From Pseudomonas sp. FP2309 (GTDB lineage: Bacteria; Pseudomonadota; Gammaproteobacteria; Pseudomonadales; Pseudomonadaceae): 64,000 nt of DNA. The notes under the pieces are model-generated. The model ran no database searches, was not told the DNA's origin, and saw only the letters and a program-made list of their open reading frames with translations. Within the stretch, counting starts at the first letter, position 1. Each line of letters opens with the position of its first letter. This document shows positions 1 to 64,000 of the stretch, one piece after another. Both the position numbers and the translations under genes were made by a program. The stretch spans positions 620,001-684,000 of the forward strand of contig NZ_CP117439.1 of the NCBI RefSeq assembly GCF_030687575.1, written 5' to 3'.

Positions 1-263
1 CCCTGGAGCAACGCCCCAACAAGCGTCCGGTGAACTCCGACTTGCGTGAATCCGGAGCGATCGAGCAGGACGCCGACGTCATCATGTTCGTGTACCGCGA
101 CGAGGTGTACCACCCTGAAACGGAACACAAGGGCATTGCCGAAATCATCATCGGCAAGCAGCGGAACGGCCCGATCGGGTTTATCCGGCTGGCGTTCATC
201 GGCAAGTACACGCGCTTCGAGAACCTGGCGCCGGGCAGTTACAACTTTGACGACGACGAATAA
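1..263 (+). CDS. dnaB: Replicative DNA helicase DnaB, C-terminal end (partial)
   Basis: The gene enters from outside the window; the first complete codon is at position 3 and the last 86 residues are visible. DnaB is the hexameric helicase that unwinds DNA at the replication fork. The visible part carries the end of the RecA-like ATPase core: a segment beginning [14 protein letters not shown], then [11 protein letters not shown], then the KQRNGP loop, and an acidic tail ending DDDE. These strings are characteristic of bacterial DnaB. The neighbouring YgiQ gene is downstream on the same strand but about 100 bases away. The call is firm although only the tail is present. Confidence 0.95.
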
Positions 264-359
264 CTCAGCTGCTTAATTCCGACCATTACCGTCGGAATTG
301 GTTAAATTTTGTGCTATATTCCGCGCCCGCGATTTTTCATCTCAACACCGGTCACCGTC

Positions 360-2663
360 ATGCAAACAGCCAAGCCGTTATTTGACTATCCCAAGTACTG
401 GGCCGAATGTTTCGGTCCTGCGCCATTCCTGCCCATGAGCAGGGAGGAGATGGATCAGCTTGGCTGGGATTCGTGCGACATCATCATCGTCACCGGTGAT
501 GCCTACGTTGACCACCCGTCGTTCGGCATGGCGATCATCGGCCGGCTGCTGGAGTCCCAGGGCTTTCGCGTCGGGATCATTGCCCAGCCGAACTGGCAGT
601 CCAAAGACGACTTCATGAAGCTCGGCGAGCCGAACCTGTTCTTCGGCGTCGCGGCCGGCAACATGGACTCGATGATCAACCGCTACACCGCCGACAAGAA
701 AATCCGCTCCGATGACGCCTACACCCCTGGCGGCATGGCCGGCAAACGCCCGGACCGCGCCAGCCTGGTGTACAGCCAGCGGTGCAAGGAAGCCTACAAG
801 AACGTTCCGATCGTGCTCGGCGGCATCGAAGCCTCGCTGCGCCGTATCGCTCACTACGACTACTGGCAGGACCGGGTGCGCAACTCGATCCTGATCGACG
901 CCACAGCCGATATCCTGCTGTACGGCAACGCCGAGCGGGCTATTGTCGAAGTCGCCCAGCGCCTGTCGTGGGGCCACAAAATCGAAGACATCACCGACGT
1001 GCGCGGCACTGCGTTCATTCGTCGTGACACGCCGGCGGGCTGGTACGAAGTGGACTCCACGCGTATTGACCGTCCGGGCAAGATCGACAAGATCATCAAC
1101 CCCTACGTCAACACCCAGGACACCCAGGCCTGCGCCATCGAGCAAGAGAAAGGCCCGGTGGATGATCCGGAAGAAGCCAAGGTCGTGCAGATCCTGGCCA
1201 GCCCGCGCATGACCCGCGACAAGACCGTGATCCGTCTGCCGTCGGTGGAAAAGGTGCGCGGCGACGCGGTGCTGTATGCCCACGCCAACCGCGTGTTGCA
1301 CCTGGAAACCAACCCAGGCAACGCCCGCGCCCTGGTGCAGAAGCACGGTGAAGTGGACGTGTGGTTCAACCCGCCACCCATCCCGATGACCACCGAAGAA
1401 ATGGACTACGTGTTCGGCATGCCCTACGCACGTGTTCCGCACCCGGCGTACGGCAAGGAAAAAATCCCGGCCTACGACATGATCCGCTTCTCGGTGAACA
1501 TCATGCGTGGCTGCTTCGGCGGCTGTACCTTCTGCTCGATCACCGAGCACGAAGGCCGCATCATCCAGAACCGTTCAGAAGAGTCGATCATTCGCGAGAT
1601 CGAAGAGATCCGCGACAAGGTGCCAGGCTTCACCGGCGTGATCTCCGACCTCGGCGGCCCGACCGCGAACATGTACCGCATCGCCTGCAAGAGCCCGGAA
1701 ATCGAATCCGCGTGCCGCAAGCCTTCATGCGTGTTCCCGGGTATCTGCCCGAACCTGAACACCGACCACTCGTCGCTGATCCAGCTGTACCGCAGCGCGC
1801 GTGCATTGCCAGGCGTGAAGAAGATCCTGATCGCTTCCGGCCTGCGCTATGACCTTGCTGTTGAGTCGCCGGAATACGTGAAGGAGCTGGTGACCCACCA
1901 CGTTGGTGGCTACCTCAAGATCGCCCCGGAACACACCGAGGAAGGTCCGCTCAACCAGATGATGAAACCGGGCATCGGCAGCTATGACAAGTTCAAGCGC
2001 ATGTTCGAGAAGTACACCAAGGAAGCGGGCAAAGAGCAGTACCTGATTCCCTACTTCATCGCCGCCCACCCCGGCACCACCGATGAGGACATGATGAACC
2101 TGGCCCTGTGGCTCAAGGGCAACGGTTTCCGTGCCGACCAGGTGCAGGCGTTCTACCCGTCGCCGATGGCCACCGCCACCGCGATGTACCACTCGGGCAA
2201 GAACCCGCTGCGCAAGGTGACCTACAAGAGCGACGCGGTGACCATCGTCAAGAGCGAAGAGCAGCGCCGTCTGCACAAGGCGTTCCTGCGCTACCACGAC
2301 CCGAAAGGCTGGCCGATGCTGCGTGAAGCGTTGACCCGCATGGGCCGCGCGGACCTGATCGGGCCGGGCAAGGACCAGTTGATCCCGCTGCACCAGCCGA
2401 GCACCGACAGCTACCAGAGCGCCCGTCGTAAAAACTCGACGCCGGCCGGCAGCCACAAGGTCGCCAAGGAAACCACTACCAAAATCCTCACCCAGCACAC
2501 CGGTTTGCCGCCCCGTGGCAGCGACGGCAGCAACCCGTGGGACAAGCGCGAACAAGCCAAGGCCGCGGCGCAGGCACGTAACAAACAGGCGGCCAAAGAG
2601 CGCAGTGATGCGGCCAAGGGCAAGGGCGGCAAGCCTGCACGCAAGCCCGTCGTGCCGCGTTGA
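360..2663 (+). CDS. YgiQ family radical SAM protein
   Basis: 767 residues from the ATG at 360; an ORF extending upstream to 309 is less likely because the family begins close to the [14 protein letters not shown] segment. The N-terminal third is the UPF0313/YgiQ domain (for example the [17 protein letters not shown] region). The radical SAM core has the iron-sulfur motif CxxxCxxC at Cys385, Cys389 and Cys392 within [11 protein letters not shown]. The last 80 residues are a basic, low-complexity Lys/Ala-rich tail usual in the family. The substrate of YgiQ proteins is not established; a role in RNA or protein modification is only a guess. The gene stands alone and ends in a clear terminator. 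Confidence 0.93.
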
Positions 2664-2679
2664 TCGCCGCCTGAAATAC

Positions 2680-2710
2680 AAAACGCCAGCCTCGTGCTGG
2701 CGTTTTGCTT
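2680..2710 (+). terminator. Rho-independent terminator after ygiQ
   Basis: Perfect stem AAAACGCCAGC / GCTGGCGTTTT with a five-base loop, followed by GCTTTCT. It lies 17 bases after the ygiQ stop codon. Confidence 0.85.
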
Positions 2711-2784
2711 TCTAGTCGGTGGGTAGCCTGTTTGTTAAGGTGGCGTCAGTTCAGTCATCACCCATTTCAAGGAAGATCACCCCC

Positions 2785-3708
2785 ATGGGCAACCCCCTGG
2801 CCGGCATCGGCATGGACTCCAACCGTTCGCAGTTCATGGCGCGCCAGCGCATCGAGAGCCAGATCAACCTGCCACGCCTGTTTGCGGCGATCGACGCCGA
2901 CCCCAGTATTGTCGGCGCGGGCGTGGTGTACATCGACGCCGATTTCAACGTGGTCACCCTGCGTGAGTTCCAGCCGATCTGCAGCATCGCGCCCAAACGC
3001 ATTATTTTGCGTGAAGCGCAGAAGTACATTGCCCCGGCGCAGTTTGCGCAACAGGTCCAGGACAACCCTCGCGAATCGCGCCTGGTGGGAGAGGCGATCA
3101 ACACATCGCTGTCCTGCGCAGGCGCGATCATCGGTTGGATCGTCGTGCTCAGCGGCACCGTCGCCGTGCCGTTCACGGCGGGCGCCAGCAGCGTGATCAC
3201 GGCCATCGGCTATACCGCGGCCACGGCCAGCACGTTGCAGTGTTTTGCCAGTGGCTATCGCGTCAGCAATGAGATCAGTGACCCGTCCAAAAACGACAAG
3301 CTCGACAGCTCGGAGTGGTATCAGTACACGATGATCGCACTGGATGCGGCGTCGTTGATCGGGGTCGGCGCATCGACGTTGACCACGATAAAGCTGGTGC
3401 GGCTGAACCAGGCCACCACCGGCAAAAGCGTGCGGGACGTATTGCGAGGATTGACCCGGCAAGAGCGCGCCAAGCTCACGAAGGAGCTGCTCAGCATCCA
3501 GGACCCGCGCATGACCGCCAAAATGCTCAAGTTGAAGCAACTGTCCGGCGAGGCGACCAAGCGGTTTACCCCCGCCCAGGTCAAGCATGCAACGGTGACC
3601 CAGATACGGGATGCCCTGGGCGCGGCCATCGGCTTCACCGGCAGTGCAATCTCGGGGAATGTGCGCACGATTGCCGTGGGACTGTATGAGGAAATGAGCA
3701 ATGAATGA
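2785..3708 (+). CDS. Unknown protein with hydrophobic Gly/Ala-rich hairpins; candidate membrane-active toxin
   Basis: 307 residues. The start at ATG 2785 is preferred over an upstream frame opening at 2719 because AAGGAAG sits about 10 bases before it. I do not recognise a named domain. The N-terminal ~110 residues are soluble-looking. Residues ~112-165 form a long Gly/Ala/Val-rich hydrophobic stretch that could be a two-helix hairpin; weaker hydrophobic stretches lie near 190-212 and 277-300, with a basic amphipathic region between them (RGLTRQERAKLTKELL). There is no signal peptide. The stop overlaps the start of the next gene, a four-helix membrane protein. This architecture, no signal peptide with internal hairpins beside a small integral membrane protein, resembles pore-forming effector/immunity pairs, but that is inference. 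I have an impression that homologues are sometimes labelled NAD synthetase; nothing in the sequence supports that. Confidence 0.7.
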   Translation: MGNPLAGIGMDSNRSQFMARQRIESQINLPRLFAAIDADPSIVGAGVVYIDADFNVVTLREFQPICSIAPKRIILREAQKYIAPAQFAQQVQDNPRESRLVGEAINTSLSCAGAIIGWIVVLSGTVAVPFTAGASSVITAIGYTAATASTLQCFASGYRVSNEISDPSKNDKLDSSEWYQYTMIALDAASLIGVGASTLTTIKLVRLNQATTGKSVRDVLRGLTRQERAKLTKELLSIQDPRMTAKMLKLKQLSGEATKRFTPAQVKHATVTQIRDALGAAIGFTGSAISGNVRTIAVGLYEEMSNE

Positions 3709-4150
3709 GCTACCCGGTATTCGCAGTTTTCTGGCGCAGTACTTTCCGGTGTTCATGGGGGCGATTTTCGCGGCGGTGTTCAGCCTGGTGTTTGCGGTGC
3801 CACTGATTTTCGACAGTTATTTCCCGCGCTTGCCGATGGACGACAACCTCAAGTATTCCTTCCTCGGTGGCCTCGCGCTGACGTGGGGCATCGTGCAGTG
3901 CAATTTCATGATCGCGCGCGGGCGGCCGCAATGGGTCTGGCCGCTGGTGACGTTGCTTGCGCTCTGCGTGCTGGGGGTACTGCCCACCATCGCATTTGGT
4001 CCGCATCCGCTTTCCTATGGCTTGAGCCTGCTGTTCCCGCTGTTGGGGTTGCTGCTGCTCAACAGTAAGCGTCACCGCGAAATGCGCCAGAAACTCGTTG
4101 AAGTGAGACGGCTGCGCGAAGCCATCATCGCGACACACAAAGCACGCTAG
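3701..4150 (+). CDS. Small integral membrane protein overlapping the upstream gene; possible immunity protein
   Basis: 149 residues. The ATG at 3701 overlaps the end of the preceding gene by 8 bases, so the two are probably translationally coupled. Four hydrophobic helices are visible: residues ~15-37, ~49-70, ~77-98 and ~103-121. A charged C-terminal helix rich in Arg, Lys and Glu follows (KRHREMRQKLVEVRRLREA), likely cytoplasmic. No family is recognised. Size and topology fit an inner-membrane immunity protein for a membrane-active partner, or simply a subunit of an uncharacterised membrane complex. No other gene is close enough to be in the operon. Confidence 0.7.
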   Translation: MNELPGIRSFLAQYFPVFMGAIFAAVFSLVFAVPLIFDSYFPRLPMDDNLKYSFLGGLALTWGIVQCNFMIARGRPQWVWPLVTLLALCVLGVLPTIAFGPHPLSYGLSLLFPLLGLLLLNSKRHREMRQKLVEVRRLREAIIATHKAR

Positions 4151-4214
4151 GTGGGTAGATTCGCCACCCTGCGCCACAAATATGTGCAGCTCTTGCACCA
4201 GGGTAGGTACATTG

Positions 4215-4229
4215 GCGCCGTTTTGGTGC
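4215..4229. promoter_or_regulatory. NtrC-type binding site upstream of the transglutaminase operon
   Basis: GCGCC-GTTTT-GGTGC matches 9 of 10 conserved positions of the NtrC dyad GCACC-N5-GGTGC. It lies about 45 bases upstream of the -24 element of a sigma-54 promoter. Additional half-sites (TTGCACC near 4194 and TGCACC near 4235) flank it. Confidence 0.6.
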
Positions 4230-4273
4230 TCTACTGCACCGGGTCTGACGATAAAGCGCAATGACCTCCGCTC

Positions 4274-4289
4274 TGGCATAAGTCTTGCG
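4274..4289 (+). promoter_or_regulatory. Sigma-54 (RpoN) promoter of the transglutaminase/ATP-grasp operon
   Basis: TGGCAT-AAGTC-TTGC gives an exact -24 GG and -12 GC with canonical spacing (consensus TGGCAC-N5-TTGC). Transcription would start near 4300, leaving a leader of about 27 bases before the GTG start codon at 4327. Confidence 0.75.
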
Positions 4290-4326
4290 CGCGTTGTGCC
4301 CATGCCCAGGCTAGCAGGAGGCCGCC

Positions 4327-7300
4327 GTGTCGATTCATGTCGCGTTGCACCACGTTACGCATTACCGCTATGACCGCGCTGTCGAACTCGGCCCACAAAT
4401 CGTGCGTTTGCGCCCGGCGGCCCACAGCCGTACGCGGATTTTGTCTTACGCACTCAAGGTGCTGCCCGAGCAGCACTTCATCAATTGGCAGCAGGACCCC
4501 CAGGGCAATTACCTGGCGCGCCTGGTGTTCCCGGAAAAAACCGACGAGTTACGCATCGAAGTCGATCTGGTCGCCGAGATGGCGGTGTTCAATCCGTTCG
4601 ACTTTTTCCTTGAGCCCTACGCTGAAAAAATCCCCTTCAGCTACGCCGCCGATGAGCAGCGCGAGTTGGCGCCGTACCTGGAAACCCTGCCGCTGACGCC
4701 GAAGTTCGCCGCTTACCTGGCCGGCATCGACCGCACGCCGCTGCCCGCCGTGGATTTTCTGGTGGGGCTCAATCAGCGTTTGGCCGCCGACATCGGTTAC
4801 CTGATCCGCATGGAGCCGGGCGTGCAAACCCCGGAGTTCACTCTGGAAAACGCGTCCGGCTCCTGCCGCGACTCGGCCTGGCTGCTGGTGCAATTGCTGC
4901 GCAACCTGGGCCTGGCGGCACGTTTCGTGTCCGGCTACTTGATCCAACTGACGGCCGACGTCAAAGCCCTCGATGGCCCGTCTGGCACCGAAGTGGACTT
5001 CACCGACCTGCACGCCTGGTGCGAAGTGTATTTGCCCGGCGCCGGCTGGATCGGCCTGGACGCCACCTCGGGGTTGTTTGCCGGTGAAGGCCATATTCCG
5101 TTGGCTTGTAGCCCTGATCCTTCGTCTGCCGCGCCGATCAGCGGGCTGGTGGAGCCGTGCGAGTGTGAGTTCACCCACGAGATGTCGGTAGAGCGCATTT
5201 GGGAGGCGCCGCGCGTCACCAAGCCCTACACCGAAGAGCAATGGCTGGCGATCCAGGCCCTGGGCCGGCAGATCGACGCCGACCTGCTCAAGGACGACGT
5301 GCGCCTGACCATGGGCGGCGAACCGACCTTCGTGTCCATCGACGACCCCGACGGCGCCGAATGGAACACCGCCGCGCTCGGCCCGGACAAGCGGCGTTTG
5401 TCGGCCGAGTTGTTTCAGCGCATGCGCAAACACTACGCGCCCCAGGGCCTGGTGCACTTCGGCCAGGGCAAGTGGTACCCCGGCGAGCAACTGCCGCGTT
5501 GGTCCCTCAACTGTTACTGGCGCCGCGACGGCGAGCCGATCTGGCACAACAGCGCGCTGATCGCCGATGAGCAGCAGGACTACGGCGCCGATGGCGTCAT
5601 GGCCGGGCGCTTCCTCGCAGGCGTCGCCGAGCGCCTCAAACTGCCTGCGCGGTTTGTATTCCCGGCGTTCGAAGACAACTTCTACTACCTGTGGCGCGAA
5701 GGCGCGCTGCCGCAAAACGTTACCGCCCAGGACCCGCGTCTGAGCGATGACCTGGAGCGCGAACGCCTGCGTAAAGTGTTCAGCCAGGGCCTTGATAAAG
5801 TCATCGGCCAAGTACTGCCGCTGGCCCGCACCGCGGCCAATGACCGCTGGCAAAGTGGCCGCTGGTACCTGCGCGATAACCATTGCCGGCTGGTGCCGGG
5901 GGATTCGCCGTTGGGCTATCGCCTGCCCTTGGCCTCGCAGCCTTGGGTGACGGCGGCGGAATACCCGTTCGTGCACCCCACTGATCCGAACCAGGATCAG
6001 GCGCCATTGCCGAGCACCGCGCAACTGCACAATCACGCCGAGCCGGCGCCAAGCGAAGAGCGCGTGCCGAAGGTGGATGAGTCCGCCGACTGGCTCACGC
6101 GCACCGCGCTGTGTGCCGAAGCGCGGGAAGGGCGCCTGTACCTGTTCATGCCGCCCCTGGAGCGCGTCGAGGATTACCTGGAGCTGGTCGCCGCAATTGA
6201 GGCCACTGCCGAAGAGCTGCAGTGCCCGGTGCTGCTCGAAGGCTACGAGCCACCCTTCGACATGCGCTTGAGTAACTTCCGGGTCACGCCGGATCCAGGT
6301 GTGATCGAAGTCAACGTGCAGCCGTCCGCAACCTGGGACGAGTTGGTTGAGCGCACCGAATTCCTCTACGAAGAGGCGCGGCAAACCCGCCTGACCACCG
6401 AAAAGTTCATGATCGACGGGCGCCACACCGGCACCGGCGGCGGTAACCACTTTGTGCTCGGCGGCGCCACGCCAAAGGACTCACCGTTCTTGCGTCGTCC
6501 CGATTTGCTGCGCAGTCTGATCAGCTATTGGCATAACCATCCGTCGTTGTCCTACCTGTTCTCCGGCTTGTTTATCGGCCCGACCTCCCAGGCGCCACGG
6601 GTGGATGAAGCGCGTAACGATGCGCTGTATGAGCTGGAAATAGCCTTCGCCCAAATGCCCGCGCCCGGCGAAGAATGCCCGCCATGGCTGGTAGACCGCC
6701 TGCTGCGCAACCTGCTGATCGACGTGACAGGTAACACTCACCGCGCCGAGTTCTGCATCGACAAGCTCTACTCGCCCGACGGCGCCACAGGCCGCCTGGG
6801 CCTGCTCGAACTGCGCGCCTTTGAAATGCCGCCCCACGCGCGCATGAGCCTGACCCAGCAACTGTTGCTGCGGGCGCTGGTCGCGCGCTTCTGGCGTGAA
6901 CCCTACGCACCGCCGAAACTGGCGCGCTGGGGCACTGAGCTGCATGACCGCTTTTTGCTGCCGCATTTTATCGAGCAGGACTTCGCCGACGTAATCGTCG
7001 AACTCAACGCCGCAGGCTACCCGCTGCGTGCCGAATGGTTTGCGGCGCACTTGGCGTTCCGCTTCCCCAAGGTCGGCGACTACACCGTCAGCGGTATCGA
7101 ACTGGAACTGCGCCAAGCCCTGGAGCCCTGGCACGTGCTGGGCGAGGAGGGTGCGGTGGGCGGCACGGTGCGCTATGTGGATTCGTCCCTGGAGCGGCTG
7201 CAAGTCAAACTCAGCGGCCTGCCGCCGCAGCGCTACCTGCTGACCTGCAACGGCATCCCGGTGCCGCTGCAACCGACCGGCCGCGTGGGCGAGTTCGTTG

Positions 7301-7617
7301 CCGGTGTGCGCTACCGCGCCTGGCAGCCCGCCAACTGCCTGCAACCGACCATCGCGGTGCACGCACCGTTGGTGTTCGATCTGCTCGATACCTGGATGCA
7401 ACGTTCTCTGGGCGGCTGTCAGTATCACGTGGCGCATCCGGGCGGGCGTAACTACGACAGCTTGCCGGTGAACGCCAACGAAGCCGAGAGCCGGCGCATG
7501 GCACGGTTCTTCCGGTTGGGGCATACGCCTGGAAAATTACCTGTGCCAGCCCTTGAGATTAACGACGAGCTGCCGATGACTCTGGATCTGCGACGTTTCC
7601 CCAATAAAAAAGACTGA
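4327..7617 (+). CDS. Large transglutaminase-like protein with C-terminal DUF2126
   Basis: 1096 residues from GTG 4327, preceded by AGGAGG at 4316-4321. Domain order: bacterial transglutaminase N-terminal beta domain (1-90), papain-like transglutaminase core (about 140-260), then a long DUF2126 region (about 290-1090). The catalytic triad is complete: Cys180 in ASGSCRDSAW, His229 in DLHAWCEV and Asp245 in GLDATSG. In this superfamily the core acts as a peptidase or amide-exchange enzyme; DUF2126 has no known activity. It is the first gene of a three-gene operon with a circularly permuted ATP-grasp/alpha-E fusion and a second transglutaminase. Such sets have been proposed to build and trim peptides or modify proteins; the product is unknown. 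The sigma-54/NtrC signals upstream point to expression under nitrogen limitation. Confidence 0.88.
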   Translation: MSIHVALHHVTHYRYDRAVELGPQIVRLRPAAHSRTRILSYALKVLPEQHFINWQQDPQGNYLARLVFPEKTDELRIEVDLVAEMAVFNPFDFFLEPYAEKIPFSYAADEQRELAPYLETLPLTPKFAAYLAGIDRTPLPAVDFLVGLNQRLAADIGYLIRMEPGVQTPEFTLENASGSCRDSAWLLVQLLRNLGLAARFVSGYLIQLTADVKALDGPSGTEVDFTDLHAWCEVYLPGAGWIGLDATSGLFAGEGHIPLACSPDPSSAAPISGLVEPCECEFTHEMSVERIWEAPRVTKPYTEEQWLAIQALGRQIDADLLKDDVRLTMGGEPTFVSIDDPDGAEWNTAALGPDKRRLSAELFQRMRKHYAPQGLVHFGQGKWYPGEQLPRWSLNCYWRRDGEPIWHNSALIADEQQDYGADGVMAGRFLAGVAERLKLPARFVFPAFEDNFYYLWREGALPQNVTAQDPRLSDDLERERLRKVFSQGLDKVIGQVLPLARTAANDRWQSGRWYLRDNHCRLVPGDSPLGYRLPLASQPWVTAAEYPFVHPTDPNQDQAPLPSTAQLHNHAEPAPSEERVPKVDESADWLTRTALCAEAREGRLYLFMPPLERVEDYLELVAAIEATAEELQCPVLLEGYEPPFDMRLSNFRVTPDPGVIEVNVQPSATWDELVERTEFLYEEARQTRLTTEKFMIDGRHTGTGGGNHFVLGGATPKDSPFLRRPDLLRSLISYWHNHPSLSYLFSGLFIGPTSQAPRVDEARNDALYELEIAFAQMPAPGEECPPWLVDRLLRNLLIDVTGNTHRAEFCIDKLYSPDGATGRLGLLELRAFEMPPHARMSLTQQLLLRALVARFWREPYAPPKLARWGTELHDRFLLPHFIEQDFADVIVELNAAGYPLRAEWFAAHLAFRFPKVGDYTVSGIELELRQALEPWHVLGEEGAVGGTVRYVDSSLERLQVKLSGLPPQRYLLTCNGIPVPLQPTGRVGEFVAGVRYRAWQPANCLQPTIAVHAPLVFDLLDTWMQRSLGGCQYHVAHPGGRNYDSLPVNANEAESRRMARFFRLGHTPGKLPVPALEINDELPMTLDLRRFPNKKD

Positions 7618-7630
7618 ACGCCATCTCACT

Positions 7631-7707
7631 GTGGCCTCAGGCCTTTGTAGTGAGCGAGCTTGCCTCGCGCGGGGCCGGCCCGCTCACCACAAAAGCCTGG
7701 AGGCCAC
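7631..7707. repeat. Palindromic REP-like element inside the transglutaminase operon
   Basis: Long imperfect inverted repeat: the left arm starts GTGGCCTCAGGC and continues GTAGTGAGCG, the right arm contains CGCTCACCAC and ends AGGCCAC. The core is the GTGAGCG...CGCTCAC family that recurs at 29956 and 43108. It fills most of the 148-base gap between the first and second genes and may act as a processing or attenuation hairpin. Confidence 0.75.
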
Positions 7708-7765
7708 GGGGATTTGCAGTGTTTGTTGAGTTAATCTGAGCCCCCTTTGCCCTGCCGAGCGTTCC

Positions 7766-10252
7766 ATGTCCGACTTGCTCGACCGTTACCCGCTGACCGC
7801 GGGCACCTATCACGAACTGCTGGATGACGGCGGCGCGGTGCGTGCCCATTGGCGGCGCTTGCTCGATCACCTGCAACGCAGTACCCCCGCGCAACTGGCC
7901 CAGCGCCAGGCGCTGCTGATGCGGCAGATCCAGGAAAACGGTGTGACCTACAACGTCTACGCCGACCCCAAGGGCGCCGACCGCCCGTGGGAGCTGGATT
8001 TGTTGCCCCATGTGCTGGCGGCTGATGAATGGCAGCACTTGTCGGCCGGTATCGCCCAGCGTGCGCGCCTGCTCAATGCCGTGCTCGCCGACCTCTACGG
8101 CCCACAACGCCTGATCAAAGAAGGCTTGCTGCCGGCGGAGCTGGTGTTCGGGCATAACAATTTCCTGTGGCCGTGCCAGGGCATACAGCCACCGGATGGG
8201 GCGTTTTTGCACCTGTACGCCGTGGACCTGGCGCGCACCCCGGACGGTCGTTGGTGGGTGACGGCTGACCGTACCCAGGCCCCGTCGGGCGCCGGTTATG
8301 CCTTGGAAAACCGCACCATCGTGTCCCGTGCCTTTCCGGATTTGTACCGCGACCTGCAAGTGCAGCACCTCACCGGCTTCTTCCGCACACTCCAGGAAAC
8401 CCTGGCCCGCCAGGCGCCGCACGATAACCAGCCGCCGCTGATCGTGCTGCTCACCCCCGGCCGTTTCAACGAAAGCTATTTCGAACACCTCTACCTCGCG
8501 CGCCAGCTCGGTTACCCGTTGGTGGAAGGCGGCGACCTGACCGTGCGCGACAGCACCGTGTTCCTCAAAACCCTCAGCGGCCTGCGTCGGGTGCACGCGA
8601 TCATGCGGCGCCTGGACGACGACTTCTGCGACCCGTTGGAGCTGCGCACCGACTCGGCCCTCGGCGTGCCCGGCCTGCTGGATGCCGTGCGCCAAGGCAA
8701 TGTGCTGGTGGCCAACGCCTTGGGCAGCGGCGTGCTCGAATCCCCCGGTCTGCTGGGGTTCCTGCCGAAGATCAATGAGTTTTTATTTGGCGAAGCACTG
8801 ATCCTGCCGTCCATCGCCACCTGGTGGTGCGGTGAAGCGCCGGTACTGGCCGAAGCCTTGGAGAAGCTGCCGGAGTTGTTGATCAAACCGGCATTCCCCT
8901 CGCAAAGCTTCGCTCCGGTATTCGGGCGCGACCTCGACGATGAGCAGCGCCAGGCCCTGGCCGAACGCATGCGGGCGCGGCCTTACGCGTATGTCGCCCA
9001 GGAGCTGGCGCAATTGTCCCAGGCGCCGGTCTGGCACACCGTGGATGACCACTTGCAGCACCGTGCCATTGGCATGCGCGTGTACGCCGTGGCCAGCGCC
9101 GACGGCTACCGAGTGTTACCGGGGGGCCTGACCCGTGTGGCGGCCGAGGCCGACGCCGAAGTGGTGTCGATGCAGCGCGGTGGCGCGAGCAAGGACACCT
9201 GGGTGCTCGGCGAGCGTGCGCCGGGTGGTGAGCAGTGGCGCGCCCAGCGCACGATCGGCGCCCACGACCTGGTGCGCCGCGATCCCTATCTGCCGTCGCG
9301 GGTGGTGGAAAATCTGTTCTGGTTCGGCCGCTATTGCGAGCGCTGCGATGACAGCGCGCGCTGGTTGCGCATTGTGCTGGCGCGGTATGTCGACGGGGAT
9401 GACCCGTTGGCGTTGCAGGCGGCGGTGGAGTTGGGTGAGAACCTGCGCCTGTTGCCGGAAGAGGGTGAGCTGCCCGAGCGCCTGCTCGCTGCGTTGCTCG
9501 GTGATGACTGGCCGCAAAGCCTGCGCGCCAACCTGCAACGCTTGCAGTGGGCCGCCTCCCAGGTGCGCGGCAAACTGTCCCGTGAGAACTGGCAGGCCCT
9601 GGTTGAGTTGCAGCGAGAAGCCCTGGAGCTGGAAAGCGAAGCCCCGGACTTTGGCGAGTTGCTCGACTTTTTAAACCGCCTGGTGATGTCGTTGGCGGCG
9701 TTGTCCGGGTTTGCCCTGGATGACATGACCCGCGACGAAGGCTGGCGCTTTTTGATGATGGGCCGGCGCATCGAGCGCCTGCAGTTTCTCAGCAGCAGCC
9801 TGGCCGCGTTCCTGCGCGGCGTGGCCGTGTTCGATCAGGCCGGGCTGGAGTGGTTGCTGGAACTGGGCAACAGCAGCATCACCTACCGCTCACGCTACCT
9901 GGCGGTGCCACAGTTGATCCCGGTGCTCGACCTGTTGCTGCTTGACGAGCAGAACCCCCATGCGGTGCTGTTCCAGCTCAAGCTGGTCAATCGCACCCTG
10001 CGTCGTCTCAATGATGATTTTGGCGTACCCCGTGAGACCGGCCTGGCGCCGTTGGTGGAGCGCCTGGCGCGCTTCGACCTGGGCTGCCTGGAGAACGCGC
10101 TGTTTGGCGAGGTCAGCGTACACGCCGCCTTGGATGGCCTGGCCGACCTGCTGCAAGCGGTCGCCGATGAAAGCGGGCAAGTGTCGGATCGCCTGGCGCT
10201 GCGCCATTTTGCCCATGTGGATGATGTCAGCCAGCAAACGGTGTCGTTGTGA
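7766..10252 (+). CDS. Circularly permuted ATP-grasp / alpha-E fusion protein
   Basis: 828 residues from the ATG at 7766. The N-terminal ~480 residues are the circularly permuted type 2 ATP-grasp region (DUF404/DUF407), with hallmark strings such as RPWELDLLPHVL, GHNNFLWPCQG and LLTPGRFNESYFEH. From about residue 515 (DPYLPSRVVENLFWFGRYCERCD) to the end is an alpha-E helical domain (DUF403). In many bacteria the two are separate genes, so this is a fusion. ATP-grasp enzymes activate carboxylates as acyl phosphates to form amide bonds, and this subgroup is predicted to ligate amino acids or peptides; the substrate is unknown. The stop overlaps the next ATG by one base (TGATG), coupling it to the small transglutaminase. 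Confidence 0.88.
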   Translation: MSDLLDRYPLTAGTYHELLDDGGAVRAHWRRLLDHLQRSTPAQLAQRQALLMRQIQENGVTYNVYADPKGADRPWELDLLPHVLAADEWQHLSAGIAQRARLLNAVLADLYGPQRLIKEGLLPAELVFGHNNFLWPCQGIQPPDGAFLHLYAVDLARTPDGRWWVTADRTQAPSGAGYALENRTIVSRAFPDLYRDLQVQHLTGFFRTLQETLARQAPHDNQPPLIVLLTPGRFNESYFEHLYLARQLGYPLVEGGDLTVRDSTVFLKTLSGLRRVHAIMRRLDDDFCDPLELRTDSALGVPGLLDAVRQGNVLVANALGSGVLESPGLLGFLPKINEFLFGEALILPSIATWWCGEAPVLAEALEKLPELLIKPAFPSQSFAPVFGRDLDDEQRQALAERMRARPYAYVAQELAQLSQAPVWHTVDDHLQHRAIGMRVYAVASADGYRVLPGGLTRVAAEADAEVVSMQRGGASKDTWVLGERAPGGEQWRAQRTIGAHDLVRRDPYLPSRVVENLFWFGRYCERCDDSARWLRIVLARYVDGDDPLALQAAVELGENLRLLPEEGELPERLLAALLGDDWPQSLRANLQRLQWAASQVRGKLSRENWQALVELQREALELESEAPDFGELLDFLNRLVMSLAALSGFALDDMTRDEGWRFLMMGRRIERLQFLSSSLAAFLRGVAVFDQAGLEWLLELGNSSITYRSRYLAVPQLIPVLDLLLLDEQNPHAVLFQLKLVNRTLRRLNDDFGVPRETGLAPLVERLARFDLGCLENALFGEVSVHAALDGLADLLQAVADESGQVSDRLALRHFAHVDDVSQQTVSL

Positions 10253-11142
10253 TGAGTGCGCGCTACCAGATTTTTCACGATACCCATTACCACTACGACA
10301 GTCCGGTGTCCCTGGCCCAGCAATTGGCGCACTTGTGGCCGCGCCCTTGCGCCTGGCAGCGTTGCAGCGCTCAGCAGCTGGATATCAGCCCGCTGCCGTC
10401 GTCGCGCCGGGATGAACTGGATGTGTTCGGCAACCCGATCACGCGGTTGGCGTTCGAGCGGCCCCATGATGAATTGCTGGTCAATGCCGCGCTGACCGTA
10501 GAAGTGCTGGCGCGGCCGGTGCTGGACTTTCAGCAGTCGCCGCCTTGGGACCAGACCCGGGACAGCCTGACCTACAGCAGCCAGCCGCTGTCACCCGAGG
10601 CGATCGAAGCCTGCCGCTATCGCTTCGAATCGCCCTACGTGCACCTGAAGAAAACCTTCGTCGAGTTCTCCGAAAGCTGCTTTCCGCCCGGCGAGCCTTT
10701 GCTGGTGGGCGTGCAGGCATTGATGCAAAAGATCTTCAGCGAATTCACCTTCGACGCCGAGGCCACTCAGGTCGCCACGCCGTTGGTGGAAGTGCTGGAG
10801 CGCCGACGTGGCGTGTGCCAGGACTTCGCCCACCTGATGCTCGCCTGCCTGCGCTCACGGGGCCTGGCGGCGCGTTATATCAGCGGTTATCTGCTCACCC
10901 AGCCACCGCCCGGCCAGCCACGGCTGATCGGCGCCGACGCATCCCATGCATGGGTTTCGGTGTTTTGCCCAATGGCGGGCTGGGTGGATTTTGACCCGAC
11001 GAACAACGTGCAGCCGGCACTGGAACACATCACCCTGGCCTGGGGCCGGGATTTTTCCGATGTGTCGCCGTTGCGCGGGGTGATTCTGGGGGGCGGCAGC
11101 CATGACCCGGAAGTGCGGGTGACGGTGATGCCACTGGAGTGA
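10252..11142 (+). CDS. Small transglutaminase-like (papain-fold) protein
   Basis: 296 residues from ATG 10252, which shares one base with the preceding TGA; an in-frame GTG one codon earlier is also possible. An N-terminal bacterial transglutaminase beta domain (1-90) is followed by the core with a full triad: Cys189 in RRGVCQDFAH, His232 in DASHAWVSV and Asp248 in DFDPTN. This subfamily typically accompanies alpha-E and circularly permuted ATP-grasp proteins and is annotated as a putative cysteine protease. It closes the operon, so two distinct transglutaminase folds bracket one ligase. No signal peptide is seen, so it probably works in the cytoplasm. Confidence 0.88.
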   Translation: MSARYQIFHDTHYHYDSPVSLAQQLAHLWPRPCAWQRCSAQQLDISPLPSSRRDELDVFGNPITRLAFERPHDELLVNAALTVEVLARPVLDFQQSPPWDQTRDSLTYSSQPLSPEAIEACRYRFESPYVHLKKTFVEFSESCFPPGEPLLVGVQALMQKIFSEFTFDAEATQVATPLVEVLERRRGVCQDFAHLMLACLRSRGLAARYISGYLLTQPPPGQPRLIGADASHAWVSVFCPMAGWVDFDPTNNVQPALEHITLAWGRDFSDVSPLRGVILGGGSHDPEVRVTVMPLE

Positions 11143-11177
11143 CCCACGCGGCGCAGCCGTTTCTGTGGAGGTTTTTA

Positions 11178-11219
11178 TAGCGAGCGGGCGGCGCGACGAT
11201 TCGACAACCCGCTCACCAT
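11178..11219. repeat. Degenerate REP-like inverted repeat
   Basis: GCGAGCGGGC and CCCGCTCACC face each other across about 20 bases, a degraded copy of the GTGAGCGGGC family. It lies between convergent genes and could terminate both. Confidence 0.45.
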
Positions 11220-11226
11220 CAAGAAA

Positions 11227-11409
11227 TTATTCAGCCGGATCTTTTGGTGTTTCTGTCTCGTCGCTCGTTTCTTCAGCATCGACGTCTGCGTTCAGTGCGC
11301 CGGCTTCTTCATCAGCAGCGGCTTTCTTGCGTTGCAGCTTTTCCTCTTTCTTCTGTTCCTTGGCCAAGTCTCTCTGACGTTTGGCGAAGGAGTAATTAGG
11401 TTTGGCCAT
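11227..11409 (-). CDS. Small highly charged conserved-type protein
   Basis: 60 residues. The N-terminal half is basic and helical (KRQRDLAKEQKKEEKLQRKK), the C-terminal half is acidic (DVDAEETSDETETPKD). No domain or signal is recognised; such proteins are often nucleic-acid or ribosome associated, but that is a guess. A GGATCGCCC stretch precedes the start, giving a modest ribosome binding site. It is transcribed away from azurin, in the same place where other pseudomonads carry a small hypothetical gene. Confidence 0.7.
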   Translation of the reverse strand: MAKPNYSFAKRQRDLAKEQKKEEKLQRKKAAADEEAGALNADVDAEETSDETETPKDPAE

Positions 11410-11496
11410 GGGCGATCCTCTAGGGTCGAAGGTGAGGGTGGCGGCGCGCAGCTGCCTTGGGTCGCTATGGTAGCAGCTTAGCAGCGCGCTTGGCCT

Positions 11497-11553
11497 TCAC
11501 TTACCGCAGGCATATGCGGCCAGCAGGCCGTTGAAGAATTGATTGAAGTGCAT
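11497..11553 (-). CDS. Possible 18-residue small ORF upstream of the charged protein
   Basis: The frame encodes MHFNQFFNGLLAAYACGK and is preceded by GGAG with a long spacing. It could be a leader peptide or a tiny membrane peptide on the same transcript as the 60-residue protein. Only the ORF and a weak ribosome binding site support it. Confidence 0.3.
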   Translation of the reverse strand: MHFNQFFNGLLAAYACGK

Positions 11554-11658
11554 GGCTCAGGCTCCGGTGGGTGATGGGCCGATCATAGGCGGGTCCTGCG
11601 ACTTTGGCTGGTAGATTGTGTTGATAAGTCTGATAGCCTAAAGTTGTATACAATCTGT

Positions 11659-11672
11659 TGATTCAGATCATA
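11659..11672. promoter_or_regulatory. ANR/FNR-type box upstream of azurin
   Basis: TTGAT-TCAG-ATCAT matches the ANR/FNR consensus TTGAT-N4-ATCAA at 9 of 10 positions, about 70 bases before the azurin start. A perfect TTGTATACAA palindrome sits at 11645-11654. Azurin control by ANR is known in P. aeruginosa. Confidence 0.6.
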
Positions 11673-11740
11673 AGAATTCAAGCCTGCTTGAGGCACCCTA
11701 CCGCAATCCGCGTTTTTTAAACCCTGCCTTGGAGATTCAC

Positions 11741-12187
11741 ATGTTTGCCAAACTCGTTGCTGTTTCCCTGCTGACTCTGGCGAGCGGCCAGTTGCTTGCT
11801 GCAGAGTGCAAAGTGACTGTCGACTCCACTGACCAAATGTCTTTCAACACCAAAGAAATCACGATCGACAAAAGCTGCAAGACGTTCACCGTGAACCTGG
11901 AACACTCCGGCAGCTTGCCGAAGAACGTCATGGGCCATAACTGGGTGCTGACCAGCGCTGCCGACATGCAGCCGGTGGCCACTGACGGCATGGCTGCCGG
12001 TATCGACAAGAACTACCTGAAAGAAGGTGACACCCGCATCATCGCCCATACCAAGATCATCGGTGCCGGCGAAAAAGACTCGGTGACCTTCGATGTGTCG
12101 AAGCTGGCTGCCGGTACCGATTACATGTTCTTCTGCTCGTTCCCAGGCCACATCTCGATGATGAAAGGCACTGTGGTCATCAAGTAA
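11741..12187 (+). CDS. azu: Azurin precursor (blue copper protein)
   Basis: 148 residues: a 20-residue Sec signal peptide cut after GQLLA, then a mature protein of 128 residues beginning AECKVTV, the standard azurin length. Azurin is a periplasmic one-electron carrier of the cupredoxin fold. The type 1 copper ligands are visible: the His of MGHNW, and Cys, His and Met in the motif [10 protein letters not shown] near the C-terminus. The disulfide Cys pair is the third mature residue and the Cys of DKSCK. The ATG at 11741 is chosen because the upstream TTG frame adds residues before a normal signal peptide; GGAG precedes it. An ANR-like box lies upstream, consistent with low-oxygen or redox control. 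Confidence 0.97.
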
Positions 12188-12204
12188 CACCGCGTTATGG
12201 TGTG

Positions 12205-12238
12205 TCGCGAGCAAGCCGACGCTTCGACTTGCTCGCGA
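12205..12238 (+). terminator. Hairpin between azu and nadE, probable terminator
   Basis: Perfect 11-base stem TCGCGAGCAAG / CTTGCTCGCGA with a 12-base loop, 17 bases after the azurin stop. There is no U tract, so it may instead be a REP-type hairpin stabilising convergent transcripts. Confidence 0.55.
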
Positions 12239-12277
12239 ATGCTATCTGACAATCAACACAGAACGATCTGGCTCACC

Positions 12278-13105
12278 TCACGGCGCAAACGGCATCACCC
12301 GCTTGTGTTCGGTCTTGCGGTACGTCTCGCAGATGATCCGGAACGCTTCTTCCCGTACTGGCTCACCGTGCAGGAACGCATCGATCTCGGCGTAGGTCAC
12401 GCCATGTGACGCTTCGTCCGGCTTGCCCGGTGACAGATCTTCCAGGTCGGCCGTCGGCACCTTCTCCACCAGCGATTCCGGCGCACCAAAGTGACGCGCA
12501 ATCGCGCGCACCTGGTTTTTCACCAGCCCGCTCAACGGTGCCAGGTCGCAGGCGCCATCACCGAACTTGGTGAAAAAGCCCATCACCGCTTCCGCAGCAT
12601 GATCAGTACCAATCACCAGCCCACCGGCCGCGCCGGCGATGGTGTACTGCGCCACCATGCGCATGCGTGCCTTGGTGTTGCCCAGCACGAAGTCCCGCGA
12701 CACCGCGGCCTTGCCTTCAAACGCCGCCACTTCATTGGCCAGGGCTTTCACCGCCGGGCCGATGTTTACGGTATGGCGCTCGTCCGGATCGATAAAGTCC
12801 ACCGAGGCCTGGGCGTCGATTTCGTCGAACTGGGTTTCGTAGGGCAGGCGCACGGCAATGAATGTATACGCCTGGTCACCGGTGCTGGCGCGCAGTTCCT
12901 GCATGGCACGCTGGGCCAACAGGCCGGCGGTAAGGGAGTCGACACCGCCGCTGATGCCCAGCACCAACGTCTTGAGGCCGGAGTTGCGCAGGCAGTCCTG
13001 GATAAAGGCCACGCGCCGGGCCACCTCGGCCTCAAGGGCGGCCTGGTCTTTGAACGGTGCTTGCACCTTGAGCTGCTGCGCAATCTCGCGCTGTACGGCT
13101 TGCAT
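12278..13105 (-). CDS. nadE: NH3-dependent NAD+ synthetase
   Basis: 275 residues, the normal size for ammonia-dependent NadE, with no nitrilase (glutaminase) domain. It converts nicotinate adenine dinucleotide, ATP and ammonia to NAD+. The ATP pyrophosphatase P-loop SGGVDS is near residue 54 ([15 protein letters not shown]). Other family segments are [19 protein letters not shown] and the C-terminal KTEHKR. It starts three bases after the end of pncB, so the two form a nicotinate salvage operon. Confidence 0.95.
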
Positions 13106-13108
13106 GAT

Positions 13109-14323
13109 TCACTCCTTGCTGGCGATGGCAGGTACTTTGAAAACGTGACGCAAATAGGCGACAAAATTCGGATCGCTGCAGTGGGTCTTGCCCGCTTCAT
13201 CGGAGATTTTCGCGACGGGCTGACCATTGCAGGCGGTCATTTTAAGCACGATGCTCATCGGTTCCACCCCTGGAATGTCACAGGTCAGGTTGGTGCCGAT
13301 GCCAAAACTTACATTAATGCGACCACGCAACGCGCGGAAAATCTCCAGGGCCTTGGGCAGCGACAGGCTGTCGGAGAACACCAGGGTCTTGCTCATCGGC
13401 TCGATCCCGAGCTTGTGATAGTGGGCGATGGCTTTTTCGGCCCACTGCACCGGGTCACCGGAGTCGTGACGCAGGCCGTCGAACAGCTTGGCGAAGTACA
13501 AATCGAAGTCGCCCAGGAACGCGTCGGTGGTGATGCAATCGGTCAGGGCGATGCCCAGCAGGCCACGGTACTCGCGGACCCAGCAGTCGAGGGCGGCGAT
13601 CTGGCTGTCGATCAGGCGCGGGCCGAGTTGCTGGTGGGCCATGATCCATTCGTGGGCCATGGTGCCCAGGGGTTTCATGTCCAGCTCGCGGGCCAGGTGC
13701 ACGTTGCTGGTGCCGACGAAGCGACCGGGGAAGTCGTGCTTGAGCACATTCACCACTTCTTCCTGCACCCGGTACGAGAAACGCCGGCGGGTGCCGAAGT
13801 CAGCGACTTGCAGCTCCGACAGTTCATCGCTGCCGGCATTGGCCGTCAGCCAGTCGAACTTGCGGTACAGCTGCTCGCGCGCCTGTTCGAGGATTACGGT
13901 CTGATAGCGGTAGCGGTTACGCACTTCGCTGACGATGGCCAGCATCGGCACTTCGAACAGGATCACATGCAGCCACGGCCCGCGCAGGCGGATGAACAAC
14001 TCGCCGTTCTCGATACCGGTCTGCACGTAGCGCAGGTTGAAGCGGAACAGCCCCAGAAAGCGCAAAAAGTCCGGCTTCATAAAGCTGATGCGTTCCAGGA
14101 AGCCCAACTGATCCGGGCTCAGGCTCAGCTCGGCGAGGCGCTCGATCTGGTAGCGGATCTCCGCCAGGTACGGGCGCAGGTCTTCGCTGTTGCGGCAACG
14201 AAACTCCCATTCAACTTCCACGTTGGGATAGTTGTGCAGCACCGCCTGCATCATGGTCAGCTTGTAGAAGTCGGTGTCGAGCAGGTTCTGCACGATGCGA
14301 TCGGCAAACACACTCTCGCTCAT
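13109..14323 (-). CDS. pncB: Nicotinate phosphoribosyltransferase
   Basis: 404 residues from the ATG at 14323, which has GGAGATTCCCGTT in front; an in-frame ATG at 14371 is less likely because the family starts near [12 protein letters not shown]. PncB makes nicotinate mononucleotide from nicotinate and PRPP with ATP hydrolysis. Characteristic strings are [33 protein letters not shown] and the phosphate-binding [12 protein letters not shown]. Length is normal. It is the promoter-proximal gene of a two-gene operon with nadE. Confidence 0.95.
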
Positions 14324-14629
14324 AACGGGAATCTCCAGACGGGTCGGCGCTGGGCGCCAGCCTTTACGCACGATTAGGGAAGGGGGCTAGTGGCGCATAG
14401 ACCTGTGGGGTTTTGCCAGTGATTTTTTGCATGGCTGCCTGCGCCGCAGTTGGGCATGCCGAGTTTTGCGGTAGTTTCTTTCTGATATGGGCTATTCCCT
14501 CAGCAAGATAAACGCGTCAAACATTAAGAATCGAGACGCGTCCCGCTGGGAAAGGCGAACCGTCTGACATTCGTCACGGATAACCTCTCTTTACTCTCTG
14601 GGCTTTCACTAAGTCCAGGGAACAGAGCA
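14324..14629. other. Intergenic region between pncB and the effector island, with first copy of the island repeat
   Basis: Divergent promoters for pncB and the phospholipase gene must lie here, but I see no clear -35/-10 pair. Bases 14411-14487 (GTGATTTTTTGCATGG ... TGCCGAGTTTTGCGG ... TTTCTTTCTG) recur, slightly diverged, at 17577-17646, with a shorter piece at 18975-19000. These direct repeats bracket the duplicated effector cassette. Confidence 0.7.
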
Positions 14630-16225
14630 ATGAATGGACCCGACATCGTTAGCCCCGTCGCGCTGCGACATACCCAGCAAGTGACCTGCGCCCCGCGCTG
14701 GTACGTGCAGAACACTGAATACCCGCCCGCGATAGCCACCTATCAACCTCTGATCAATGGCGAAGAAACCTTCAAGGCCGTGCATTCAGCGATCGCCCAG
14801 GCCACCAAAACGGTCGACATCATCTGCTGGGGCTTCCAACCGTCGATGTACTTTGTCCGCAATGGCATTGCCCCTAGCATCGGTGAACTGCTCAAAAACA
14901 AGGCTCGTGAAGGGGTCAAGGTTCGCGTATTGGTGTGGGAAATGCCGCTCAACTCTGCCGGCTTCGCGGGCGAGGCGAACCTGCCCGGTAAAAGTACAAG
15001 GATGCGTCATGCGCTGAGGTGGACGGCCAGCCATCACCAAAAGAGCGTGCTGGTCGATTACGAACTGCCGGATCGAGCTGTTGGCTTTGTCATGGGCCAC
15101 AACATGCTCGATGCATATTGGGACACGGACAAACACTCGGCTTTGAACCGCTCAGAGGGCAGCAAACCCGCACCCAATCGCGGCCCGCGAGGTGCCACCC
15201 CGCGCCAGGATATTTCCAGCCAGGTCAGTGGGCCGATTCTGGAACACCTGCACCATAACTTCGCCAGCGCCTGGCTTAAGGAGACCGGCGAGGATCTGCT
15301 TGATCTTCGCCAAGCCAAGCAAATCGGGCCGCAACTGCAATGCAGCCCCGGCGTCACTCGCCAAATGGCCCAAGTGCTGCGCACTCAGGCGCAAGCGGGC
15401 AAGCGCGATATCGAGCAGGTTTATCTGAACGCAGTGAACAACGCGACCCAATTTATCTACATCGAGAACCAGTACTTTCGCTGGCCGCCGTTGGCCGAGG
15501 CTATCAAGAAGGCGGCGTCGGATCAGACCGGCGGGGGGCGCGATCCGGGTGTGCATGGCGCTTTGCACCTGTTCGTGATCACCAATGCGACCGATGACGG
15601 CATCGGGGCGGGCACGGTGAATACCCAGCGCATGCTTGAAAGCCTGGGGCGCGCCGACACGATTGCGAACGTAACCAAACTACGGCGTCTCGAACAGGTA
15701 AAAGGCGCCGCACCGCCCAGGCCGACACCTGATCCGCGCGATCACGTCGGGCAGAGGGAGTTGGCCAAGTGGCAGGCCGAACTGGATCAGAAAATCAAGG
15801 AAATTGAGGACAGCACGATTATTGCGCAGGAGGTACCGGGCTTGAAGGTTCACATCTGCTCACTGGTGGCACCTGATTCGCCGGCCGGCAAGCCGTGGGT
15901 GCCGGTGTACATCCATTCCAAGCTGATGATCGTCGACGACGTATTTACCACCTTGGGCTCGGCGAATATCAACACTCGTAGCATGCAGGTCGATAGCGAG
16001 CTGAATATTGCCCATGAGTGGATGAGTGTGACGCAGGCGTTGAGGCGGCGGTTGTGGGATCTGCATACGGATGGGAGGGGGGCGCAGGATGATCCAAAGG
16101 ATGCGTTTGAGGCTTGGACAGACATCATTACCGAAAACAAAAAACGCCAATCAAAAAAAATAACTCCAAGCGTTCCGCTCATCGAATTTTATTACGGTAA
16201 CGCCACCCTGAAGGACCTCGACTAA
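14630..16225 (+). CDS. Phospholipase D family antibacterial effector, Tle5-like
   Basis: 531 residues with two HxKx4D catalytic motifs of the phospholipase D superfamily: His136/Lys138/Asp143 in HHQKSVLVD and His429/Lys431/Asp436 in HSKLMIVDD. Each is followed by the expected segment (GHNMLDAYW; LGSANINTRSM). Such enzymes hydrolyse phosphatidylethanolamine and related lipids. There is no signal peptide, consistent with delivery by a type VI secretion system as for PldA/PldB (Tle5) of P. aeruginosa. The stop overlaps the start of a lipoprotein with Sel1-like features (TAATG), the arrangement seen for PldB and its Sel1-repeat immunity proteins. No vgrG, hcp or PAAR gene is in the window. The 3' end is noticeably AT-richer than its neighbours, suggesting acquired DNA. 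ATG 14630 is supported by the family-like N-terminus; the ribosome binding site is not strong. Confidence 0.85.
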   Translation: MNGPDIVSPVALRHTQQVTCAPRWYVQNTEYPPAIATYQPLINGEETFKAVHSAIAQATKTVDIICWGFQPSMYFVRNGIAPSIGELLKNKAREGVKVRVLVWEMPLNSAGFAGEANLPGKSTRMRHALRWTASHHQKSVLVDYELPDRAVGFVMGHNMLDAYWDTDKHSALNRSEGSKPAPNRGPRGATPRQDISSQVSGPILEHLHHNFASAWLKETGEDLLDLRQAKQIGPQLQCSPGVTRQMAQVLRTQAQAGKRDIEQVYLNAVNNATQFIYIENQYFRWPPLAEAIKKAASDQTGGGRDPGVHGALHLFVITNATDDGIGAGTVNTQRMLESLGRADTIANVTKLRRLEQVKGAAPPRPTPDPRDHVGQRELAKWQAELDQKIKEIEDSTIIAQEVPGLKVHICSLVAPDSPAGKPWVPVYIHSKLMIVDDVFTTLGSANINTRSMQVDSELNIAHEWMSVTQALRRRLWDLHTDGRGAQDDPKDAFEAWTDIITENKKRQSKKITPSVPLIEFYYGNATLKDLD

Positions 16226-17514
16226 TGCGACGAGTCCTTCTGCTATCAAGCCTGCTGCTGGCGGCCTGTAACAGCGGCGGCCCCCTTACAAAGCTGAGTC
16301 AGGACATTCCAATGAATCCGATTACTGAGGCCAAGCAAAAACTGACCTTTACCTGTGTGCACGAAACCATTCCCGATCCATCCAGGGAAGCCGATGTGCT
16401 ATTCCAATACGCCCGTTGGTTGCAAAAAAACAACCAGCTCAAACAAGACAAGACCGTCGATGCCGAAATTGAGCGGCTGTATCGCATTGCTGCCGAGAAC
16501 AAACATTACAAGGCCAATATCAATCTGCAGAACGGCGCGATGCGTGGGAAGTTCAAGCTTCGTGGCGATGAGCATCTGCGCCTGAGTCAGCAACTGATCG
16601 ATGCGGGTGTGGCGACAGGTTATTACTTTGTCGGGATATTCCTGCAGCAGGGGGGCGCGGGGTTGAAGCAAGACGAGGAAATGTCGTTGCGCTACTTCCG
16701 TAAGGCGGCCGATGAGGGCAGTGCCCTGGCTCAATACTTAATTGGAGAAAAGCTCGAGCCTATCGACATCGCCCCGAAAGTTGCACTTCAAATGTACCGC
16801 TGCGCTGCTGCCCAGGGTAATGGTGAGGCTGCAAATTCTTTAGGTATTGACCTTAAAATTGAAGGTGAATACCAAAATGCCCTCGAAGCATTCCAAATGG
16901 GAGTGGCTGCAGGTACCAGTACCTCGGCGTCCCGCTTGCACAAAGGCTTTCGTAATCCGCCACCGTCCGATCAGCTTTACTATCTCGGTCAACAGCAAGA
17001 CCTCGAACGCGCCGAACGCTATGAAAAAATCTGGCGAATTCTCGCAAATTACTCCTACGCCGACCCCAAAGTCCCCGAAATCAACGAAATCCTCCCGCTA
17101 CCTCCCGCAGAACTGCCCGCCTGGGACGGCAAGCTGCAATGGCTGGAAGCACGCCTGGCCAATATCCCGCCAGAAAAGCCCAGCGAGTCGTTGATCAGGC
17201 AGTTGGCCAAGGCAATGGTCCTCGACCCGGCGACGGGCAAACCCATGCCGGGCTCGCCCGCCTTCAGCGAGAATAGTTTTCTCGGGCCGACCTGTTCCAG
17301 CGGCAAACCTTGCCCGCAGAGCGGTTACTGGAAGATCAAGTGGTCTGGCGTTGACGCGTTTTATCAACTGGTGGAAAGAAACGCGCCCCGCTATTTCGAA
17401 CAGGGCGAGATCATGCCGCAGGCCCTGGTGGACTTCTACCGGCCACGGTGTTGGCCCCTGCCGGATAAATACGTGCAATCGGATAGAGGCGTGACATGGG
17501 GGCTGCTCGGATGA
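16225..17514 (+). CDS. Sel1-repeat lipoprotein, probable immunity to the phospholipase D effector (Tli5-like)
   Basis: 429 residues. The start codon shares one base with the effector stop. A lipoprotein signal ends in LLLAAC with lipidated Cys15 followed by Asn, predicting retention in the periplasm. Sel1/TPR-like helical repeats are visible around residues 125-235 (YYFVGIFLQQGGAGLKQDEEMSL; YFRKAADEGSALAQYLIGEK; YRCAAAQGNGEAANSLG). The C-terminal ~200 residues, ending with the WSGVDAFYQLVERNAPRYF segment, look like the domain (DUF6396 in my recollection) found in such immunity proteins. In P. aeruginosa, Sel1-repeat proteins next to pldB neutralise it in the periplasm. This role is inferred from context. 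A near-identical but truncated copy lies downstream. Confidence 0.8.
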   Translation: MRRVLLLSSLLLAACNSGGPLTKLSQDIPMNPITEAKQKLTFTCVHETIPDPSREADVLFQYARWLQKNNQLKQDKTVDAEIERLYRIAAENKHYKANINLQNGAMRGKFKLRGDEHLRLSQQLIDAGVATGYYFVGIFLQQGGAGLKQDEEMSLRYFRKAADEGSALAQYLIGEKLEPIDIAPKVALQMYRCAAAQGNGEAANSLGIDLKIEGEYQNALEAFQMGVAAGTSTSASRLHKGFRNPPPSDQLYYLGQQQDLERAERYEKIWRILANYSYADPKVPEINEILPLPPAELPAWDGKLQWLEARLANIPPEKPSESLIRQLAKAMVLDPATGKPMPGSPAFSENSFLGPTCSSGKPCPQSGYWKIKWSGVDAFYQLVERNAPRYFEQGEIMPQALVDFYRPRCWPLPDKYVQSDRGVTWGLLG

Positions 17515-17636
17515 AGGGCTACGCCCCTACATTCTTGCTGAGCGCGGCAATAGCAGGCTGCGCCAGCTTTGCGGGGGGGCCAGTAATTTTTGCAGGACTG
17601 TCTGCGCCGCGGTCGGGCATGCCGAGTTTGCGGTAG
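17511..17636 (+). pseudogene. Truncated third-gene lipoprotein remnant (41 residues)
   Basis: An ATG at 17511 overlaps the immunity stop (ATGA). The 41-residue frame begins MKGYAPTFLLSAAIAGCASF, a lipoprotein signal with lipobox IAGC, then runs into the island repeat and stops. This looks like the 5' end of a third cassette gene whose body was lost. The same sequence without its start reappears at 18933-18970 after the second immunity copy. Confidence 0.55.
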
Positions 17637-17805
17637 TTTCTTTCTGCGTGATACCGAGCAGGTTTATCTGAACGCAGTGAACAACGCGACCCGATTGCAC
17701 GGGCATCATCAAGGAAAACAAAAAACGCCAATCGAAAGAGTTGACACCTAAATCTGCGCTCGTCGGTTTTTATTACGAAAAAGCCACCCTGAAGGACCTC
17801 AATTG
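17637..17805 (+). pseudogene. Decayed remnant of a second phospholipase D gene
   Basis: Two pieces of the upstream effector are recognisable. GAGCAGGTTTATCTGAACGC with the following AGTGAACAACGCGACCC repeats 15412-15450. Then AAGGAAAACAAAAAACGCC through GCCACCCTGAAGGACCTC repeats 16130-16219, ending just before the second immunity gene as in the intact copy. About 0.9 kb before the first piece and about 0.67 kb between the pieces are missing. The second effector copy is therefore dead while its immunity gene remains. Confidence 0.8.
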
Positions 17806-18945
17806 ATGCGCCCAGCCCTTCTGCTATCAAGCTTGCTGCTGGCGGCCTGTAACAACGGCGGCCCCCTAACACAGCTGAGTCAGGACATTCCAATGAATCC
17901 GATTACTGAGGCCAAGAAAAAACCGACCTTTACCTGTGTGCACGAAACCATTCCCGATCCATCCAGGGAAGCCGATGTGCTATTCCAATACGCCCGTTGG
18001 TTGCAAAAAAACAACCAGCTCAAACAAGACAAGACCGTCGATGCCGAAATTGAGCGGCTGTATCGCATTGCTGCCGAGAACAAACATTACAAGGCCAATA
18101 TCAATCTGCAGAACGGCGCGATGCGTGGAAAGTTCAAGCTCCGTGGCGATGAACATCTGCGCCTGAGTCAGCAACTGATCGATGCGGGTGTGGCGACAGG
18201 TTATTACTTTGTCGGGATATTCCTGCAGCAGGGGGGCGCGGGGTTGAAGCAAGACGAGGAAATGTCGTTGCGCTACTTCCGTAAGGCCGCAGATCAGGGC
18301 AGTGCCGTGGCTCAGAAAGTCGTCGGAGATAAGTTGGCGCCGATTAAAGTTGCACCAGATATAGCTCGGCAAATGCGACGCTGCGCGGCTGAACAGGGCA
18401 ATGGTGAGGCAGCAGTTTCTTTAGGTATTGGCCTCAAAATCGAGGGCGAATACAAGGCTGCTCTTGAGGTATTCCAATTGGGAGTGGCTGCTGGTGATGA
18501 AACTTCTGCGGGTCGACTAGAAGAGGCATTTCGCGGTCCTCTTCCCTCCGATACGCTGTACTACCTCAACCAGCAGCAAGACCTCGAACGCGCCGAACGC
18601 TATGAAAAAATCTGGCGAATTCTCGCAAATTACTCCTACGCCGACCCCAAAGTCCCCGAAATCAACGAAATCCTCCCGCTACCTCCCGCAGAACTGCCCG
18701 CCTGGGACGGCAAGCTGCAATGGCTGGAAGCACGCCTGGCCAATATCCCGCCAGAAAAGCCCAGCGAGTCGTTGATCAGGCAGTTGGCCAAGGCAATGGT
18801 CCTCGACCCGGCGACGGGCAAACCCATGCCGGGTTCGTCCGCCTTCAGCGAGAATAGTTTTCTCGGGCCGACCTGCTCCAGCGGCAAACCTTGCTCGCAG
18901 GGCGGTTACTGGAAGATCAAGACGTCCTTACATTCTTTCTGTTGA
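17806..18945 (+). CDS. Second Sel1-repeat lipoprotein immunity copy, C-terminally truncated
   Basis: 379 residues from ATG 17806. Signal and lipobox LLLAAC match the first copy. Residues 1 to about 160 and the block from RAERYEKIW onwards are almost identical to the first copy at the DNA level, while the middle (about 165-250, the Sel1 repeats) is strongly diverged. The frame matches the first copy up to GGYWKIK, then a deletion of roughly 185 bases fuses it to lipoprotein-remnant sequence, adding TSLHSFC before the stop. The final ~57 residues of the first copy are thus missing. It may still protect against a related effector or be decaying; no intact cognate effector is adjacent. Confidence 0.75.
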   Translation: MRPALLLSSLLLAACNNGGPLTQLSQDIPMNPITEAKKKPTFTCVHETIPDPSREADVLFQYARWLQKNNQLKQDKTVDAEIERLYRIAAENKHYKANINLQNGAMRGKFKLRGDEHLRLSQQLIDAGVATGYYFVGIFLQQGGAGLKQDEEMSLRYFRKAADQGSAVAQKVVGDKLAPIKVAPDIARQMRRCAAEQGNGEAAVSLGIGLKIEGEYKAALEVFQLGVAAGDETSAGRLEEAFRGPLPSDTLYYLNQQQDLERAERYEKIWRILANYSYADPKVPEINEILPLPPAELPAWDGKLQWLEARLANIPPEKPSESLIRQLAKAMVLDPATGKPMPGSSAFSENSFLGPTCSSGKPCSQGGYWKIKTSLHSFC

Positions 18946-19059
18946 GCGCGGCAATAGCGGACTGCGCCAGCTTTGTGGGTTTTTGCCAGTGATTTTTTCA
19001 GTGAGGCTGCTGGCCTTATCGGGAGCAACCCCCTCCCACACTTGGAGTGCATTCCAAAG

Positions 19060-19947
19060 TCAGACCTGAGCCAGCATCCACTTCACAAACTCGCGCACCT
19101 TGGGCACCTCCGCTGAATGTTCCGGATACGCCAGGTAATAAGCGTCCTGGCTCGGCATCGCGTGCTGCCAGGGAATCACCAGCTTGCCGTCGGCCAGTTC
19201 CTCCTCCACCAGAAACCGTGGCAACAGCGCCACGCCACAGCCCACCTGTGCGGCGCGAATGCACATATAGAAGGTGTCAAAGCGCGGCCCGTGGTAGCTG
19301 TGCTCGGTCTGGTAACCCTGGCTGGCGAACCAGTCGTGCCAGCCCTGGGGCCGTGAAGCGTTTTGCAGCAGCACCAGTTGGCTCAGTTGGGTGGGGTCGG
19401 TCAGAGGCGTTGTCGGCAGGCTTTCGGGGGCGCACACCGGCACCAGCTCCTCGCTGAACAGCTTCCGGCTCTCGGTGCCGGGACGCGCGCCCTGGCCGAA
19501 ATAGAAGGCTATGTCGGCCTTGCCTTGCAGCAACTCGTCCGGCTCCTGCTCGTTACACAGGTCCAGATGGATCTGTGGATGCCGCAGCCGCCAGCCCTTG
19601 AGCCGCGGCACCAGCCAACGCGCGCCGAAAGTGTAGGGCGTGGACACGCGCAATACTTCAGTCTCGCCGCCGTAGGAGCGCAGGTAGTGGGTGGACATCT
19701 CCACCTGCGTGAGGATCTTGCGCACTTCCACCAGGTACAGGTCGCCCGCCGGGGTCATCTGCAAGCGTCGGCGCACGCGGCGAAACAGCAGGTGCTGCAG
19801 CAACTCTTCCAACTGCGCCACCTGTTTGCTCACCGCGCTTTGCGTGAGGTTCAGTTCCTCGGCGGCGCGAGTGAAGCTCAGGTGGCGGGTGGCGGCTTCG
19901 AAACACTGCAGGGCGGTGATCGAGGGCAAATGTCTTTTGTTCAGCAC
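19060..19947 (-). CDS. LysR family transcriptional regulator (GcvA-like)
   Basis: 295 residues starting at GTG 19947, which has AGAGG upstream; a longer frame to 20514 runs through the divergent gene and is rejected. The N-terminal winged helix-turn-helix is clear (RHLSFTRAAEELNLTQSAVSK), followed by the dimerisation helix and a periplasmic-binding-protein-like effector domain (GARWLVPRLKGWRLRHPQI, CVPVCAPESL-like region). The type resembles GcvA/AmpR-like regulators. It is divergent from amaB with about 150 bases between, so it very probably controls the amaB-amaA pair and itself, with a lysine-catabolism intermediate as the likely ligand; that is inference. Confidence 0.88.
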   Translation of the reverse strand: MLNKRHLPSITALQCFEAATRHLSFTRAAEELNLTQSAVSKQVAQLEELLQHLLFRRVRRRLQMTPAGDLYLVEVRKILTQVEMSTHYLRSYGGETEVLRVSTPYTFGARWLVPRLKGWRLRHPQIHLDLCNEQEPDELLQGKADIAFYFGQGARPGTESRKLFSEELVPVCAPESLPTTPLTDPTQLSQLVLLQNASRPQGWHDWFASQGYQTEHSYHGPRFDTFYMCIRAAQVGCGVALLPRFLVEEELADGKLVIPWQHAMPSQDAYYLAYPEHSAEVPKVREFVKWMLAQV

Positions 19948-20100
19948 GGCGTGCCTCTTTTTATGCTTTGCATGAATAAACGGAATGATATCTCGCCTAA
20001 TCGTCGTTTGTTGGCAAGTCTTGGGCCAGCTACAAATAAGCCCTGGATCGCCGTGCATGGCGCGGTGCGATTTTTTGCTTGCAGATTGAAGGAGTGACCC

Positions 20101-21591
20101 ATGGTTGCCGCATTGCTTGATCGTCTCGGGGTGAACCCGGCGCTGTACCAGGCGGGCAAACAGCCCGTGCATTCGCCGATTGATGGCAGCTGTATCGGCA
20201 ATGTGCACTGGGAAGGTGCCGCCGAGGTCGAGCAACAGGTCAGTCGCGCCGAGCATGCATTCGAGGCCTGGCGCAAAGTCCCGGCCCCGCGTCGCGGCGA
20301 GCTGGTACGCCAATTCGGCGATGTGCTGCGCCAATACAAGGCCGACTTGGGCGAGCTGGTGTCCTGGGAAGCCGGCAAGATCACCCAGGAAGGCCTGGGC
20401 GAAGTGCAGGAAATGATCGACATCTGCGACTTCGCCGTTGGCCTGTCGCGTCAGTTGTACGGTTTGACCATCGCCTCCGAGCGCCCCGGCCACCATATGC
20501 GTGAAACCTGGCACCCCCTGGGCGTGGTCGGCGTGATCAGCGCCTTCAACTTTCCGGTCGCCGTATGGGCGTGGAACACCGCCCTGGCGCTGGTGTGCGG
20601 CAACGCGGTGATCTGGAAACCGTCGGAAAAGACCCCGCTCACCGCCCTGGCCTGCCAGGCGTTGTTCGAGCGCGTGTTAAAGGACTTCAGTGACGCGCCG
20701 CCCTACCTGAGCCAGGTGATCATCGGCGGCCGCGATGCCGGCGCTGCGCTGGTGGATGACCCCCGCGTGGCCCTGATCAGCGCCACCGGCAGCACCCGCA
20801 TGGGTCGCGAAGTGGCACCCAAAGTCGCGGCACGTTTCGCCCGCAGCATCCTTGAGCTGGGCGGCAACAACGCGATGATCCTCGGCCCAAGCGCCGACCT
20901 GGACATGGCGGTGCGCGCCATCCTGTTCAGCGCCGTCGGCACCGCTGGCCAGCGCTGCACCACCCTGCGCCGCCTGATCGCCCATGAGTCGGTCAAGGAA
21001 GAAATCGTCACCCGCCTCAAAGCGGCCTATTCCAAAGTGCGCATCGGCCACCCGCTGCAAGGCAACCTGATCGGGCCGCTGATCGACAAGCACGGCTTCG
21101 ACAACATGCAGGACGCCCTTGAGCAAGCCCTGAGCGAAGGCGGCAAGGTGTTCGGTGGCAAGCGCCAGTTGCAAGACACATTCCCTAACGCTTACTACGT
21201 GTCGCCGGCCATCGTGGAAATGCCTGAGCAAAGCGACGTGGTGTGCACCGAAACCTTCGCGCCGATTCTCTACGTGGTCGGCTACACCGACTTCGCCGAA
21301 GCCCTGCGCCTGAACAACGCCGTACCCCAAGGCCTGTCGTCGTGCATCTTCACCACCGATGTGCGCGAGGCCGAGCAGTTCATGTCGGCGGTGGGCAGCG
21401 ACTGCGGCATCGCCAACGTCAACATCGGCCCAAGCGGCGCGGAAATCGGCGGCGCGTTTGGCGGTGAGAAAGAGACGGGCGGCGGGCGTGAGTCGGGCTC
21501 GGATGCGTGGCGTGGGTATATGCGTCGCCAGACCAACACCGTGAACTATTCACTGGAGTTGCCGTTGGCCCAGGGCATTACCTTCGACTGA
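20101..21591 (+). CDS. amaB: L-piperidine-6-carboxylate / alpha-aminoadipate semialdehyde dehydrogenase
   Basis: 496 residues from ATG 20101 with AAGGAG upstream. It is an ALDH7-type aldehyde dehydrogenase: the nucleotide-binding GSTRMG motif, the general base in LELGGNNA, and the catalytic Cys in GTAGQRCTTLRR, with the family C-terminus GGEKETGGGRESGSDAW. In P. putida AmaB oxidises piperideine-6-carboxylate to L-2-aminoadipate in the pipecolate branch of lysine breakdown. The next gene is an amaA-like oxidoreductase, which supports the assignment. Confidence 0.92.
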   Translation: MVAALLDRLGVNPALYQAGKQPVHSPIDGSCIGNVHWEGAAEVEQQVSRAEHAFEAWRKVPAPRRGELVRQFGDVLRQYKADLGELVSWEAGKITQEGLGEVQEMIDICDFAVGLSRQLYGLTIASERPGHHMRETWHPLGVVGVISAFNFPVAVWAWNTALALVCGNAVIWKPSEKTPLTALACQALFERVLKDFSDAPPYLSQVIIGGRDAGAALVDDPRVALISATGSTRMGREVAPKVAARFARSILELGGNNAMILGPSADLDMAVRAILFSAVGTAGQRCTTLRRLIAHESVKEEIVTRLKAAYSKVRIGHPLQGNLIGPLIDKHGFDNMQDALEQALSEGGKVFGGKRQLQDTFPNAYYVSPAIVEMPEQSDVVCTETFAPILYVVGYTDFAEALRLNNAVPQGLSSCIFTTDVREAEQFMSAVGSDCGIANVNIGPSGAEIGGAFGGEKETGGGRESGSDAWRGYMRRQTNTVNYSLELPLAQGITFD

Positions 21592-21616
21592 TACCTGAAG
21601 TCGCAGTGAGATGAGT

Positions 21617-21642
21617 GTGGGAGGGGGCATGCCACCTCCCAC
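21617..21642. repeat. Short REP-like hairpin between amaB and amaA
   Basis: GTGGGAGG and CCTCCCAC form a perfect 8-base stem around a 10-base loop. It belongs to the GTGGGAGG family also seen at 24510, 28485 and 59524. Confidence 0.6.
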
Positions 21643-21694
21643 CGCTGAGCGCATTTGCAGTTAGAGGTTTGTTGGGTCTCATCGGAGTCTGGCA

Positions 21695-22978
21695 ATGGCA
21701 CTACGTGAAACATGTTTGTGGGAACACCTCACTCCCAGCCGGCCGGACCGTGCTGCGCTCAAGGGCGAAGTCCAGGTGGACGTGTGTGTGATCGGCGCCG
21801 GCATCACCGGTTTGTCGGCGGCCATTCATTTGCTGGAACAAGGTAAAAGCGTCACCGTGCTGGAGGCCCATCGCACCGGCCACGGCGGCTCGGGGCGCAA
21901 CGTCGGGCTGGTGAACGCCGGTTTATGGATTCCCCCGGATGACATCGAAGCCGGTTTCGGCGAAGCGGTGGGCAGCCAGCTCAACCGCATGTTGGGCGCG
22001 GCACCTTCACTGGTGTTCAGCCTGATCGACAAATACAACATCGATTGCCAATTGCGCCGCGAGGGCACTTTGCACATGGCGCACAACGCCCGTGGCGAGG
22101 CGGACTTGCGCAGTCGTGAAGAACAATGGAAGCGCCGTGGTGCGCCGGTCGAACTGCTCACCGGGCAGGCCTGCGAGACCGCTACCGGCACTAAAAAAAT
22201 CGCCGCTGCGTTGCTGGACAGGCGGGCGGGTACGTTGAACCCGATGGCCTACACCTCGGGCCTGGCCAACGCGGCGTTCGGCCTCGGCGGGCAACTGTTC
22301 GATCATTCCCCGGTGACCCAGGTGGAGCGCCAGGGCGCGCGCTGGTCGGTGCAGACCCCGCACGGCGCGGTGCAGGCGGCACAGGTGGTGATCGCCTCCA
22401 ACGCCTACACCGAAGGCGAATGGACCGAACTGCGGCGTAACTTTTTCCCCGGTTATTACTATCAGGTCGCGTCGGCCCCGCTGACCGATGAAGCCGCCCG
22501 GCAGATTCTGCCAGGCGGCCAGGGCTCGTGGGACACGCGCCAGGTGTTGAGCAGCATCCGCCGCGATGCCGATGGCCGTCTGTTGCTTGGCAGCCTGGGC
22601 AACGGCAACCAGAAACCGGCCTGGTTCCTCAAAGCGTGGGCCGATCGGGTGCAGCAGCACTACTTTCCGTACCTCAAATCGGTGCAATGGGAATACACCT
22701 GGACCGGTTGCATTGCCTTCACCCCCGACCACTTGATGCGCCTGTTCGAGCCGGCCCCCGGCCTGGTCGCCGTCACCGGTTATAACGGGCGCGGCGTGAC
22801 CACCGGCAGCGTGGTCGGCAAGGCGTTTGCCGACTACTTGTGTCACCAGAATCCCCAGGCACTGCCGATTCCCTTCGCGCCGATGCAGCCGTTGGCCGGC
22901 GTTGGCTTGCGCAGTTGCTTGTATGAGGCTGGGTTTTCGCTGTATCACGCCGGCCAATGCCTGAGGATCGTCATCTGA
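21695..22978 (+). CDS. amaA: FAD-dependent oxidoreductase, L-pipecolate oxidase type
   Basis: 427 residues. The DAO-type FAD-binding Rossmann motif is at about 29-50 (VCVIGAGITGLSAAIHLLE) followed by the acidic ribose-binding residue in VTVLEAH and a GSGRNVGLVNAG segment. The C-terminal FAD loop is TGYNGRGVTTG. In P. putida the enzyme after amaB, AmaA, oxidises L-pipecolate to piperideine-6-carboxylate, giving the substrate of AmaB. Substrate assignment rests on the neighbour and family. The 100-base gap holds a small hairpin. Confidence 0.85.
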   Translation: MALRETCLWEHLTPSRPDRAALKGEVQVDVCVIGAGITGLSAAIHLLEQGKSVTVLEAHRTGHGGSGRNVGLVNAGLWIPPDDIEAGFGEAVGSQLNRMLGAAPSLVFSLIDKYNIDCQLRREGTLHMAHNARGEADLRSREEQWKRRGAPVELLTGQACETATGTKKIAAALLDRRAGTLNPMAYTSGLANAAFGLGGQLFDHSPVTQVERQGARWSVQTPHGAVQAAQVVIASNAYTEGEWTELRRNFFPGYYYQVASAPLTDEAARQILPGGQGSWDTRQVLSSIRRDADGRLLLGSLGNGNQKPAWFLKAWADRVQQHYFPYLKSVQWEYTWTGCIAFTPDHLMRLFEPAPGLVAVTGYNGRGVTTGSVVGKAFADYLCHQNPQALPIPFAPMQPLAGVGLRSCLYEAGFSLYHAGQCLRIVI

Positions 22979-23054
22979 TCAGCGAAATACCGCACAAAAG
23001 CCTGCATTTTCTTAGCCGGCTACCCATCTGTATTGGTGCAAGTCGTAGCAGTCC

Positions 23055-23071
23055 TGCACTGTAAATGTGCA
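23055..23071. promoter_or_regulatory. NtrC-type enhancer dyad upstream of the liv-like operon
   Basis: TGCACT-GTAAA-TGTGCA is a 17-base near-perfect dyad matching TGCACC-N5-GGTGCA except for one position in each half. Confidence 0.6.
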
Positions 23072-23267
23072 CTTCCGTTACGCATGTTGTAACACGTGTA
23101 GGAAGAGTCGTTTGTACATCCGGTTGCAGGTGCGACCTGCCAGGGTTGTACTTTTTAAGGCGGCTGGTTGTACCTCCGTGAGCTAGGGGGTTGCACGTGC
23201 TGGCAAGCGGTGGCGAAACGCCTGTAATTACAATGACACCGTGTCTTTTTGAAGAATAAAAACGTAC

Positions 23268-23283
23268 TGGCACGACGCTTGCT
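23268..23283 (+). promoter_or_regulatory. Sigma-54 (RpoN) promoter of the liv-like operon
   Basis: TGGCACG-ACGC-TTGCT is a full match to the -24/-12 consensus. The start codon is 70 bases downstream, implying a leader of about 58 bases. Confidence 0.85.
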
Positions 23284-23352
23284 CTGAGCTTTCGGTGAAA
23301 GGTTTGAATGCAAGTTGTCGTGCCAAAAATCAAAAATATCGGAGCACCACTC

Positions 23353-24489
23353 ATGTCCCAGACGTTTTACAAGAAAGGTTTTCTGGCCCTCGCCGTTGCT
23401 GCGGCGCTGGGTGTTTCTACGTTTGTTCAAGCTGATGTGAAGATCGGCGTGGCGGGGCCGATGACGGGCGCCAACGCATCGTTCGGTGAGCAGTACATGA
23501 AGGGTGCCCAGGCGGCAGCCGATAGCATCAACAAGGCCGGCGGTATCAACGGTGAGCAGATCAAGCTGGTCGCCGGCGACGATGCCTGCGAGCCCAAGCA
23601 GGCTGTGGCTGTGGCCAACCGCCTGGCGGACCAGGAAAAAGTGATCGGTGTGGTCGGGCACTTCTGCTCGTCCAACACCATCCCGGCCTCTGAAGTGTAC
23701 GACGAAGCGGGCATCATCGCGATCACCCCAGGCTCTACCAACCCGGCAGTGACCGAACGCGGCCTGGGCGCCATGTTCCGCATGTGCGGCCGTGATGACC
23801 AGCAAGGCATCGTCGCCGGCGATTACATCGTCGACGTGCTCAAGGGCAAAAAAGTCGCGGTGATCAACGACAAGGACACCTACGGCAAAGGCCTGGCCGA
23901 TGCCACCGCTGCTCAGTTGACCAAGCGCGGCGTCAAGCCGGTGCTTGAAGAAGGCCTGACCCGTGGCGAGAAAGACTTCAGCGCCCTGGTCACCAAGATC
24001 CGTTCCACCGGGGCTGACGTGGTGTACTTCGGTGGCCTGCACCCCGAAGCCGGTCCGCTGGTTCGCCAGATCCGTGAAGCCGGTCTCAAGGACGTCAAGT
24101 TCATGTCCGATGACGGCATCGTGACCGATGAGCTGGTGGCGACCGCAGGCGGCAAGCAATACGTCGACGGCGTGTACATGACCTTCGGCGCTGACCCGCG
24201 CCTGCTACCGGACAGCAAGGCGGTGGTGGAAGAGTTCCGCAAGGCCGGCTACGAGCCTGAAGGCTATACCCTTTACGCTTACGCTTCGCTGCAGGCGCTG
24301 GCCGCAGGTTTCAATGGCGCCAAGTCCAACAAGGGTGAAGACGCCGCCAAGTGGCTCAAAGCCCACCCGGTCAAGACCGTCATGGGCGAGAAGACCTGGG
24401 ACGCCAAGGGCGACCTGAAAATCTCCGACTACGTGGTGTACCAGTGGGATAAAGACGGCAAATACCACCAGCTGGAAAAGCAGAAGTAA
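23353..24489 (+). CDS. Branched-chain amino acid type ABC transporter, periplasmic binding protein
   Basis: 378 residues from ATG 23353; the frame open from 23308 adds residues before a normal signal peptide. The signal is MSQTFYKKGFLALAVAAAL..., cleaved after FVQA. The mature protein begins DVKIGVAGPMTGANASFGEQ, the LivJ/LivK/BraC signature, with DDACEPKQAVAVANRL typical of the fold. The ligand could be leucine/isoleucine/valine or another amino acid or amide; the sequence does not settle it. It is the first gene of a five-gene transporter operon, separated from the permease by a palindromic repeat. Confidence 0.9.
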   Translation: MSQTFYKKGFLALAVAAALGVSTFVQADVKIGVAGPMTGANASFGEQYMKGAQAAADSINKAGGINGEQIKLVAGDDACEPKQAVAVANRLADQEKVIGVVGHFCSSNTIPASEVYDEAGIIAITPGSTNPAVTERGLGAMFRMCGRDDQQGIVAGDYIVDVLKGKKVAVINDKDTYGKGLADATAAQLTKRGVKPVLEEGLTRGEKDFSALVTKIRSTGADVVYFGGLHPEAGPLVRQIREAGLKDVKFMSDDGIVTDELVATAGGKQYVDGVYMTFGADPRLLPDSKAVVEEFRKAGYEPEGYTLYAYASLQALAAGFNGAKSNKGEDAAKWLKAHPVKTVMGEKTWDAKGDLKISDYVVYQWDKDGKYHQLEKQK

Positions 24490-24509
24490 GGCATAGCGCC
24501 TGAGTCCGA

Positions 24510-24597
24510 CTGTGGGAGGGGCTTGCCCCCGATGCCGGTGTGTCAGCCCCGATGCTCAGCTGATCCTACGCAATCGGCGGCAAGCCCCCGCCCACAG
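24510..24597. repeat. Large REP-like inverted repeat between binding protein and permease genes
   Basis: Arms CTGTGGGAGGGGCTTGCCCC and GGCAAGCCCCCGCCCACAG face each other across about 45 bases. In this position it may stabilise the upstream mRNA and raise binding-protein yield over the permease genes, a common role for such hairpins. Confidence 0.75.
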
Positions 24598-24687
24598 GGG
24601 GACCATGTTCTGATCAAGATCTGTCTTTTCCTCCAGAAGCGCCGCACACCCACCGGTGTGCAGGTGCTCACCGCGTGAGATTGCGTT

Positions 24688-25602
24688 ATGGATGGTATTT
24701 TCCTGCAGCAACTGGTCAACGGCCTGACCCTCGGGTCGGTCTATGGCCTGATCGCCATCGGCTACACAATGGTCTATGGCATCATTGGCATGATCAACTT
24801 CGCCCACGGCGAGGTTTATATGATTTCCGCTTACCTCGCGGCGATCAGTCTGGCACTGCTGGCTTACTTCGGCATCGAATCCTTCCCGCTGCTCATACTC
24901 GGCACCTTGATCTTCACCGTCGTCGTCACCGGCGTGTACGGTTGGGTCATTGAGCGTGTCGCCTACAAACCGTTGCGTAACTCCACCCGACTGGCTCCGC
25001 TGATCAGCGCCATCGGTATCTCCCTGATCCTGCAGAACTACGCGCAGATCGCCCAGGGCGCCAAGCAACAAGGTATTCCGACCCTGCTGGCCGGGGCCTG
25101 GCGTGTCGATATCGGCAGCGGGTTCGTCCAGCTCACCTACACCAAAGTGTTCATCCTGGTCGCCGCCTTCGCCGGCATGGCCTTGCTGACTTACATCATC
25201 AAGTACACCAAGCTCGGACGCATGTGCCGCGCCACCCAGCAAGACCGCAAGATGGCCTCAATCCTGGGAATCAACACCGACCGCGTGATCTCCTACGTGT
25301 TCGTCATCGGTGCCGCCATGGCCGCACTGGCCGGCGTACTGATCACGCTCAACTACGGCACCTTTGACTTCTATGCCGGCTTCATCATCGGCATCAAGGC
25401 GTTTACCGCAGCGGTACTCGGCGGCATCGGCTCCCTGCCTGGGGCGATGTTGGGCGGGATCATCCTCGGTATCTCCGAGTCGTTGTTCTCGGGGTTGATC
25501 AACTCTGACTACAAAGACGTGTTCAGTTTCTCCCTGCTGGTGGTGATTCTGATTTTCCGTCCCCAGGGCCTGCTTGGTCGCCCACTCGTGGCGAAGGTGT
25601 AA
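24688..25602 (+). CDS. Branched-chain amino acid ABC transporter permease LivH-like
   Basis: 304 residues, eight or so hydrophobic helices, beginning MDGIFLQQLVNGLTLGSVYGLIAIGYTMVYGIIGMINFAHGE-type sequence, the LivH/BraD signature. The conserved EAA-like loop ATQQDRKMASILGIN and the glycine-rich AAVLGGIGSLPGAMLGG near the C-terminus are present. It pairs with the following LivM-like permease, which starts three bases after its stop. Confidence 0.92.
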   Translation: MDGIFLQQLVNGLTLGSVYGLIAIGYTMVYGIIGMINFAHGEVYMISAYLAAISLALLAYFGIESFPLLILGTLIFTVVVTGVYGWVIERVAYKPLRNSTRLAPLISAIGISLILQNYAQIAQGAKQQGIPTLLAGAWRVDIGSGFVQLTYTKVFILVAAFAGMALLTYIIKYTKLGRMCRATQQDRKMASILGINTDRVISYVFVIGAAMAALAGVLITLNYGTFDFYAGFIIGIKAFTAAVLGGIGSLPGAMLGGIILGISESLFSGLINSDYKDVFSFSLLVVILIFRPQGLLGRPLVAKV

Positions 25603-25604
25603 AC

Positions 25605-26878
<1,274 letters not shown>

Positions 26879-26882
<4 letters not shown>

Positions 26883-27754
26883 GCAAGGAAGTCGTCCTCT
26901 GCGTGGAACACCTGATGATGCACTTCGGTGGCATCAAGGCCTTGAGCGATGTGAGCCTCAAGGTCGAACGCAACTCGATCTTCGCCCTGATCGGCCCCAA
27001 CGGCGCCGGCAAGACCACGGTGTTCAACTGCCTCACCGGGTTTTACAAAGCCAGTGGCGGCAAGATCCAGCTCAACGTGCGCGGCAAGCAAACCGACGTG
27101 ATCCAACTGTTGGGCGAGCGCTTCCAGGCCACCGACTTCGTGTCGCCGAAGAGCTTCCTCAGCCGCGTGTACTACAAGATGTTCGGCGGCACCCATCTGG
27201 TCAACCGTGCAGGTTTGGCGCGGACTTTCCAGAACATTCGCCTGTTCAAGGAAATGTCGGTGGTGGAGAACCTGCTGGTGGCCCAACACATGTGGGTCAA
27301 CCGCAACATGCTGGCGGGCATCCTCAACACCAAGGGCTACCGCAAGGCCGAAAGCGATGCACTGGACTGCGCCTTCTACTGGCTGGAAGTGGTGGACCTG
27401 GTGGACTGCGCCAACCGCCTGGCCGGTGAGCTTTCCTACGGCCAGCAGCGCCGTCTGGAGATCGCCCGCGCCATGTGCACGCGGCCGCAGATCATCTGCC
27501 TGGACGAACCGGCAGCCGGCCTCAACCCTCAGGAAACCGAAGCCCTCAGTGCGATGATTCGCCTGCTGCGCGACGAACACGACCTCACGGTGGTGCTGAT
27601 CGAACACGACATGGGCATGGTGATGAGTATTTCCGACCACATCGTGGTGCTGGACCACGGCAACGTGATCGCCGAGGGCGGGCCGGAGGCGATCCGCAAC
27701 GACCCGAAAGTGATTGCCGCCTACCTGGGCGCTGACGAAGAGGAGCTGGTATGA
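26879..27754 (+). CDS. Branched-chain amino acid ABC transporter ATPase LivG-like, with an insertion
   Basis: 291 residues against about 255 for typical LivG/BraF. Walker A is GPNGAGKT (39-46), the signature is LSYGQQRRLEIARAM, Walker B ends ICLDEPAAGLNP. The extra length is an insertion between about residues 68 and 105 (from VRGKQTDVIQLLGERF to YYKMFGGTHLVNR), just before the ARTFQNIRLF Q-loop. The insertion is in the region that contacts the permease coupling helices. Its function is unknown. Overlaps both neighbours by four bases. Confidence 0.9.
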
Positions 27755-28467
27755 GTGCACCTATCCTCGAAATGAAAGACCTGGACGTGTTCTATGGCCC
27801 GATCCAGGCCCTGAAAAAAGTCTCGCTGCACATCAACGAAGGTGAAACCGTCAGCCTGATCGGCTCCAACGGCGCGGGCAAATCCACGCTGCTGATGTCG
27901 ATCTTCGGTCAGCCGCGGGCCGAGTCGGGGCAGATCCTCTACAACGGCGTCGAGATTACCCACAAGTCCTCCCACTACATCGCTTCCAACGGCATCGCGC
28001 AGTCGCCGGAAGGGCGGCGGGTGTTCCCTGACATGACTGTCGAGGAAAACCTGTTGATGGGCACCATCCCCATTGGCGACAAGTTCGCCGCCGAGGACAT
28101 GCAGCGCATGTTCGAGCTGTTCCCACGGCTCAAGGAGCGGCGTAACCAGCGCGCCATGACCATGTCCGGTGGTGAGCAGCAAATGCTCGCCATCGCCCGT
28201 GCGCTGATGAGCCGGCCCAAGCTGTTGCTGCTGGACGAGCCGAGCCTGGGGCTGGCACCGATTGTGGTCAAGCAGATCTTTTCCACCCTGCGCGAGCTGG
28301 CAGCCACCGGCATGACCATCTTCCTGGTGGAGCAGAACGCCAACCACGCCCTGCGCTTGTCGGACCGGGCTTACGTGATGGTCAACGGCGAGATCCGCCT
28401 GACAGGCACCGGCAAAGAGTTGCTGGTGAACGAAGAGGTGCGTAACGCCTACCTGGGCGGGCACTGA
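27751..28467 (+). CDS. Branched-chain amino acid ABC transporter ATPase LivF-like
   Basis: 238 residues, normal LivF length. Walker A GSNGAGKST, Q-loop region AQSPEGRRVFPDMTVEENL, signature MSGGEQQMLAIARALM, Walker B LLLLDEPSLGLAP. It forms the ATPase heterodimer with the preceding LivG-like subunit and ends the operon, followed at once by a terminator-like hairpin. Confidence 0.93.
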   Translation: MSAPILEMKDLDVFYGPIQALKKVSLHINEGETVSLIGSNGAGKSTLLMSIFGQPRAESGQILYNGVEITHKSSHYIASNGIAQSPEGRRVFPDMTVEENLLMGTIPIGDKFAAEDMQRMFELFPRLKERRNQRAMTMSGGEQQMLAIARALMSRPKLLLLDEPSLGLAPIVVKQIFSTLRELAATGMTIFLVEQNANHALRLSDRAYVMVNGEIRLTGTGKELLVNEEVRNAYLGGH

Positions 28468-28484
28468 TCTAAAACGCAGGATCC

Positions 28485-28516
28485 CTGTGGGAGGGCCCCC
28501 TCCCACAGTTGTTTTT
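28485..28516 (+). terminator. Terminator of the liv-like operon
   Basis: Perfect 11-base stem CTGTGGGAGGG / CCCTCCCACAG with a two-base loop, followed by TTGTTTTTG. It starts 18 bases after the livF-like stop. Confidence 0.7.
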
Positions 28517-29950
<1,434 letters not shown>

Positions 29951-29955
29951 TTTTT

Positions 29956-29999
29956 GTAGTGAGCGAGCTTGCCCCGCGCGGGGCAAGCCCGCTCACCAC
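29956..29999. repeat. REP-like hairpin between convergent genes
   Basis: GTAGTGAGCGAGCTTGCCCC and GGGGCAAGCCCGCTCACCAC form an almost perfect stem with a CGCG centre. It could terminate both the dehydrogenase and the epimerase transcripts. Confidence 0.75.
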
Positions 30000-30067
30000 C
30001 GGGGGAGGACGGTGAGGGGCCAAAGGATGCAATGAGTGCAGGGCGTGCTCGCAAAAGGCTCTGACCC

Positions 30068-31177
30068 TCAGCCGAGATGCTCGATCAATCCCTGATAACA
30101 GGTCGCCAAGTGATACGGCGTGGTCGACGGCATGTCCCGTCGGCTCACGGCGCCCTTGGCGTCCAGGCATTCGTGCCAGCCTTTGTCGTGCAGGAAGTTG
30201 TTTTGCAGTGCCAGCAATTGACGTTGCAATACCGCTTCGCTGCCGGGACGCAGGGTCAAGGCCCGCAGGTATTCTGCCTGGGCCCAGATGCGTTGAGTGC
30301 CGTCGCGCACGCTGCCGTCGAGGGCGAGCATGCCGCTGACCGCACCGCTTAACTTATCCACACCCTTTTGCTCGGCGTAGGCAAATGCCCGGTTCAGCGA
30401 GGCATGCAGCGGCGTACCGCGCAGCACATTCGAGGATTCCAGCAAAAAGAACCATTCGAACTGGTGTCCCGGCTCGAACCAGTTATCCACCGCGCCCAGT
30501 GGTTTTTCCATCATCACGCCGTGCTGGCGGTCGATGAAGCGCTTTTGCAGTGCGCTGGCCAAGTCCAGCAACGTGTCCCGCGTGACGGCGTCTTCACGCA
30601 CGGCCAGTGTGGCGAGGAAGCCTTCGGCAAGGTGCATCAGTGGGTTCTGCAAAGGGCCGGACTTGAGGGACGACCAGTTGCGTTCCAGCACCGCTTCGTA
30701 CAGACCGTCGCCCGTGGCGAAGCGTTCGGCAACCACGGCAAGCGCGGCATTGAGCACCGATTCCACCAACGGCTCACGCACCTTGGCCCAGTAGTGGGCA
30801 CAGGCAAAGATGATGAAGGCGTGGGTGTAGAGGTCTTTGCGTTTATCCAGCGGCTGCCCGGCCGGGTCGATGCTGTAGAACCAGCCGCCGTGCTCGGCGT
30901 CGTGGAAGTGCTGCTGCAGGGAACGGAACAACGCTGTCGCGCGGGCTTCGGCGAAGGTCGCACCGGGCTCGCCGATCAGGCTGGCGAACAGGTACAACTG
31001 CCGGGCGCAGGCCATGGCGCGGTAGCGTTGCGGGGGCAACGGCTGGTGATCGGCGCCCAGTGCCTCATACGGCAGCGCCAACTCGGCGTTCCAGCCTGGC
31101 CCCTGCCAGAGCGGCACGATCAGGCTGTGGAAGTGCGTGAGCACGGTATTCAAGGAAGGCGGGGAAGCGATGGGCAT
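30068..31177 (-). CDS. AGE family epimerase/isomerase
   Basis: 369 residues forming the (alpha/alpha)6 barrel of N-acylglucosamine 2-epimerase relatives. Family motifs: RKDLYTHAF, NPLMHLAEGFL, EPGHQFEWFFLL and RIWAQAEYLRAL, which carry the catalytic His and Arg/Glu residues. It most likely interconverts aldose and ketose sugars (mannose/fructose-type isomerase), though sulfoquinovose isomerase or cellobiose epimerase relatives share these motifs. The start at 31177 lacks a strong ribosome binding site. It is not in an operon with sugar genes, so the substrate remains open. Confidence 0.85.
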   Translation of the reverse strand: MPIASPPSLNTVLTHFHSLIVPLWQGPGWNAELALPYEALGADHQPLPPQRYRAMACARQLYLFASLIGEPGATFAEARATALFRSLQQHFHDAEHGGWFYSIDPAGQPLDKRKDLYTHAFIIFACAHYWAKVREPLVESVLNAALAVVAERFATGDGLYEAVLERNWSSLKSGPLQNPLMHLAEGFLATLAVREDAVTRDTLLDLASALQKRFIDRQHGVMMEKPLGAVDNWFEPGHQFEWFFLLESSNVLRGTPLHASLNRAFAYAEQKGVDKLSGAVSGMLALDGSVRDGTQRIWAQAEYLRALTLRPGSEAVLQRQLLALQNNFLHDKGWHECLDAKGAVSRRDMPSTTPYHLATCYQGLIEHLG

Positions 31178-31246
31178 TGGCTGGCGTCGTCACGGCTGGG
31201 GCGTAGGCGCGCATGGTAGCAGAGGGGCAGCTTTAAGTTGTGAGCT

Positions 31247-31297
31247 GCAAGCGGCAAGTAAGAGCCGTTCGGTTTTTACTCGCCGCTTGTCGCTTGC
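31247..31297. repeat. Inverted repeat after hupE, possible terminator
   Basis: GCAAGCGGCAAGTAA and TTTACTCGCCGCTTG..CTTGC form an imperfect hairpin between the hupE stop and the epimerase start. A related element occurs at 52683 in the urease operon. Confidence 0.5.
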
Positions 31298-31302
31298 GAC
31301 GG

Positions 31303-31875
31303 TCAGCTGGCGAGCAGCCACACCCCAGTCGCCGCCGAAGCTGCCCCGGCAATTCTCACCAGCGGCGCGGCAGCTGTCGGCAGGAAGCGCACCAGCGCAT
31401 AACCGGCCGCATGCAGCGCAGCTGTCGCGCCGACAAACCCGGCCGCATATGCCCAAGGGCTGGACATGTCCGGCAACTCCAGGCCATGGGCCACACCGTG
31501 GAAAAGTGCAAACAGCGCCGTCGCACCCACGGCCATAAACAGCGGCGGCCGCACCGCCAATGCCACGGCCAGGCCCAGGGCCAGCACCGACGCGGCGATC
31601 CCGCTTTCCAGTGCCGGCAGCGCCAGGCCTTCAAAACCCAGCACGCCGCCGATCAGCATGGTGCCAACGAAGGTGCACGGCAGCGCCCAGCGGGCCGCGC
31701 CTTTTTGCTGCGCCGCCCACAGGCCGACCGCAAGCATGGCCAGCAAATGGTCGATACCGCCCAGCGGATGGCTGATCCCGGCTATCAGGCCGTTGTCGCC
31801 GTGGCCAGGGTGAGCGAAAGCCAGAGCCGGAGTGAGCAGCAGCGCAGCGGCGGCCAAGAGTTTATTGAGGGTCAT
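31303..31875 (-). CDS. HupE/UreJ family membrane protein, probable nickel permease
   Basis: 190 residues with a signal-like first helix ending ALAFA, then HPGHGDNGLIAG and a second metal-ligand motif HPLGGIDHLLAML, the HupE/UreJ signature. Six hydrophobic helices follow, including a later HGVAHGLELP segment. The family imports nickel for urease or hydrogenase. It is the last gene after ureE-ureF-ureG, 22 bases downstream of ureG, so its job is almost certainly to supply nickel to urease. Confidence 0.9.
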   Translation of the reverse strand: MTLNKLLAAAALLLTPALAFAHPGHGDNGLIAGISHPLGGIDHLLAMLAVGLWAAQQKGAARWALPCTFVGTMLIGGVLGFEGLALPALESGIAASVLALGLAVALAVRPPLFMAVGATALFALFHGVAHGLELPDMSSPWAYAAGFVGATAALHAAGYALVRFLPTAAAPLVRIAGAASAATGVWLLAS

Positions 31876-31897
31876 AAACAGGTTCCTTTTGGAGTGA

Positions 31898-32512
31898 TCA
31901 GGCGGCGGTCAGCAGGCCTTGGCGTTCAATGAAGGCAACAATGTCGTCCAGGCCCACGCCGGTTTTCTGGTTGCTGAAGACAAAAGGTTTACCGTTGCGC
32001 ATGCGCTGGGTGTCGCTGTTCATCAGCTCCAGCGAGGCGCCGACCAGAGGCGCGAGGTCGATCTTATTGATCACCAGCAGGTCGGATTTGCAGATGCCGG
32101 GGCCGCCTTTGCGCGGCAGTTTGTCGCCGGCGGACACGTCGATCACGTAGATAGTCAGGTCCGACAACTCGGGGCTGAAGGTGGCCGACAAGTTGTCCCC
32201 GCCGGACTCCACCAGGATCAGGTCCAGGCCGGGGAAGCGGCGGTTGAGCTGGTCCACCGCTTCCAGGTTGATCGAGGCGTCTTCACGAATGGCCGTGTGC
32301 GGGCAGCCGCCGGTTTCCACGCCGATGATACGCTCGGGCGCCAGAGCCTCGTTGCGGACCAGGAAGTCGGCGTCCTCACGGGTATAGATGTCGTTGGTGA
32401 CCACCGCCAGGTTGTAGCGGTCGCGCAGTGCGAGGCACAGGGCCAGGGTCAGGGCGGTCTTGCCGGAGCCGACCGGGCCGCCGATGCCGACGCGCAGGGG
32501 TTGTGTGTTCAT
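31898..32512 (-). CDS. ureG: Urease accessory GTPase UreG
   Basis: 204 residues, standard length. P-loop GPVGSGKT near the N-terminus, the metal-binding CPH motif in [15 protein letters not shown], the [15 protein letters not shown] switch region and the guanine-specificity NKID. UreG uses GTP to deliver nickel to the UreABC apoenzyme together with UreD, UreF and UreE. It lies 12 bases after ureF. Confidence 0.97.
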
Positions 32513-32524
32513 GTGGTGTTTCTC

Positions 32525-33199
32525 CTAGGAACGGAACAGGCGGCTGTACTGGCGCTCATGGGCCATGCATGCCAGGGACAGGCCGAACGCGGCGCTGCCG
32601 ACAGTGTTGGGGGTGACGCGGCCGGCGTCCTGCTGGGCCTGCTGCAGCAGCGGCAGCAGTTCGCTGGTCAGGCGTTGGGCGGCTTGCTGGCCCAGGGGCA
32701 GAGTTTTCATCAGCACGGCCAATTGGTTTTCCAGCCAGCTCCACAACCAGGCGGCGAGGGCGTCGTCGGGGCTGATCTGCCAGGCGCGAGCCGCCAGGGC
32801 CCAGCCCAGCGCCAGATGGGGTTCGCTGCGTTGTTCGAGGAAGGCACGGGCGGCGCTGTCCAGCTCCGGCAGGCCGTTGAGCAACTGCTGCAGCGAATAG
32901 CCCATCTGCCGGCTTTCCTGATACAGCTCGCGGGTTTCGCGGCTGGCCTGGTGTGCTTCGCATAATTGCGCCAGCGTCGGCCAATCCTGCTCGGCAGCGG
33001 CGCGGCAATGGGCGAGCAACAGCGGCGCCTCGAAGCGTGCGAGGTTGAGCCGTAACTGGTCGCTGATCCAGCGGCGAGCGCTGGCTGCATCACTGACGCG
33101 ACCATTGTCCACGGCCATTTCCAGGCCCTGTGAATAGCTGTAGCCGCCAATCGGCAATTGCGGACTGGCCAGACGCAGCAGCGCCCAGGCTGGGTTCAT
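32525..33199 (-). CDS. ureF: Urease accessory protein UreF
   Basis: 224 residues. All-helical UreF signature: [24 protein letters not shown] at the N-terminus and the C-terminal [25 protein letters not shown] tail (here [18 protein letters not shown]). UreF bridges UreD and UreG and is needed for nickel insertion. Its start overlaps the ureE stop by four bases. Confidence 0.95.
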
Positions 33200-33696
33200 A
33201 GACGCACGCCGAACTGGTGCAGCTTGGGCGGGTAATTGAAGTCCTCATCGCCGTGACGCGAATGGTGGTGACCACCGCCATAGGCACCGTGTTCCGGCTG
33301 GAACGGTGCTTCAAGGCTTTCGGTGTGGGCGCCCAGTTGTTCGAGCATGGCCTTGAGCACGTAGTCATCGAGCAAGCGTAACCAGCCATCGCCGACCTGC
33401 AACGCCACATGGCGGTTGCCCAGGTGATAGGCGGCGCGGGTCAGTTCGAAGGCGCTGGCGCAGGTGACGTGCAGCAGTTGTTCAGGCCGGGCGCACACGC
33501 GTACGACACGTCCGTCTTCGGCCTGTAGGAATTCGCCATCGTGCAGCGGTGGCTGGCCGCGCTCCAGGAACAGGCCGACGTCTTCGCCGTCGGCACTGAA
33601 ACAGCGCAGGCGGCTTTTGCTGCGTGCCTCGAAATTCAGCAGCAACTCGGCGGCCCAGAGGGCCTGGGGGGCGATTCGGCGGTGGATCACCAGCAT
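33196..33696 (-). CDS. ureE: Urease accessory metallochaperone UreE
   Basis: 166 residues. The peptide-binding N-terminal domain is followed by the nickel-binding C-terminal domain with [22 protein letters not shown], and a short His-rich tail ([14 protein letters not shown]) that can bind nickel. UreE brings nickel to the UreDFG complex. It is the first gene of ureE-ureF-ureG-hupE, and a sigma-54 promoter with NtrC dyad lies just upstream. Confidence 0.95.
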
Positions 33697-33732
33697 CAGA
33701 AAGCTTCCAGCTATGAGCGATACAACCGCTAG

Positions 33733-33749
33733 AGCAAGGGGCTTGCCAA
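33733..33749 (-). promoter_or_regulatory. Sigma-54 promoter of ureEFG-hupE
   Basis: On the minus strand TTGGCAA-GCCCC-TTGCT has correct spacing; GG at -24 and GC at -12 are intact and only the C of GGCAC is changed to A. The predicted start would leave about 25 bases before the ureE ATG. Confidence 0.6.
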
Positions 33750-33826
33750 CCCCGTCGGTGAGTAGGAATTACCTGTAGGCAGGCACTCCAATGCCACTAA
33801 ACAGGGCGTCGCTGAATGGCTGCTGC

Positions 33827-33841
33827 GCACCAAATTGGTGC
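33827..33841. promoter_or_regulatory. NtrC-type dyad upstream of ureE
   Basis: GCACC-AAATT-GGTGC is a perfect match to the NtrC dyad, about 80 bases upstream of the -24 element. A weaker partner (TTTGGTG ... GCGCACC) follows immediately. Confidence 0.7.
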
Positions 33842-33973
33842 TGTTTGGTGTTTCGCGCACCTGCTGTGAGCGCTTTCGGATTTGTCCTACGCCATATAGC
33901 GATTCGACTTTCATCGCGTTACGCGTGCATTCATTAGGCTTTGCGCCGTGTGTCATTCACTGCGACGTTTATC

Positions 33974-34468
33974 ATGTTTAAGTTATTTTGTTGCCTGGCC
34001 ATTGGCGGTCTGGTCCTCGCGGCTCCAACCGCCTCAGCCAACGTTTCGGCGGCGGCGACCGCTGGCACTGCCCGGCAGTCGTCCATCAGCCATGTGATCG
34101 ATCGCGCCCACGCGTTGATCGGCACGCCCTACAAGGGCGGCGGTACCTCCGTGGAGCAAGGGTTTGATTGCAGCAGTTTCCTGGTCTATCTGTTCAAGAC
34201 CGAAGCCAATATCCGTTTGCCGCGCACGACAGCGGCGATGCACCGATCGAGTGCCACGACAGTGCAGCCAGAGGCGCTCAAGCCTGGCGATGCGGTGTTC
34301 TTCAAGGGCAATGGGCGCGGCCGGGTCAGTCATGTCGGCCTTTATATAGGCAACGGCCAATTTATCCATTCGCCCAGCACCGGCAAGCGTGTGCGCATCG
34401 ACTCGTTGAGTAACCGCTACTGGAAAAAACACTACACCGGCGCCAAGCGCTTTCATCCTGGGGCGTGA
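33974..34468 (+). CDS. NlpC/P60 family cell-wall hydrolase
   Basis: 164 residues from ATG 33974, giving a signal peptide (MFKLFCCLAIGGLVLAAPTASA). The NlpC/P60 catalytic residues are Cys66 in GFDCSSFLVYLF, His120 in VSHVGLYIG and His132 in FIHSPS. Members cleave peptide cross-links in peptidoglycan. An NtrC dyad used by ureE also lies upstream of this gene, but there is no forward sigma-54 promoter. Five bases separate its stop from that of the convergent regulator. Confidence 0.9.
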   Translation: MFKLFCCLAIGGLVLAAPTASANVSAAATAGTARQSSISHVIDRAHALIGTPYKGGGTSVEQGFDCSSFLVYLFKTEANIRLPRTTAAMHRSSATTVQPEALKPGDAVFFKGNGRGRVSHVGLYIGNGQFIHSPSTGKRVRIDSLSNRYWKKHYTGAKRFHPGA

Positions 34469-34473
34469 TTGGC

Positions 34474-35106
34474 TTATTCGGTGCTGCCCAGGCCTTGCCA
34501 GTGCTTGAGGCCGATAAAGATAAAGCGCAATTGTTGGGTGATCTTGGCCTGGGGCGTGAGGTGTGCCGGCAGCGCCTGGGCCGGTGGGTCGATGATGTCG
34601 GGGAGGGTGGCGAACACGCTTTTCACGATCAGGTCGGCCATCACATGCAGGCCTTCGGGGTCCAGGTGCTGCAATTTGGGCATCAGCGTCAGGTCGGCCG
34701 CCAGGTCGCGGGTGATGTCTTCGCGCAGAGCTCCGATGGCTTGGCGCACCGCCAGGCAACCGCCATATTGTTCGCGGGCCAGGAACAGGAATTGCGAACG
34801 GTTGGCCGACACCACATCAAGAAAGATCCGCACGGAGGCATCGATAATGCCGCCCATCACGAATTCGTTGTGACGCACCAGTCGAATGGTGGCGCGAAAG
34901 GTCTGACCGACTTCACTTACCAGCACCAGGCCAAGTTGGTCCATATCGGCAAAGTGGCGATAGAACCCGGTGGGAACAATGCCGGCCGTCTTGGCCACTT
35001 CGCGCAGGCTCAAGCTGCCAAACCCACGGCCACACTCCATCAGATGGCGGGCAGCGTCCATCAGGGCGAGGCGGGTCTGTTGCTTCTGTTCGGCGCGGGG
35101 CAGCAT
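34474..35106 (-). CDS. desT: TetR family regulator, DesT/FabR-like
   Basis: 210 residues from ATG 35106 (MLPRAEQKQQTR), the length of P. aeruginosa DesT; upstream in-frame codons give an unlikely extension. The HTH reads FGSLSLREVAKTAGIVPTGFYRHF, very close to FabR/DesT, which sense the unsaturated/saturated acyl-CoA ratio and control fatty-acid desaturation. In P. aeruginosa desT also neighbours ureE, supporting the name. Unlike there, the desaturase genes it represses are not adjacent here. The gene is convergent with the NlpC/P60 gene. Confidence 0.75.
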   Translation of the reverse strand: MLPRAEQKQQTRLALMDAARHLMECGRGFGSLSLREVAKTAGIVPTGFYRHFADMDQLGLVLVSEVGQTFRATIRLVRHNEFVMGGIIDASVRIFLDVVSANRSQFLFLAREQYGGCLAVRQAIGALREDITRDLAADLTLMPKLQHLDPEGLHVMADLIVKSVFATLPDIIDPPAQALPAHLTPQAKITQQLRFIFIGLKHWQGLGSTE

Positions 35107-35212
35107 GGGCGGGTGAGCTTTGTCGGCAAGTACAGCGAAGCACTCTAGCAAAACCGCTTCGTTGGCGTCGAACTTGGCGGGAGACGTTGCGTGACCGGTG
35201 CTACAAAAAGTC

Positions 35213-35245
35213 AAAAGCCCGATCGACGGATCGGGCTTTTTTCTG
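35213..35245 (-). terminator. Rho-independent terminator downstream of the repeat protein gene
   Basis: Perfect 12-base stem AAAAGCCCGATC / GATCGGGCTTTT, four-base loop, flanked by T-rich and A-rich tracts so it can work in either direction. Confidence 0.85.
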
Positions 35246-35258
35246 GGTCACCACAGGC

Positions 35259-35672
35259 TTAGCTCTGTGCTTGATGCAGTTCTTGCAAACGATCAGCACC
35301 GCCTTCAGCGATACCCTGGGCGTAGGCACGGTCGTTGGCTTGTTCAGAACCGCCTTCGGCCACGGCATTGCGTTCTTGCAGACGATCAGCGCCACCTTCA
35401 ACCAGGCCTTTCTGTTCCAGGCGATTGCGGCCGTTTTCGGTCAGGCCTTCGGTGTAAGCGCGTTCGTTGGCACGCTGCGAACCATTTTCGGCAACGGCGC
35501 CCTTGGCGTAGTCGCGGTTTTCGTCTTCCTGCGAACCGCTGCGGGCCAGGGTTTGGCTCAAATGCACGGCGTCGGCTTTGACTTGTGGGGTAACCTGTTC
35601 GGCTGCTGGCAGGGCAAAAGCACTGGAAGCCAGGATAGACAACAGGGCGGTAGCGAGTATTTGGCGTTTCAT
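35259..35672 (-). CDS. Secreted repeat protein of unknown function
   Basis: 137 residues from ATG 35672 (GGAG upstream). A Sec signal (MKRQILATALLSILASSAFALPAA) is followed by a hydrophilic region made of imperfect repeats of about 13-20 residues: ENGSQRANERAYTEGL, ENGRNRLEQKGLVEGG, ADRLQERNAVAEGG, SEQANDRAYAQGIAEGG, ADRLQELHQ. The alternation of (Q/D)RL(Q/E) and RAY..G(L/I) units suggests a periodic helical or extended periplasmic protein. I have a vague recollection that similar Pseudomonas genes are labelled phage infection protein, which I cannot confirm. It has its own terminator. Confidence 0.75.
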   Translation of the reverse strand: MKRQILATALLSILASSAFALPAAEQVTPQVKADAVHLSQTLARSGSQEDENRDYAKGAVAENGSQRANERAYTEGLTENGRNRLEQKGLVEGGADRLQERNAVAEGGSEQANDRAYAQGIAEGGADRLQELHQAQS

Positions 35673-36018
35673 GATCGGTTGCTCCTTGGGAGGGCGATAA
35701 AGTGGGTACGGGGCTAATGCTACTCTCGATAAGTCGATATAAAAGTTCATAAACACAATGGTAATAATCAACGGAATTGATTGTTCGTCGCGGGGGCTCT
35801 AGCACGCGCCTCTCAAGCACGCGGTTTTGCACCGAGGTGGGTATTTTCGACACGAACCTGGGTAACAATGGTGCGTCGTCGATGATCGAATCTGTCTGGA
35901 TGATCAGAAAAATGGCTTTTTGCGACTAAATTGGCGGCGGGGTTAAACCCGCAGGCGGTTTGCCAGTCGTACCCTTATGAGCTGGAGTTCAGCTAGTCGT
36001 GTTGAGGAGTTCTGTGCA
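35673..36018. other. Intergenic region between divergent genes
   Basis: 346 bases without a gene. It should hold divergent promoters for the secreted repeat protein and AsmA. A GCGGG..CCCGC hairpin lies at about 35938-35953; GAGGAG at 36004-36009 serves the AsmA start. No further signal is recognised. Confidence 0.5.
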
Positions 36019-38088
36019 ATGACGCGCACTCGTAAAATCATCGCTTGGAGCTGCGCCAGCTTCGTTCTATTCATCGCCGTGGTGGTGCTGGTCCTGGTGT
36101 TCTTTGACTGGAACCGCATCAAACCGCCCCTCAATGCCAAAGTTTCCGAAGAACTGCATCGTCCTTTCGCCATCAATGGCAACCTGGCCGTGGTGTGGCA
36201 ACGCGAGCCCGATGAAGGCGGTTGGCGTGCCTGGGTACCCTGGCCCCATGTGATCGCCGAAGACCTGACGCTGGGTAACCCCGACTGGTCGAAACAACCG
36301 CAGATGGTCACGCTCAAAAAGGTCGAGCTGCGCATTTCGCCCCTGGCCTTGCTGGTGCAGCGCGTGGTGATCCCGCGTATCGACCTCACCGAGCCGAGTG
36401 CGCAATTGCAGCGCCTGGCCGACGGCCGCGCCAACTGGACCTTTACGTTCGACCCTAAGGACCCGAACGCCGAGCCCTCCAACTGGGTGGTGGACATCGG
36501 TGCCATCGGCTTCGACAAGGGCCACGTCACCCTCGATGACCAAACGCTCAAGACCAAGCTCGATGTGATCATCGACCCCCTGGGCAAGCCGATCCCGTTC
36601 GGGGAAATCGTCGGCGATGCCGATGCCAAAAAGGCGCTGGAAAAAGGCTCGGCGCCCCAAGACTATGCTTTCGGCCTTAAAGTCCAAGGCCAGTACCACG
36701 GCAAGAAACTTGATGGCAGCGGCAAGATCGGCGGCCTGCTGGCCCTGCAGGACGCGGCCAAGCCATTCCCGATGCAGGCCCAGGTGAAGATCGCCGACAC
36801 CAGCATCGCCCTGGCCGGCACCCTGACCGACCCGCTTAACCTCGGCGCCCTTGACCTGCGCCTGAAACTGTCCGGCAGCAGCCTGGGCAACCTGTACCCG
36901 CTCACCGGCGTCACGCTGCCGGACTCGCCGGCCTACGCCACCGACGGTCACCTGATCGCCAACTTGCACCAAGCCGGCGGTGCCTCCTTTCGCTACGAAA
37001 ACTTCAACGGCAAGATCGGCAACAGCGATATCCACGGCAACCTCGCCTACCTCGCCAGCCAGCCACGGCCCAAGCTCAGCGGCGATTTGGTGTCCAACCA
37101 GTTGCTGATGACTGACCTGGCGCCCTTGATCGGCGCCGATTCCAACGCCAGGCAAAAAGCCCGTGGCGGTGAAAGCAAGCAGCCCGCGACCAAAGTGCTG
37201 CCGGTTGAAGAGTTTCGCACCGAGCGCTGGCGCGACATGGATGCCGACGTGGAATTCACCGGCAAACGCATCGTGCACAGCGCCGACTTGCCCTTCACCG
37301 ACCTCTACACCCACCTGGTGCTCAATGACGGCGAACTGAGCCTTGAGCCTCTGCGCTTTGGCGTGGCCGGCGGCAAACTCGATGCGCAGATTCGCTTGAA
37401 CGGCCGCATCACGCCGATGGAAGGTCGCGCCAAACTCACCGCGCGCAACTTCAAACTCAAGCAGCTGTTCCCCACCTTCGAACCGATGAAAACCAGCTTC
37501 GGCGAGCTCAATGGCGACGCTGATATCGCCGGGCGCGGCAACTCCGTGGCGGCGTTGTTGGGCAGTTCCAACGGTGACTTGAAGATGCTGATCAATGACG
37601 GCGCCATCAGCCGTGGCCTGATGGAAATCGCCGGGCTCAACGTCGGCAACTACGTAGTGGGCCGACTGTTCGGCGACAAGGAAGTGAAGATCAACTGCGC
37701 GGCGGCCGACTTCGGCATCAAGACCGGTCTGGCGACGACCCGGCTGTTTGTGTTCGACACCGAGAACGCCATCATCTACATCGATGGCACCGCGAACATG
37801 GCCACGGAACAGTTGGACTTGACCATCACCCCTGAGTCCAAGGGCTTCCGCCTGTTCTCGCTGCGCTCGCCGTTGTACGTCAACGGCCCGTTCATCAAGC
37901 CTAATGCCGGAGTCAAAGCCATCCCGCTGGCGCTGCGTGGTGCAGGCATGGTGGCGCTGGGCGTAATCGCCGGCCCTGCGGCGGGGTTGTTGGCGCTGGT
38001 GGCGCCGAGCGGCGGCGAGCCCAATGAGTGCGCGCCGCTGCTGCAACAGATGAAGGAAGGCAAGGCGCCGAAGACGGTGAAGGGTTGA
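36019..38088 (+). CDS. AsmA family protein
   Basis: 689 residues from ATG 36019 preceded by GAGGAG; the frame open from 35977 is too long. One N-terminal transmembrane helix (about 8-28, IAWSCASFVLFIAVVVLVLVFF) anchors a large periplasmic part. The AsmA N-terminal segment (VVIPRIDLTEPSAQLQRLADGRANW) and the C-terminal repeat region (LKQLFPTFEPMKTSFGELNGDADI, then GNGD-type LLGSSNGDLKMLINDGAISRGLMEIAGLNV) are typical. AsmA proteins are thought to move phospholipids between membranes. Single-gene unit with a strong terminator. Confidence 0.92.
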   Translation: MTRTRKIIAWSCASFVLFIAVVVLVLVFFDWNRIKPPLNAKVSEELHRPFAINGNLAVVWQREPDEGGWRAWVPWPHVIAEDLTLGNPDWSKQPQMVTLKKVELRISPLALLVQRVVIPRIDLTEPSAQLQRLADGRANWTFTFDPKDPNAEPSNWVVDIGAIGFDKGHVTLDDQTLKTKLDVIIDPLGKPIPFGEIVGDADAKKALEKGSAPQDYAFGLKVQGQYHGKKLDGSGKIGGLLALQDAAKPFPMQAQVKIADTSIALAGTLTDPLNLGALDLRLKLSGSSLGNLYPLTGVTLPDSPAYATDGHLIANLHQAGGASFRYENFNGKIGNSDIHGNLAYLASQPRPKLSGDLVSNQLLMTDLAPLIGADSNARQKARGGESKQPATKVLPVEEFRTERWRDMDADVEFTGKRIVHSADLPFTDLYTHLVLNDGELSLEPLRFGVAGGKLDAQIRLNGRITPMEGRAKLTARNFKLKQLFPTFEPMKTSFGELNGDADIAGRGNSVAALLGSSNGDLKMLINDGAISRGLMEIAGLNVGNYVVGRLFGDKEVKINCAAADFGIKTGLATTRLFVFDTENAIIYIDGTANMATEQLDLTITPESKGFRLFSLRSPLYVNGPFIKPNAGVKAIPLALRGAGMVALGVIAGPAAGLLALVAPSGGEPNECAPLLQQMKEGKAPKTVKG

Positions 38089-38106
38089 ACGTCGAGATTG
38101 TCAGAG

Positions 38107-38133
38107 AGGGCGACCCTGGGGTCGCCCTTTTTT
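38107..38133 (+). terminator. Terminator after the AsmA gene
   Basis: Stem AGGGCGACCC / GGGTCGCCCT followed by TTTTT. Confidence 0.85.
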
Positions 38134-38142
38134 ACGCTCGAG

Positions 38143-38673
38143 TTACAGACTCTCGAGGATGTCGGCCATATCGTCCGCGTGCTCTTCTTCCTGCGCCAGG
38201 ATCTCTTCAAACAGGCGGCGCGTGGTCGGGTCTTTATCGCCGATGTACTGGATGATTTCGCGGTAGCTGTCCACTGCGATCCGCTCGGCCACCAGGTCTT
38301 CGTAGACCATTTCCTTCAGGCTGTTGCCGGCCACGTACTGGGCGTGAGAGTTCTTCGACAGCAGGTCCGGGTTGAACTCCGGCTCACCGCCCAGCTGCAC
38401 GATGCGCTCGGCCAGTTTGTCGGCGTGTTCGGCTTCCTGGGTGGCGTGTTCCAGGAATTCGTCGGCGGCAATGCTGGCTTTCAGGCCGCTGGCCATGAAG
38501 TAGTGACGCTTGTAGCGCAGCACGCACACCAGTTCTGTCGCCAGTGAGGTGTTGAGCAGGCGGATGATTTCTTCGCGGTCGGCATCGTAGCCTTCCGTGA
38601 CGGCGCCGTTTTCGACGTTTTGGCGGGCGCGGGCGCGCAGGGTCGCAACGTCGGTCAAATGTGCTTCGGTCAT
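38143..38673 (-). CDS. Ferritin-like (bacterioferritin-type) protein
   Basis: 176 residues folding as a four-helix bundle with paired diiron motifs: EL..LRYKRHYFMASGL, EFLEHATQEAEHADKLAERI, then EDLVAERIAVDSYREII and LFEEILAQEEEHADDMADIL. The two ExxH motifs and spacing are those of bacterioferritin/DPS-like proteins. It may store iron or detoxify peroxide; the heme-ligand Met of true bacterioferritin is not obvious. Convergent with asmA. Confidence 0.88.
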   Translation of the reverse strand: MTEAHLTDVATLRARARQNVENGAVTEGYDADREEIIRLLNTSLATELVCVLRYKRHYFMASGLKASIAADEFLEHATQEAEHADKLAERIVQLGGEPEFNPDLLSKNSHAQYVAGNSLKEMVYEDLVAERIAVDSYREIIQYIGDKDPTTRRLFEEILAQEEEHADDMADILESL

Positions 38674-38849
38674 CTCAATCTCCTGGTGCTAATCCGGTTT
38701 TGCGCCACGCTCTGCCGGCGTGATCGCTCCAAGTTGTGAGTACCGGGCAACGCAAAAAGTTTTATCGGATTTGACGGGAGGTGTCATGAGTGCGTCGCGG
38801 GGCGCGGCTATGCTGCACGTACTTTTTCTCGATCAGGGACGTTCGCGTC

Positions 38850-39740
38850 ATGTCGCAGTGGTTAGCCACCCGTTATCCCTTGGTGTTGGTGCCCGGCATG
38901 CTGGGTTTCGTGCGCCTGGGCTTTTTTCCCTATTGGTATGGCATCGTTCCTGCGTTGCGGGCAGGGGGGGCGCAGGTGTTCCCGGTGCAGGTGGCGCCGC
39001 TGGACGCCAGTGAAGTCCGCGGCGAGCAGTTACTGGTGCAGATCGAGCGGATTCGCCGCGAAAGTGGTGCCGAAAAGGTCAACCTGATCGGTCATAGCCA
39101 AGGCGCACTGACGGCGCGCTATGCCGCGGCCAAACGGCCTGAATGGGTGGCGTCGGTCACCTCGGTGGCCGGGCCTAACCACGGCTCGGAGCTGGCCGAC
39201 CATATTCATCTGCATTACCCCATCGACGGCGCCAAGGGTCGCCTCATGAGCGCGCTGTTCCACCTGGCTGCCTGGGGAATGGGCCTGTTGGAGACCGGCT
39301 ATCGCGGGCCGCGCTTTAAGGCGGATCTGCATGCATCGCACCATTCCCTGACGAGCGCAGGCGTGGCTGCGTTCAATCGTCTATATCCCCAAGGGCTGCC
39401 CGACACGTGGGGCGGGCAGGGCGCGGAACTGGTCAATGGTGTGCGCTATTACTCGTGGTCCGGCACGTTGCAACCGGGCATCACCGACCGTGGGCGCAAC
39501 CTGTTCGACGGTACCCATCGCAGTTGTCGCTTGTTCGCCCGCAGCTTCGTGCGCGAAAAGGGCCACTGTGACGGCATGGTCGGGCGCTACAGTTCGCACT
39601 TGGGCACGGTGATTGGCGATGACTTTGCCTTGGACCATTTCGACATCGTCAATCAGTCCCTGGGCCTGGTGGGTAAGGGGGCCGAGCCGATCCGCCTGTT
39701 TGTCGAACATGCCCAGCGCTTGAAAGCCGCCGGGGTTTAA
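38850..39740 (+). CDS. Triacylglycerol lipase-like alpha/beta hydrolase (family I type)
   Basis: 296 residues from ATG 38850. The oxyanion segment is YPLVLVPGMLGF and the nucleophile Ser83 lies in GHSQGA (81-85). The C-terminal half has HCDGMVGRYSSHLG, where bacterial family I lipases carry the catalytic Asp/His region and a disulfide. Unlike exported family I lipases no signal peptide is visible, and no foldase (lif) gene is adjacent, so it may be intracellular or use another route. Alternative upstream starts from 38790 do not create a clear signal peptide. Confidence 0.85.
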   Translation: MSQWLATRYPLVLVPGMLGFVRLGFFPYWYGIVPALRAGGAQVFPVQVAPLDASEVRGEQLLVQIERIRRESGAEKVNLIGHSQGALTARYAAAKRPEWVASVTSVAGPNHGSELADHIHLHYPIDGAKGRLMSALFHLAAWGMGLLETGYRGPRFKADLHASHHSLTSAGVAAFNRLYPQGLPDTWGGQGAELVNGVRYYSWSGTLQPGITDRGRNLFDGTHRSCRLFARSFVREKGHCDGMVGRYSSHLGTVIGDDFALDHFDIVNQSLGLVGKGAEPIRLFVEHAQRLKAAGV

Positions 39741-40615
39741 GCCTGGCGGCGCACCGGCGTGGTCCAGCGCTCCGACACAATCACTCCGCCCAAGGTCAGC
39801 AAACCACCCACCAGATGGTATGACGACAGCTCTTCCTGCAAGACCAGCGCCGCAATCAGCGCAGTCACCAACGGCAGCAGGTTAAAGAACAGCGTGGTGC
39901 GGCTGGGGCCCAGGGTTTTGATCGAATGCATCCAGGCCAGCGGCGCCAGCATTGAGGCCAGCAGACAGGCGTACAACACCAACGGGATATTCGCCCAGCC
40001 CAGGCCGGCCTTTGCCGAGCACACAAACAGCGGAAACAGCACGACCACCGCCACTAGGATCTGCAAATACAGCAACACCAACGGCGGCAGGCGCAATTGC
40101 CATTTTTTCAGCAGCGTGCTGTAGAGGGCGTAGGCCAGTGTCGCCACCAGCATCATGCCGTCACCCAGGTTGACCCCATGTTGCAGCAGCGCGCCCAGGC
40201 TACCGGCCGAGACCACCACGGCCACGCCGGCAAACGACAGTCCGGCCCCGGTGAGGGCGCCGAAGGTCAGGCGCTGGCCGAGGCTGATGATCGCCGCCGT
40301 CAGTGCCATCAACGGCATCAGCGACAGGATGATGCCCATGTTGGTGGCGCTGGTCAGCGACGCGGCGTAGTACGCCAGGCTCTGGTACACCGCCATGCCC
40401 AGCACGCCGAGGACGAAGATTTTGCCCAGGCTCGGGCGAATCTGCGGCCAGTGGGCGATCACTGGCCTGAGCATGAACGGCGTGAACAGCAAGGCCGCCA
40501 GCAGCCAGCGGTAAAAGCCGATCTCGGAGGGAAAGATCGAGCCCACGGCCAGTTTGTTGACCACGGTGTTACCGGCCCAGATAAAAATGGCCAGCAGGGG
40601 ATACGCGTATTGCAT
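39737..40615 (-). CDS. EamA/DMT family transporter
   Basis: 292 residues from ATG 40615 (MQYAYPLLAIFIWAGNTVVNK). Ten hydrophobic helices arranged as two EamA repeats (WAGNTVVNKLAVGSI ... and GDGMMLVATLAYALYSTLLKKW ...). Members export amino acids or other small metabolites. It is divergent from an AraC-type regulator 97 bases away, which probably controls it. The stop overlaps the lipase stop region by four bases, tail to tail. Confidence 0.9.
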   Translation of the reverse strand: MQYAYPLLAIFIWAGNTVVNKLAVGSIFPSEIGFYRWLLAALLFTPFMLRPVIAHWPQIRPSLGKIFVLGVLGMAVYQSLAYYAASLTSATNMGIILSLMPLMALTAAIISLGQRLTFGALTGAGLSFAGVAVVVSAGSLGALLQHGVNLGDGMMLVATLAYALYSTLLKKWQLRLPPLVLLYLQILVAVVVLFPLFVCSAKAGLGWANIPLVLYACLLASMLAPLAWMHSIKTLGPSRTTLFFNLLPLVTALIAALVLQEELSSYHLVGGLLTLGGVIVSERWTTPVRRQA

Positions 40616-40712
40616 CGAAAGAAACCAGGCGTGTTGATGAGCCGGGATTATCCCCTGTCCGGATCGAAGCCTATACTGCGATCCAGACAACAGACCTCTG
40701 CATCCAGACAAT

Positions 40713-41501
40713 ATGGCCAGACACACCGTACGCCTCGCCGATTTCCACAGCCTGCCCGGCCCCGTGTACTTCCGTTATTCCGACTTCGCCCCGGACACCG
40801 AGTGCACGCCGCACCGGCATGGTTGGGGTTCGCTGGACTACTCCGCCAGTGGCGTGATGCGCATGGAAGTGGCAGGCAAGCGCTTCATGTCGCCGCCGCA
40901 ATACGCGGTGTGGATCCCGCCGAACACCGAGCACAGTTCCTACAACGCCCAGGCGATTGTCTACCACTCGGTGGGCCTGGCGCCTGAGCTGTGCGAGCAA
41001 CTGCCGCAGCAGCCTTGCACCCTGGCGATCAGCGATATTCTCAAGGCGATCCTGCGCGATTTTGCCCGGCGTGACGTGAATATTCCGCAGAGCGAAGCCG
41101 ATGTCCGCCTGGCCCAGGTGCTGGTCGATCAACTCCGGCAAGCGCCGATCCACGATGGTTTCTTGCCCTACGCCCGCCACGCCGGGTTGCTTGGCGTATT
41201 GGAAGGTATGCAGGCCGACCCCGGTGACAACCGCCCCCTGGCGCAATGGGCCGGGCAGGTGCATGTGAGCGAACGCACCCTGGCGCGGCAGTTTGTGCGT
41301 GAGCTGGGCATGAGCTTCGGCGAATGGCGCCAGCGCCTGCGCTACCTGGCCGCCATCGAAGCCTTGGACAGCGCGCATAGCGTGCAGCAGGTGGCGTTCG
41401 ACCTGGGTTACAGCACTGCTTCGGCGTTTATCGCCATGTTCCAGCGCCATGCCGGTTGCACCCCGGAGCAATATCGGCGGACGAATATCCGTCGTGGATG
41501 A
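40713..41501 (+). CDS. AraC family transcriptional regulator
   Basis: 262 residues. An N-terminal cupin-like sensing domain (ECTPHRHGWGSLDYSASGVMRMEV, WIPPNTEHSSY) is followed by a C-terminal double HTH (AQWAGQVHVSERTLARQFVRELGMSFGEWRQRLRYLAAIE; VAFDLGYSTASAFIAMFQRHAGCTPEQYR). The layout resembles NimR/YeaM-type regulators, which control neighbouring efflux genes. Divergent EamA transporter is the likely target. Confidence 0.9.
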   Translation: MARHTVRLADFHSLPGPVYFRYSDFAPDTECTPHRHGWGSLDYSASGVMRMEVAGKRFMSPPQYAVWIPPNTEHSSYNAQAIVYHSVGLAPELCEQLPQQPCTLAISDILKAILRDFARRDVNIPQSEADVRLAQVLVDQLRQAPIHDGFLPYARHAGLLGVLEGMQADPGDNRPLAQWAGQVHVSERTLARQFVRELGMSFGEWRQRLRYLAAIEALDSAHSVQQVAFDLGYSTASAFIAMFQRHAGCTPEQYRRTNIRRG

Positions 41502-41572
41502 AGATGTAACAGGCTTTGACTACACTGCCCCATAGGCTGCGCCCCTCGGCGCGGTAACAGGGAGAAAACGCC

Positions 41573-41875
41573 ATGAAAATGTCGCGTGTTGCGTTGTTGA
41601 TGACGGGCCTGCTGCTGTGCGCCCAGGGCTATGCCGCCACCGCCCAGCAAACCAAAATGACCACCTGCAATGCTCAAGCCACCACCAAAACGCTCAAAGG
41701 CGACGAGCGCAAAGCGTTCATGAAAACCTGCCTGTCTGCCCCGGCGGCGAATGACGCCAAGACCCTCACCCCGCAGCAGCAGAAAATGAAGGATTGCAAC
41801 GCGTCGGCCAAAACCAAGGCGCTGGCCGGTGATGCGCGCAAGACATTCATGAGCACCTGCCTCAAGGGCAACTGA
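41573..41875 (+). CDS. PsiF repeat family periplasmic protein
   Basis: 100 residues: signal peptide to about Ala22 (MKMSRVALLMTGLLLCAQGYA), then two PsiF repeats, each with C-N-A-x-A-x-x-K-x-L-x-G-D-x-R-K-x-F-M-x-x-C-L (KMTTCNAQATTKTLKGDERKAF and KMKDCNASAKTKALAGDARKTF). PsiF is phosphate-starvation induced in E. coli; function unknown. I see no Pho box upstream. A GGGAGAAAA ribosome binding site precedes the ATG. Confidence 0.9.
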   Translation: MKMSRVALLMTGLLLCAQGYAATAQQTKMTTCNAQATTKTLKGDERKAFMKTCLSAPAANDAKTLTPQQQKMKDCNASAKTKALAGDARKTFMSTCLKGN

Positions 41876-42069
41876 GTAGGGCAATCCCCTTGCGAGAGGG
41901 GACAAGCTCCCGGTAACGGTGCATCAGCCAGCTCATGCGGAACTGACACATCGCTATCGGGGCAAGCCCCCTGCCACACGTGATCGCATTCACAACACGT
42001 CCCCCCTCGCTTGATTCCCTCAAGGCTGGCAGACTGCCCATCCTTTAACGCCGTTCGTTTTGAGGCTGT

Positions 42070-43083
42070 ATGCCAACGTTTTCTCAGCGTCATGTGTTGT
42101 TGCTGGCCAGCTACATCATCATTTTCGGCGGACTGCTGCTGGTGCTGCCGCTCAAGTTGTTGCCCAGCCTGCTGGCCGGCCTGTTGGTCTTTGAACTGGT
42201 CAACATGCTCACCCCCCAGCTGCAACGGCTGATCGAAGGCCGCCGCGCCCGCTGGCTGGCAGTGGCGTTGCTGGGCACGTTGATCGTCAGCGTGCTGACC
42301 CTGATTTTCGCCGGCGCCATCAGCTTCCTGCTTCACGAAGCGGAAAACCCAGGGGCCTCCCTCGACAAATTCATGGGCGTGGTCGATCGTGCGCGCGGGC
42401 AGTTACCGCCGTTCCTCGATGCCTACCTGCCCGCCAGCGCGGCCGAGTTCCGCGTGGCCATCGGCGATTGGCTGAGCAAGCACCTGAGCGAACTGCAACT
42501 GGTCGGCAAAGACGCCGCGCACATGTTCGTCACCCTGCTGATCGGCATGGTGCTCGGCGCCATCATTGCCCTGCAGCGCATCCCCGACCTGACCAAGCGC
42601 AAACCCCTGGCCGCCGCGCTGTTCGACCGCTTGCACCTGCTGGTCCAGGCCTTTCGCAACATCGTCTTCGCCCAGATCAAAATCGCCGCGCTCAACACCG
42701 CGTTTACCGCAGTGTTCCTGGCCGTGGTGCTGCCGTTGTGCGGCATCCATCTGCCGCTGACCAAAACCCTGATCGTGCTGACCTTCCTGCTCGGCCTGTT
42801 GCCGGTGATCGGCAACCTGATGTCCAACACCCTGATCACCATCGTCGCGCTGTCGCTGTCGATCTGGGTGGCCGTGGCGGCGTTGGGCTATTTGATCGTG
42901 ATCCACAAGATCGAGTACTTCCTCAATGCGCGCATCGTCGGCGGGCAGATCAGTGCCAAGTCGTGGGAGCTGCTGCTGGCGATGCTGGTGTTTGAAGCCG
43001 CATTCGGCTTGCCGGGGGTGGTGGCGGGGCCGATTTACTATGCGTACTTGAAGAGTGAGCTCAAGCTCGGTGGGATGGTTTAA
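42070..43083 (+). CDS. AI-2E family (PerM/TqsA-like) transporter
   Basis: 337 residues with about eight hydrophobic helices. Family landmarks: two N-terminal helices, a soluble loop, then LLGLLPVIGNLMSNTLITIVALSLS and the C-terminal HKIEYFLNARIVGGQISAKSWELLLAMLVFEAAFGLPGVVAGP. The superfamily includes autoinducer-2 exporters and Na+/H+ antiporters; the substrate here is undetermined. The gene is single. Confidence 0.9.
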   Translation: MPTFSQRHVLLLASYIIIFGGLLLVLPLKLLPSLLAGLLVFELVNMLTPQLQRLIEGRRARWLAVALLGTLIVSVLTLIFAGAISFLLHEAENPGASLDKFMGVVDRARGQLPPFLDAYLPASAAEFRVAIGDWLSKHLSELQLVGKDAAHMFVTLLIGMVLGAIIALQRIPDLTKRKPLAAALFDRLHLLVQAFRNIVFAQIKIAALNTAFTAVFLAVVLPLCGIHLPLTKTLIVLTFLLGLLPVIGNLMSNTLITIVALSLSIWVAVAALGYLIVIHKIEYFLNARIVGGQISAKSWELLLAMLVFEAAFGLPGVVAGPIYYAYLKSELKLGGMV

Positions 43084-43107
43084 GCACGGGGTTGCCTGGG
43101 CTGTCGT

Positions 43108-43147
43108 AGTGAGCGGGCTTGCCTCGCGCTGGACAAGCCCGCTCACT
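43108..43147. repeat. REP-like hairpin between convergent genes
   Basis: Perfect 14-base arms AGTGAGCGGGCTTG and CAAGCCCGCTCACT with a 12-base loop; same family as 7631 and 29956. Confidence 0.75.
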
Positions 43148-43158
43148 GCAACCGCCTG

Positions 43159-44427
43159 TCAGATGCCGTAGCGCTTACTCGCCTCAATCGCCAGGCCGCT
43201 GCCGATACTGCCGAAGATATTGCCTTCCACATGCCGCGCATTGGGCAGCATCGCCGAGATGCTGTGGCGCAGCGCCGGGATGCCGCTGGAGCCGCCGGTA
43301 AAGAACACCGTGTCCACCTGCGCCACGCTCACCGAGGCGTCGTTGAGCAACTGCGTCACGCTGCCGCGCACGCGTTCGAGCAAGGCATCGATGGACGACT
43401 CGAACAACGCCCGGCTGAGGTCGACGCTCAGGCCCGCTTCGATACGGTCCAGCGCCACGTGGCGGTGGTCTTCGTGGGTGAGCTGGATCTTGGTCTCTTC
43501 CACTTCCATTGCCAGCCAGTGCCCGGCGCGCTGTTCGATCAGCTTGAACAGGCGGTCGATGCCGCCGGTGTCCTCGATGTCGTAGCGCATGCTGCCCAGG
43601 GCCAGTTGGGATTTTTGCGAGTACACCGAGTTGATGGTGTGCCAGGTGGCCAGGTTCATGTGGTGACTGGTGGGCATGTAGGCGCCACTTTTCATACGGC
43701 TGCCGTAGCCGAACAGCGGCATCATGCCTTGCAGGCTGAGCTGTTTGTCGAAGTCAGTACCGCCGATGTGCACACCGCCGGTGGCGAGGATGTCGTCGTG
43801 GCGGTTGTCGTTGTGGCGACGGTCCGGCGACAGACGCACCAGGGAGAAGTCCGACGTACCGCCGCCGATGTCGACGATCAGTACCAGCTCTTCTTTCTCG
43901 ATGGTGGACTCGTAGTCGAAGGCCGCGGCAATCGGTTCGTACTGGAACGAGATGTCCTTGAAGCCGATCTTGCGCGCCACGTCGACCAGGGTGTTTTCGG
44001 CTTCCTGGTCGGCCATCGGGTCGTCATCGACGAAAAACACCGGGCGGCCCAGCACCACTTCTTCGAACTCACGGCCGGCGTTGGCTTCGGCGCGGCTCTT
44101 GAGCTGGCCGATAAACAGCGCCAGCAGGTCGGTGAACGGCATCGCGGTGCCGAGTACGCTGGTGTCGTGCTTGATCAGCTTGGAACCCAGCAGGCTCTTG
44201 AGCGAGCGCATCAAGCGGCCTTCGTAGTTTTCCAGGTACTCGTGCAGCGCCAGGCGCCCGTACACCGGGCGACGCTCCTCGAAGTTGAAGAACACCACCG
44301 ACGGCAAGGTGATTTTGTCGTCCTCCAGCGCAATAAGCGTTTCCATGCCGGGGCGGATCCAGCCGACGGTGGAGTTGGACGTGCCGAAGTCGATGCCGCA
44401 GGCACGGGCTGGGGATGGGTTTTTCAT
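43159..44427 (-). CDS. Hsp70-like protein lacking the substrate-binding domain (YegD-like)
   Basis: 422 residues from ATG 44427; the frame open to 44499 is an unlikely extension. Actin/Hsp70 ATPase motifs are complete: phosphate-1 GIDFGTSNS (11-19), connect segment YEPIAAAFDYE, phosphate-2 VDIGGGTSDFS and the adenosine motif FFTGGSSGIPALR. The beta-sandwich substrate domain of DnaK is absent, as in E. coli YegD. It may be a non-canonical chaperone. It is divergent from a CbpA-like J-protein, a possible partner. Confidence 0.88.
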   Translation of the reverse strand: MKNPSPARACGIDFGTSNSTVGWIRPGMETLIALEDDKITLPSVVFFNFEERRPVYGRLALHEYLENYEGRLMRSLKSLLGSKLIKHDTSVLGTAMPFTDLLALFIGQLKSRAEANAGREFEEVVLGRPVFFVDDDPMADQEAENTLVDVARKIGFKDISFQYEPIAAAFDYESTIEKEELVLIVDIGGGTSDFSLVRLSPDRRHNDNRHDDILATGGVHIGGTDFDKQLSLQGMMPLFGYGSRMKSGAYMPTSHHMNLATWHTINSVYSQKSQLALGSMRYDIEDTGGIDRLFKLIEQRAGHWLAMEVEETKIQLTHEDHRHVALDRIEAGLSVDLSRALFESSIDALLERVRGSVTQLLNDASVSVAQVDTVFFTGGSSGIPALRHSISAMLPNARHVEGNIFGSIGSGLAIEASKRYGI

Positions 44428-44512
44428 GTCTATCGGGTTCCGGTCGAAAAACGGCCGCGCAGTGTATGTCAGTCGAGCGCGGATGCGTAGGCCGACCATC
44501 CGTTAAATCGTG

Positions 44513-44540
44513 CTTGAAACGGCGCGATTCGCCCCCACAT
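44513..44540 (+). promoter_or_regulatory. Sigma-32 (RpoH) heat-shock promoter upstream of cbpA
   Basis: CTTGAAA, 13 bases, CCCCACAT: the -35 is exact and the -10 matches CCCCATNT at 7 of 8 positions with ideal spacing. Transcription would start near 44547, about 120 bases before the cbpA ATG. Confidence 0.7.
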
Positions 44541-44665
44541 CTGGTGCATACGGCAAGTGCCGATAACACTCCGACGCACCCCCAGGCCACACCACTCAAC
44601 AGGTGCAAAGCAGCGCACGTTGTGCCCCGGGCTGTGCGATCTCGATTAAGGATGGTGAACAGCCG

Positions 44666-45604
44666 ATGGATTTCAAAGACTACTACAAGATATTGGGTGT
44701 CGAGCCGAGCGCCGATGACAAGGAAATCAAGGCCGCCTATCGCAAGCTCGCGCGCAAATATCACCCGGATGTAAGCAAGGAAAAAGACGCCGAAGCCAAG
44801 TTCAAGGACGCGTCCGAAGCCTATGAAGCGCTTAAAAGCGCCGACAAACGCGCCGAGTACGACGAACTGCGCAAATACGGCCAGCATGGCCAGCCGTTCC
44901 AGGGACCACCGGGCTGGCAGAGCCGTGGCGGCTTTGGCGGCGGCCAGGACGCGGGCGATTTTTCTGACTTCTTCAGTTCGATCTTCGGTGGCCGTGGCGA
45001 CGCCTTTGGTGGCGGCCAGCGTCGTCCTGCCGGGCGTAAAGGCCAGGACGTGGAGATGCAGCTCTCGGTGTTCCTGGAGGAGACACTGTCCACCGAGTCC
45101 AAGCAGGTCACCTTCCAGGTGCCGCAATACGACGCGTCGGGCCGACACGTCAGCAATACCACCAAGAGCCTGAACGTGAAGATCCCCGCCGGCGTGACCG
45201 ACGGTGAGCGTATCCGCCTCAAGGGCCAGGGCGCACCGGGCATTGGTGGCGGAGCCAATGGCGACCTGTACCTGATCGTCAAGTTTGCGCCGCACCCCAA
45301 GTTTGAAGTGGAAGGCGAAAACCTGGTGATCACCTTGCCCCTGGCGCCCTGGGAGTTGGCCCTGGGTGCGGAAGTGGCGGTGCCGACGCTCACCGGCAAG
45401 ATCAACCTCAAGGTGCCGGCCGGCAGCCAGAACGGCCAGCGCATGCGTGCCAAGGGCCATGGCTTGCTGAACAAGGCCGGGGAGCGCGGTTTCCTGTACG
45501 TGCAGCTCAAGGCCGTGATGCCCAAGCAGGCGGACGACGAGACCATCGCGTTGTGGCAGGCGCTGGCGAAAAAGGCCAACTTCAACCCGCGCGAGCACTT
45601 CTGA
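44666..45604 (+). CDS. cbpA: Curved-DNA-binding J-domain protein, CbpA-like
   Basis: 312 residues from ATG 44666. J domain 1-70 with the HPD motif at 33-35 ([12 protein letters not shown]), a Gly/Phe-rich linker with [11 protein letters not shown], then two beta-sandwich client domains without the zinc-finger of DnaJ ([40 protein letters not shown]). CbpA acts as a DnaK co-chaperone and nucleoid protein. A sigma-32 promoter upstream indicates heat induction. The usual partner gene cbpM is not found downstream; an unrelated effector locus follows. Confidence 0.9.
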
Positions 45605-45661
45605 AGCGTGTGAGGGGTAACGGCTAAATAGTTACGGCCTGAGCCCGGCGTGCCCCCAGTA

Positions 45662-45696
45662 GGTTGATACCTTGTTCTTCTGCCAAGGTATCAACC
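45662..45696 (+). promoter_or_regulatory. Perfect 13-base hairpin immediately before the effector start codon
   Basis: GGTTGATACCTTG and CAAGGTATCAACC are exact complements with a nine-base loop; the second arm ends one base before the ATG at 45698. The only Shine-Dalgarno-like AAGG (45685-45688) lies in the stem. It could be an mRNA structure blocking translation or an operator for a dimeric regulator. Confidence 0.75.
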
Positions 45697-45697
45697 C

Positions 45698-46999
45698 ATG
45701 AGCGAACCACATCCAGCTGCCCCGGATATTCCCGTACCGGGAGATCAGGGGCAGCACTATGACCTTATCAAACAGGCGATCCCAGCCTGCCTCACCCGTG
45801 CTGCGCCCCAGCGGCGTACGGCACTGCGCCAAACCCCGGCGACCATCCCCGACTGGTATGCCGCCGCCACTGCCGAGCAGCGTGAGCAACTCAATCGCAG
45901 CCTGAACGCCCGGTGCGACTCCCAGAACAAGCTCGACCAGTTGATGGCCAATGTTCAGGAGGTCAATGCGTTCGCCCACCCGCTGCTCACCGCAGCGCTG
46001 AAGGCCGCTGGCCACGAGCTGGATGTCGATCGGGTGTGCCTGCGTTTGTATGTGCCGGTGGACGATGCTTTCGGCCGCCGCACCAACGGCTACCGCACCA
46101 AGACGCTGACACTGCTCGAAGCGGCCCTGAACAATTTTGAGGAACCGGAAGCCCAGGCCGGCTTTTTCAACGCAGCCTCGGGTTTTATCACCTTGCCCGA
46201 CGCGCGCGGCCATTTCGACCGGCATTCGACCCCTCTCAAGATCGAAGAGTTTGCCCAACTGTGCCGTCGGCTTGACCTGGGCGCGCAATACCAGGCCTAC
46301 CTGGACAGGCTCCTGCGCCCGGACAACGAAGTGGCCCGGCAACTGCTGCGTATCCGCTACCTCACCAATCGCAAGGATGACTTCAAGGCGGCCGCGCACC
46401 TGGCCTTGCTCAAGGGCGATATCGGCGAGGACGATTTTGCCCTGCTGATGCGCGTGGCCAGTGGCGAACAGAATATTCGGCTCGGCGACAAGCAGGTCTG
46501 GTATCGCACGCCTTGCCTGATGAACCTGCACCTGCAGGGCTGCGTGATTATCGATCCCTGCGTTGCGCACCAGTATTCGGACTGGTTCATCGTGTATATC
46601 CCGGACGACCCGGAACACCCGATCAAGCGCTACGAGTCCTTTGCGGCGTTTCGCAGTGAGCTGACCCGCCAGCTCACTGCGTGGCCGGCGCTCGGCGGCA
46701 GCCTGCGCACCCAGACCGGCGTGCCTGATTACCAGCGCTTCTTCAGCCGCTTTATCGCGCACAAGGACCGTCCCTACTACTACCGTCGGTTTACCGAGAC
46801 CGTGATCAAAGCGCCCTCCGAATCCTGGCTGGCACGCTGGTTACGTTCCGAGCAGGGCGCTTTCTGGGCCAAAACCCTGGCGCCCTCCCTTGTGTTGACA
46901 CCGCTGCAGTCGATCCTTGGCCAGCCGTACTACACCCGTCGGGAGCCCATCGAAGGGCCGAATCTGGACATCAATGCCGATGCCATCAAGGGGCTCTAG
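45698..46999 (+). CDS. N-terminal fragment of the NEL effector, up to the amber codon
   Basis: 433 residues starting MSEPHPAAPDIPVPG. It corresponds to the dermonecrotic-toxin-like N-terminal region, with recognisable stretches such as LRLYVPVDDAFGRRTNGYRT, GFITLPDARGHFD, CRRLDLGAQYQAYLDRLL and YYRRFTETVIKAPSESWLARW. No signal peptide is seen, which suits a type III or VI secreted protein. Start codon context is unusual because the ribosome binding site is buried in a 13-base hairpin. Confidence 0.6.
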   Translation: MSEPHPAAPDIPVPGDQGQHYDLIKQAIPACLTRAAPQRRTALRQTPATIPDWYAAATAEQREQLNRSLNARCDSQNKLDQLMANVQEVNAFAHPLLTAALKAAGHELDVDRVCLRLYVPVDDAFGRRTNGYRTKTLTLLEAALNNFEEPEAQAGFFNAASGFITLPDARGHFDRHSTPLKIEEFAQLCRRLDLGAQYQAYLDRLLRPDNEVARQLLRIRYLTNRKDDFKAAAHLALLKGDIGEDDFALLMRVASGEQNIRLGDKQVWYRTPCLMNLHLQGCVIIDPCVAHQYSDWFIVYIPDDPEHPIKRYESFAAFRSELTRQLTAWPALGGSLRTQTGVPDYQRFFSRFIAHKDRPYYYRRFTETVIKAPSESWLARWLRSEQGAFWAKTLAPSLVLTPLQSILGQPYYTRREPIEGPNLDINADAIKGL

Positions 47000-47023
47000 C
47001 AGGAAGTCGACCTGTGGGATGAG

Positions 47024-50000
47024 TTGTACGAAAGCATGCTCACGCGGGTGTTCGACGACGCCCGCACGCTGGCCATTTCCACAGCAGACACGGACGCCGC
47101 CAGCCGCTCCAGACGCTTGGCGCATTACCTCAACGTCGGGATCTTTGTCGGCGGTGTGGTGTTGACCGCGCTGTCCATGGCGATTCCGCCCTTGGGTGCG
47201 GTCATGGCGGTGGCGACCGCCGGGCAGTTGTTATACGAGGTGCTGGAGGGCACGGTTGAACTGGGCGAGGGCGACCGCGAAGCCGGTTGGTCGCACATCA
47301 TGGATGTGCTGGAGAACCTGGCGATGCTGGTGGTGGGAGGGGTGGCGTTCCACTTCACCGTGTCACCGCTGATCGAGAACATGAAACCGGTGCGTTTGCC
47401 CAATGGCAAGACGCGCCTGTGGAAGCCCGACCTCAAGCCGTACGCCCGTGACATCAGCCTGGCGCCGGGCTCTGGCCCAAGCCGCGACGGTCTGCACCTG
47501 CACAACGGTCAACGCGTCCTGCCGCTGGACGGCGAGCATTTTGTGGTGGCCCAGGACCCACTGCCCGAGACCTATCGAATCCAGCATCCGACCCGCACAG
47601 AGGCTTACCAGCCGTGGGTGCGGCATAACGGCCAGGGGGCCTGGGTGCACGAGGCAGAGCAGCCCGGCACCTGGGCCGGCGCGACACTGATGCGCCGCCT
47701 GGGCCCGGCGATGGAGGGCTTCAGTGACACCCAGCTTGAGCAGATACGCATGGCCTGCGGCGTCAACGAGGATACATTGCGCAGGGTGCATGCCGACGGT
47801 CTTCCGACCCCGGCGGTGTTGCTCGACACCGCCCGGCAATTTCGCGCGTATGCGGATGCGGTCAGCGTCAGCGAGCAGATCGCGGCGGGCGCGTTGTCGG
47901 ACGGGCTGTATGGCTACGCCGCGGCAATGATGACGGAGTTGAACGGTTGGCCCGCCAGCAAAGGGATCGAGGTGTATGAAACCGCCGCGCCGACACCGGC
48001 TGTCGCTCGCTACGGCTCGGCCAGCGCGTCGGGCGATGACCTGATTCGCATCAGTCGCCGCGACCTGATGCAGGGGCGCTTGTCGGCCCGCGTGGTGGAA
48101 AACCTCGACAGAGCGCAGCGTGAGACCCTGCTGGGCAAGCAGTTGGTGACGGACAGCATGCGCCAGGTCGAGACACTCACTGCGCGTCTGGCCCTGTATG
48201 CCAAGGAGCAGCGCACGCGATTGTTCAGCAGCCTGTACACCGAGCAACAACCTCAAAAAAGTCTGCCGATCCAGATTGTGCAGCGCGACTTCAAAGGCGT
48301 TCCCACGGGAGTGGCGGGTGAGGTCTTGGCGAGTTCCACCGACGACGAATTGGCGTTTATCGCCACCCATAAACGGCTGCCCCTGCGCCTGGCCGAGCAG
48401 GCACGCAAGGCGCAATCGCACATGCGTCTGGTACGCGCCTACGAAGGCCTGTACCTGGACGCCCTGGACAATCCGGACACCGAAGCGCTGGTGCTGCACA
48501 GCCTGGAAAACCTCCCAGGCTGGCGTGACGACCTGTGTATTGAAGTACGTGAAGGGGCGTTCCATGGCCCATTGCGCGCCCGTTTCGGTGAGCTGACGGC
48601 GTCCAGTCGTAAGGTTCTGGTTCGCCTGGCAGACGGGCGCTATGAAGCGTTCGATGAGCTGGGCAATGGGCTGCATGGCGCCAGTGATCTGTACGGCGCG
48701 TTGCAGCATGCGCTGACCGACGCTCATCGCACTTCGATTGGCCTGCCGCATGTGGGGCAGGGCGAGCAGTTAAGGGCCTTGATCGCTGCCAAGGCCTTGC
48801 CCCCTGAGGCGTTGCGCAAGGTCTTGGGCATGCAGCCGCAAGCGCTGCCTTTTTTCAGATCGCCGCGGCGATTGTCCGGCCAGCGCCTGGGATACCCATT
48901 GAGTGGCCGTGGCACCGGCCGTCGGGGCGACGGGCTGAAGGCGCGCGTGCGCGCGCTGTACCCCAGCATCAGCGATGCGGAACTGCAGGGCTACCTGCAG
49001 GACCGCGACCTTGAACACGACGGCTGGCTGCGCGCGCTGGAGGCAGAGTTCAGGGCGTTGGACAGCACGTTGCGCACCTGGGTATTTACCGGCCCCAGGG
49101 ACGCATCGTCGTTGCAGATTCGCCAGGACGTCCAAGCGGTATTGATCGATGCCTGGCGGCGCAGCGGCGAGCGGGATCTTGACGCCGGCAATCGCTACGT
49201 CGGGCAGAAAATCATGCTGACGGGGATTGAACTCGGTGAACACCTGGAGACCCTGCCGAGCCTGCCCGGCAACTTTGACCATGTGTCCAGCCTATCGCTG
49301 AACAATTGTCAGCTCACTGATGAGTCGGTCGGCTTCCTGGCGAAGTTCCCCAGGTTGCGCGAGCTGGAATTGGACGACAACGAGCTGACCCAGTTGCCTG
49401 CCGCCCTTGAACAGATGCCGTACCTGGATTTCCTGTCGATGGCGGACAACGAGATCGAACTGACCGAGCACACGGCAGGCTACATCAGGAACATGACGCG
49501 CCTGCACACCCTGTCCCTGGAGGGCAATCCGCTGGGGCGCGCACCGGATGTCAGTCGCATGGCCGAACTGCGTGCGTTGTACCTGGCCGGCTGTGAACTC
49601 AGTGGTTGGCCACTTGGGCTGTTCGCCAAGCCCCGACCGCCTGGGTTCATCCTTGAGCTGGGCGCCAACCCGCTGAGCGAGATCCCCGATGTCGCCCCCG
49701 GCTCCGACCGCGCCATGCTCCTGGCCAGGACGCAGGTCAGCCGCGAGCAACTGGCGCCGGATGTGCTCAGCCAACTCAGCCTCTATATCGAATCGGTGGG
49801 CCTGGATCCCGCGTCCCACACAGCACCCAGGGGCCTGCAGGACAGTATCGATTGGATAACCGGACTGACTCCCGAACAGTTCTTGCACAAGCAGCAGACC
49901 TGGAATGCCCTCGAAGAGGCCGAAGGCAGTGAGCCGTTCTTCAATGAGCTGCGCAAGCTCAGCACCTCATCCGATGCCGGCACCAAGGGGTACAAAGAGG

Positions 50001-50863
50001 AACTGACCGGCAAAGTCTGGCGCATGCTCGAGGCCATGGCGGCCGATACGGTGTTGCGTGAGCGGCTGTTCAAGATGGCTGCCGCCCCCACCACCTGCGT
50101 TGACGCCGGGGCGCAGTTATTCAATGCCATGGGCGTCGAGGTACTGGTGCACCAAGCCAGCGCGATCGAACCCCTCGCGTTGCGAACCCTGGAGCTGCTG
50201 GACCTGGCCAAGGGCCGCTCGCGCCTGGACGAGCTGAGCCGGATCGCCAGGGCCAGGGTCAGCGAATTGCTCTCTCAGGGGCGCAAGTTTCCAATCTACG
50301 ATGACGAGGGCGCCGTCATCACCCAGTTCGACGAAGAGGGCAACGCGGTTCGCAGCATTGACGAAGTGGAGATCCATCTGGCTTATGCCACGCGGCTGGC
50401 CGCACGCCTGGATTTGCCCTGGCAGTCACGCAGCATGACCTTCGCCGAACCGGATGTGACCGAGCCGATGCTGGAGGGGGCGGCCAAGCGCGTCGAGGCA
50501 TTGGAGGCCGGTGACCTGTTGCGCGACAATCTGCTCGAACAGCCGTTCTGGGTCGACCATGTCCAGGCGGCTAACCCACAGGCCTTCGATGCCATGAGTG
50601 CCAAGGTGGACGCCTTGGCTGATCTGCAGGAGGCGCAGCAACGATGGCGCGCCGATGGCGGGCTGGCCGCTCAGGAAAAGCAGGCGCTGAAAGAACGGAT
50701 CGAGGCGCACGCCGTGTTGCTGGGCAAGGCGCCCAGCGAGGTCAGCCCCGGCGCGGTGATGGATGAGCAGGTCTATGACGCTGAGCTGGACAACCTGTGG
50801 CAACAGCGTAAAACCCTGTTGCAGACGCTGACGGACCAGATGATGGGGCGCGTCGCCGGTTGA
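47024..50863 (+). CDS. C-terminal fragment of the NEL effector with LRRs and ubiquitin-ligase domain
   Basis: 1279 residues in the same frame, downstream of the amber codon; no credible ribosome binding site precedes its TTG, so independent expression is doubtful. A hydrophobic patch near its start (IFVGGVVLTALSMAIPPLGAV) fits the toxin middle region. Leucine-rich repeats occupy about fragment residues 740-885 (LSLNNCQLTDESV, LRELELDDNELTQLP, LHTLSLEGNPLG, LRALYLAGCELSGWP). The NEL domain contains PTTCVDAGAQLFNAMGVEV, matching the IpaH/SspH CxD...N.M catalytic pattern; the active Cys codon is at 50096-50098. Confidence 0.6.
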   Translation: MYESMLTRVFDDARTLAISTADTDAASRSRRLAHYLNVGIFVGGVVLTALSMAIPPLGAVMAVATAGQLLYEVLEGTVELGEGDREAGWSHIMDVLENLAMLVVGGVAFHFTVSPLIENMKPVRLPNGKTRLWKPDLKPYARDISLAPGSGPSRDGLHLHNGQRVLPLDGEHFVVAQDPLPETYRIQHPTRTEAYQPWVRHNGQGAWVHEAEQPGTWAGATLMRRLGPAMEGFSDTQLEQIRMACGVNEDTLRRVHADGLPTPAVLLDTARQFRAYADAVSVSEQIAAGALSDGLYGYAAAMMTELNGWPASKGIEVYETAAPTPAVARYGSASASGDDLIRISRRDLMQGRLSARVVENLDRAQRETLLGKQLVTDSMRQVETLTARLALYAKEQRTRLFSSLYTEQQPQKSLPIQIVQRDFKGVPTGVAGEVLASSTDDELAFIATHKRLPLRLAEQARKAQSHMRLVRAYEGLYLDALDNPDTEALVLHSLENLPGWRDDLCIEVREGAFHGPLRARFGELTASSRKVLVRLADGRYEAFDELGNGLHGASDLYGALQHALTDAHRTSIGLPHVGQGEQLRALIAAKALPPEALRKVLGMQPQALPFFRSPRRLSGQRLGYPLSGRGTGRRGDGLKARVRALYPSISDAELQGYLQDRDLEHDGWLRALEAEFRALDSTLRTWVFTGPRDASSLQIRQDVQAVLIDAWRRSGERDLDAGNRYVGQKIMLTGIELGEHLETLPSLPGNFDHVSSLSLNNCQLTDESVGFLAKFPRLRELELDDNELTQLPAALEQMPYLDFLSMADNEIELTEHTAGYIRNMTRLHTLSLEGNPLGRAPDVSRMAELRALYLAGCELSGWPLGLFAKPRPPGFILELGANPLSEIPDVAPGSDRAMLLARTQVSREQLAPDVLSQLSLYIESVGLDPASHTAPRGLQDSIDWITGLTPEQFLHKQQTWNALEEAEGSEPFFNELRKLSTSSDAGTKGYKEELTGKVWRMLEAMAADTVLRERLFKMAAAPTTCVDAGAQLFNAMGVEVLVHQASAIEPLALRTLELLDLAKGRSRLDELSRIARARVSELLSQGRKFPIYDDEGAVITQFDEEGNAVRSIDEVEIHLAYATRLAARLDLPWQSRSMTFAEPDVTEPMLEGAAKRVEALEAGDLLRDNLLEQPFWVDHVQAANPQAFDAMSAKVDALADLQEAQQRWRADGGLAAQEKQALKERIEAHAVLLGKAPSEVSPGAVMDEQVYDAELDNLWQQRKTLLQTLTDQMMGRVAG

Positions 50864-50911
50864 GGTGCCCGCCCGTGCCTGGCCCGCCGGGTGGCCGGGC
50901 GCGGGCGGCCT

Positions 50912-52612
50912 TTAGAACAGGAAGTAACGCTGGGCCATCGGCAGCACGTCCGCCGGCTCGCACCACAGTAACTGCCCATCGGCCTTGACCTGATAGGTTT
51001 GCGGATCGACCTCGATATCCGGCAGGTAATCGTTGTGGATCAGGTCGGTTTTCTGCACCTCGCGACAGCCCTTGACCACCGCGATCTGCTTCTTCAGCCC
51101 CAGCGCCTCCGGCAGCCCGGCCGCTAATGCGGCCTGGCTGATAAACGTCAGGCTGGTGGCGTGCAGCGAACTGCCGAAGCTGGCGAACATCGGGCGGTAA
51201 TGCACCGGTTGTGGCGTGGGAATCGAGGCGTTGGCATCGCCCATCAGGCTCGACGCAATTGCGCCGCCCTTGAGAATCAAGGTCGGCTTGATCCCAAAAA
51301 ACGCCGGGCGCCACAGCACCAGATCGGCCCATTTGCCCACCTCGATCGAGCCGACGATATGGCTGATGCCATGGGTGATCGCCGGGTTAATGGTGTACTT
51401 GGCGATGTAGCGTTTGGCGCGGAAATTGTCGTTGCCGGGCCCATCGCCGGGCAGGGCGCCGCGTTGTTTTTTCATCTTGTCGGCGGTCTGCCAGGTGCGT
51501 GTGATCACTTCGCCGACGCGGCCCATGGCCTGGCTGTCGGAGCTGATCATCGAGAACGCGCCCAGGTCGTGCAGGATGTCTTCGGCGGCGATGGTCTCTC
51601 GGCGGATACGGCTTTCGGCGAAGGCCACGTCCTCGGCAATGCTCGGGTCCAGGTGATGGCAGACCATCAACATGTCCAGGTGCTCGTCGATGGTGTTGCG
51701 CGTGAACGGCCGCGTCGGGTTGGTGGAACTGGGCAGCACGTTGGGGAAACCGCAGGCCTTGATGATGTCCGGCGCGTGGCCGCCACCGGCGCCTTCGGTG
51801 TGGTAGGTGTGGATGGTGCGGCCCTTGAGCGCGGCGAGGGTGGTTTCGACGAAACCGGACTCGTTGAGCGTGTCGCTGTGGATCGCCACCTGCACATCGT
51901 AGTCGTCGGCCACACTCAAGCAGTTGTCGATGCTGGCGGGCGTGGTGCCCCAGTCTTCATGCAGCTTCAACCCGATGGCGCCGGCCTTGACCTGTTCGAT
52001 CAGCGGCTCCGGCAGGCTGGCGTTGCCCTTGCCGGTAAAGCCGATGTTCATCGGGAACGAGTCGCTGGCCTGCAGCATGCGCGCCAGGTGCCATGGGCCC
52101 GAGGTGCAGGTGGTGGCATTGGTGCCGGTGGCCGGTCCCGTGCCGCCGCCGATCATGGTGGTGACGCCGCTGGTCAGCGCTTCTTCGATCTGCTGCGGGC
52201 AGATGAAATGCACGTGGCTGTCGATACCGCCGGCGGTGAGGATCATGCCTTCACCGGCAATCACCTCGGTGCTGGCGCCGATGGCCATGGTCACACCGGG
52301 CTGAATGTCCGGGTTGCCGGCCTTGCCGATGGCGTGGATGCGGCCGTTTTTCAGGCCCACGTCGGCTTTGACGATGCCCCAGTGGTCAATGATCAGCGCG
52401 TTGGTGATCAACGTGTCCACCACTTCATGGGCGAGCAACTGGCTTTGGCCCTGGCCATCGCGGATGACTTTGCCGCCGCCGAATTTGACCTCTTCGCCAT
52501 AGACGGTGAAGTCCTGTTCCACTTCCACAAACAGCTCGGTGTCGGCCAGGCGGACCTTGTCACCGACGGTGGGGCCGTACATGTCGGCGTATGCCTGACG
52601 ATCGATTTTCAT
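50912..52612 (-). CDS. ureC: Urease alpha subunit UreC
   Basis: 566 residues from ATG 52612, the standard length; the frame to 52654 is an extension. UreC holds the dinickel active site that hydrolyses urea to ammonia and carbamate. Conserved elements: GGIDSHVHF (two His ligands), the carbamylated Lys in [24 protein letters not shown] (His ligands), the flap MVCHHLD and the Asp ligand in SSDSQAMGR. It is the last gene of the urt-ure operon. Confidence 0.98.
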
Positions 52613-52682
52613 AACCTGGGTCCTCGGATATGCGCTGCACGTTATTCGCTGCACGCTTCAAGTAAAAGCAAATGGGGCGCCG

Positions 52683-52708
52683 CAAGCCGCTCTTTCTTGC
52701 CGCTTGCA
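52683..52708. repeat. Small inverted repeat between ureB and ureC
   Basis: GCAAGC and GCTTGC arms around CGCTCTTTCTTGCC; resembles the element at 31247. It occupies part of the 116-base gap between ureB and ureC, which otherwise shows nothing. Confidence 0.4.
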
Positions 52709-52728
52709 GGTGATGGCTTGCCGTCGAC

Positions 52729-54082
<1,354 letters not shown>

Positions 54083-54091
54083 GGCCGAGCC

Positions 54092-54394
54092 TCAGGCGAT
54101 CGGTTGGTGGACGGTGACCAGCTTGGTGCCGTCCGGGAAGGTGGCCTCCACTTGGATATCCGGAATCATCTCCGGGATGCCTTCCATCACCTGTTCGCGG
54201 CTGAGCAGGGTGGTGCCGTAGTGCATCAGGTCGGCCACGGTGCGGCCATCGCGCGCGCCTTCCATCAGGGCGGCGGAGATGTAGGCGATGGTTTCCGGGT
54301 AGTTGAGCTTCACACCGCGCGCCAGGCGCCGCTCGGCGACTAAACCGGCGGTGAAGATCAGCAGTTTGTCTTTTTCCCGTGGGGTTAAATCCAT
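54092..54394 (-). CDS. ureA: Urease gamma subunit UreA
   Basis: 100 residues beginning [27 protein letters not shown] sequence, with [42 protein letters not shown] and the C-terminal [15 protein letters not shown]: all conserved in UreA. Structural subunit of the urease trimer. Three bases separate it from ureD. Confidence 0.98.
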
Positions 54395-54397
54395 GGA

Positions 54398-55237
54398 TCA
54401 GGTGCTCCAGATTCGTGGTGAAACGGCTTCGCGGCCAAGGAGTGCCGGGCGCAACAGCCGCCATAAATCAATCAACCATGCCCGTGCCAGCAACGCTTCA
54501 CTGGCCAGGCAGCGCGCGACCAGCAGGCCGGGCAGTTGGGTCAGGTCGCCGCGCACGGCGTTCGGCAGCGCGCGGCAGTGTTCAAGCAGGTCAGGGCCTA
54601 TCTCGCCGGTGACCAGCAGGGTGGCGAACACCGGTTGCCCGTCCAGGCCGATGGGCGAGTCGAGCAACCCGTCGGCACCGACGATGCGCTGGCGTTCGTG
54701 CCAGAGCAACTGGCCGTCGCGGCGGATATCCAGGTGCGATTGAAAGTGCCCAAGGTCGAAACGCTCGTCGCTGGCCGGGCGACCGAGGGCAACCACGTCC
54801 CAGTAGAAAAGGCGGGCATCGCCGTGCAGGTCGATGCGGGTGGTGAGTTCGGCCTGGGCGGCGCTGAACACGATGGTTTCCTGGGGCAGCCATTCCAGAG
54901 TGGCGCCGGCTTCGACAGTCAGCGCCAGTTGCTGGAACGCCGGGCCGCCGGCGCGGTACCACTTGGCCGCACCGGGGCTGGTCAATTGCGCCCAGGCGCC
55001 TGTGGCGACATGGGCGGTTATATCCAGGCGATCGCCGCCGGCAATTCCGCCGGGCGGGTGCACGATGATGTGCTGGCACACCTCGGGGCCCTCGGCGTAG
55101 AGGTGCTTTTGCACACGCAGCGGGCCGATGTGGCGGCGCATCACCGGGCGCGTGGTGTCGCCGAAACGCGCGTAGCCGAGTTCCAGTTCGGCATGCCAGT
55201 TGGGGGTGAACAGGGCAGGGGTTACGGGCAAATTCAT
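54398..55237 (-). CDS. ureD: Urease accessory protein UreD
   Basis: 279 residues. UreD features: [60 protein letters not shown] and [15 protein letters not shown]. UreD binds apo-urease and channels nickel with UreF and UreG. It follows urtE by 31 bases, so transporter and enzyme genes are probably one transcript. Confidence 0.96.
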
Positions 55238-55268
55238 GGTTGTGTGCTTATTGTCAGGACGCTACAGA

Positions 55269-55967
55269 TTAGATGGTTACCAGACCGCGCACACCGTCGC
55301 TTTCCATATTTTCTCCACGGCCCTGCTGCACGATTTCACCTCGGGACATCACCAGGTACTGGTTGGCCAATTCAGCGGCAAAATCGTAGAACTGCTCCAC
55401 CAACAGAATCGCCATGTCGCCACGGGCGGCGAGCTTTTTGATCACGGCGCCGATCTCCTTGATCACCGACGGTTGGATGCCTTCGGTCGGCTCATCGAGA
55501 ATCAACAGGCGCGGGCGACTGGCCAGGGCGCGGCCGATGGCCAACTGTTGCTGCTGACCGCCGGACAAGTCACCGCCGCGCCGATGTTTCATCTGCAGCA
55601 GCACCGGGAACAGCTCGTAGATAAACGCGGGCACTTCCCTGGCCTCGCTGCCGGGAAACCGCGAGAGGCCCATCAGCAGGTTTTCCTCCACTGTCAGCCG
55701 CCCGAAAATCTCCCGCCCCTGGGGCACGTAGGCAATGCCGGCGTGCACGCGCTGGTGCGGTTTGAAACCGGTGATGGCTTTACCTTCCCAGTTCACCGCG
55801 CCTTCCTTGGCCGGCAGCAAGCCCATCAGGCACTTGAGCAGCGTAGTCTTGCCCACGCCGTTACGGCCGAGCAGGCAGGTGACTTCGCCGATCTTCACGT
55901 CAAACGAGAGCCCGCGCAGGATGTGGCTACCGCCGTAGTATTGGTGCAGCTTGTCGACTTGCAGCAT
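55269..55967 (-). CDS. urtE: Urea ABC transporter ATP-binding protein UrtE
   Basis: 232 residues from ATG 55967, preceded by GGAGG; the frame continuing to 56039 runs into a palindromic repeat and is rejected. Walker A GRNGVGKTT, signature LSGGQQQQLAIGRAL, Walker B LLILDEPTEGIQPS. The TEGIQPSVIKEI string is characteristic of UrtE as opposed to LivF. It energises urea uptake with UrtD. Confidence 0.93.
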   Translation of the reverse strand: MLQVDKLHQYYGGSHILRGLSFDVKIGEVTCLLGRNGVGKTTLLKCLMGLLPAKEGAVNWEGKAITGFKPHQRVHAGIAYVPQGREIFGRLTVEENLLMGLSRFPGSEAREVPAFIYELFPVLLQMKHRRGGDLSGGQQQQLAIGRALASRPRLLILDEPTEGIQPSVIKEIGAVIKKLAARGDMAILLVEQFYDFAAELANQYLVMSRGEIVQQGRGENMESDGVRGLVTI

Positions 55968-55985
55968 TCTCAAAACCTCCTCAAT

Positions 55986-56098
55986 GATCGTTCCCACGCG
56001 GAGCGTGGGAATGCATCCCGTGACGCTCTGCATCACCATTGCGCAGCGGGACGCGGAGCGTCCAAGACGGCGTTCCCACGCGGAGCGTGGGAACGATC
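55986..56098. repeat. Large composite palindrome between urtD and urtE
   Basis: GTTCCCACGCGGAGCGTGGGAA occurs at both ends, each copy itself a hairpin; the outer GATCGTTCCCACGC and GCGTGGGAACGATC arms make the whole 113-base element an inverted repeat. Between them lie GGATG..CGTGACGCTC-type inner arms. It ends inside the urtD stop region and separates the two ATPase genes within the operon. Confidence 0.8.
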
Positions 56099-56918
56099 AC
56101 CGTCCTAAATACACCTCGATCACGCGCTCGTTTTCCTGCACCTGTTCCAGCGACCCTTCGGCCAGCACGCTGCCTTGGTGCAATACGGTGACGTGGTCGG
56201 CAATCGAGCCGACAAAGCCCATGTCGTGCTCCACCACCATCAACGAGTGCTTGCCCGCCAGGCGCTTGAACAGCTCGGCGGTGAACTCGGTTTCGGCGTC
56301 GGTCATGCCCGCTACCGGTTCATCCAGCAGCAACAGTTGCGGGTCCTGCATCAGCAGCATGCCGATCTCCAGGAACTGCTTCTGGCCGTGGGACAACAAG
56401 CCGGCGGGGCGATGCACGGATGCGGTCAGGCGAATAGTGTCGAGCACTTCATCGATGCGGTCTTTCTGTTCGCCGCTCAGGCGTGCACGCAGGCTGGCCC
56501 ACACCGACTTGTCGGTCTTCTGCGCCAGTTCCAGGTTTTCGAACACGCTGAGGGCTTCGAATACCGTGGGTTTCTGGAACTTGCGGCCGATACCGGCCTG
56601 GGCGATCTGTACTTCGCTCAGGCTGGTCAGGTCCAGGGTTTCGCCGAACCAGGCGTTGCCGTGGCTGGGCCGGGTCTTGCCGGTGATCACGTCCATCAGG
56701 GTGGTCTTGCCCGCGCCGTTGGGGCCGATGATGCAGCGCAGTTCGCCGACGCCGATGTACAGGTTGAGGTCGTTGAGCGCCTTGAAACCATCGAAGCTGA
56801 CGCTGATGTCTTCCAGGGTCAGGATCGTGCCATGGCGCGTGTTAAGGCCCTTGCCGGCGGCCTGGCCGAGGCCGATGGCGTCGCGGCCGCTGCCGGCGTC
56901 GAAGATAGGTTCAAGCAT
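56097..56918 (-). CDS. urtD: Urea ABC transporter ATP-binding protein UrtD
   Basis: 273 residues from ATG 56918. Has the UrtD-typical N-terminal extension before LTLEDISVSFDGFKALNDLNL, Walker A GPNGAGKTT, GRKFQKPTVFEALSVFENLELA, signature LSHGQKQFLEIGMLL and Walker B LLLLDEPVAGMTDAE. Partner of UrtE. Eight bases separate it from urtC. Confidence 0.94.
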   Translation of the reverse strand: MLEPIFDAGSGRDAIGLGQAAGKGLNTRHGTILTLEDISVSFDGFKALNDLNLYIGVGELRCIIGPNGAGKTTLMDVITGKTRPSHGNAWFGETLDLTSLSEVQIAQAGIGRKFQKPTVFEALSVFENLELAQKTDKSVWASLRARLSGEQKDRIDEVLDTIRLTASVHRPAGLLSHGQKQFLEIGMLLMQDPQLLLLDEPVAGMTDAETEFTAELFKRLAGKHSLMVVEHDMGFVGSIADHVTVLHQGSVLAEGSLEQVQENERVIEVYLGR

Positions 56919-56926
56919 GACGTTCC

Positions 56927-57994
56927 TCACTTCTTCAACAGGCCGATGACGCCCTTGGGCAGGTACAAGGTGACGATGATGAACAGCGCGCCGAGAAAGA
57001 ACAGCCAGTACTCCGGGAAGGCCACGGTGAACCAGCTCTTCATGCCATTGACCACGCCGGCGCCGAGCAGCGGGCCGATCAGTGTGCCGCGCCCGCCCAG
57101 GGCCACCCACACGGCGGCTTCGATGGAGTTGGTCGGCGACATTTCGCTGGGGTTGATGATGCCCACCTGCGGCACATACAACGCCCCGGCCAGGCCGCAC
57201 AGCACCGCGCTCAACACCCACACGAACAGCTTGAAACCGCGCGGGTCGTAGCCGCAGAACATGAGGCGGTTTTCGGCGTCACGCAGGGCGGTCAGCACGC
57301 GGCCGAACTTGCTTTGCGCCAGGCGCCAGCCGATGTACAGGCTCGCCACCAGCAGCAATACCGTGGCGGTAAACAGCACGGCGCGCGTGCCCGGCTCGGT
57401 GATGCCAAAGCCCAGGATGCTGCGAAAGTTGGTAAAGCCGTTGTTGCCTCCAAAGCCCGTCTCGTTGCGAAAAAACAACAACATCCCGGCGAACGTCAGG
57501 GCCTGGGTCATGATCGAGAAGTACACGCCCTTGATCCGCGAACGGAAGGCGAAGAAACCGAACACCAATGCGAGCAAACCCGGCGCCAGCACCACCAGGC
57601 ACAGCGCCCAGAGGAAGTGATCGGTGCCGGCCCAGTACCAGGGCAGTTCGGTCCACGACAAAAAGGTCATGAACGCCGGCAACTCACTGCCGGCAGCCTG
57701 GCGCATCAGGTACATGCCCATCGCGTAACCGCCCAGGGCAAAAAACAAACCGTGGCCCAGGGACAGCATCCCGGCATAACCCCACACCAGGTCCAGGGCC
57801 AGGGCGACGATGGCGTAGCAGAGAATTTTGCCCACCAGGGTCAGGGTGTAGGCCGACACATGCAGCGGGTTTTCCGGCGTGAGCAGTGAGCACAACGGCA
57901 AGGCCAGCAGCAGGATCAGGATGATCGCACCGGCGGCAACCGTCGCCTTGGGACCGGCCTTTTGCGCGGCCGTGAGCATCAATGGCTGGTTCAT
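56927..57994 (-). CDS. urtC: Urea ABC transporter permease UrtC
   Basis: 355 residues with about ten hydrophobic helices. LivM-type motifs: LVWGYAGMLSLGHGLFFALGGYAMGMYLMR, FSIMTQALTFAGMLLFFRNETGFGGNNG, and ALRDAENRLMFCGYDPRGFKLFVW. The GFGGNNGFT string is typical of UrtC. Its ATG overlaps the urtB stop. Confidence 0.94.
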   Translation of the reverse strand: MNQPLMLTAAQKAGPKATVAAGAIILILLLALPLCSLLTPENPLHVSAYTLTLVGKILCYAIVALALDLVWGYAGMLSLGHGLFFALGGYAMGMYLMRQAAGSELPAFMTFLSWTELPWYWAGTDHFLWALCLVVLAPGLLALVFGFFAFRSRIKGVYFSIMTQALTFAGMLLFFRNETGFGGNNGFTNFRSILGFGITEPGTRAVLFTATVLLLVASLYIGWRLAQSKFGRVLTALRDAENRLMFCGYDPRGFKLFVWVLSAVLCGLAGALYVPQVGIINPSEMSPTNSIEAAVWVALGGRGTLIGPLLGAGVVNGMKSWFTVAFPEYWLFFLGALFIIVTLYLPKGVIGLLKK

Positions 57995-59496
57995 CAGTCG
58001 ATCACCCGTCCTTTCAGTGCGAAGAGTCCCTGCGGGCGTTTCTGGATAAACAGAATGATCAGCGCGAGGATCAGGATCTTGCCGAGCACGGCACCGATCT
58101 GCGGTTCAAGAATCTTGTTGGCAATGCCCAGGCCGAACGCTGCGGTGACACTCCCTGCCAGTTGGCCGACGCCGCCGAGCACCACCACCAGGAACGAGTC
58201 GATGATGTAGCTCTGGCCCAGGTCCGGGCCGACGTTGCCGATCTGGCTCAGCGCCACGCCGCCCAGGCCCGCGATGCCGGAACCCAGGCCAAACGCGAGC
58301 ATGTCCACACGCCCGGTGGGCACGCCGCAGCAGGCGGCCATGTTGCGGTTCTGGGTGACGGCGCGCACGTTAAGGCCCAGGCGCGTCTTGTTCAACAGCA
58401 GCCAAGTGAGCACGACAACAAAGAGTGCGAAGGCAATGATCACGATGCGGTTGTACGGCAGCACCAGGTTGGGCAACACCTGGATGCCGCCGGACAGCCA
58501 TTGCGGGTTGGCCACCTCGACGTTCTGCGCGCCGAACACCAGGCGCACCAGTTGGATCAGCATCAGGCTGATGCCCCAGGTGGCGAGCAGGGTTTCCAGG
58601 GGGCGGCCGTACAGGTGGCGGATCACCGTACGTTCCAGCGCCATGCCGATGGCGGCGGTCACAAAAAACGCCACCGGCAGCGCCACCAGCGGGTAGAACT
58701 CGATGGCTGCGGGTACGTAGCGCTGCATCAGTAACTGCACCACGTACGTGGAGTAGGCGCCGAGCATCAGCATCTCGCCGTGGGCCATGTTGATCACGCC
58801 GAGCAGGCCGAAGGTGATCGCCAGGCCCAGCGCGGCCAGCAGCAGGATCGACCCCAGGGACATGCCGCTGAAGGCTTGGCCGAGGATCTCGCCCATCATC
58901 AATTTGCGTTTGACCTGGGCCAGGCTGGTTTCGGCGGCGGTGTGCACGCCGGCATCGGTTTCGATGCCGGGGGCCAGCAAGGCTTCCAGGCGCGTGCGGG
59001 CCAGCGGGTCGCCGGTGCTGCCGAGCAGACGCACGGCGGCCAGGCGTATGACCGGGTCGGGGTCGACCAGTTGCAGGTTGGCCAGGGCCAGGCTCAGCGC
59101 GGTGTGCACGCCTTCGTCGGTTTCGGCGGCGACGCGCTGGTCGAGGAATTTGAGCTGCGCCGGTTGTGCGCTTTTTTGCAGGGTTCGCGCGGCGGTCAAA
59201 CGGACCTTGGGATCGGCGGCGAGCAGTTGCTGGCTGGCTTGTACGTTATCGATCAGGCCGCGCAGGCGGTTGTTCAGGCGCACGGTTTTGGTTTCGCCGT
59301 TGAGCGTGAGCTGGCCTTGCTCCAGGGCGTCCACCAGCTCGATGCGCGCCGGGTCGGGGTTGGCGGCCCAGTCCTGGAGGAGTTTGGCTTGTTGCGCCGG
59401 GTTGGCGGCGAGGAAGTCTTCGGCGTCGCTTGCGTGTACCGCCAAAGGCAGTAACAGCAGCAGTGCCAGGAAATAGCGATGGAGGGCAGCGGGCAT
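57994..59496 (-). CDS. urtB: Urea ABC transporter permease UrtB
   Basis: 500 residues from ATG 59496. As is typical for UrtB and unlike LivH, a signal peptide (MPAALHRYFLALLLLLPLAVHA) and a ~180-residue extracytoplasmic helical region with ANLQLVDPDPVIRLAAVRLLG precede the permease core (LLGVINMAHGEMLMLGAYSTYVVQ, RAVTQNRNMAACCGVPTGRVDM). Upstream codons to 59553 are rejected because they would hide the signal. Confidence 0.94.
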   Translation of the reverse strand: MPAALHRYFLALLLLLPLAVHASDAEDFLAANPAQQAKLLQDWAANPDPARIELVDALEQGQLTLNGETKTVRLNNRLRGLIDNVQASQQLLAADPKVRLTAARTLQKSAQPAQLKFLDQRVAAETDEGVHTALSLALANLQLVDPDPVIRLAAVRLLGSTGDPLARTRLEALLAPGIETDAGVHTAAETSLAQVKRKLMMGEILGQAFSGMSLGSILLLAALGLAITFGLLGVINMAHGEMLMLGAYSTYVVQLLMQRYVPAAIEFYPLVALPVAFFVTAAIGMALERTVIRHLYGRPLETLLATWGISLMLIQLVRLVFGAQNVEVANPQWLSGGIQVLPNLVLPYNRIVIIAFALFVVVLTWLLLNKTRLGLNVRAVTQNRNMAACCGVPTGRVDMLAFGLGSGIAGLGGVALSQIGNVGPDLGQSYIIDSFLVVVLGGVGQLAGSVTAAFGLGIANKILEPQIGAVLGKILILALIILFIQKRPQGLFALKGRVID

Positions 59497-59523
59497 AAAC
59501 AAATGTCCTAGTCGTGCCGGACA

Positions 59524-59552
59524 GTGTGGGAAGAGGATTGCCCCCTCCCACA
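59524..59552. repeat. REP-like inverted repeat between urtA and urtB
   Basis: GTGTGGGAAGAGG and CCCCCTCCCACAT; same GTGGGAGG family as other hairpins, placed after the binding-protein gene exactly as at 24510 in the liv-like operon. Confidence 0.6.
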
Positions 59553-59568
59553 TTTGGCCTGGGGGGCT

Positions 59569-60834
59569 TTAGTTGCTTTTCACGGCGTAGTCCGGCTTTT
59601 TGTCATTGCCAGGGATGTACGGGCTCCACGGCTGCGCGCGGATCGGCTCCTGGGTCTGCCACACCACCGAGAACTGCCCGTCGGCCTGGATCTCGCCGAT
59701 CATCACCGGCTTGTGCAGGTGGTGGTTGGTCTTGTCCATGGTCAGGGTAAAGCCCGACGGCGCGGCGAAGGTCTGGCCGGCCAGGGCTTCACGCACTTTG
59801 TCGACGTCGGTGGACTTGGCTTTCTCGGCCGCCTGCGCCCACATATGGATGCCCACGTAGGTGGCTTCCATCGGGTCGTTGGTCACGGCTTTGTCGGCGC
59901 CCGGCAGGTTGTGCTTCTTGGCGTAGGCTTTCCAGTCGGCGACGAATTTTTTGTTCACCGGGTTCTCCACCGACTGGAAGTAGTTCCACGCGGCAAGGTT
60001 GCCCACCAGCGGCTTGGTGTCGATGCCGCGCAGTTCTTCTTCACCCACCGAGAACGCCACCACCGGTACGTCGGTGGCCTTCAGGCCCTGGTTGGCCAGT
60101 TCTTTGTAGAACGGCACGTTGGAGTCGCCGTTGACGGTGGAGATCACCGCGGTCTTGCCGCCGGCAGAGAACTTCTTGATGTTGGCCACGATGGTCTGGT
60201 AATCGGCATGGCCGAACGGGGTGTAGACCTCTTCGATGTCTTTATCTGCCACGCCTTTGGAATGCAGGAACGAGCGCAGGATTTTGTTGGTGGTGCGCGG
60301 GTACACGTAGTCGGTGCCCAACAGGAAGAAACGCTTGGCGCTGCCGCCTTCTTCGCTCATCAGGTACTCCACCGCCGGGATCGCCTGCTGGTTCGGCGCG
60401 GCACCGGTGTAGAACACGTTCGGCGACATCTCTTCGCCTTCGTACTGCACCGGATAGAACAACAGGCCGTTGAGTTCTTCGAACACCGGCAGCACGGATT
60501 TACGCGACACCGACGTCCAGCAGCCGAATACCACGGCAACCTTGTCCTGGGTCAGCAATTGGCGGCCTTTCTCGGCGAACAGCGGCCAGTTCGACGCGGG
60601 GTCCACCACCACCGGTTCGAGCATCTTGCCGTTTACGCCGCCCTTGGCGTTGATCTCATCAATGGTCATCAGCGCCATGTCTTTGAGGGACGTTTCGGAG
60701 ATGGCCATGGTGCCGGACAGCGAGTGCAGAATGCCGACCTTGATGGTCTCGGCGGCCTGGACCGTCCAGGTCATGCCCATAGCGGCAATGGATGCCGACA
60801 AAGTGAAAGCCTTGATCAAGCTGCGACGCTTCAT
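59569..60834 (-). CDS. urtA: Urea ABC transporter substrate-binding protein UrtA
   Basis: 421 residues from ATG 60834. The signal region MKRRSLIKAFTLSASIAAMG has an RR-x-x-x-K pattern that may be Tat-dependent, cleaved near VQAAE. The mature part begins ETIKVGILHSLSGTMAISETSLKD and contains VVFGCWTSVSRKSVLPVFEE, YPVQYEGEEMSPNVFYTGAAPNQQ and DYVYPRTTNKILR, all UrtA signatures. It captures urea in the periplasm. First gene of the urtABCDE-ureDA-GNAT-GNAT-ureBC cluster, preceded by sigma-54 and NtrC sites. Confidence 0.96.
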   Translation of the reverse strand: MKRRSLIKAFTLSASIAAMGMTWTVQAAETIKVGILHSLSGTMAISETSLKDMALMTIDEINAKGGVNGKMLEPVVVDPASNWPLFAEKGRQLLTQDKVAVVFGCWTSVSRKSVLPVFEELNGLLFYPVQYEGEEMSPNVFYTGAAPNQQAIPAVEYLMSEEGGSAKRFFLLGTDYVYPRTTNKILRSFLHSKGVADKDIEEVYTPFGHADYQTIVANIKKFSAGGKTAVISTVNGDSNVPFYKELANQGLKATDVPVVAFSVGEEELRGIDTKPLVGNLAAWNYFQSVENPVNKKFVADWKAYAKKHNLPGADKAVTNDPMEATYVGIHMWAQAAEKAKSTDVDKVREALAGQTFAAPSGFTLTMDKTNHHLHKPVMIGEIQADGQFSVVWQTQEPIRAQPWSPYIPGNDKKPDYAVKSN

Positions 60835-60886
60835 GGTGCGATCTCCGAGTGCCTGAGTGTTGTTATGGGTCAGATACTGGAATGAT

Positions 60887-60902
60887 TGCAAAGGCTGTGC
60901 CT
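60887..60902 (-). promoter_or_regulatory. Sigma-54 promoter of the urt-ure operon
   Basis: On the minus strand AGGCACA-GCCT-TTGCA: GGCAC and TTGC are exact with N5 between. About 53 bases separate the -12 element from the urtA ATG. Confidence 0.75.
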
Positions 60903-60956
60903 GCTTGGACCGGCCTTTGAATGCGGCGCTGCGCACCGCGATCTGCGCCAGTCCCT

Positions 60957-60971
60957 GCACCGATACGGCGC
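60957..60971. promoter_or_regulatory. NtrC-type dyad, promoter-proximal
   Basis: GCACC-GATAC-GGCGC, 9 of 10 matches, about 55 bases upstream of the sigma-54 -24 element. Confidence 0.55.
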
Positions 60972-60997
60972 CTGGATCTGGCGATGGTGCGCAGCGG

Positions 60998-61012
60998 GCA
61001 CCGTGCTGGTGC
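60998..61012. promoter_or_regulatory. NtrC-type dyad, promoter-distal
   Basis: GCACC-GTGCT-GGTGC, a perfect match to the NtrC dyad. Two dyads about 41 bases (four helical turns) apart would let two NtrC dimers sit on one DNA face. Confidence 0.7.
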
Positions 61013-61039
61013 GTCAGGCGGTGATTGGCATTGCCAGGC

Positions 61040-62422
61040 TTATGCCTGATCCGTGGAGGGCGCGCGCTGGCCAAAGAAACGCGCCAACACCAACCGATCC
61101 AACGCCCACACCGCGATCAGCGAGGCGCCCACCAGCGGGAAAATGATTGCCAGGCCGAGCATGATCGCCATCGCGGTTTTCCACTTCGGCAGGTCATGGC
61201 GCAACGGCGGAACGCCCAGTCCACCCTGGGGCCGGCGCTTCCACCAGATCACCACGCCGCTGACGGCGCTGAGCAGAATCATCAGGCAGATCACCAGCAC
61301 GATCAGTTGGTTGACCCAGCCGAACATTTTGCCCTCGTGCAGCATCACCCCGGTCTCGGTCGCCCGCGCGACCAGGTTGTAATGCTCCCAGCGCACATCC
61401 GCCAGCACCTTGCCGGTGTACTGGTCCACGTGCAGGGTGGCGTCGTTGCGCGGGTCGTCGGCAAACACCGAGACGGTGAACACGCCTTCGGCGGTGGTGG
61501 GGAGTGTGATGCTGTAGCCGGGCTCGACCTTGCGCGCGGTGGCCAGGTCGACCACCTGTTGCAGGCTGATGGCAGGCGCGGCCGGCGTTGCATGCATCGC
61601 GCCGTGGTTCATGTGCTCGGCATGGTCGCCGGACACCGGCATCGGCGTGTTTTCCATGGCCCAGGGCACGGTCTGTTGGGTGGCGGTGTTAAGCACTCGC
61701 GCCTGTTGATCGGACTGCGGCACGTTGTTCCACATCGCCGCCGGAAAGGTGTTCCACAGGTCGGCGTATTGCTTGCCCCAGAAGCCGGTCCAGGTCATGC
61801 CGCTGAGCAGCATCACCAGCAAAAATGCCGCGCCCCAGAAACCGGCGACCGCGTGCAGATCGCGCCAGAACACCCGGCCACGGCTGTTAAAACGTGGCCA
61901 CAAGACGCCAGCTGACGACTTGCCACGCGGCCACCACAGGTACAGGCCCGACACCACCAGCATCACGCCCCAGCCGGCGGCGAGCTCCACCAGCCGGTCG
62001 CCGGTGGTGCCGATCATCAGCTCACCGTGCAGCGCGCGGGCGATGGCTTGCAGGTTGTATTTTGCGTCCTGTTCGCCGAGCACGGTGCCGCGATAGGGGT
62101 CGACGAACACCGTCACCTCGCGCCCATCCTTATGCATGACGAACTGCGCACTGCGGGTGGCGTCCGCCGGCGGCAGGTATTTGCTGAGGGTGGCCTGGGG
62201 GAAGGCGGCCTTGGCGCGTTGCAGTTGCTCGTCGGCGCTCAAGGCGTGTTCGGCGGCCGGCACCGTCAGCAGGTGGCCGTACATCAGCGGGTCGAGCTGG
62301 GGCTTGAACAGGTAGATGATGCCGGTGAGGGCCAGCAGCACCATGAACGGGGCGACGAAGAGGCCGGCGTAAAAGTGCCAACGCCAGGCCAGGTTGTAGA
62401 AGGAGATTTTTTGCTTGTTCAT
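61040..62422 (-). CDS. PepSY-domain membrane protein with His/Met-rich periplasmic loop
   Basis: 460 residues. Four or five membrane helices: about 17-40, 148-165, 196-218, 368-392 and 420-445, with PepSY domains in the periplasmic parts (TLSKYLPPADATRSAQFVM, YRGTVLGEQDAKYN). This is the PiuB/PepSY_TM family, often linked to siderophore or metal uptake and probable ferric or cupric reduction. Residues 256-278 hold M, M, H, H, M, H, M, H in a short loop (SGDHAEHMNHGAMHAT), a plausible copper site. It lies directly downstream of a TonB-dependent copper receptor on the same strand. Confidence 0.88.
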   Translation of the reverse strand: MNKQKISFYNLAWRWHFYAGLFVAPFMVLLALTGIIYLFKPQLDPLMYGHLLTVPAAEHALSADEQLQRAKAAFPQATLSKYLPPADATRSAQFVMHKDGREVTVFVDPYRGTVLGEQDAKYNLQAIARALHGELMIGTTGDRLVELAAGWGVMLVVSGLYLWWPRGKSSAGVLWPRFNSRGRVFWRDLHAVAGFWGAAFLLVMLLSGMTWTGFWGKQYADLWNTFPAAMWNNVPQSDQQARVLNTATQQTVPWAMENTPMPVSGDHAEHMNHGAMHATPAAPAISLQQVVDLATARKVEPGYSITLPTTAEGVFTVSVFADDPRNDATLHVDQYTGKVLADVRWEHYNLVARATETGVMLHEGKMFGWVNQLIVLVICLMILLSAVSGVVIWWKRRPQGGLGVPPLRHDLPKWKTAMAIMLGLAIIFPLVGASLIAVWALDRLVLARFFGQRAPSTDQA

Positions 62423-62538
62423 CAGGGATGCTCCGCAACGCTTGAATTTTTTTAGTGGGGTCAGGCAGCCTCGGGAGGCAGGCCCCTCCGATCTTTGGAA
62501 TGCATTCCAACGGTCGGCGGGGCTTGCTTGCGAGGCTT

Positions 62539-64000
62539 TTAGAAGCTCATGTCCACCTTGGTCCAGAGCGTGCGCCCTGGCTCTTTGATGGCCTGCGGAT
62601 CACTGGCCGGGTAGCCGAACCCGGCATTGCCCGCCAGGTTCAGGTGCTCGGCGTAGGCCTTGCCGAACAGGTTGTCGACGCCGGTGCTGACCTTGAAATT
62701 TTTGTTGATGCGGTACGCCGCGTTCAGCGAGAACACGCCGAACCCAGCGCTCTTGTCGTAGTCCTTGCCGACCACGTTGCCCTTGTTCTGGTCGATACGG
62801 TGTTGCGCAGCCACCACCCGCCACAGCGCGCCGGCGCTCCAGTCGTCTTCGCTGTAGGTCAGGCCCAGGCGTGCATCCAGGGGTGGCATCTGCGGCAGGG
62901 CCTTGCCGTCGCTGCTGTTCTTGCCCCAGGCGTAGGCGAGGGTCGCGTCGGCTTTCCAGTTGCGCGTCAGCCTGTACGCCGCGCCCAGTTCGCCGCCCAT
63001 GATACGGGCGTCGACGTTACGCGCCTGGGAAGTGGTGCCCATCATGCCGGCGCGGTAGTCGAACAGGATGAAGTCACGCACCTGGCCAACGTAGGCCGAG
63101 GCCCAGGCCTCCAGATCGTCGGTTTTGTATTGCGCGCCGACATCGAGCTGGGTGGTCTTCTCCGGCTTCACCCCGTCGAAGGCATTCACCGAACCGCTCG
63201 CGCCGGTGTTGGGCGAGAACAGCTCCCAGTAATCCGGGAACCGCTGCGCATGACCCAGGCCGGCATAGAGGGTGGTGGGGCTGTCGGCCAGGTCGTGCTC
63301 GTAGCGCATGAAACCTGAGGGCAGGGTATCGGCGCGTGTGTCACCGGCGGTGGGGTTGGCGCGGGTGCTCATGCCCGAGCCGGTGGTTTGCCGAAAATCC
63401 TTGGCCGAAGCACGGTCCAGGCGCGCGCCGCTGATCAGGCGCTCGCGGTCGGCGGCGTACCAGGTGAGTTCGCCGAACACGCCGTAGTTGTGAAAGTCGG
63501 CGTCCTTGTTTCGCGGCAGGTCCTTGTAGGTGTCGACGCCCATGCTGCTGCGCGCGCGGTGTTCATTGGTTTGCGCGTCCAGGCCGCCGATCAGTTGCAC
63601 ATCGGCCCAGCGCCATGTGGCCTTGATGCGTGCACCGAGGGTGCGCCGGTCGACATTCGACGCCATCGGCCCGGCCATCATCCCGGTGCCTGAGGGCGTG
63701 CGCAGGCTGTAGTTGTCCATCACGTGGTCGGCATAGTTGTAGTAGACCTGGGCTTCGACCTTATCCAGCACCTCGCCGATATTCGATTTCTCGAAGCGCA
63801 GCCCCAGGCTTTCGCGCAGGAACTGCGAGCCGTCCATGCCGCGCCCGGCGTAGCGTGCTTGACCATCGCCACGCCCGGCGGTGAGTTCCAGCAGGGTGTC
63901 GGCGTCGGGGGTGAAACCCACGGCGACGTCGCCGTTCCATTTGTCGTAACGCGAGGCGACCGTGTCGTTATTGCCGTCCTTGTAGTCATCGGCATGGGCC
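62539..64000 (-). CDS. oprC: TonB-dependent copper receptor (OprC/NosA-like), C-terminal part
   Basis: 486 residues of the beta barrel are visible; the frame is open to the window edge, so the plug domain and start lie outside. Barrel strands alternate as in TonB receptors, and the protein ends with Phe (VDMSF) as outer-membrane proteins do. Segments such as YAGRGMDGSQFLRESLGLRFEK, AGLGHAQRFPDYWELFSPN, QLDVGAQYKTDDLEAWASAYV and DNLFGKAYAEHLNLAGN match the OprC/NosA copper receptor group. It imports copper (or copper-laden ligands) across the outer membrane. The PepSY protein downstream may handle the metal afterwards. Confidence 0.88.
   Translation of the reverse strand, partial: AHADDYKDGNNDTVASRYDKWNGDVAVGFTPDADTLLELTAGRGDGQARYAGRGMDGSQFLRESLGLRFEKSNIGEVLDKVEAQVYYNYADHVMDNYSLRTPSGTGMMAGPMASNVDRRTLGARIKATWRWADVQLIGGLDAQTNEHRARSSMGVDTYKDLPRNKDADFHNYGVFGELTWYAADRERLISGARLDRASAKDFRQTTGSGMSTRANPTAGDTRADTLPSGFMRYEHDLADSPTTLYAGLGHAQRFPDYWELFSPNTGASGSVNAFDGVKPEKTTQLDVGAQYKTDDLEAWASAYVGQVRDFILFDYRAGMMGTTSQARNVDARIMGGELGAAYRLTRNWKADATLAYAWGKNSSDGKALPQMPPLDARLGLTYSEDDWSAGALWRVVAAQHRIDQNKGNVVGKDYDKSAGFGVFSLNAAYRINKNFKVSTGVDNLFGKAYAEHLNLAGNAGFGYPASDPQAIKEPGRTLWTKVDMSF

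Follow-up and report, generated by a model that had tools for sequence, protein, structure and literature searches.

The described systems closest to the locus reported here are the Anbu-type operons, in which genes encoding a circularly permuted (CP) ATP-grasp protein, an alpha-E protein and a transglutaminase accompany that of the Anbu peptidase. A peptide-synthesis or tagging function was predicted for them by Iyer et al. 2009 (as cited in the available text of PMC5666114 and PMC6376114), and their induction under nitrogen limitation has been reported, as far as the available excerpts go. According to those portions of PMC5666114 / PMC6376114, a stand-alone ATP-grasp protein of Yersinia bercovieri releases phosphate from ATP, and Y. 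bercovieri Anbu showed no specific interaction with the other proteins of its operon. A second relevant system is the cluster I35_5080-83 (BCAM1233-1236) of Burkholderia cenocepacia, encoding DUF404/407, DUF403, a transglutaminase and a large transglutaminase protein, which the accessible part of PMC5491218 lists among the genes targeted by both NtrC and sigma-54 and describes as dependent on both. The description of this large protein, together with the layout of a Burkholderia locus of our set (L155), suggests that it carries DUF2126. The available text of papers on the P. aeruginosa rlo operon (PMC12239564), on a vesicle screen (PMC12096838) and on CDC123 (PMC4431377) held nothing specific to this system.

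The operon analysed here lies in a 64,000-nucleotide stretch of the genome of Pseudomonas sp. FP2309 (the window). It has protein families in common with the Anbu-type operon, but differs from it in the presence of DUF2126, the absence of Anbu, and the fusion of ATP-grasp to alpha-E without ATP/Mg motifs. The open reading frames and Pfam domains agree with the three-gene set proposed in the initial annotation:

4327..7617, forward strand: gene 1, transglutaminase and DUF2126 protein of 1096 aa with a GTG start (Pfam Bact_transglu_N, Transglut_core and DUF2126)
7766..10252, forward strand: gene 2, predicted pseudo-ATP-grasp and alpha-E fusion of 828 aa (Pfam CP_ATPgrasp_2 and Alpha-E)
10252..11142, forward strand: gene 3, second transglutaminase of 296 aa from ATG (Pfam Bact_transglu_N and Transglut_core)
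7650..7687, no strand assigned: REP-like palindrome between genes 1 and 2 (six arms, three palindromes within the window; 0.13 matches expected)

The open reading frame of gene 3 spans 10249-11142 and encodes 297 aa if a GTG start is used, while the ATG at 10252 gives 296 aa. Genes 2 and 3 overlap by TGATG, and the palindrome occupies part of the 148-bp gap that separates genes 1 and 2. As to the proposal that the three genes form one operon, their adjacency and the overlap of genes 2 and 3 are seen, while a single transcript of genes 1-3 is presumed. No Rfam family reached the gathering score in positions 1-20000, and a sigma-70 scan gave 1 site vs. 1.4 expected.

The region upstream of gene 1 contains the following elements:

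4274..4289, forward strand: sigma-54 promoter TGGCATAAGTCTTGCG, present at -53/-54 in 30/30 Pseudomonas loci (29 identical, one with a single base change)
4214..4230, forward strand: proximal NtrC-like dyad GGCGCC-N5-GGTGCT, 9/12 consensus positions, containing GCGCCgttttGGTGC at 4215-4229
4172..4188, forward strand: distal, weaker NtrC-like dyad, 8/12 consensus positions

Both sites on which the earlier proposal of nitrogen control was built, a sigma-54 promoter at 4274-4289 and an NtrC-like dyad at 4215-4229, are thus present. Across the 30 Pseudomonas loci, which are the best-scoring ones and hence close relatives, the mean column identity is 99.8% over the 16 sigma-54 columns vs. 51.2% over the other 154. 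The proximal dyad alone is weak in this genome (shuffle p = 0.40). In 24 of these loci a dyad scoring at least 8/12 lies at -109 to -114 (in a further two, at -122), and 25 loci have one at -150 to -156, a single locus (L034) being devoid of either. The arrangement of a conserved -24/-12 promoter with NtrC-like dyads upstream is that of the NtrC/sigma-54 type, and the column identity and dyad positions across loci argue for a predicted control of this kind. Outside Pseudomonas, a sigma-54-like site precedes the DUF2126 gene in only 20/55 loci and 8/40 loci of another set, some of these sites falling inside a called ORF. A sigma-54 site match is present at locus L005.

According to the available part of PMC7801951, PP_2686-2688 of P. 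putida KT2440 rise under nitrogen limitation in an rpoN mutant too (14.2-, 16.0- and 19.6-fold), which counts against sigma-54-dependent nitrogen control, these data concerning a related stand-alone operon and not the DUF2126 operon. The same source gives no rise of the proteasome-like gene PP_2685 in the wild type under nitrogen limitation (1.12). In Caulobacter, an NtrC peak lies at the promoter of the transglutaminase homologue HvyA, a protein assigned to the BTLCP family and a capsule locus in the accessible text of its own paper, and set aside here.

The initial annotation predicted that the fusion encoded by gene 2 joins amino acids or peptides, and named a lack of ATP-binding residues and activity in the ATP-grasp domain as what would refute its proposal. 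By its Pfam score (CP_ATPgrasp_2, 522 bits vs. a cut-off of 32) the protein contains a CP ATP-grasp domain. Three of its regions deserve attention:

8258..8290, forward strand: Mg-ligand motif in degenerate form, VTADRTQAPSG, where the stand-alone paralogues of this genome have VLEDNLRTPSG
8885..8926, forward strand: glycine-rich loop in degenerate form, KPAFPSQSFAPVFG, where the same paralogues have KETQGSGGYGMLVG
9290..10210, forward strand: Alpha-E domain with ER motifs retained (Pfam; residue conservation in 35 fusions)

The positions of the Glu/Asn pair are occupied by A167 and R169, and GGYG is missing. Among 105 distinct fusions, Glu is found in 1, Asn in 0 and GGYG in 0, vs. 48, 48 and 47 of the 48 distinct stand-alone relatives, respectively (GG in all 48, the remaining GGYG containing an unread letter); both counts come from sets of 40 and 80 loci that have one locus in common (L050 = L189). 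The exceptions among the fusions are L076, which retains Glu, and L062, which retains GG, and K374 and K476 are still present in 64/105 and 67/105 distinct fusions. No fusion was detected at four DUF2126 loci of the 40 (L048, L053, L056 and L081) and at 11/80, several of which end early. The solved structure PDB 3n6x (a stand-alone CP ATP-grasp protein named 'putative glutathionylspermidine synthase'), aligns with the whole ATP-grasp region (E 6.3e-91) and retains the EDN and SGGYG that the fusion has lost. On the residue side, the loss of the Glu/Asn pair and glycine loop across the fusions examined is the refuting observation named in the initial annotation. The fusion is not supported as a peptide-joining enzyme, and on its residues we set it aside as the ligase of this system. 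The alpha-E residues E525, R526, E670 and R671 are invariant or at least 90% conserved across 35 fusions.

We take the Glu/Asn pair to be putative Mg ligands, from the alignment and from the biochemistry of glutathionylspermidine synthetase. A search of solved structures with the stand-alone ATP-grasp profile returned only 3n6x at a good E-value and no glutathionylspermidine synthetase, so this assignment stays putative. Comparison of glutamine synthetase with the ATP-grasp alignment gave E 0.13.

An ATP-grasp gene with intact motifs occurs in the same genome in an unlinked operon, together with genes of an alpha-E protein and a transglutaminase, so that the Anbu-type combination is present and supplies a likely working partner of the window operon. 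The two operons lie at 4.20 Mb and 0.62 Mb (DUF2126), whereas B. cenocepacia has its ATP-grasp and alpha-E genes next to that of the large protein. The promoters of the two operons are of the same kind, each being found in 30/30 Pseudomonas loci, in both cases the best-scoring and hence closely related ones. The CP ATP-grasp family occurs in 84/84 genomes with DUF2126 vs. 77/215 others (Fisher p 4e-29, ignoring shared descent), and among 59 Pseudomonas the stand-alone ATP-grasp accompanies the fusion in 51/51 genomes carrying it. Its gene lies in the same stretch as DUF2126 in 20/40 and 27/80 loci (the sets share one locus), and Anbu-like genes are found near DUF2126 in 6/40 and 2/80. Four Pseudomonas genomes encode the fusion and the second transglutaminase without DUF2126, and all four hold the stand-alone ATP-grasp, which in one of them (G007) gave two partial matches. 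No Anbu peptidase gene was found between 4327 and the azurin gene, and a divergent Anbu-like query, run without a positive control, had no match in this genome. The sole PF00227 match in the genome is presumably HslV.

The domains of gene 1 are as follows:

4732..5064, forward strand: Transglut_core domain (C180/H229/D245)
5152..7593, forward strand: DUF2126 domain of glutamine-synthetase fold, a predicted ATP-dependent amide ligase

The Cys-His-Asp triads of both transglutaminases, characteristic of transglutaminase-like cysteine enzymes, are exactly where they had been placed. That of gene 1 is conserved in 120 aligned rows (118 distinct; C in 119 with one gap, H and D in 120), and that of gene 3 (C189/H232/D248 in ATG numbering) in 96 rows (94 distinct; C and H in 96, D in 95). 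The Pfam name of DUF2126, absent from the initial annotation, is already 'Putative amidoligase enzyme'. All 50 fold matches listed have the glutamine-synthetase fold. An amide-forming activity of the operon, as proposed, is plausible. Identity to glutamine synthetase and gamma-glutamyl-amine synthetases is 6-16%, and DUF2126 differs from them in its length of about 800 residues and its fusion to a transglutaminase. E332, E387, E661, N663, H708, R806, E808, D812, E828, R830 and E833 are invariant in 120/120 rows (118 distinct), and equating them with glutamine synthetase residues depends on a single weak hhalign match at the level of a motif (E 0.0017, probability 15%). A sequence search of DUF2126 against solved structures gave no ligase among its matches, and a comparison of DUF2126 with the GCS2 profile gave E 0.18. 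At locus L081, DUF2126 is spread over two ORFs.

Of the unlabelled clusters of neighbouring genes at the 40 DUF2126 loci, two are antisense artefacts (c0 and c5), and those checked, by 1-3 members each, are histidine kinases (8 loci), Anbu-like proteins (6), GGDEF proteins (4), aldehyde dehydrogenases, tricarboxylate-transport receptors and zinc metallopeptidases (3 each), and one cluster of 4 without a Pfam match.

Several explanations of the operon may be weighed. Like the gamma-glutamyl-amine synthetases, DUF2126 might prepare amines or peptides for breakdown by attaching an acid such as glutamate to them, with the transglutaminases hydrolysing the conjugates to release nitrogen and no tag involved. 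The NtrC/sigma-54-type control would suit such scavenging, as would the gamma-glutamyl-methylamide and 1-naphthylamine synthetases among the fold matches (GmaS having the top identity of those listed, 15-16%) and the correlation of Bact_transglu_N and DUF403/404/407 with urea-metabolism domains in marine metagenomes, given in the available text of PMC3597751. We nevertheless consider it unlikely: among the clusters checked in 40 loci, transport or oxidation genes are not a constant feature, the linkage to Anbu and ATP-grasp points to peptides, and small identity differences among fold matches are not discriminating. That the transglutaminases are the working enzymes of envelope or protein cross-linking, with the ligases merely supplying donors, appears extremely improbable; the second transglutaminase resembles the solved protein-glutamine gamma-glutamyltransferase 6g49 (E 1.2e-8), but no envelope gene is among the recurrent neighbour clusters checked.

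Two further explanations concern the fusion. Its high CP_ATPgrasp_2 score and the retention of D154, R157, P173, S174, G175, R183, D289 and N317 in most or all fusions would befit a peptide ligase, which the loss of the Glu/Asn pair and glycine loop renders very unlikely. The replacement of E-x-N-x-R by a conserved [S/G/A]-D-R-T-Q (R169 in 96/105, Q171 in 95/105) indicates that the altered site is itself constrained; that the old active site has gained a new function in catalysis or ligand binding, independent of ATP, seems improbable, as its conserved residues might instead form an interface.

DUF2126 and the unlinked, intact ATP-grasp operon are likelier ligases than the fusion, and the window operon probably works with the intact enzyme encoded elsewhere. 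We give an about even chance to the two operons being one (iso)peptide or tag system, induced together by nitrogen starvation, in which the fusion pairs with the intact ATP-grasp and alpha-E proteins without using ATP, as a scaffold, substrate receptor or regulator. Each of the two presumed ligases, DUF2126 and the intact ATP-grasp, would use ATP to activate a carboxylate for coupling to an amine, yielding an (iso)peptide or peptide tag, and the transglutaminases would cleave or transfer the bond, so that its making and breaking could be balanced; in some lineages, the Anbu peptidase may have been added. In favour of this reading are the motif loss in the fusions, the fold of DUF2126, the co-occurrence and linkage with the stand-alone ATP-grasp, the shared promoter type and the published B. 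cenocepacia and Y. bercovieri ATPase data; against it are the P. putida data, the low counts of sigma-54-like sites outside Pseudomonas, the lack of a detected Anbu interaction in Y. bercovieri, the residues that persist in some fusions and the two partial matches in G007. Induction by starvation would not suit a storage peptide well. More tentatively, and with a rather low probability, the operons may form a protein- or peptide-tagging cycle induced by nitrogen starvation and unlike Pup or ubiquitin. In it, the DUF2126 ligase would set an amide mark that its fused transglutaminase removes, and the pseudo-ATP-grasp/alpha-E protein would serve as a dedicated partner that holds and regulates the unlinked ATP-grasp ligase.

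The DUF2126 family is common: of the 149 Pseudomonas genomes searched, 108 hold it (G043 and G087 with fragmented matches), as do 84 of 299 Pseudomonadota genomes, yet the literature searched describes no product for it, as the initial annotation had stated. Should the fusion prove to be a pseudo-enzyme, there would be a simple cause for negative ligase assays of this protein by itself, and DUF2126 together with the unlinked intact ATP-grasp operon would be the right thing to assay. The function of Anbu/alpha-E/transglutaminase systems, a long-standing question, would then become directly testable in ordinary laboratory strains of Pseudomonas.

The ATP-grasp domain (CP_ATPgrasp_2) of the 828 aa fusion encoded by gene 2 differs at two motifs from the two stand-alone paralogues, without fused alpha-E, of the same genome (one contig, 5.66 Mb): in the alignment, it reads VTADRTQAPSG vs. 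VLEDNLRTPSG, and KPAFPSQSFAPVFG in place of KETQGSGGYGMLVG. Both motifs are present in 3n6x, a solved stand-alone relative, and the Glu and Asn are presumably Mg ligands, as in glutathionylspermidine synthetase. An initial set of 37 fusions vs. 22 stand-alone proteins was widened by 69 fusions and 27 stand-alone proteins, Verrucomicrobia included, to 106 vs. 49, corresponding to 105 and 48 distinct sequences (one locus occurs in both the initial and the added set). Among the distinct fusions, Glu is kept in one (locus L076) and Asn in none, while GGYG is kept in none and GG in one (locus L062). In contrast, Glu, Asn and GG each occur in 48/48 stand-alone proteins, and GGYG in 47/48, with one letter unread in the remaining one. 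Lysines K374 and K476 persist in 64 and 67 of the 105 fusions, respectively. The lost residues are replaced by R169 (96/105) and Q171 (95/105), and therefore the site is still constrained. In the midpoint-rooted tree, the stand-alone proteins form a single clade with a support of 1.0.

The operon itself has the architecture proposed in the initial annotation. ORF calls and Pfam confirmed gene 1 (4327-7617, transglutaminase and DUF2126), gene 2 (7766-10252, fusion) and gene 3 (10252-11142, second transglutaminase) with their domains, and the catalytic triads of both transglutaminases were found in the alignment at the positions first assigned. Genes 2 and 3 overlap by TGATG, while genes 1 and 2 are separated by 148 bp with a REP-like palindrome inside. 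The operon is flanked at its 5' side by the YgiQ gene, an Ssp4-family gene and a 149-aa ORF, and at its 3' side by azurin and NAD synthase genes. The relevant features are as follows:

2719-3708, + strand: Ssp4-family T6SS effector gene (NCBIfam name, E 1.1e-117)
3701-4150, + strand: 149-aa ORF, overlapping the Ssp4-family gene, with long hydrophobic stretches
7650-7687: REP-like palindrome, arms similar to the other two in the window
29959-29996: REP-like palindrome, arms similar to the other two
43109-43146: REP-like palindrome, arms similar to the other two

One 19-base pattern of these palindromes was matched six times vs. 0.13 expected. The 149-aa ORF has no Pfam match and could encode the immunity partner of the Ssp4-family effector.

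The sigma-54 site and proximal NtrC-like dyad predicted upstream of gene 1 are indeed present there. Of 149 Pseudomonas genomes searched, 108 have DUF2126, and the 30 best-scoring loci (that of this genome and 29 others) were compared by means of scoring tables built on consensus sequences. In these, the sigma-54 site occupies -53/-54; 29 loci share the same sequence and the remaining one deviates at a single base. The mean identity of its 16 columns is 99.8% vs. 51.2% in the other 154. NtrC-like dyads matching at least 8 of 12 consensus positions occur at -109 to -114 in 24/30 and at -150 to -156 in 25/30 of these loci. Outside Pseudomonas, the picture is mixed: a sigma-54-like best site (shuffle p ≤ 0.05) was found in 20/55 loci of one set, mostly Burkholderiales and some Verrucomicrobia, with some sites within a called ORF, and in 8/40 loci of the other DUF2126 set.

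A promoter of the same kind precedes one of the two stand-alone ATP-grasp genes located elsewhere in the genome. An operon of ATP-grasp, alpha-E and transglutaminase at 4.20 Mb is preceded by TGGCACGGGCCTTGCG and GCACCAGGAGGGTGC; in all 30 best-scoring Pseudomonas loci, operons of this type carry the sigma-54 site at -49 to -52, with a 9-11/12 dyad at -117 to -120. The second ATP-grasp/alpha-E pair, at 2.87 Mb, has no transglutaminase beside it; its sigma-54-like match lies at -193, and an NtrC-like dyad is seen further upstream, at -306. The catalytic Cys column of the stand-alone operon's transglutaminase contains Ser in three of nine aligned rows, with L174 and L182 (Achromobacter, 1585 onward; GGSRDQ) among the loci; another locus of this set, L155, aligned poorly.

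Among 299 Pseudomonadota genomes sampled, DUF2126 occurs in 84 and CP_ATPgrasp_2 in 161, including all 84; at least two CP_ATPgrasp_2 matches are found in 79/84 (exceptions: genomes G411, G184, G197, G211 and G244). The fusion and second transglutaminase accompany DUF2126 in 36 of 40 loci and a stand-alone ATP-grasp in 20; in a further 80 loci, one repeating a locus of the 40, the fusion occurs in 69 and the stand-alone ATP-grasp in 27. Four Pseudomonas genomes without DUF2126 (loci L205-L208) keep the fusion and second transglutaminase adjacent, and all four encode a stand-alone ATP-grasp, matched in genome G007 in two pieces. Among 59 Pseudomonas, 51 encode the fusion, all 51 with the stand-alone protein; four have the latter alone and four neither. 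Genes similar to Anbu, a proteasome-like peptidase, were found in 6/40 loci (L042, L048, L056, L077, L079, L080) and within or near the clusters at L140 and L151; when three of the six were compared to Pfam, the first scored over the proteasome cut-off, the second barely attained it and the third had no match. A putative zinc-binding metallopeptidase lies near three of the 40 clusters (L060:3892-5010, L063:6682-7818, L076:13419-14612), of which the L060 protein, the one compared to Pfam, is a Peptidase_Mx with zinc ribbon. At L081:8109-11136, a divergent DUF2126 is spread over two ORFs.

Published work already covers the gene families and the general prediction, and also nitrogen control of a matching cluster. 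In PMC5491218, B. cenocepacia I35_5080 to I35_5083 are common targets of sigma-54 and NtrC, with ntrC mutant values of -8.2, -9.4, -9.4 and -6.0. In P. putida, PMC7801951 gives an 11- to 15-fold rise of PP_2686-2688 under nitrogen limitation, no rise of PP_2685 in the wild type (1.12), and a 14- to 20-fold rise of PP_2686-2688 in the rpoN mutant; in that study, this speaks against a strict requirement for sigma-54. PMC6376114 describes a Y. bercovieri Anbu-operon ATP-grasp that frees phosphate from ATP, with no specific interaction detected there between Anbu and other operon proteins, and PMC3597751 a correlation of these system domains with urea-metabolism domains in marine metagenomes. In the literature searched, which did not include Iyer 2009, no mention was found that the fused ATP-grasp has decayed throughout its family, or that it is tied to a stand-alone partner encoded elsewhere behind a promoter of the same type.

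The model of DUF2126, a predicted amide ligase, shows a glutamine-synthetase fold. In what may be either a tagging or a scavenging pathway, DUF2126 and the intact ATP-grasp may each form amide bonds, the fusion would serve as a non-catalytic partner, and the transglutaminases would cleave or transfer bonds.
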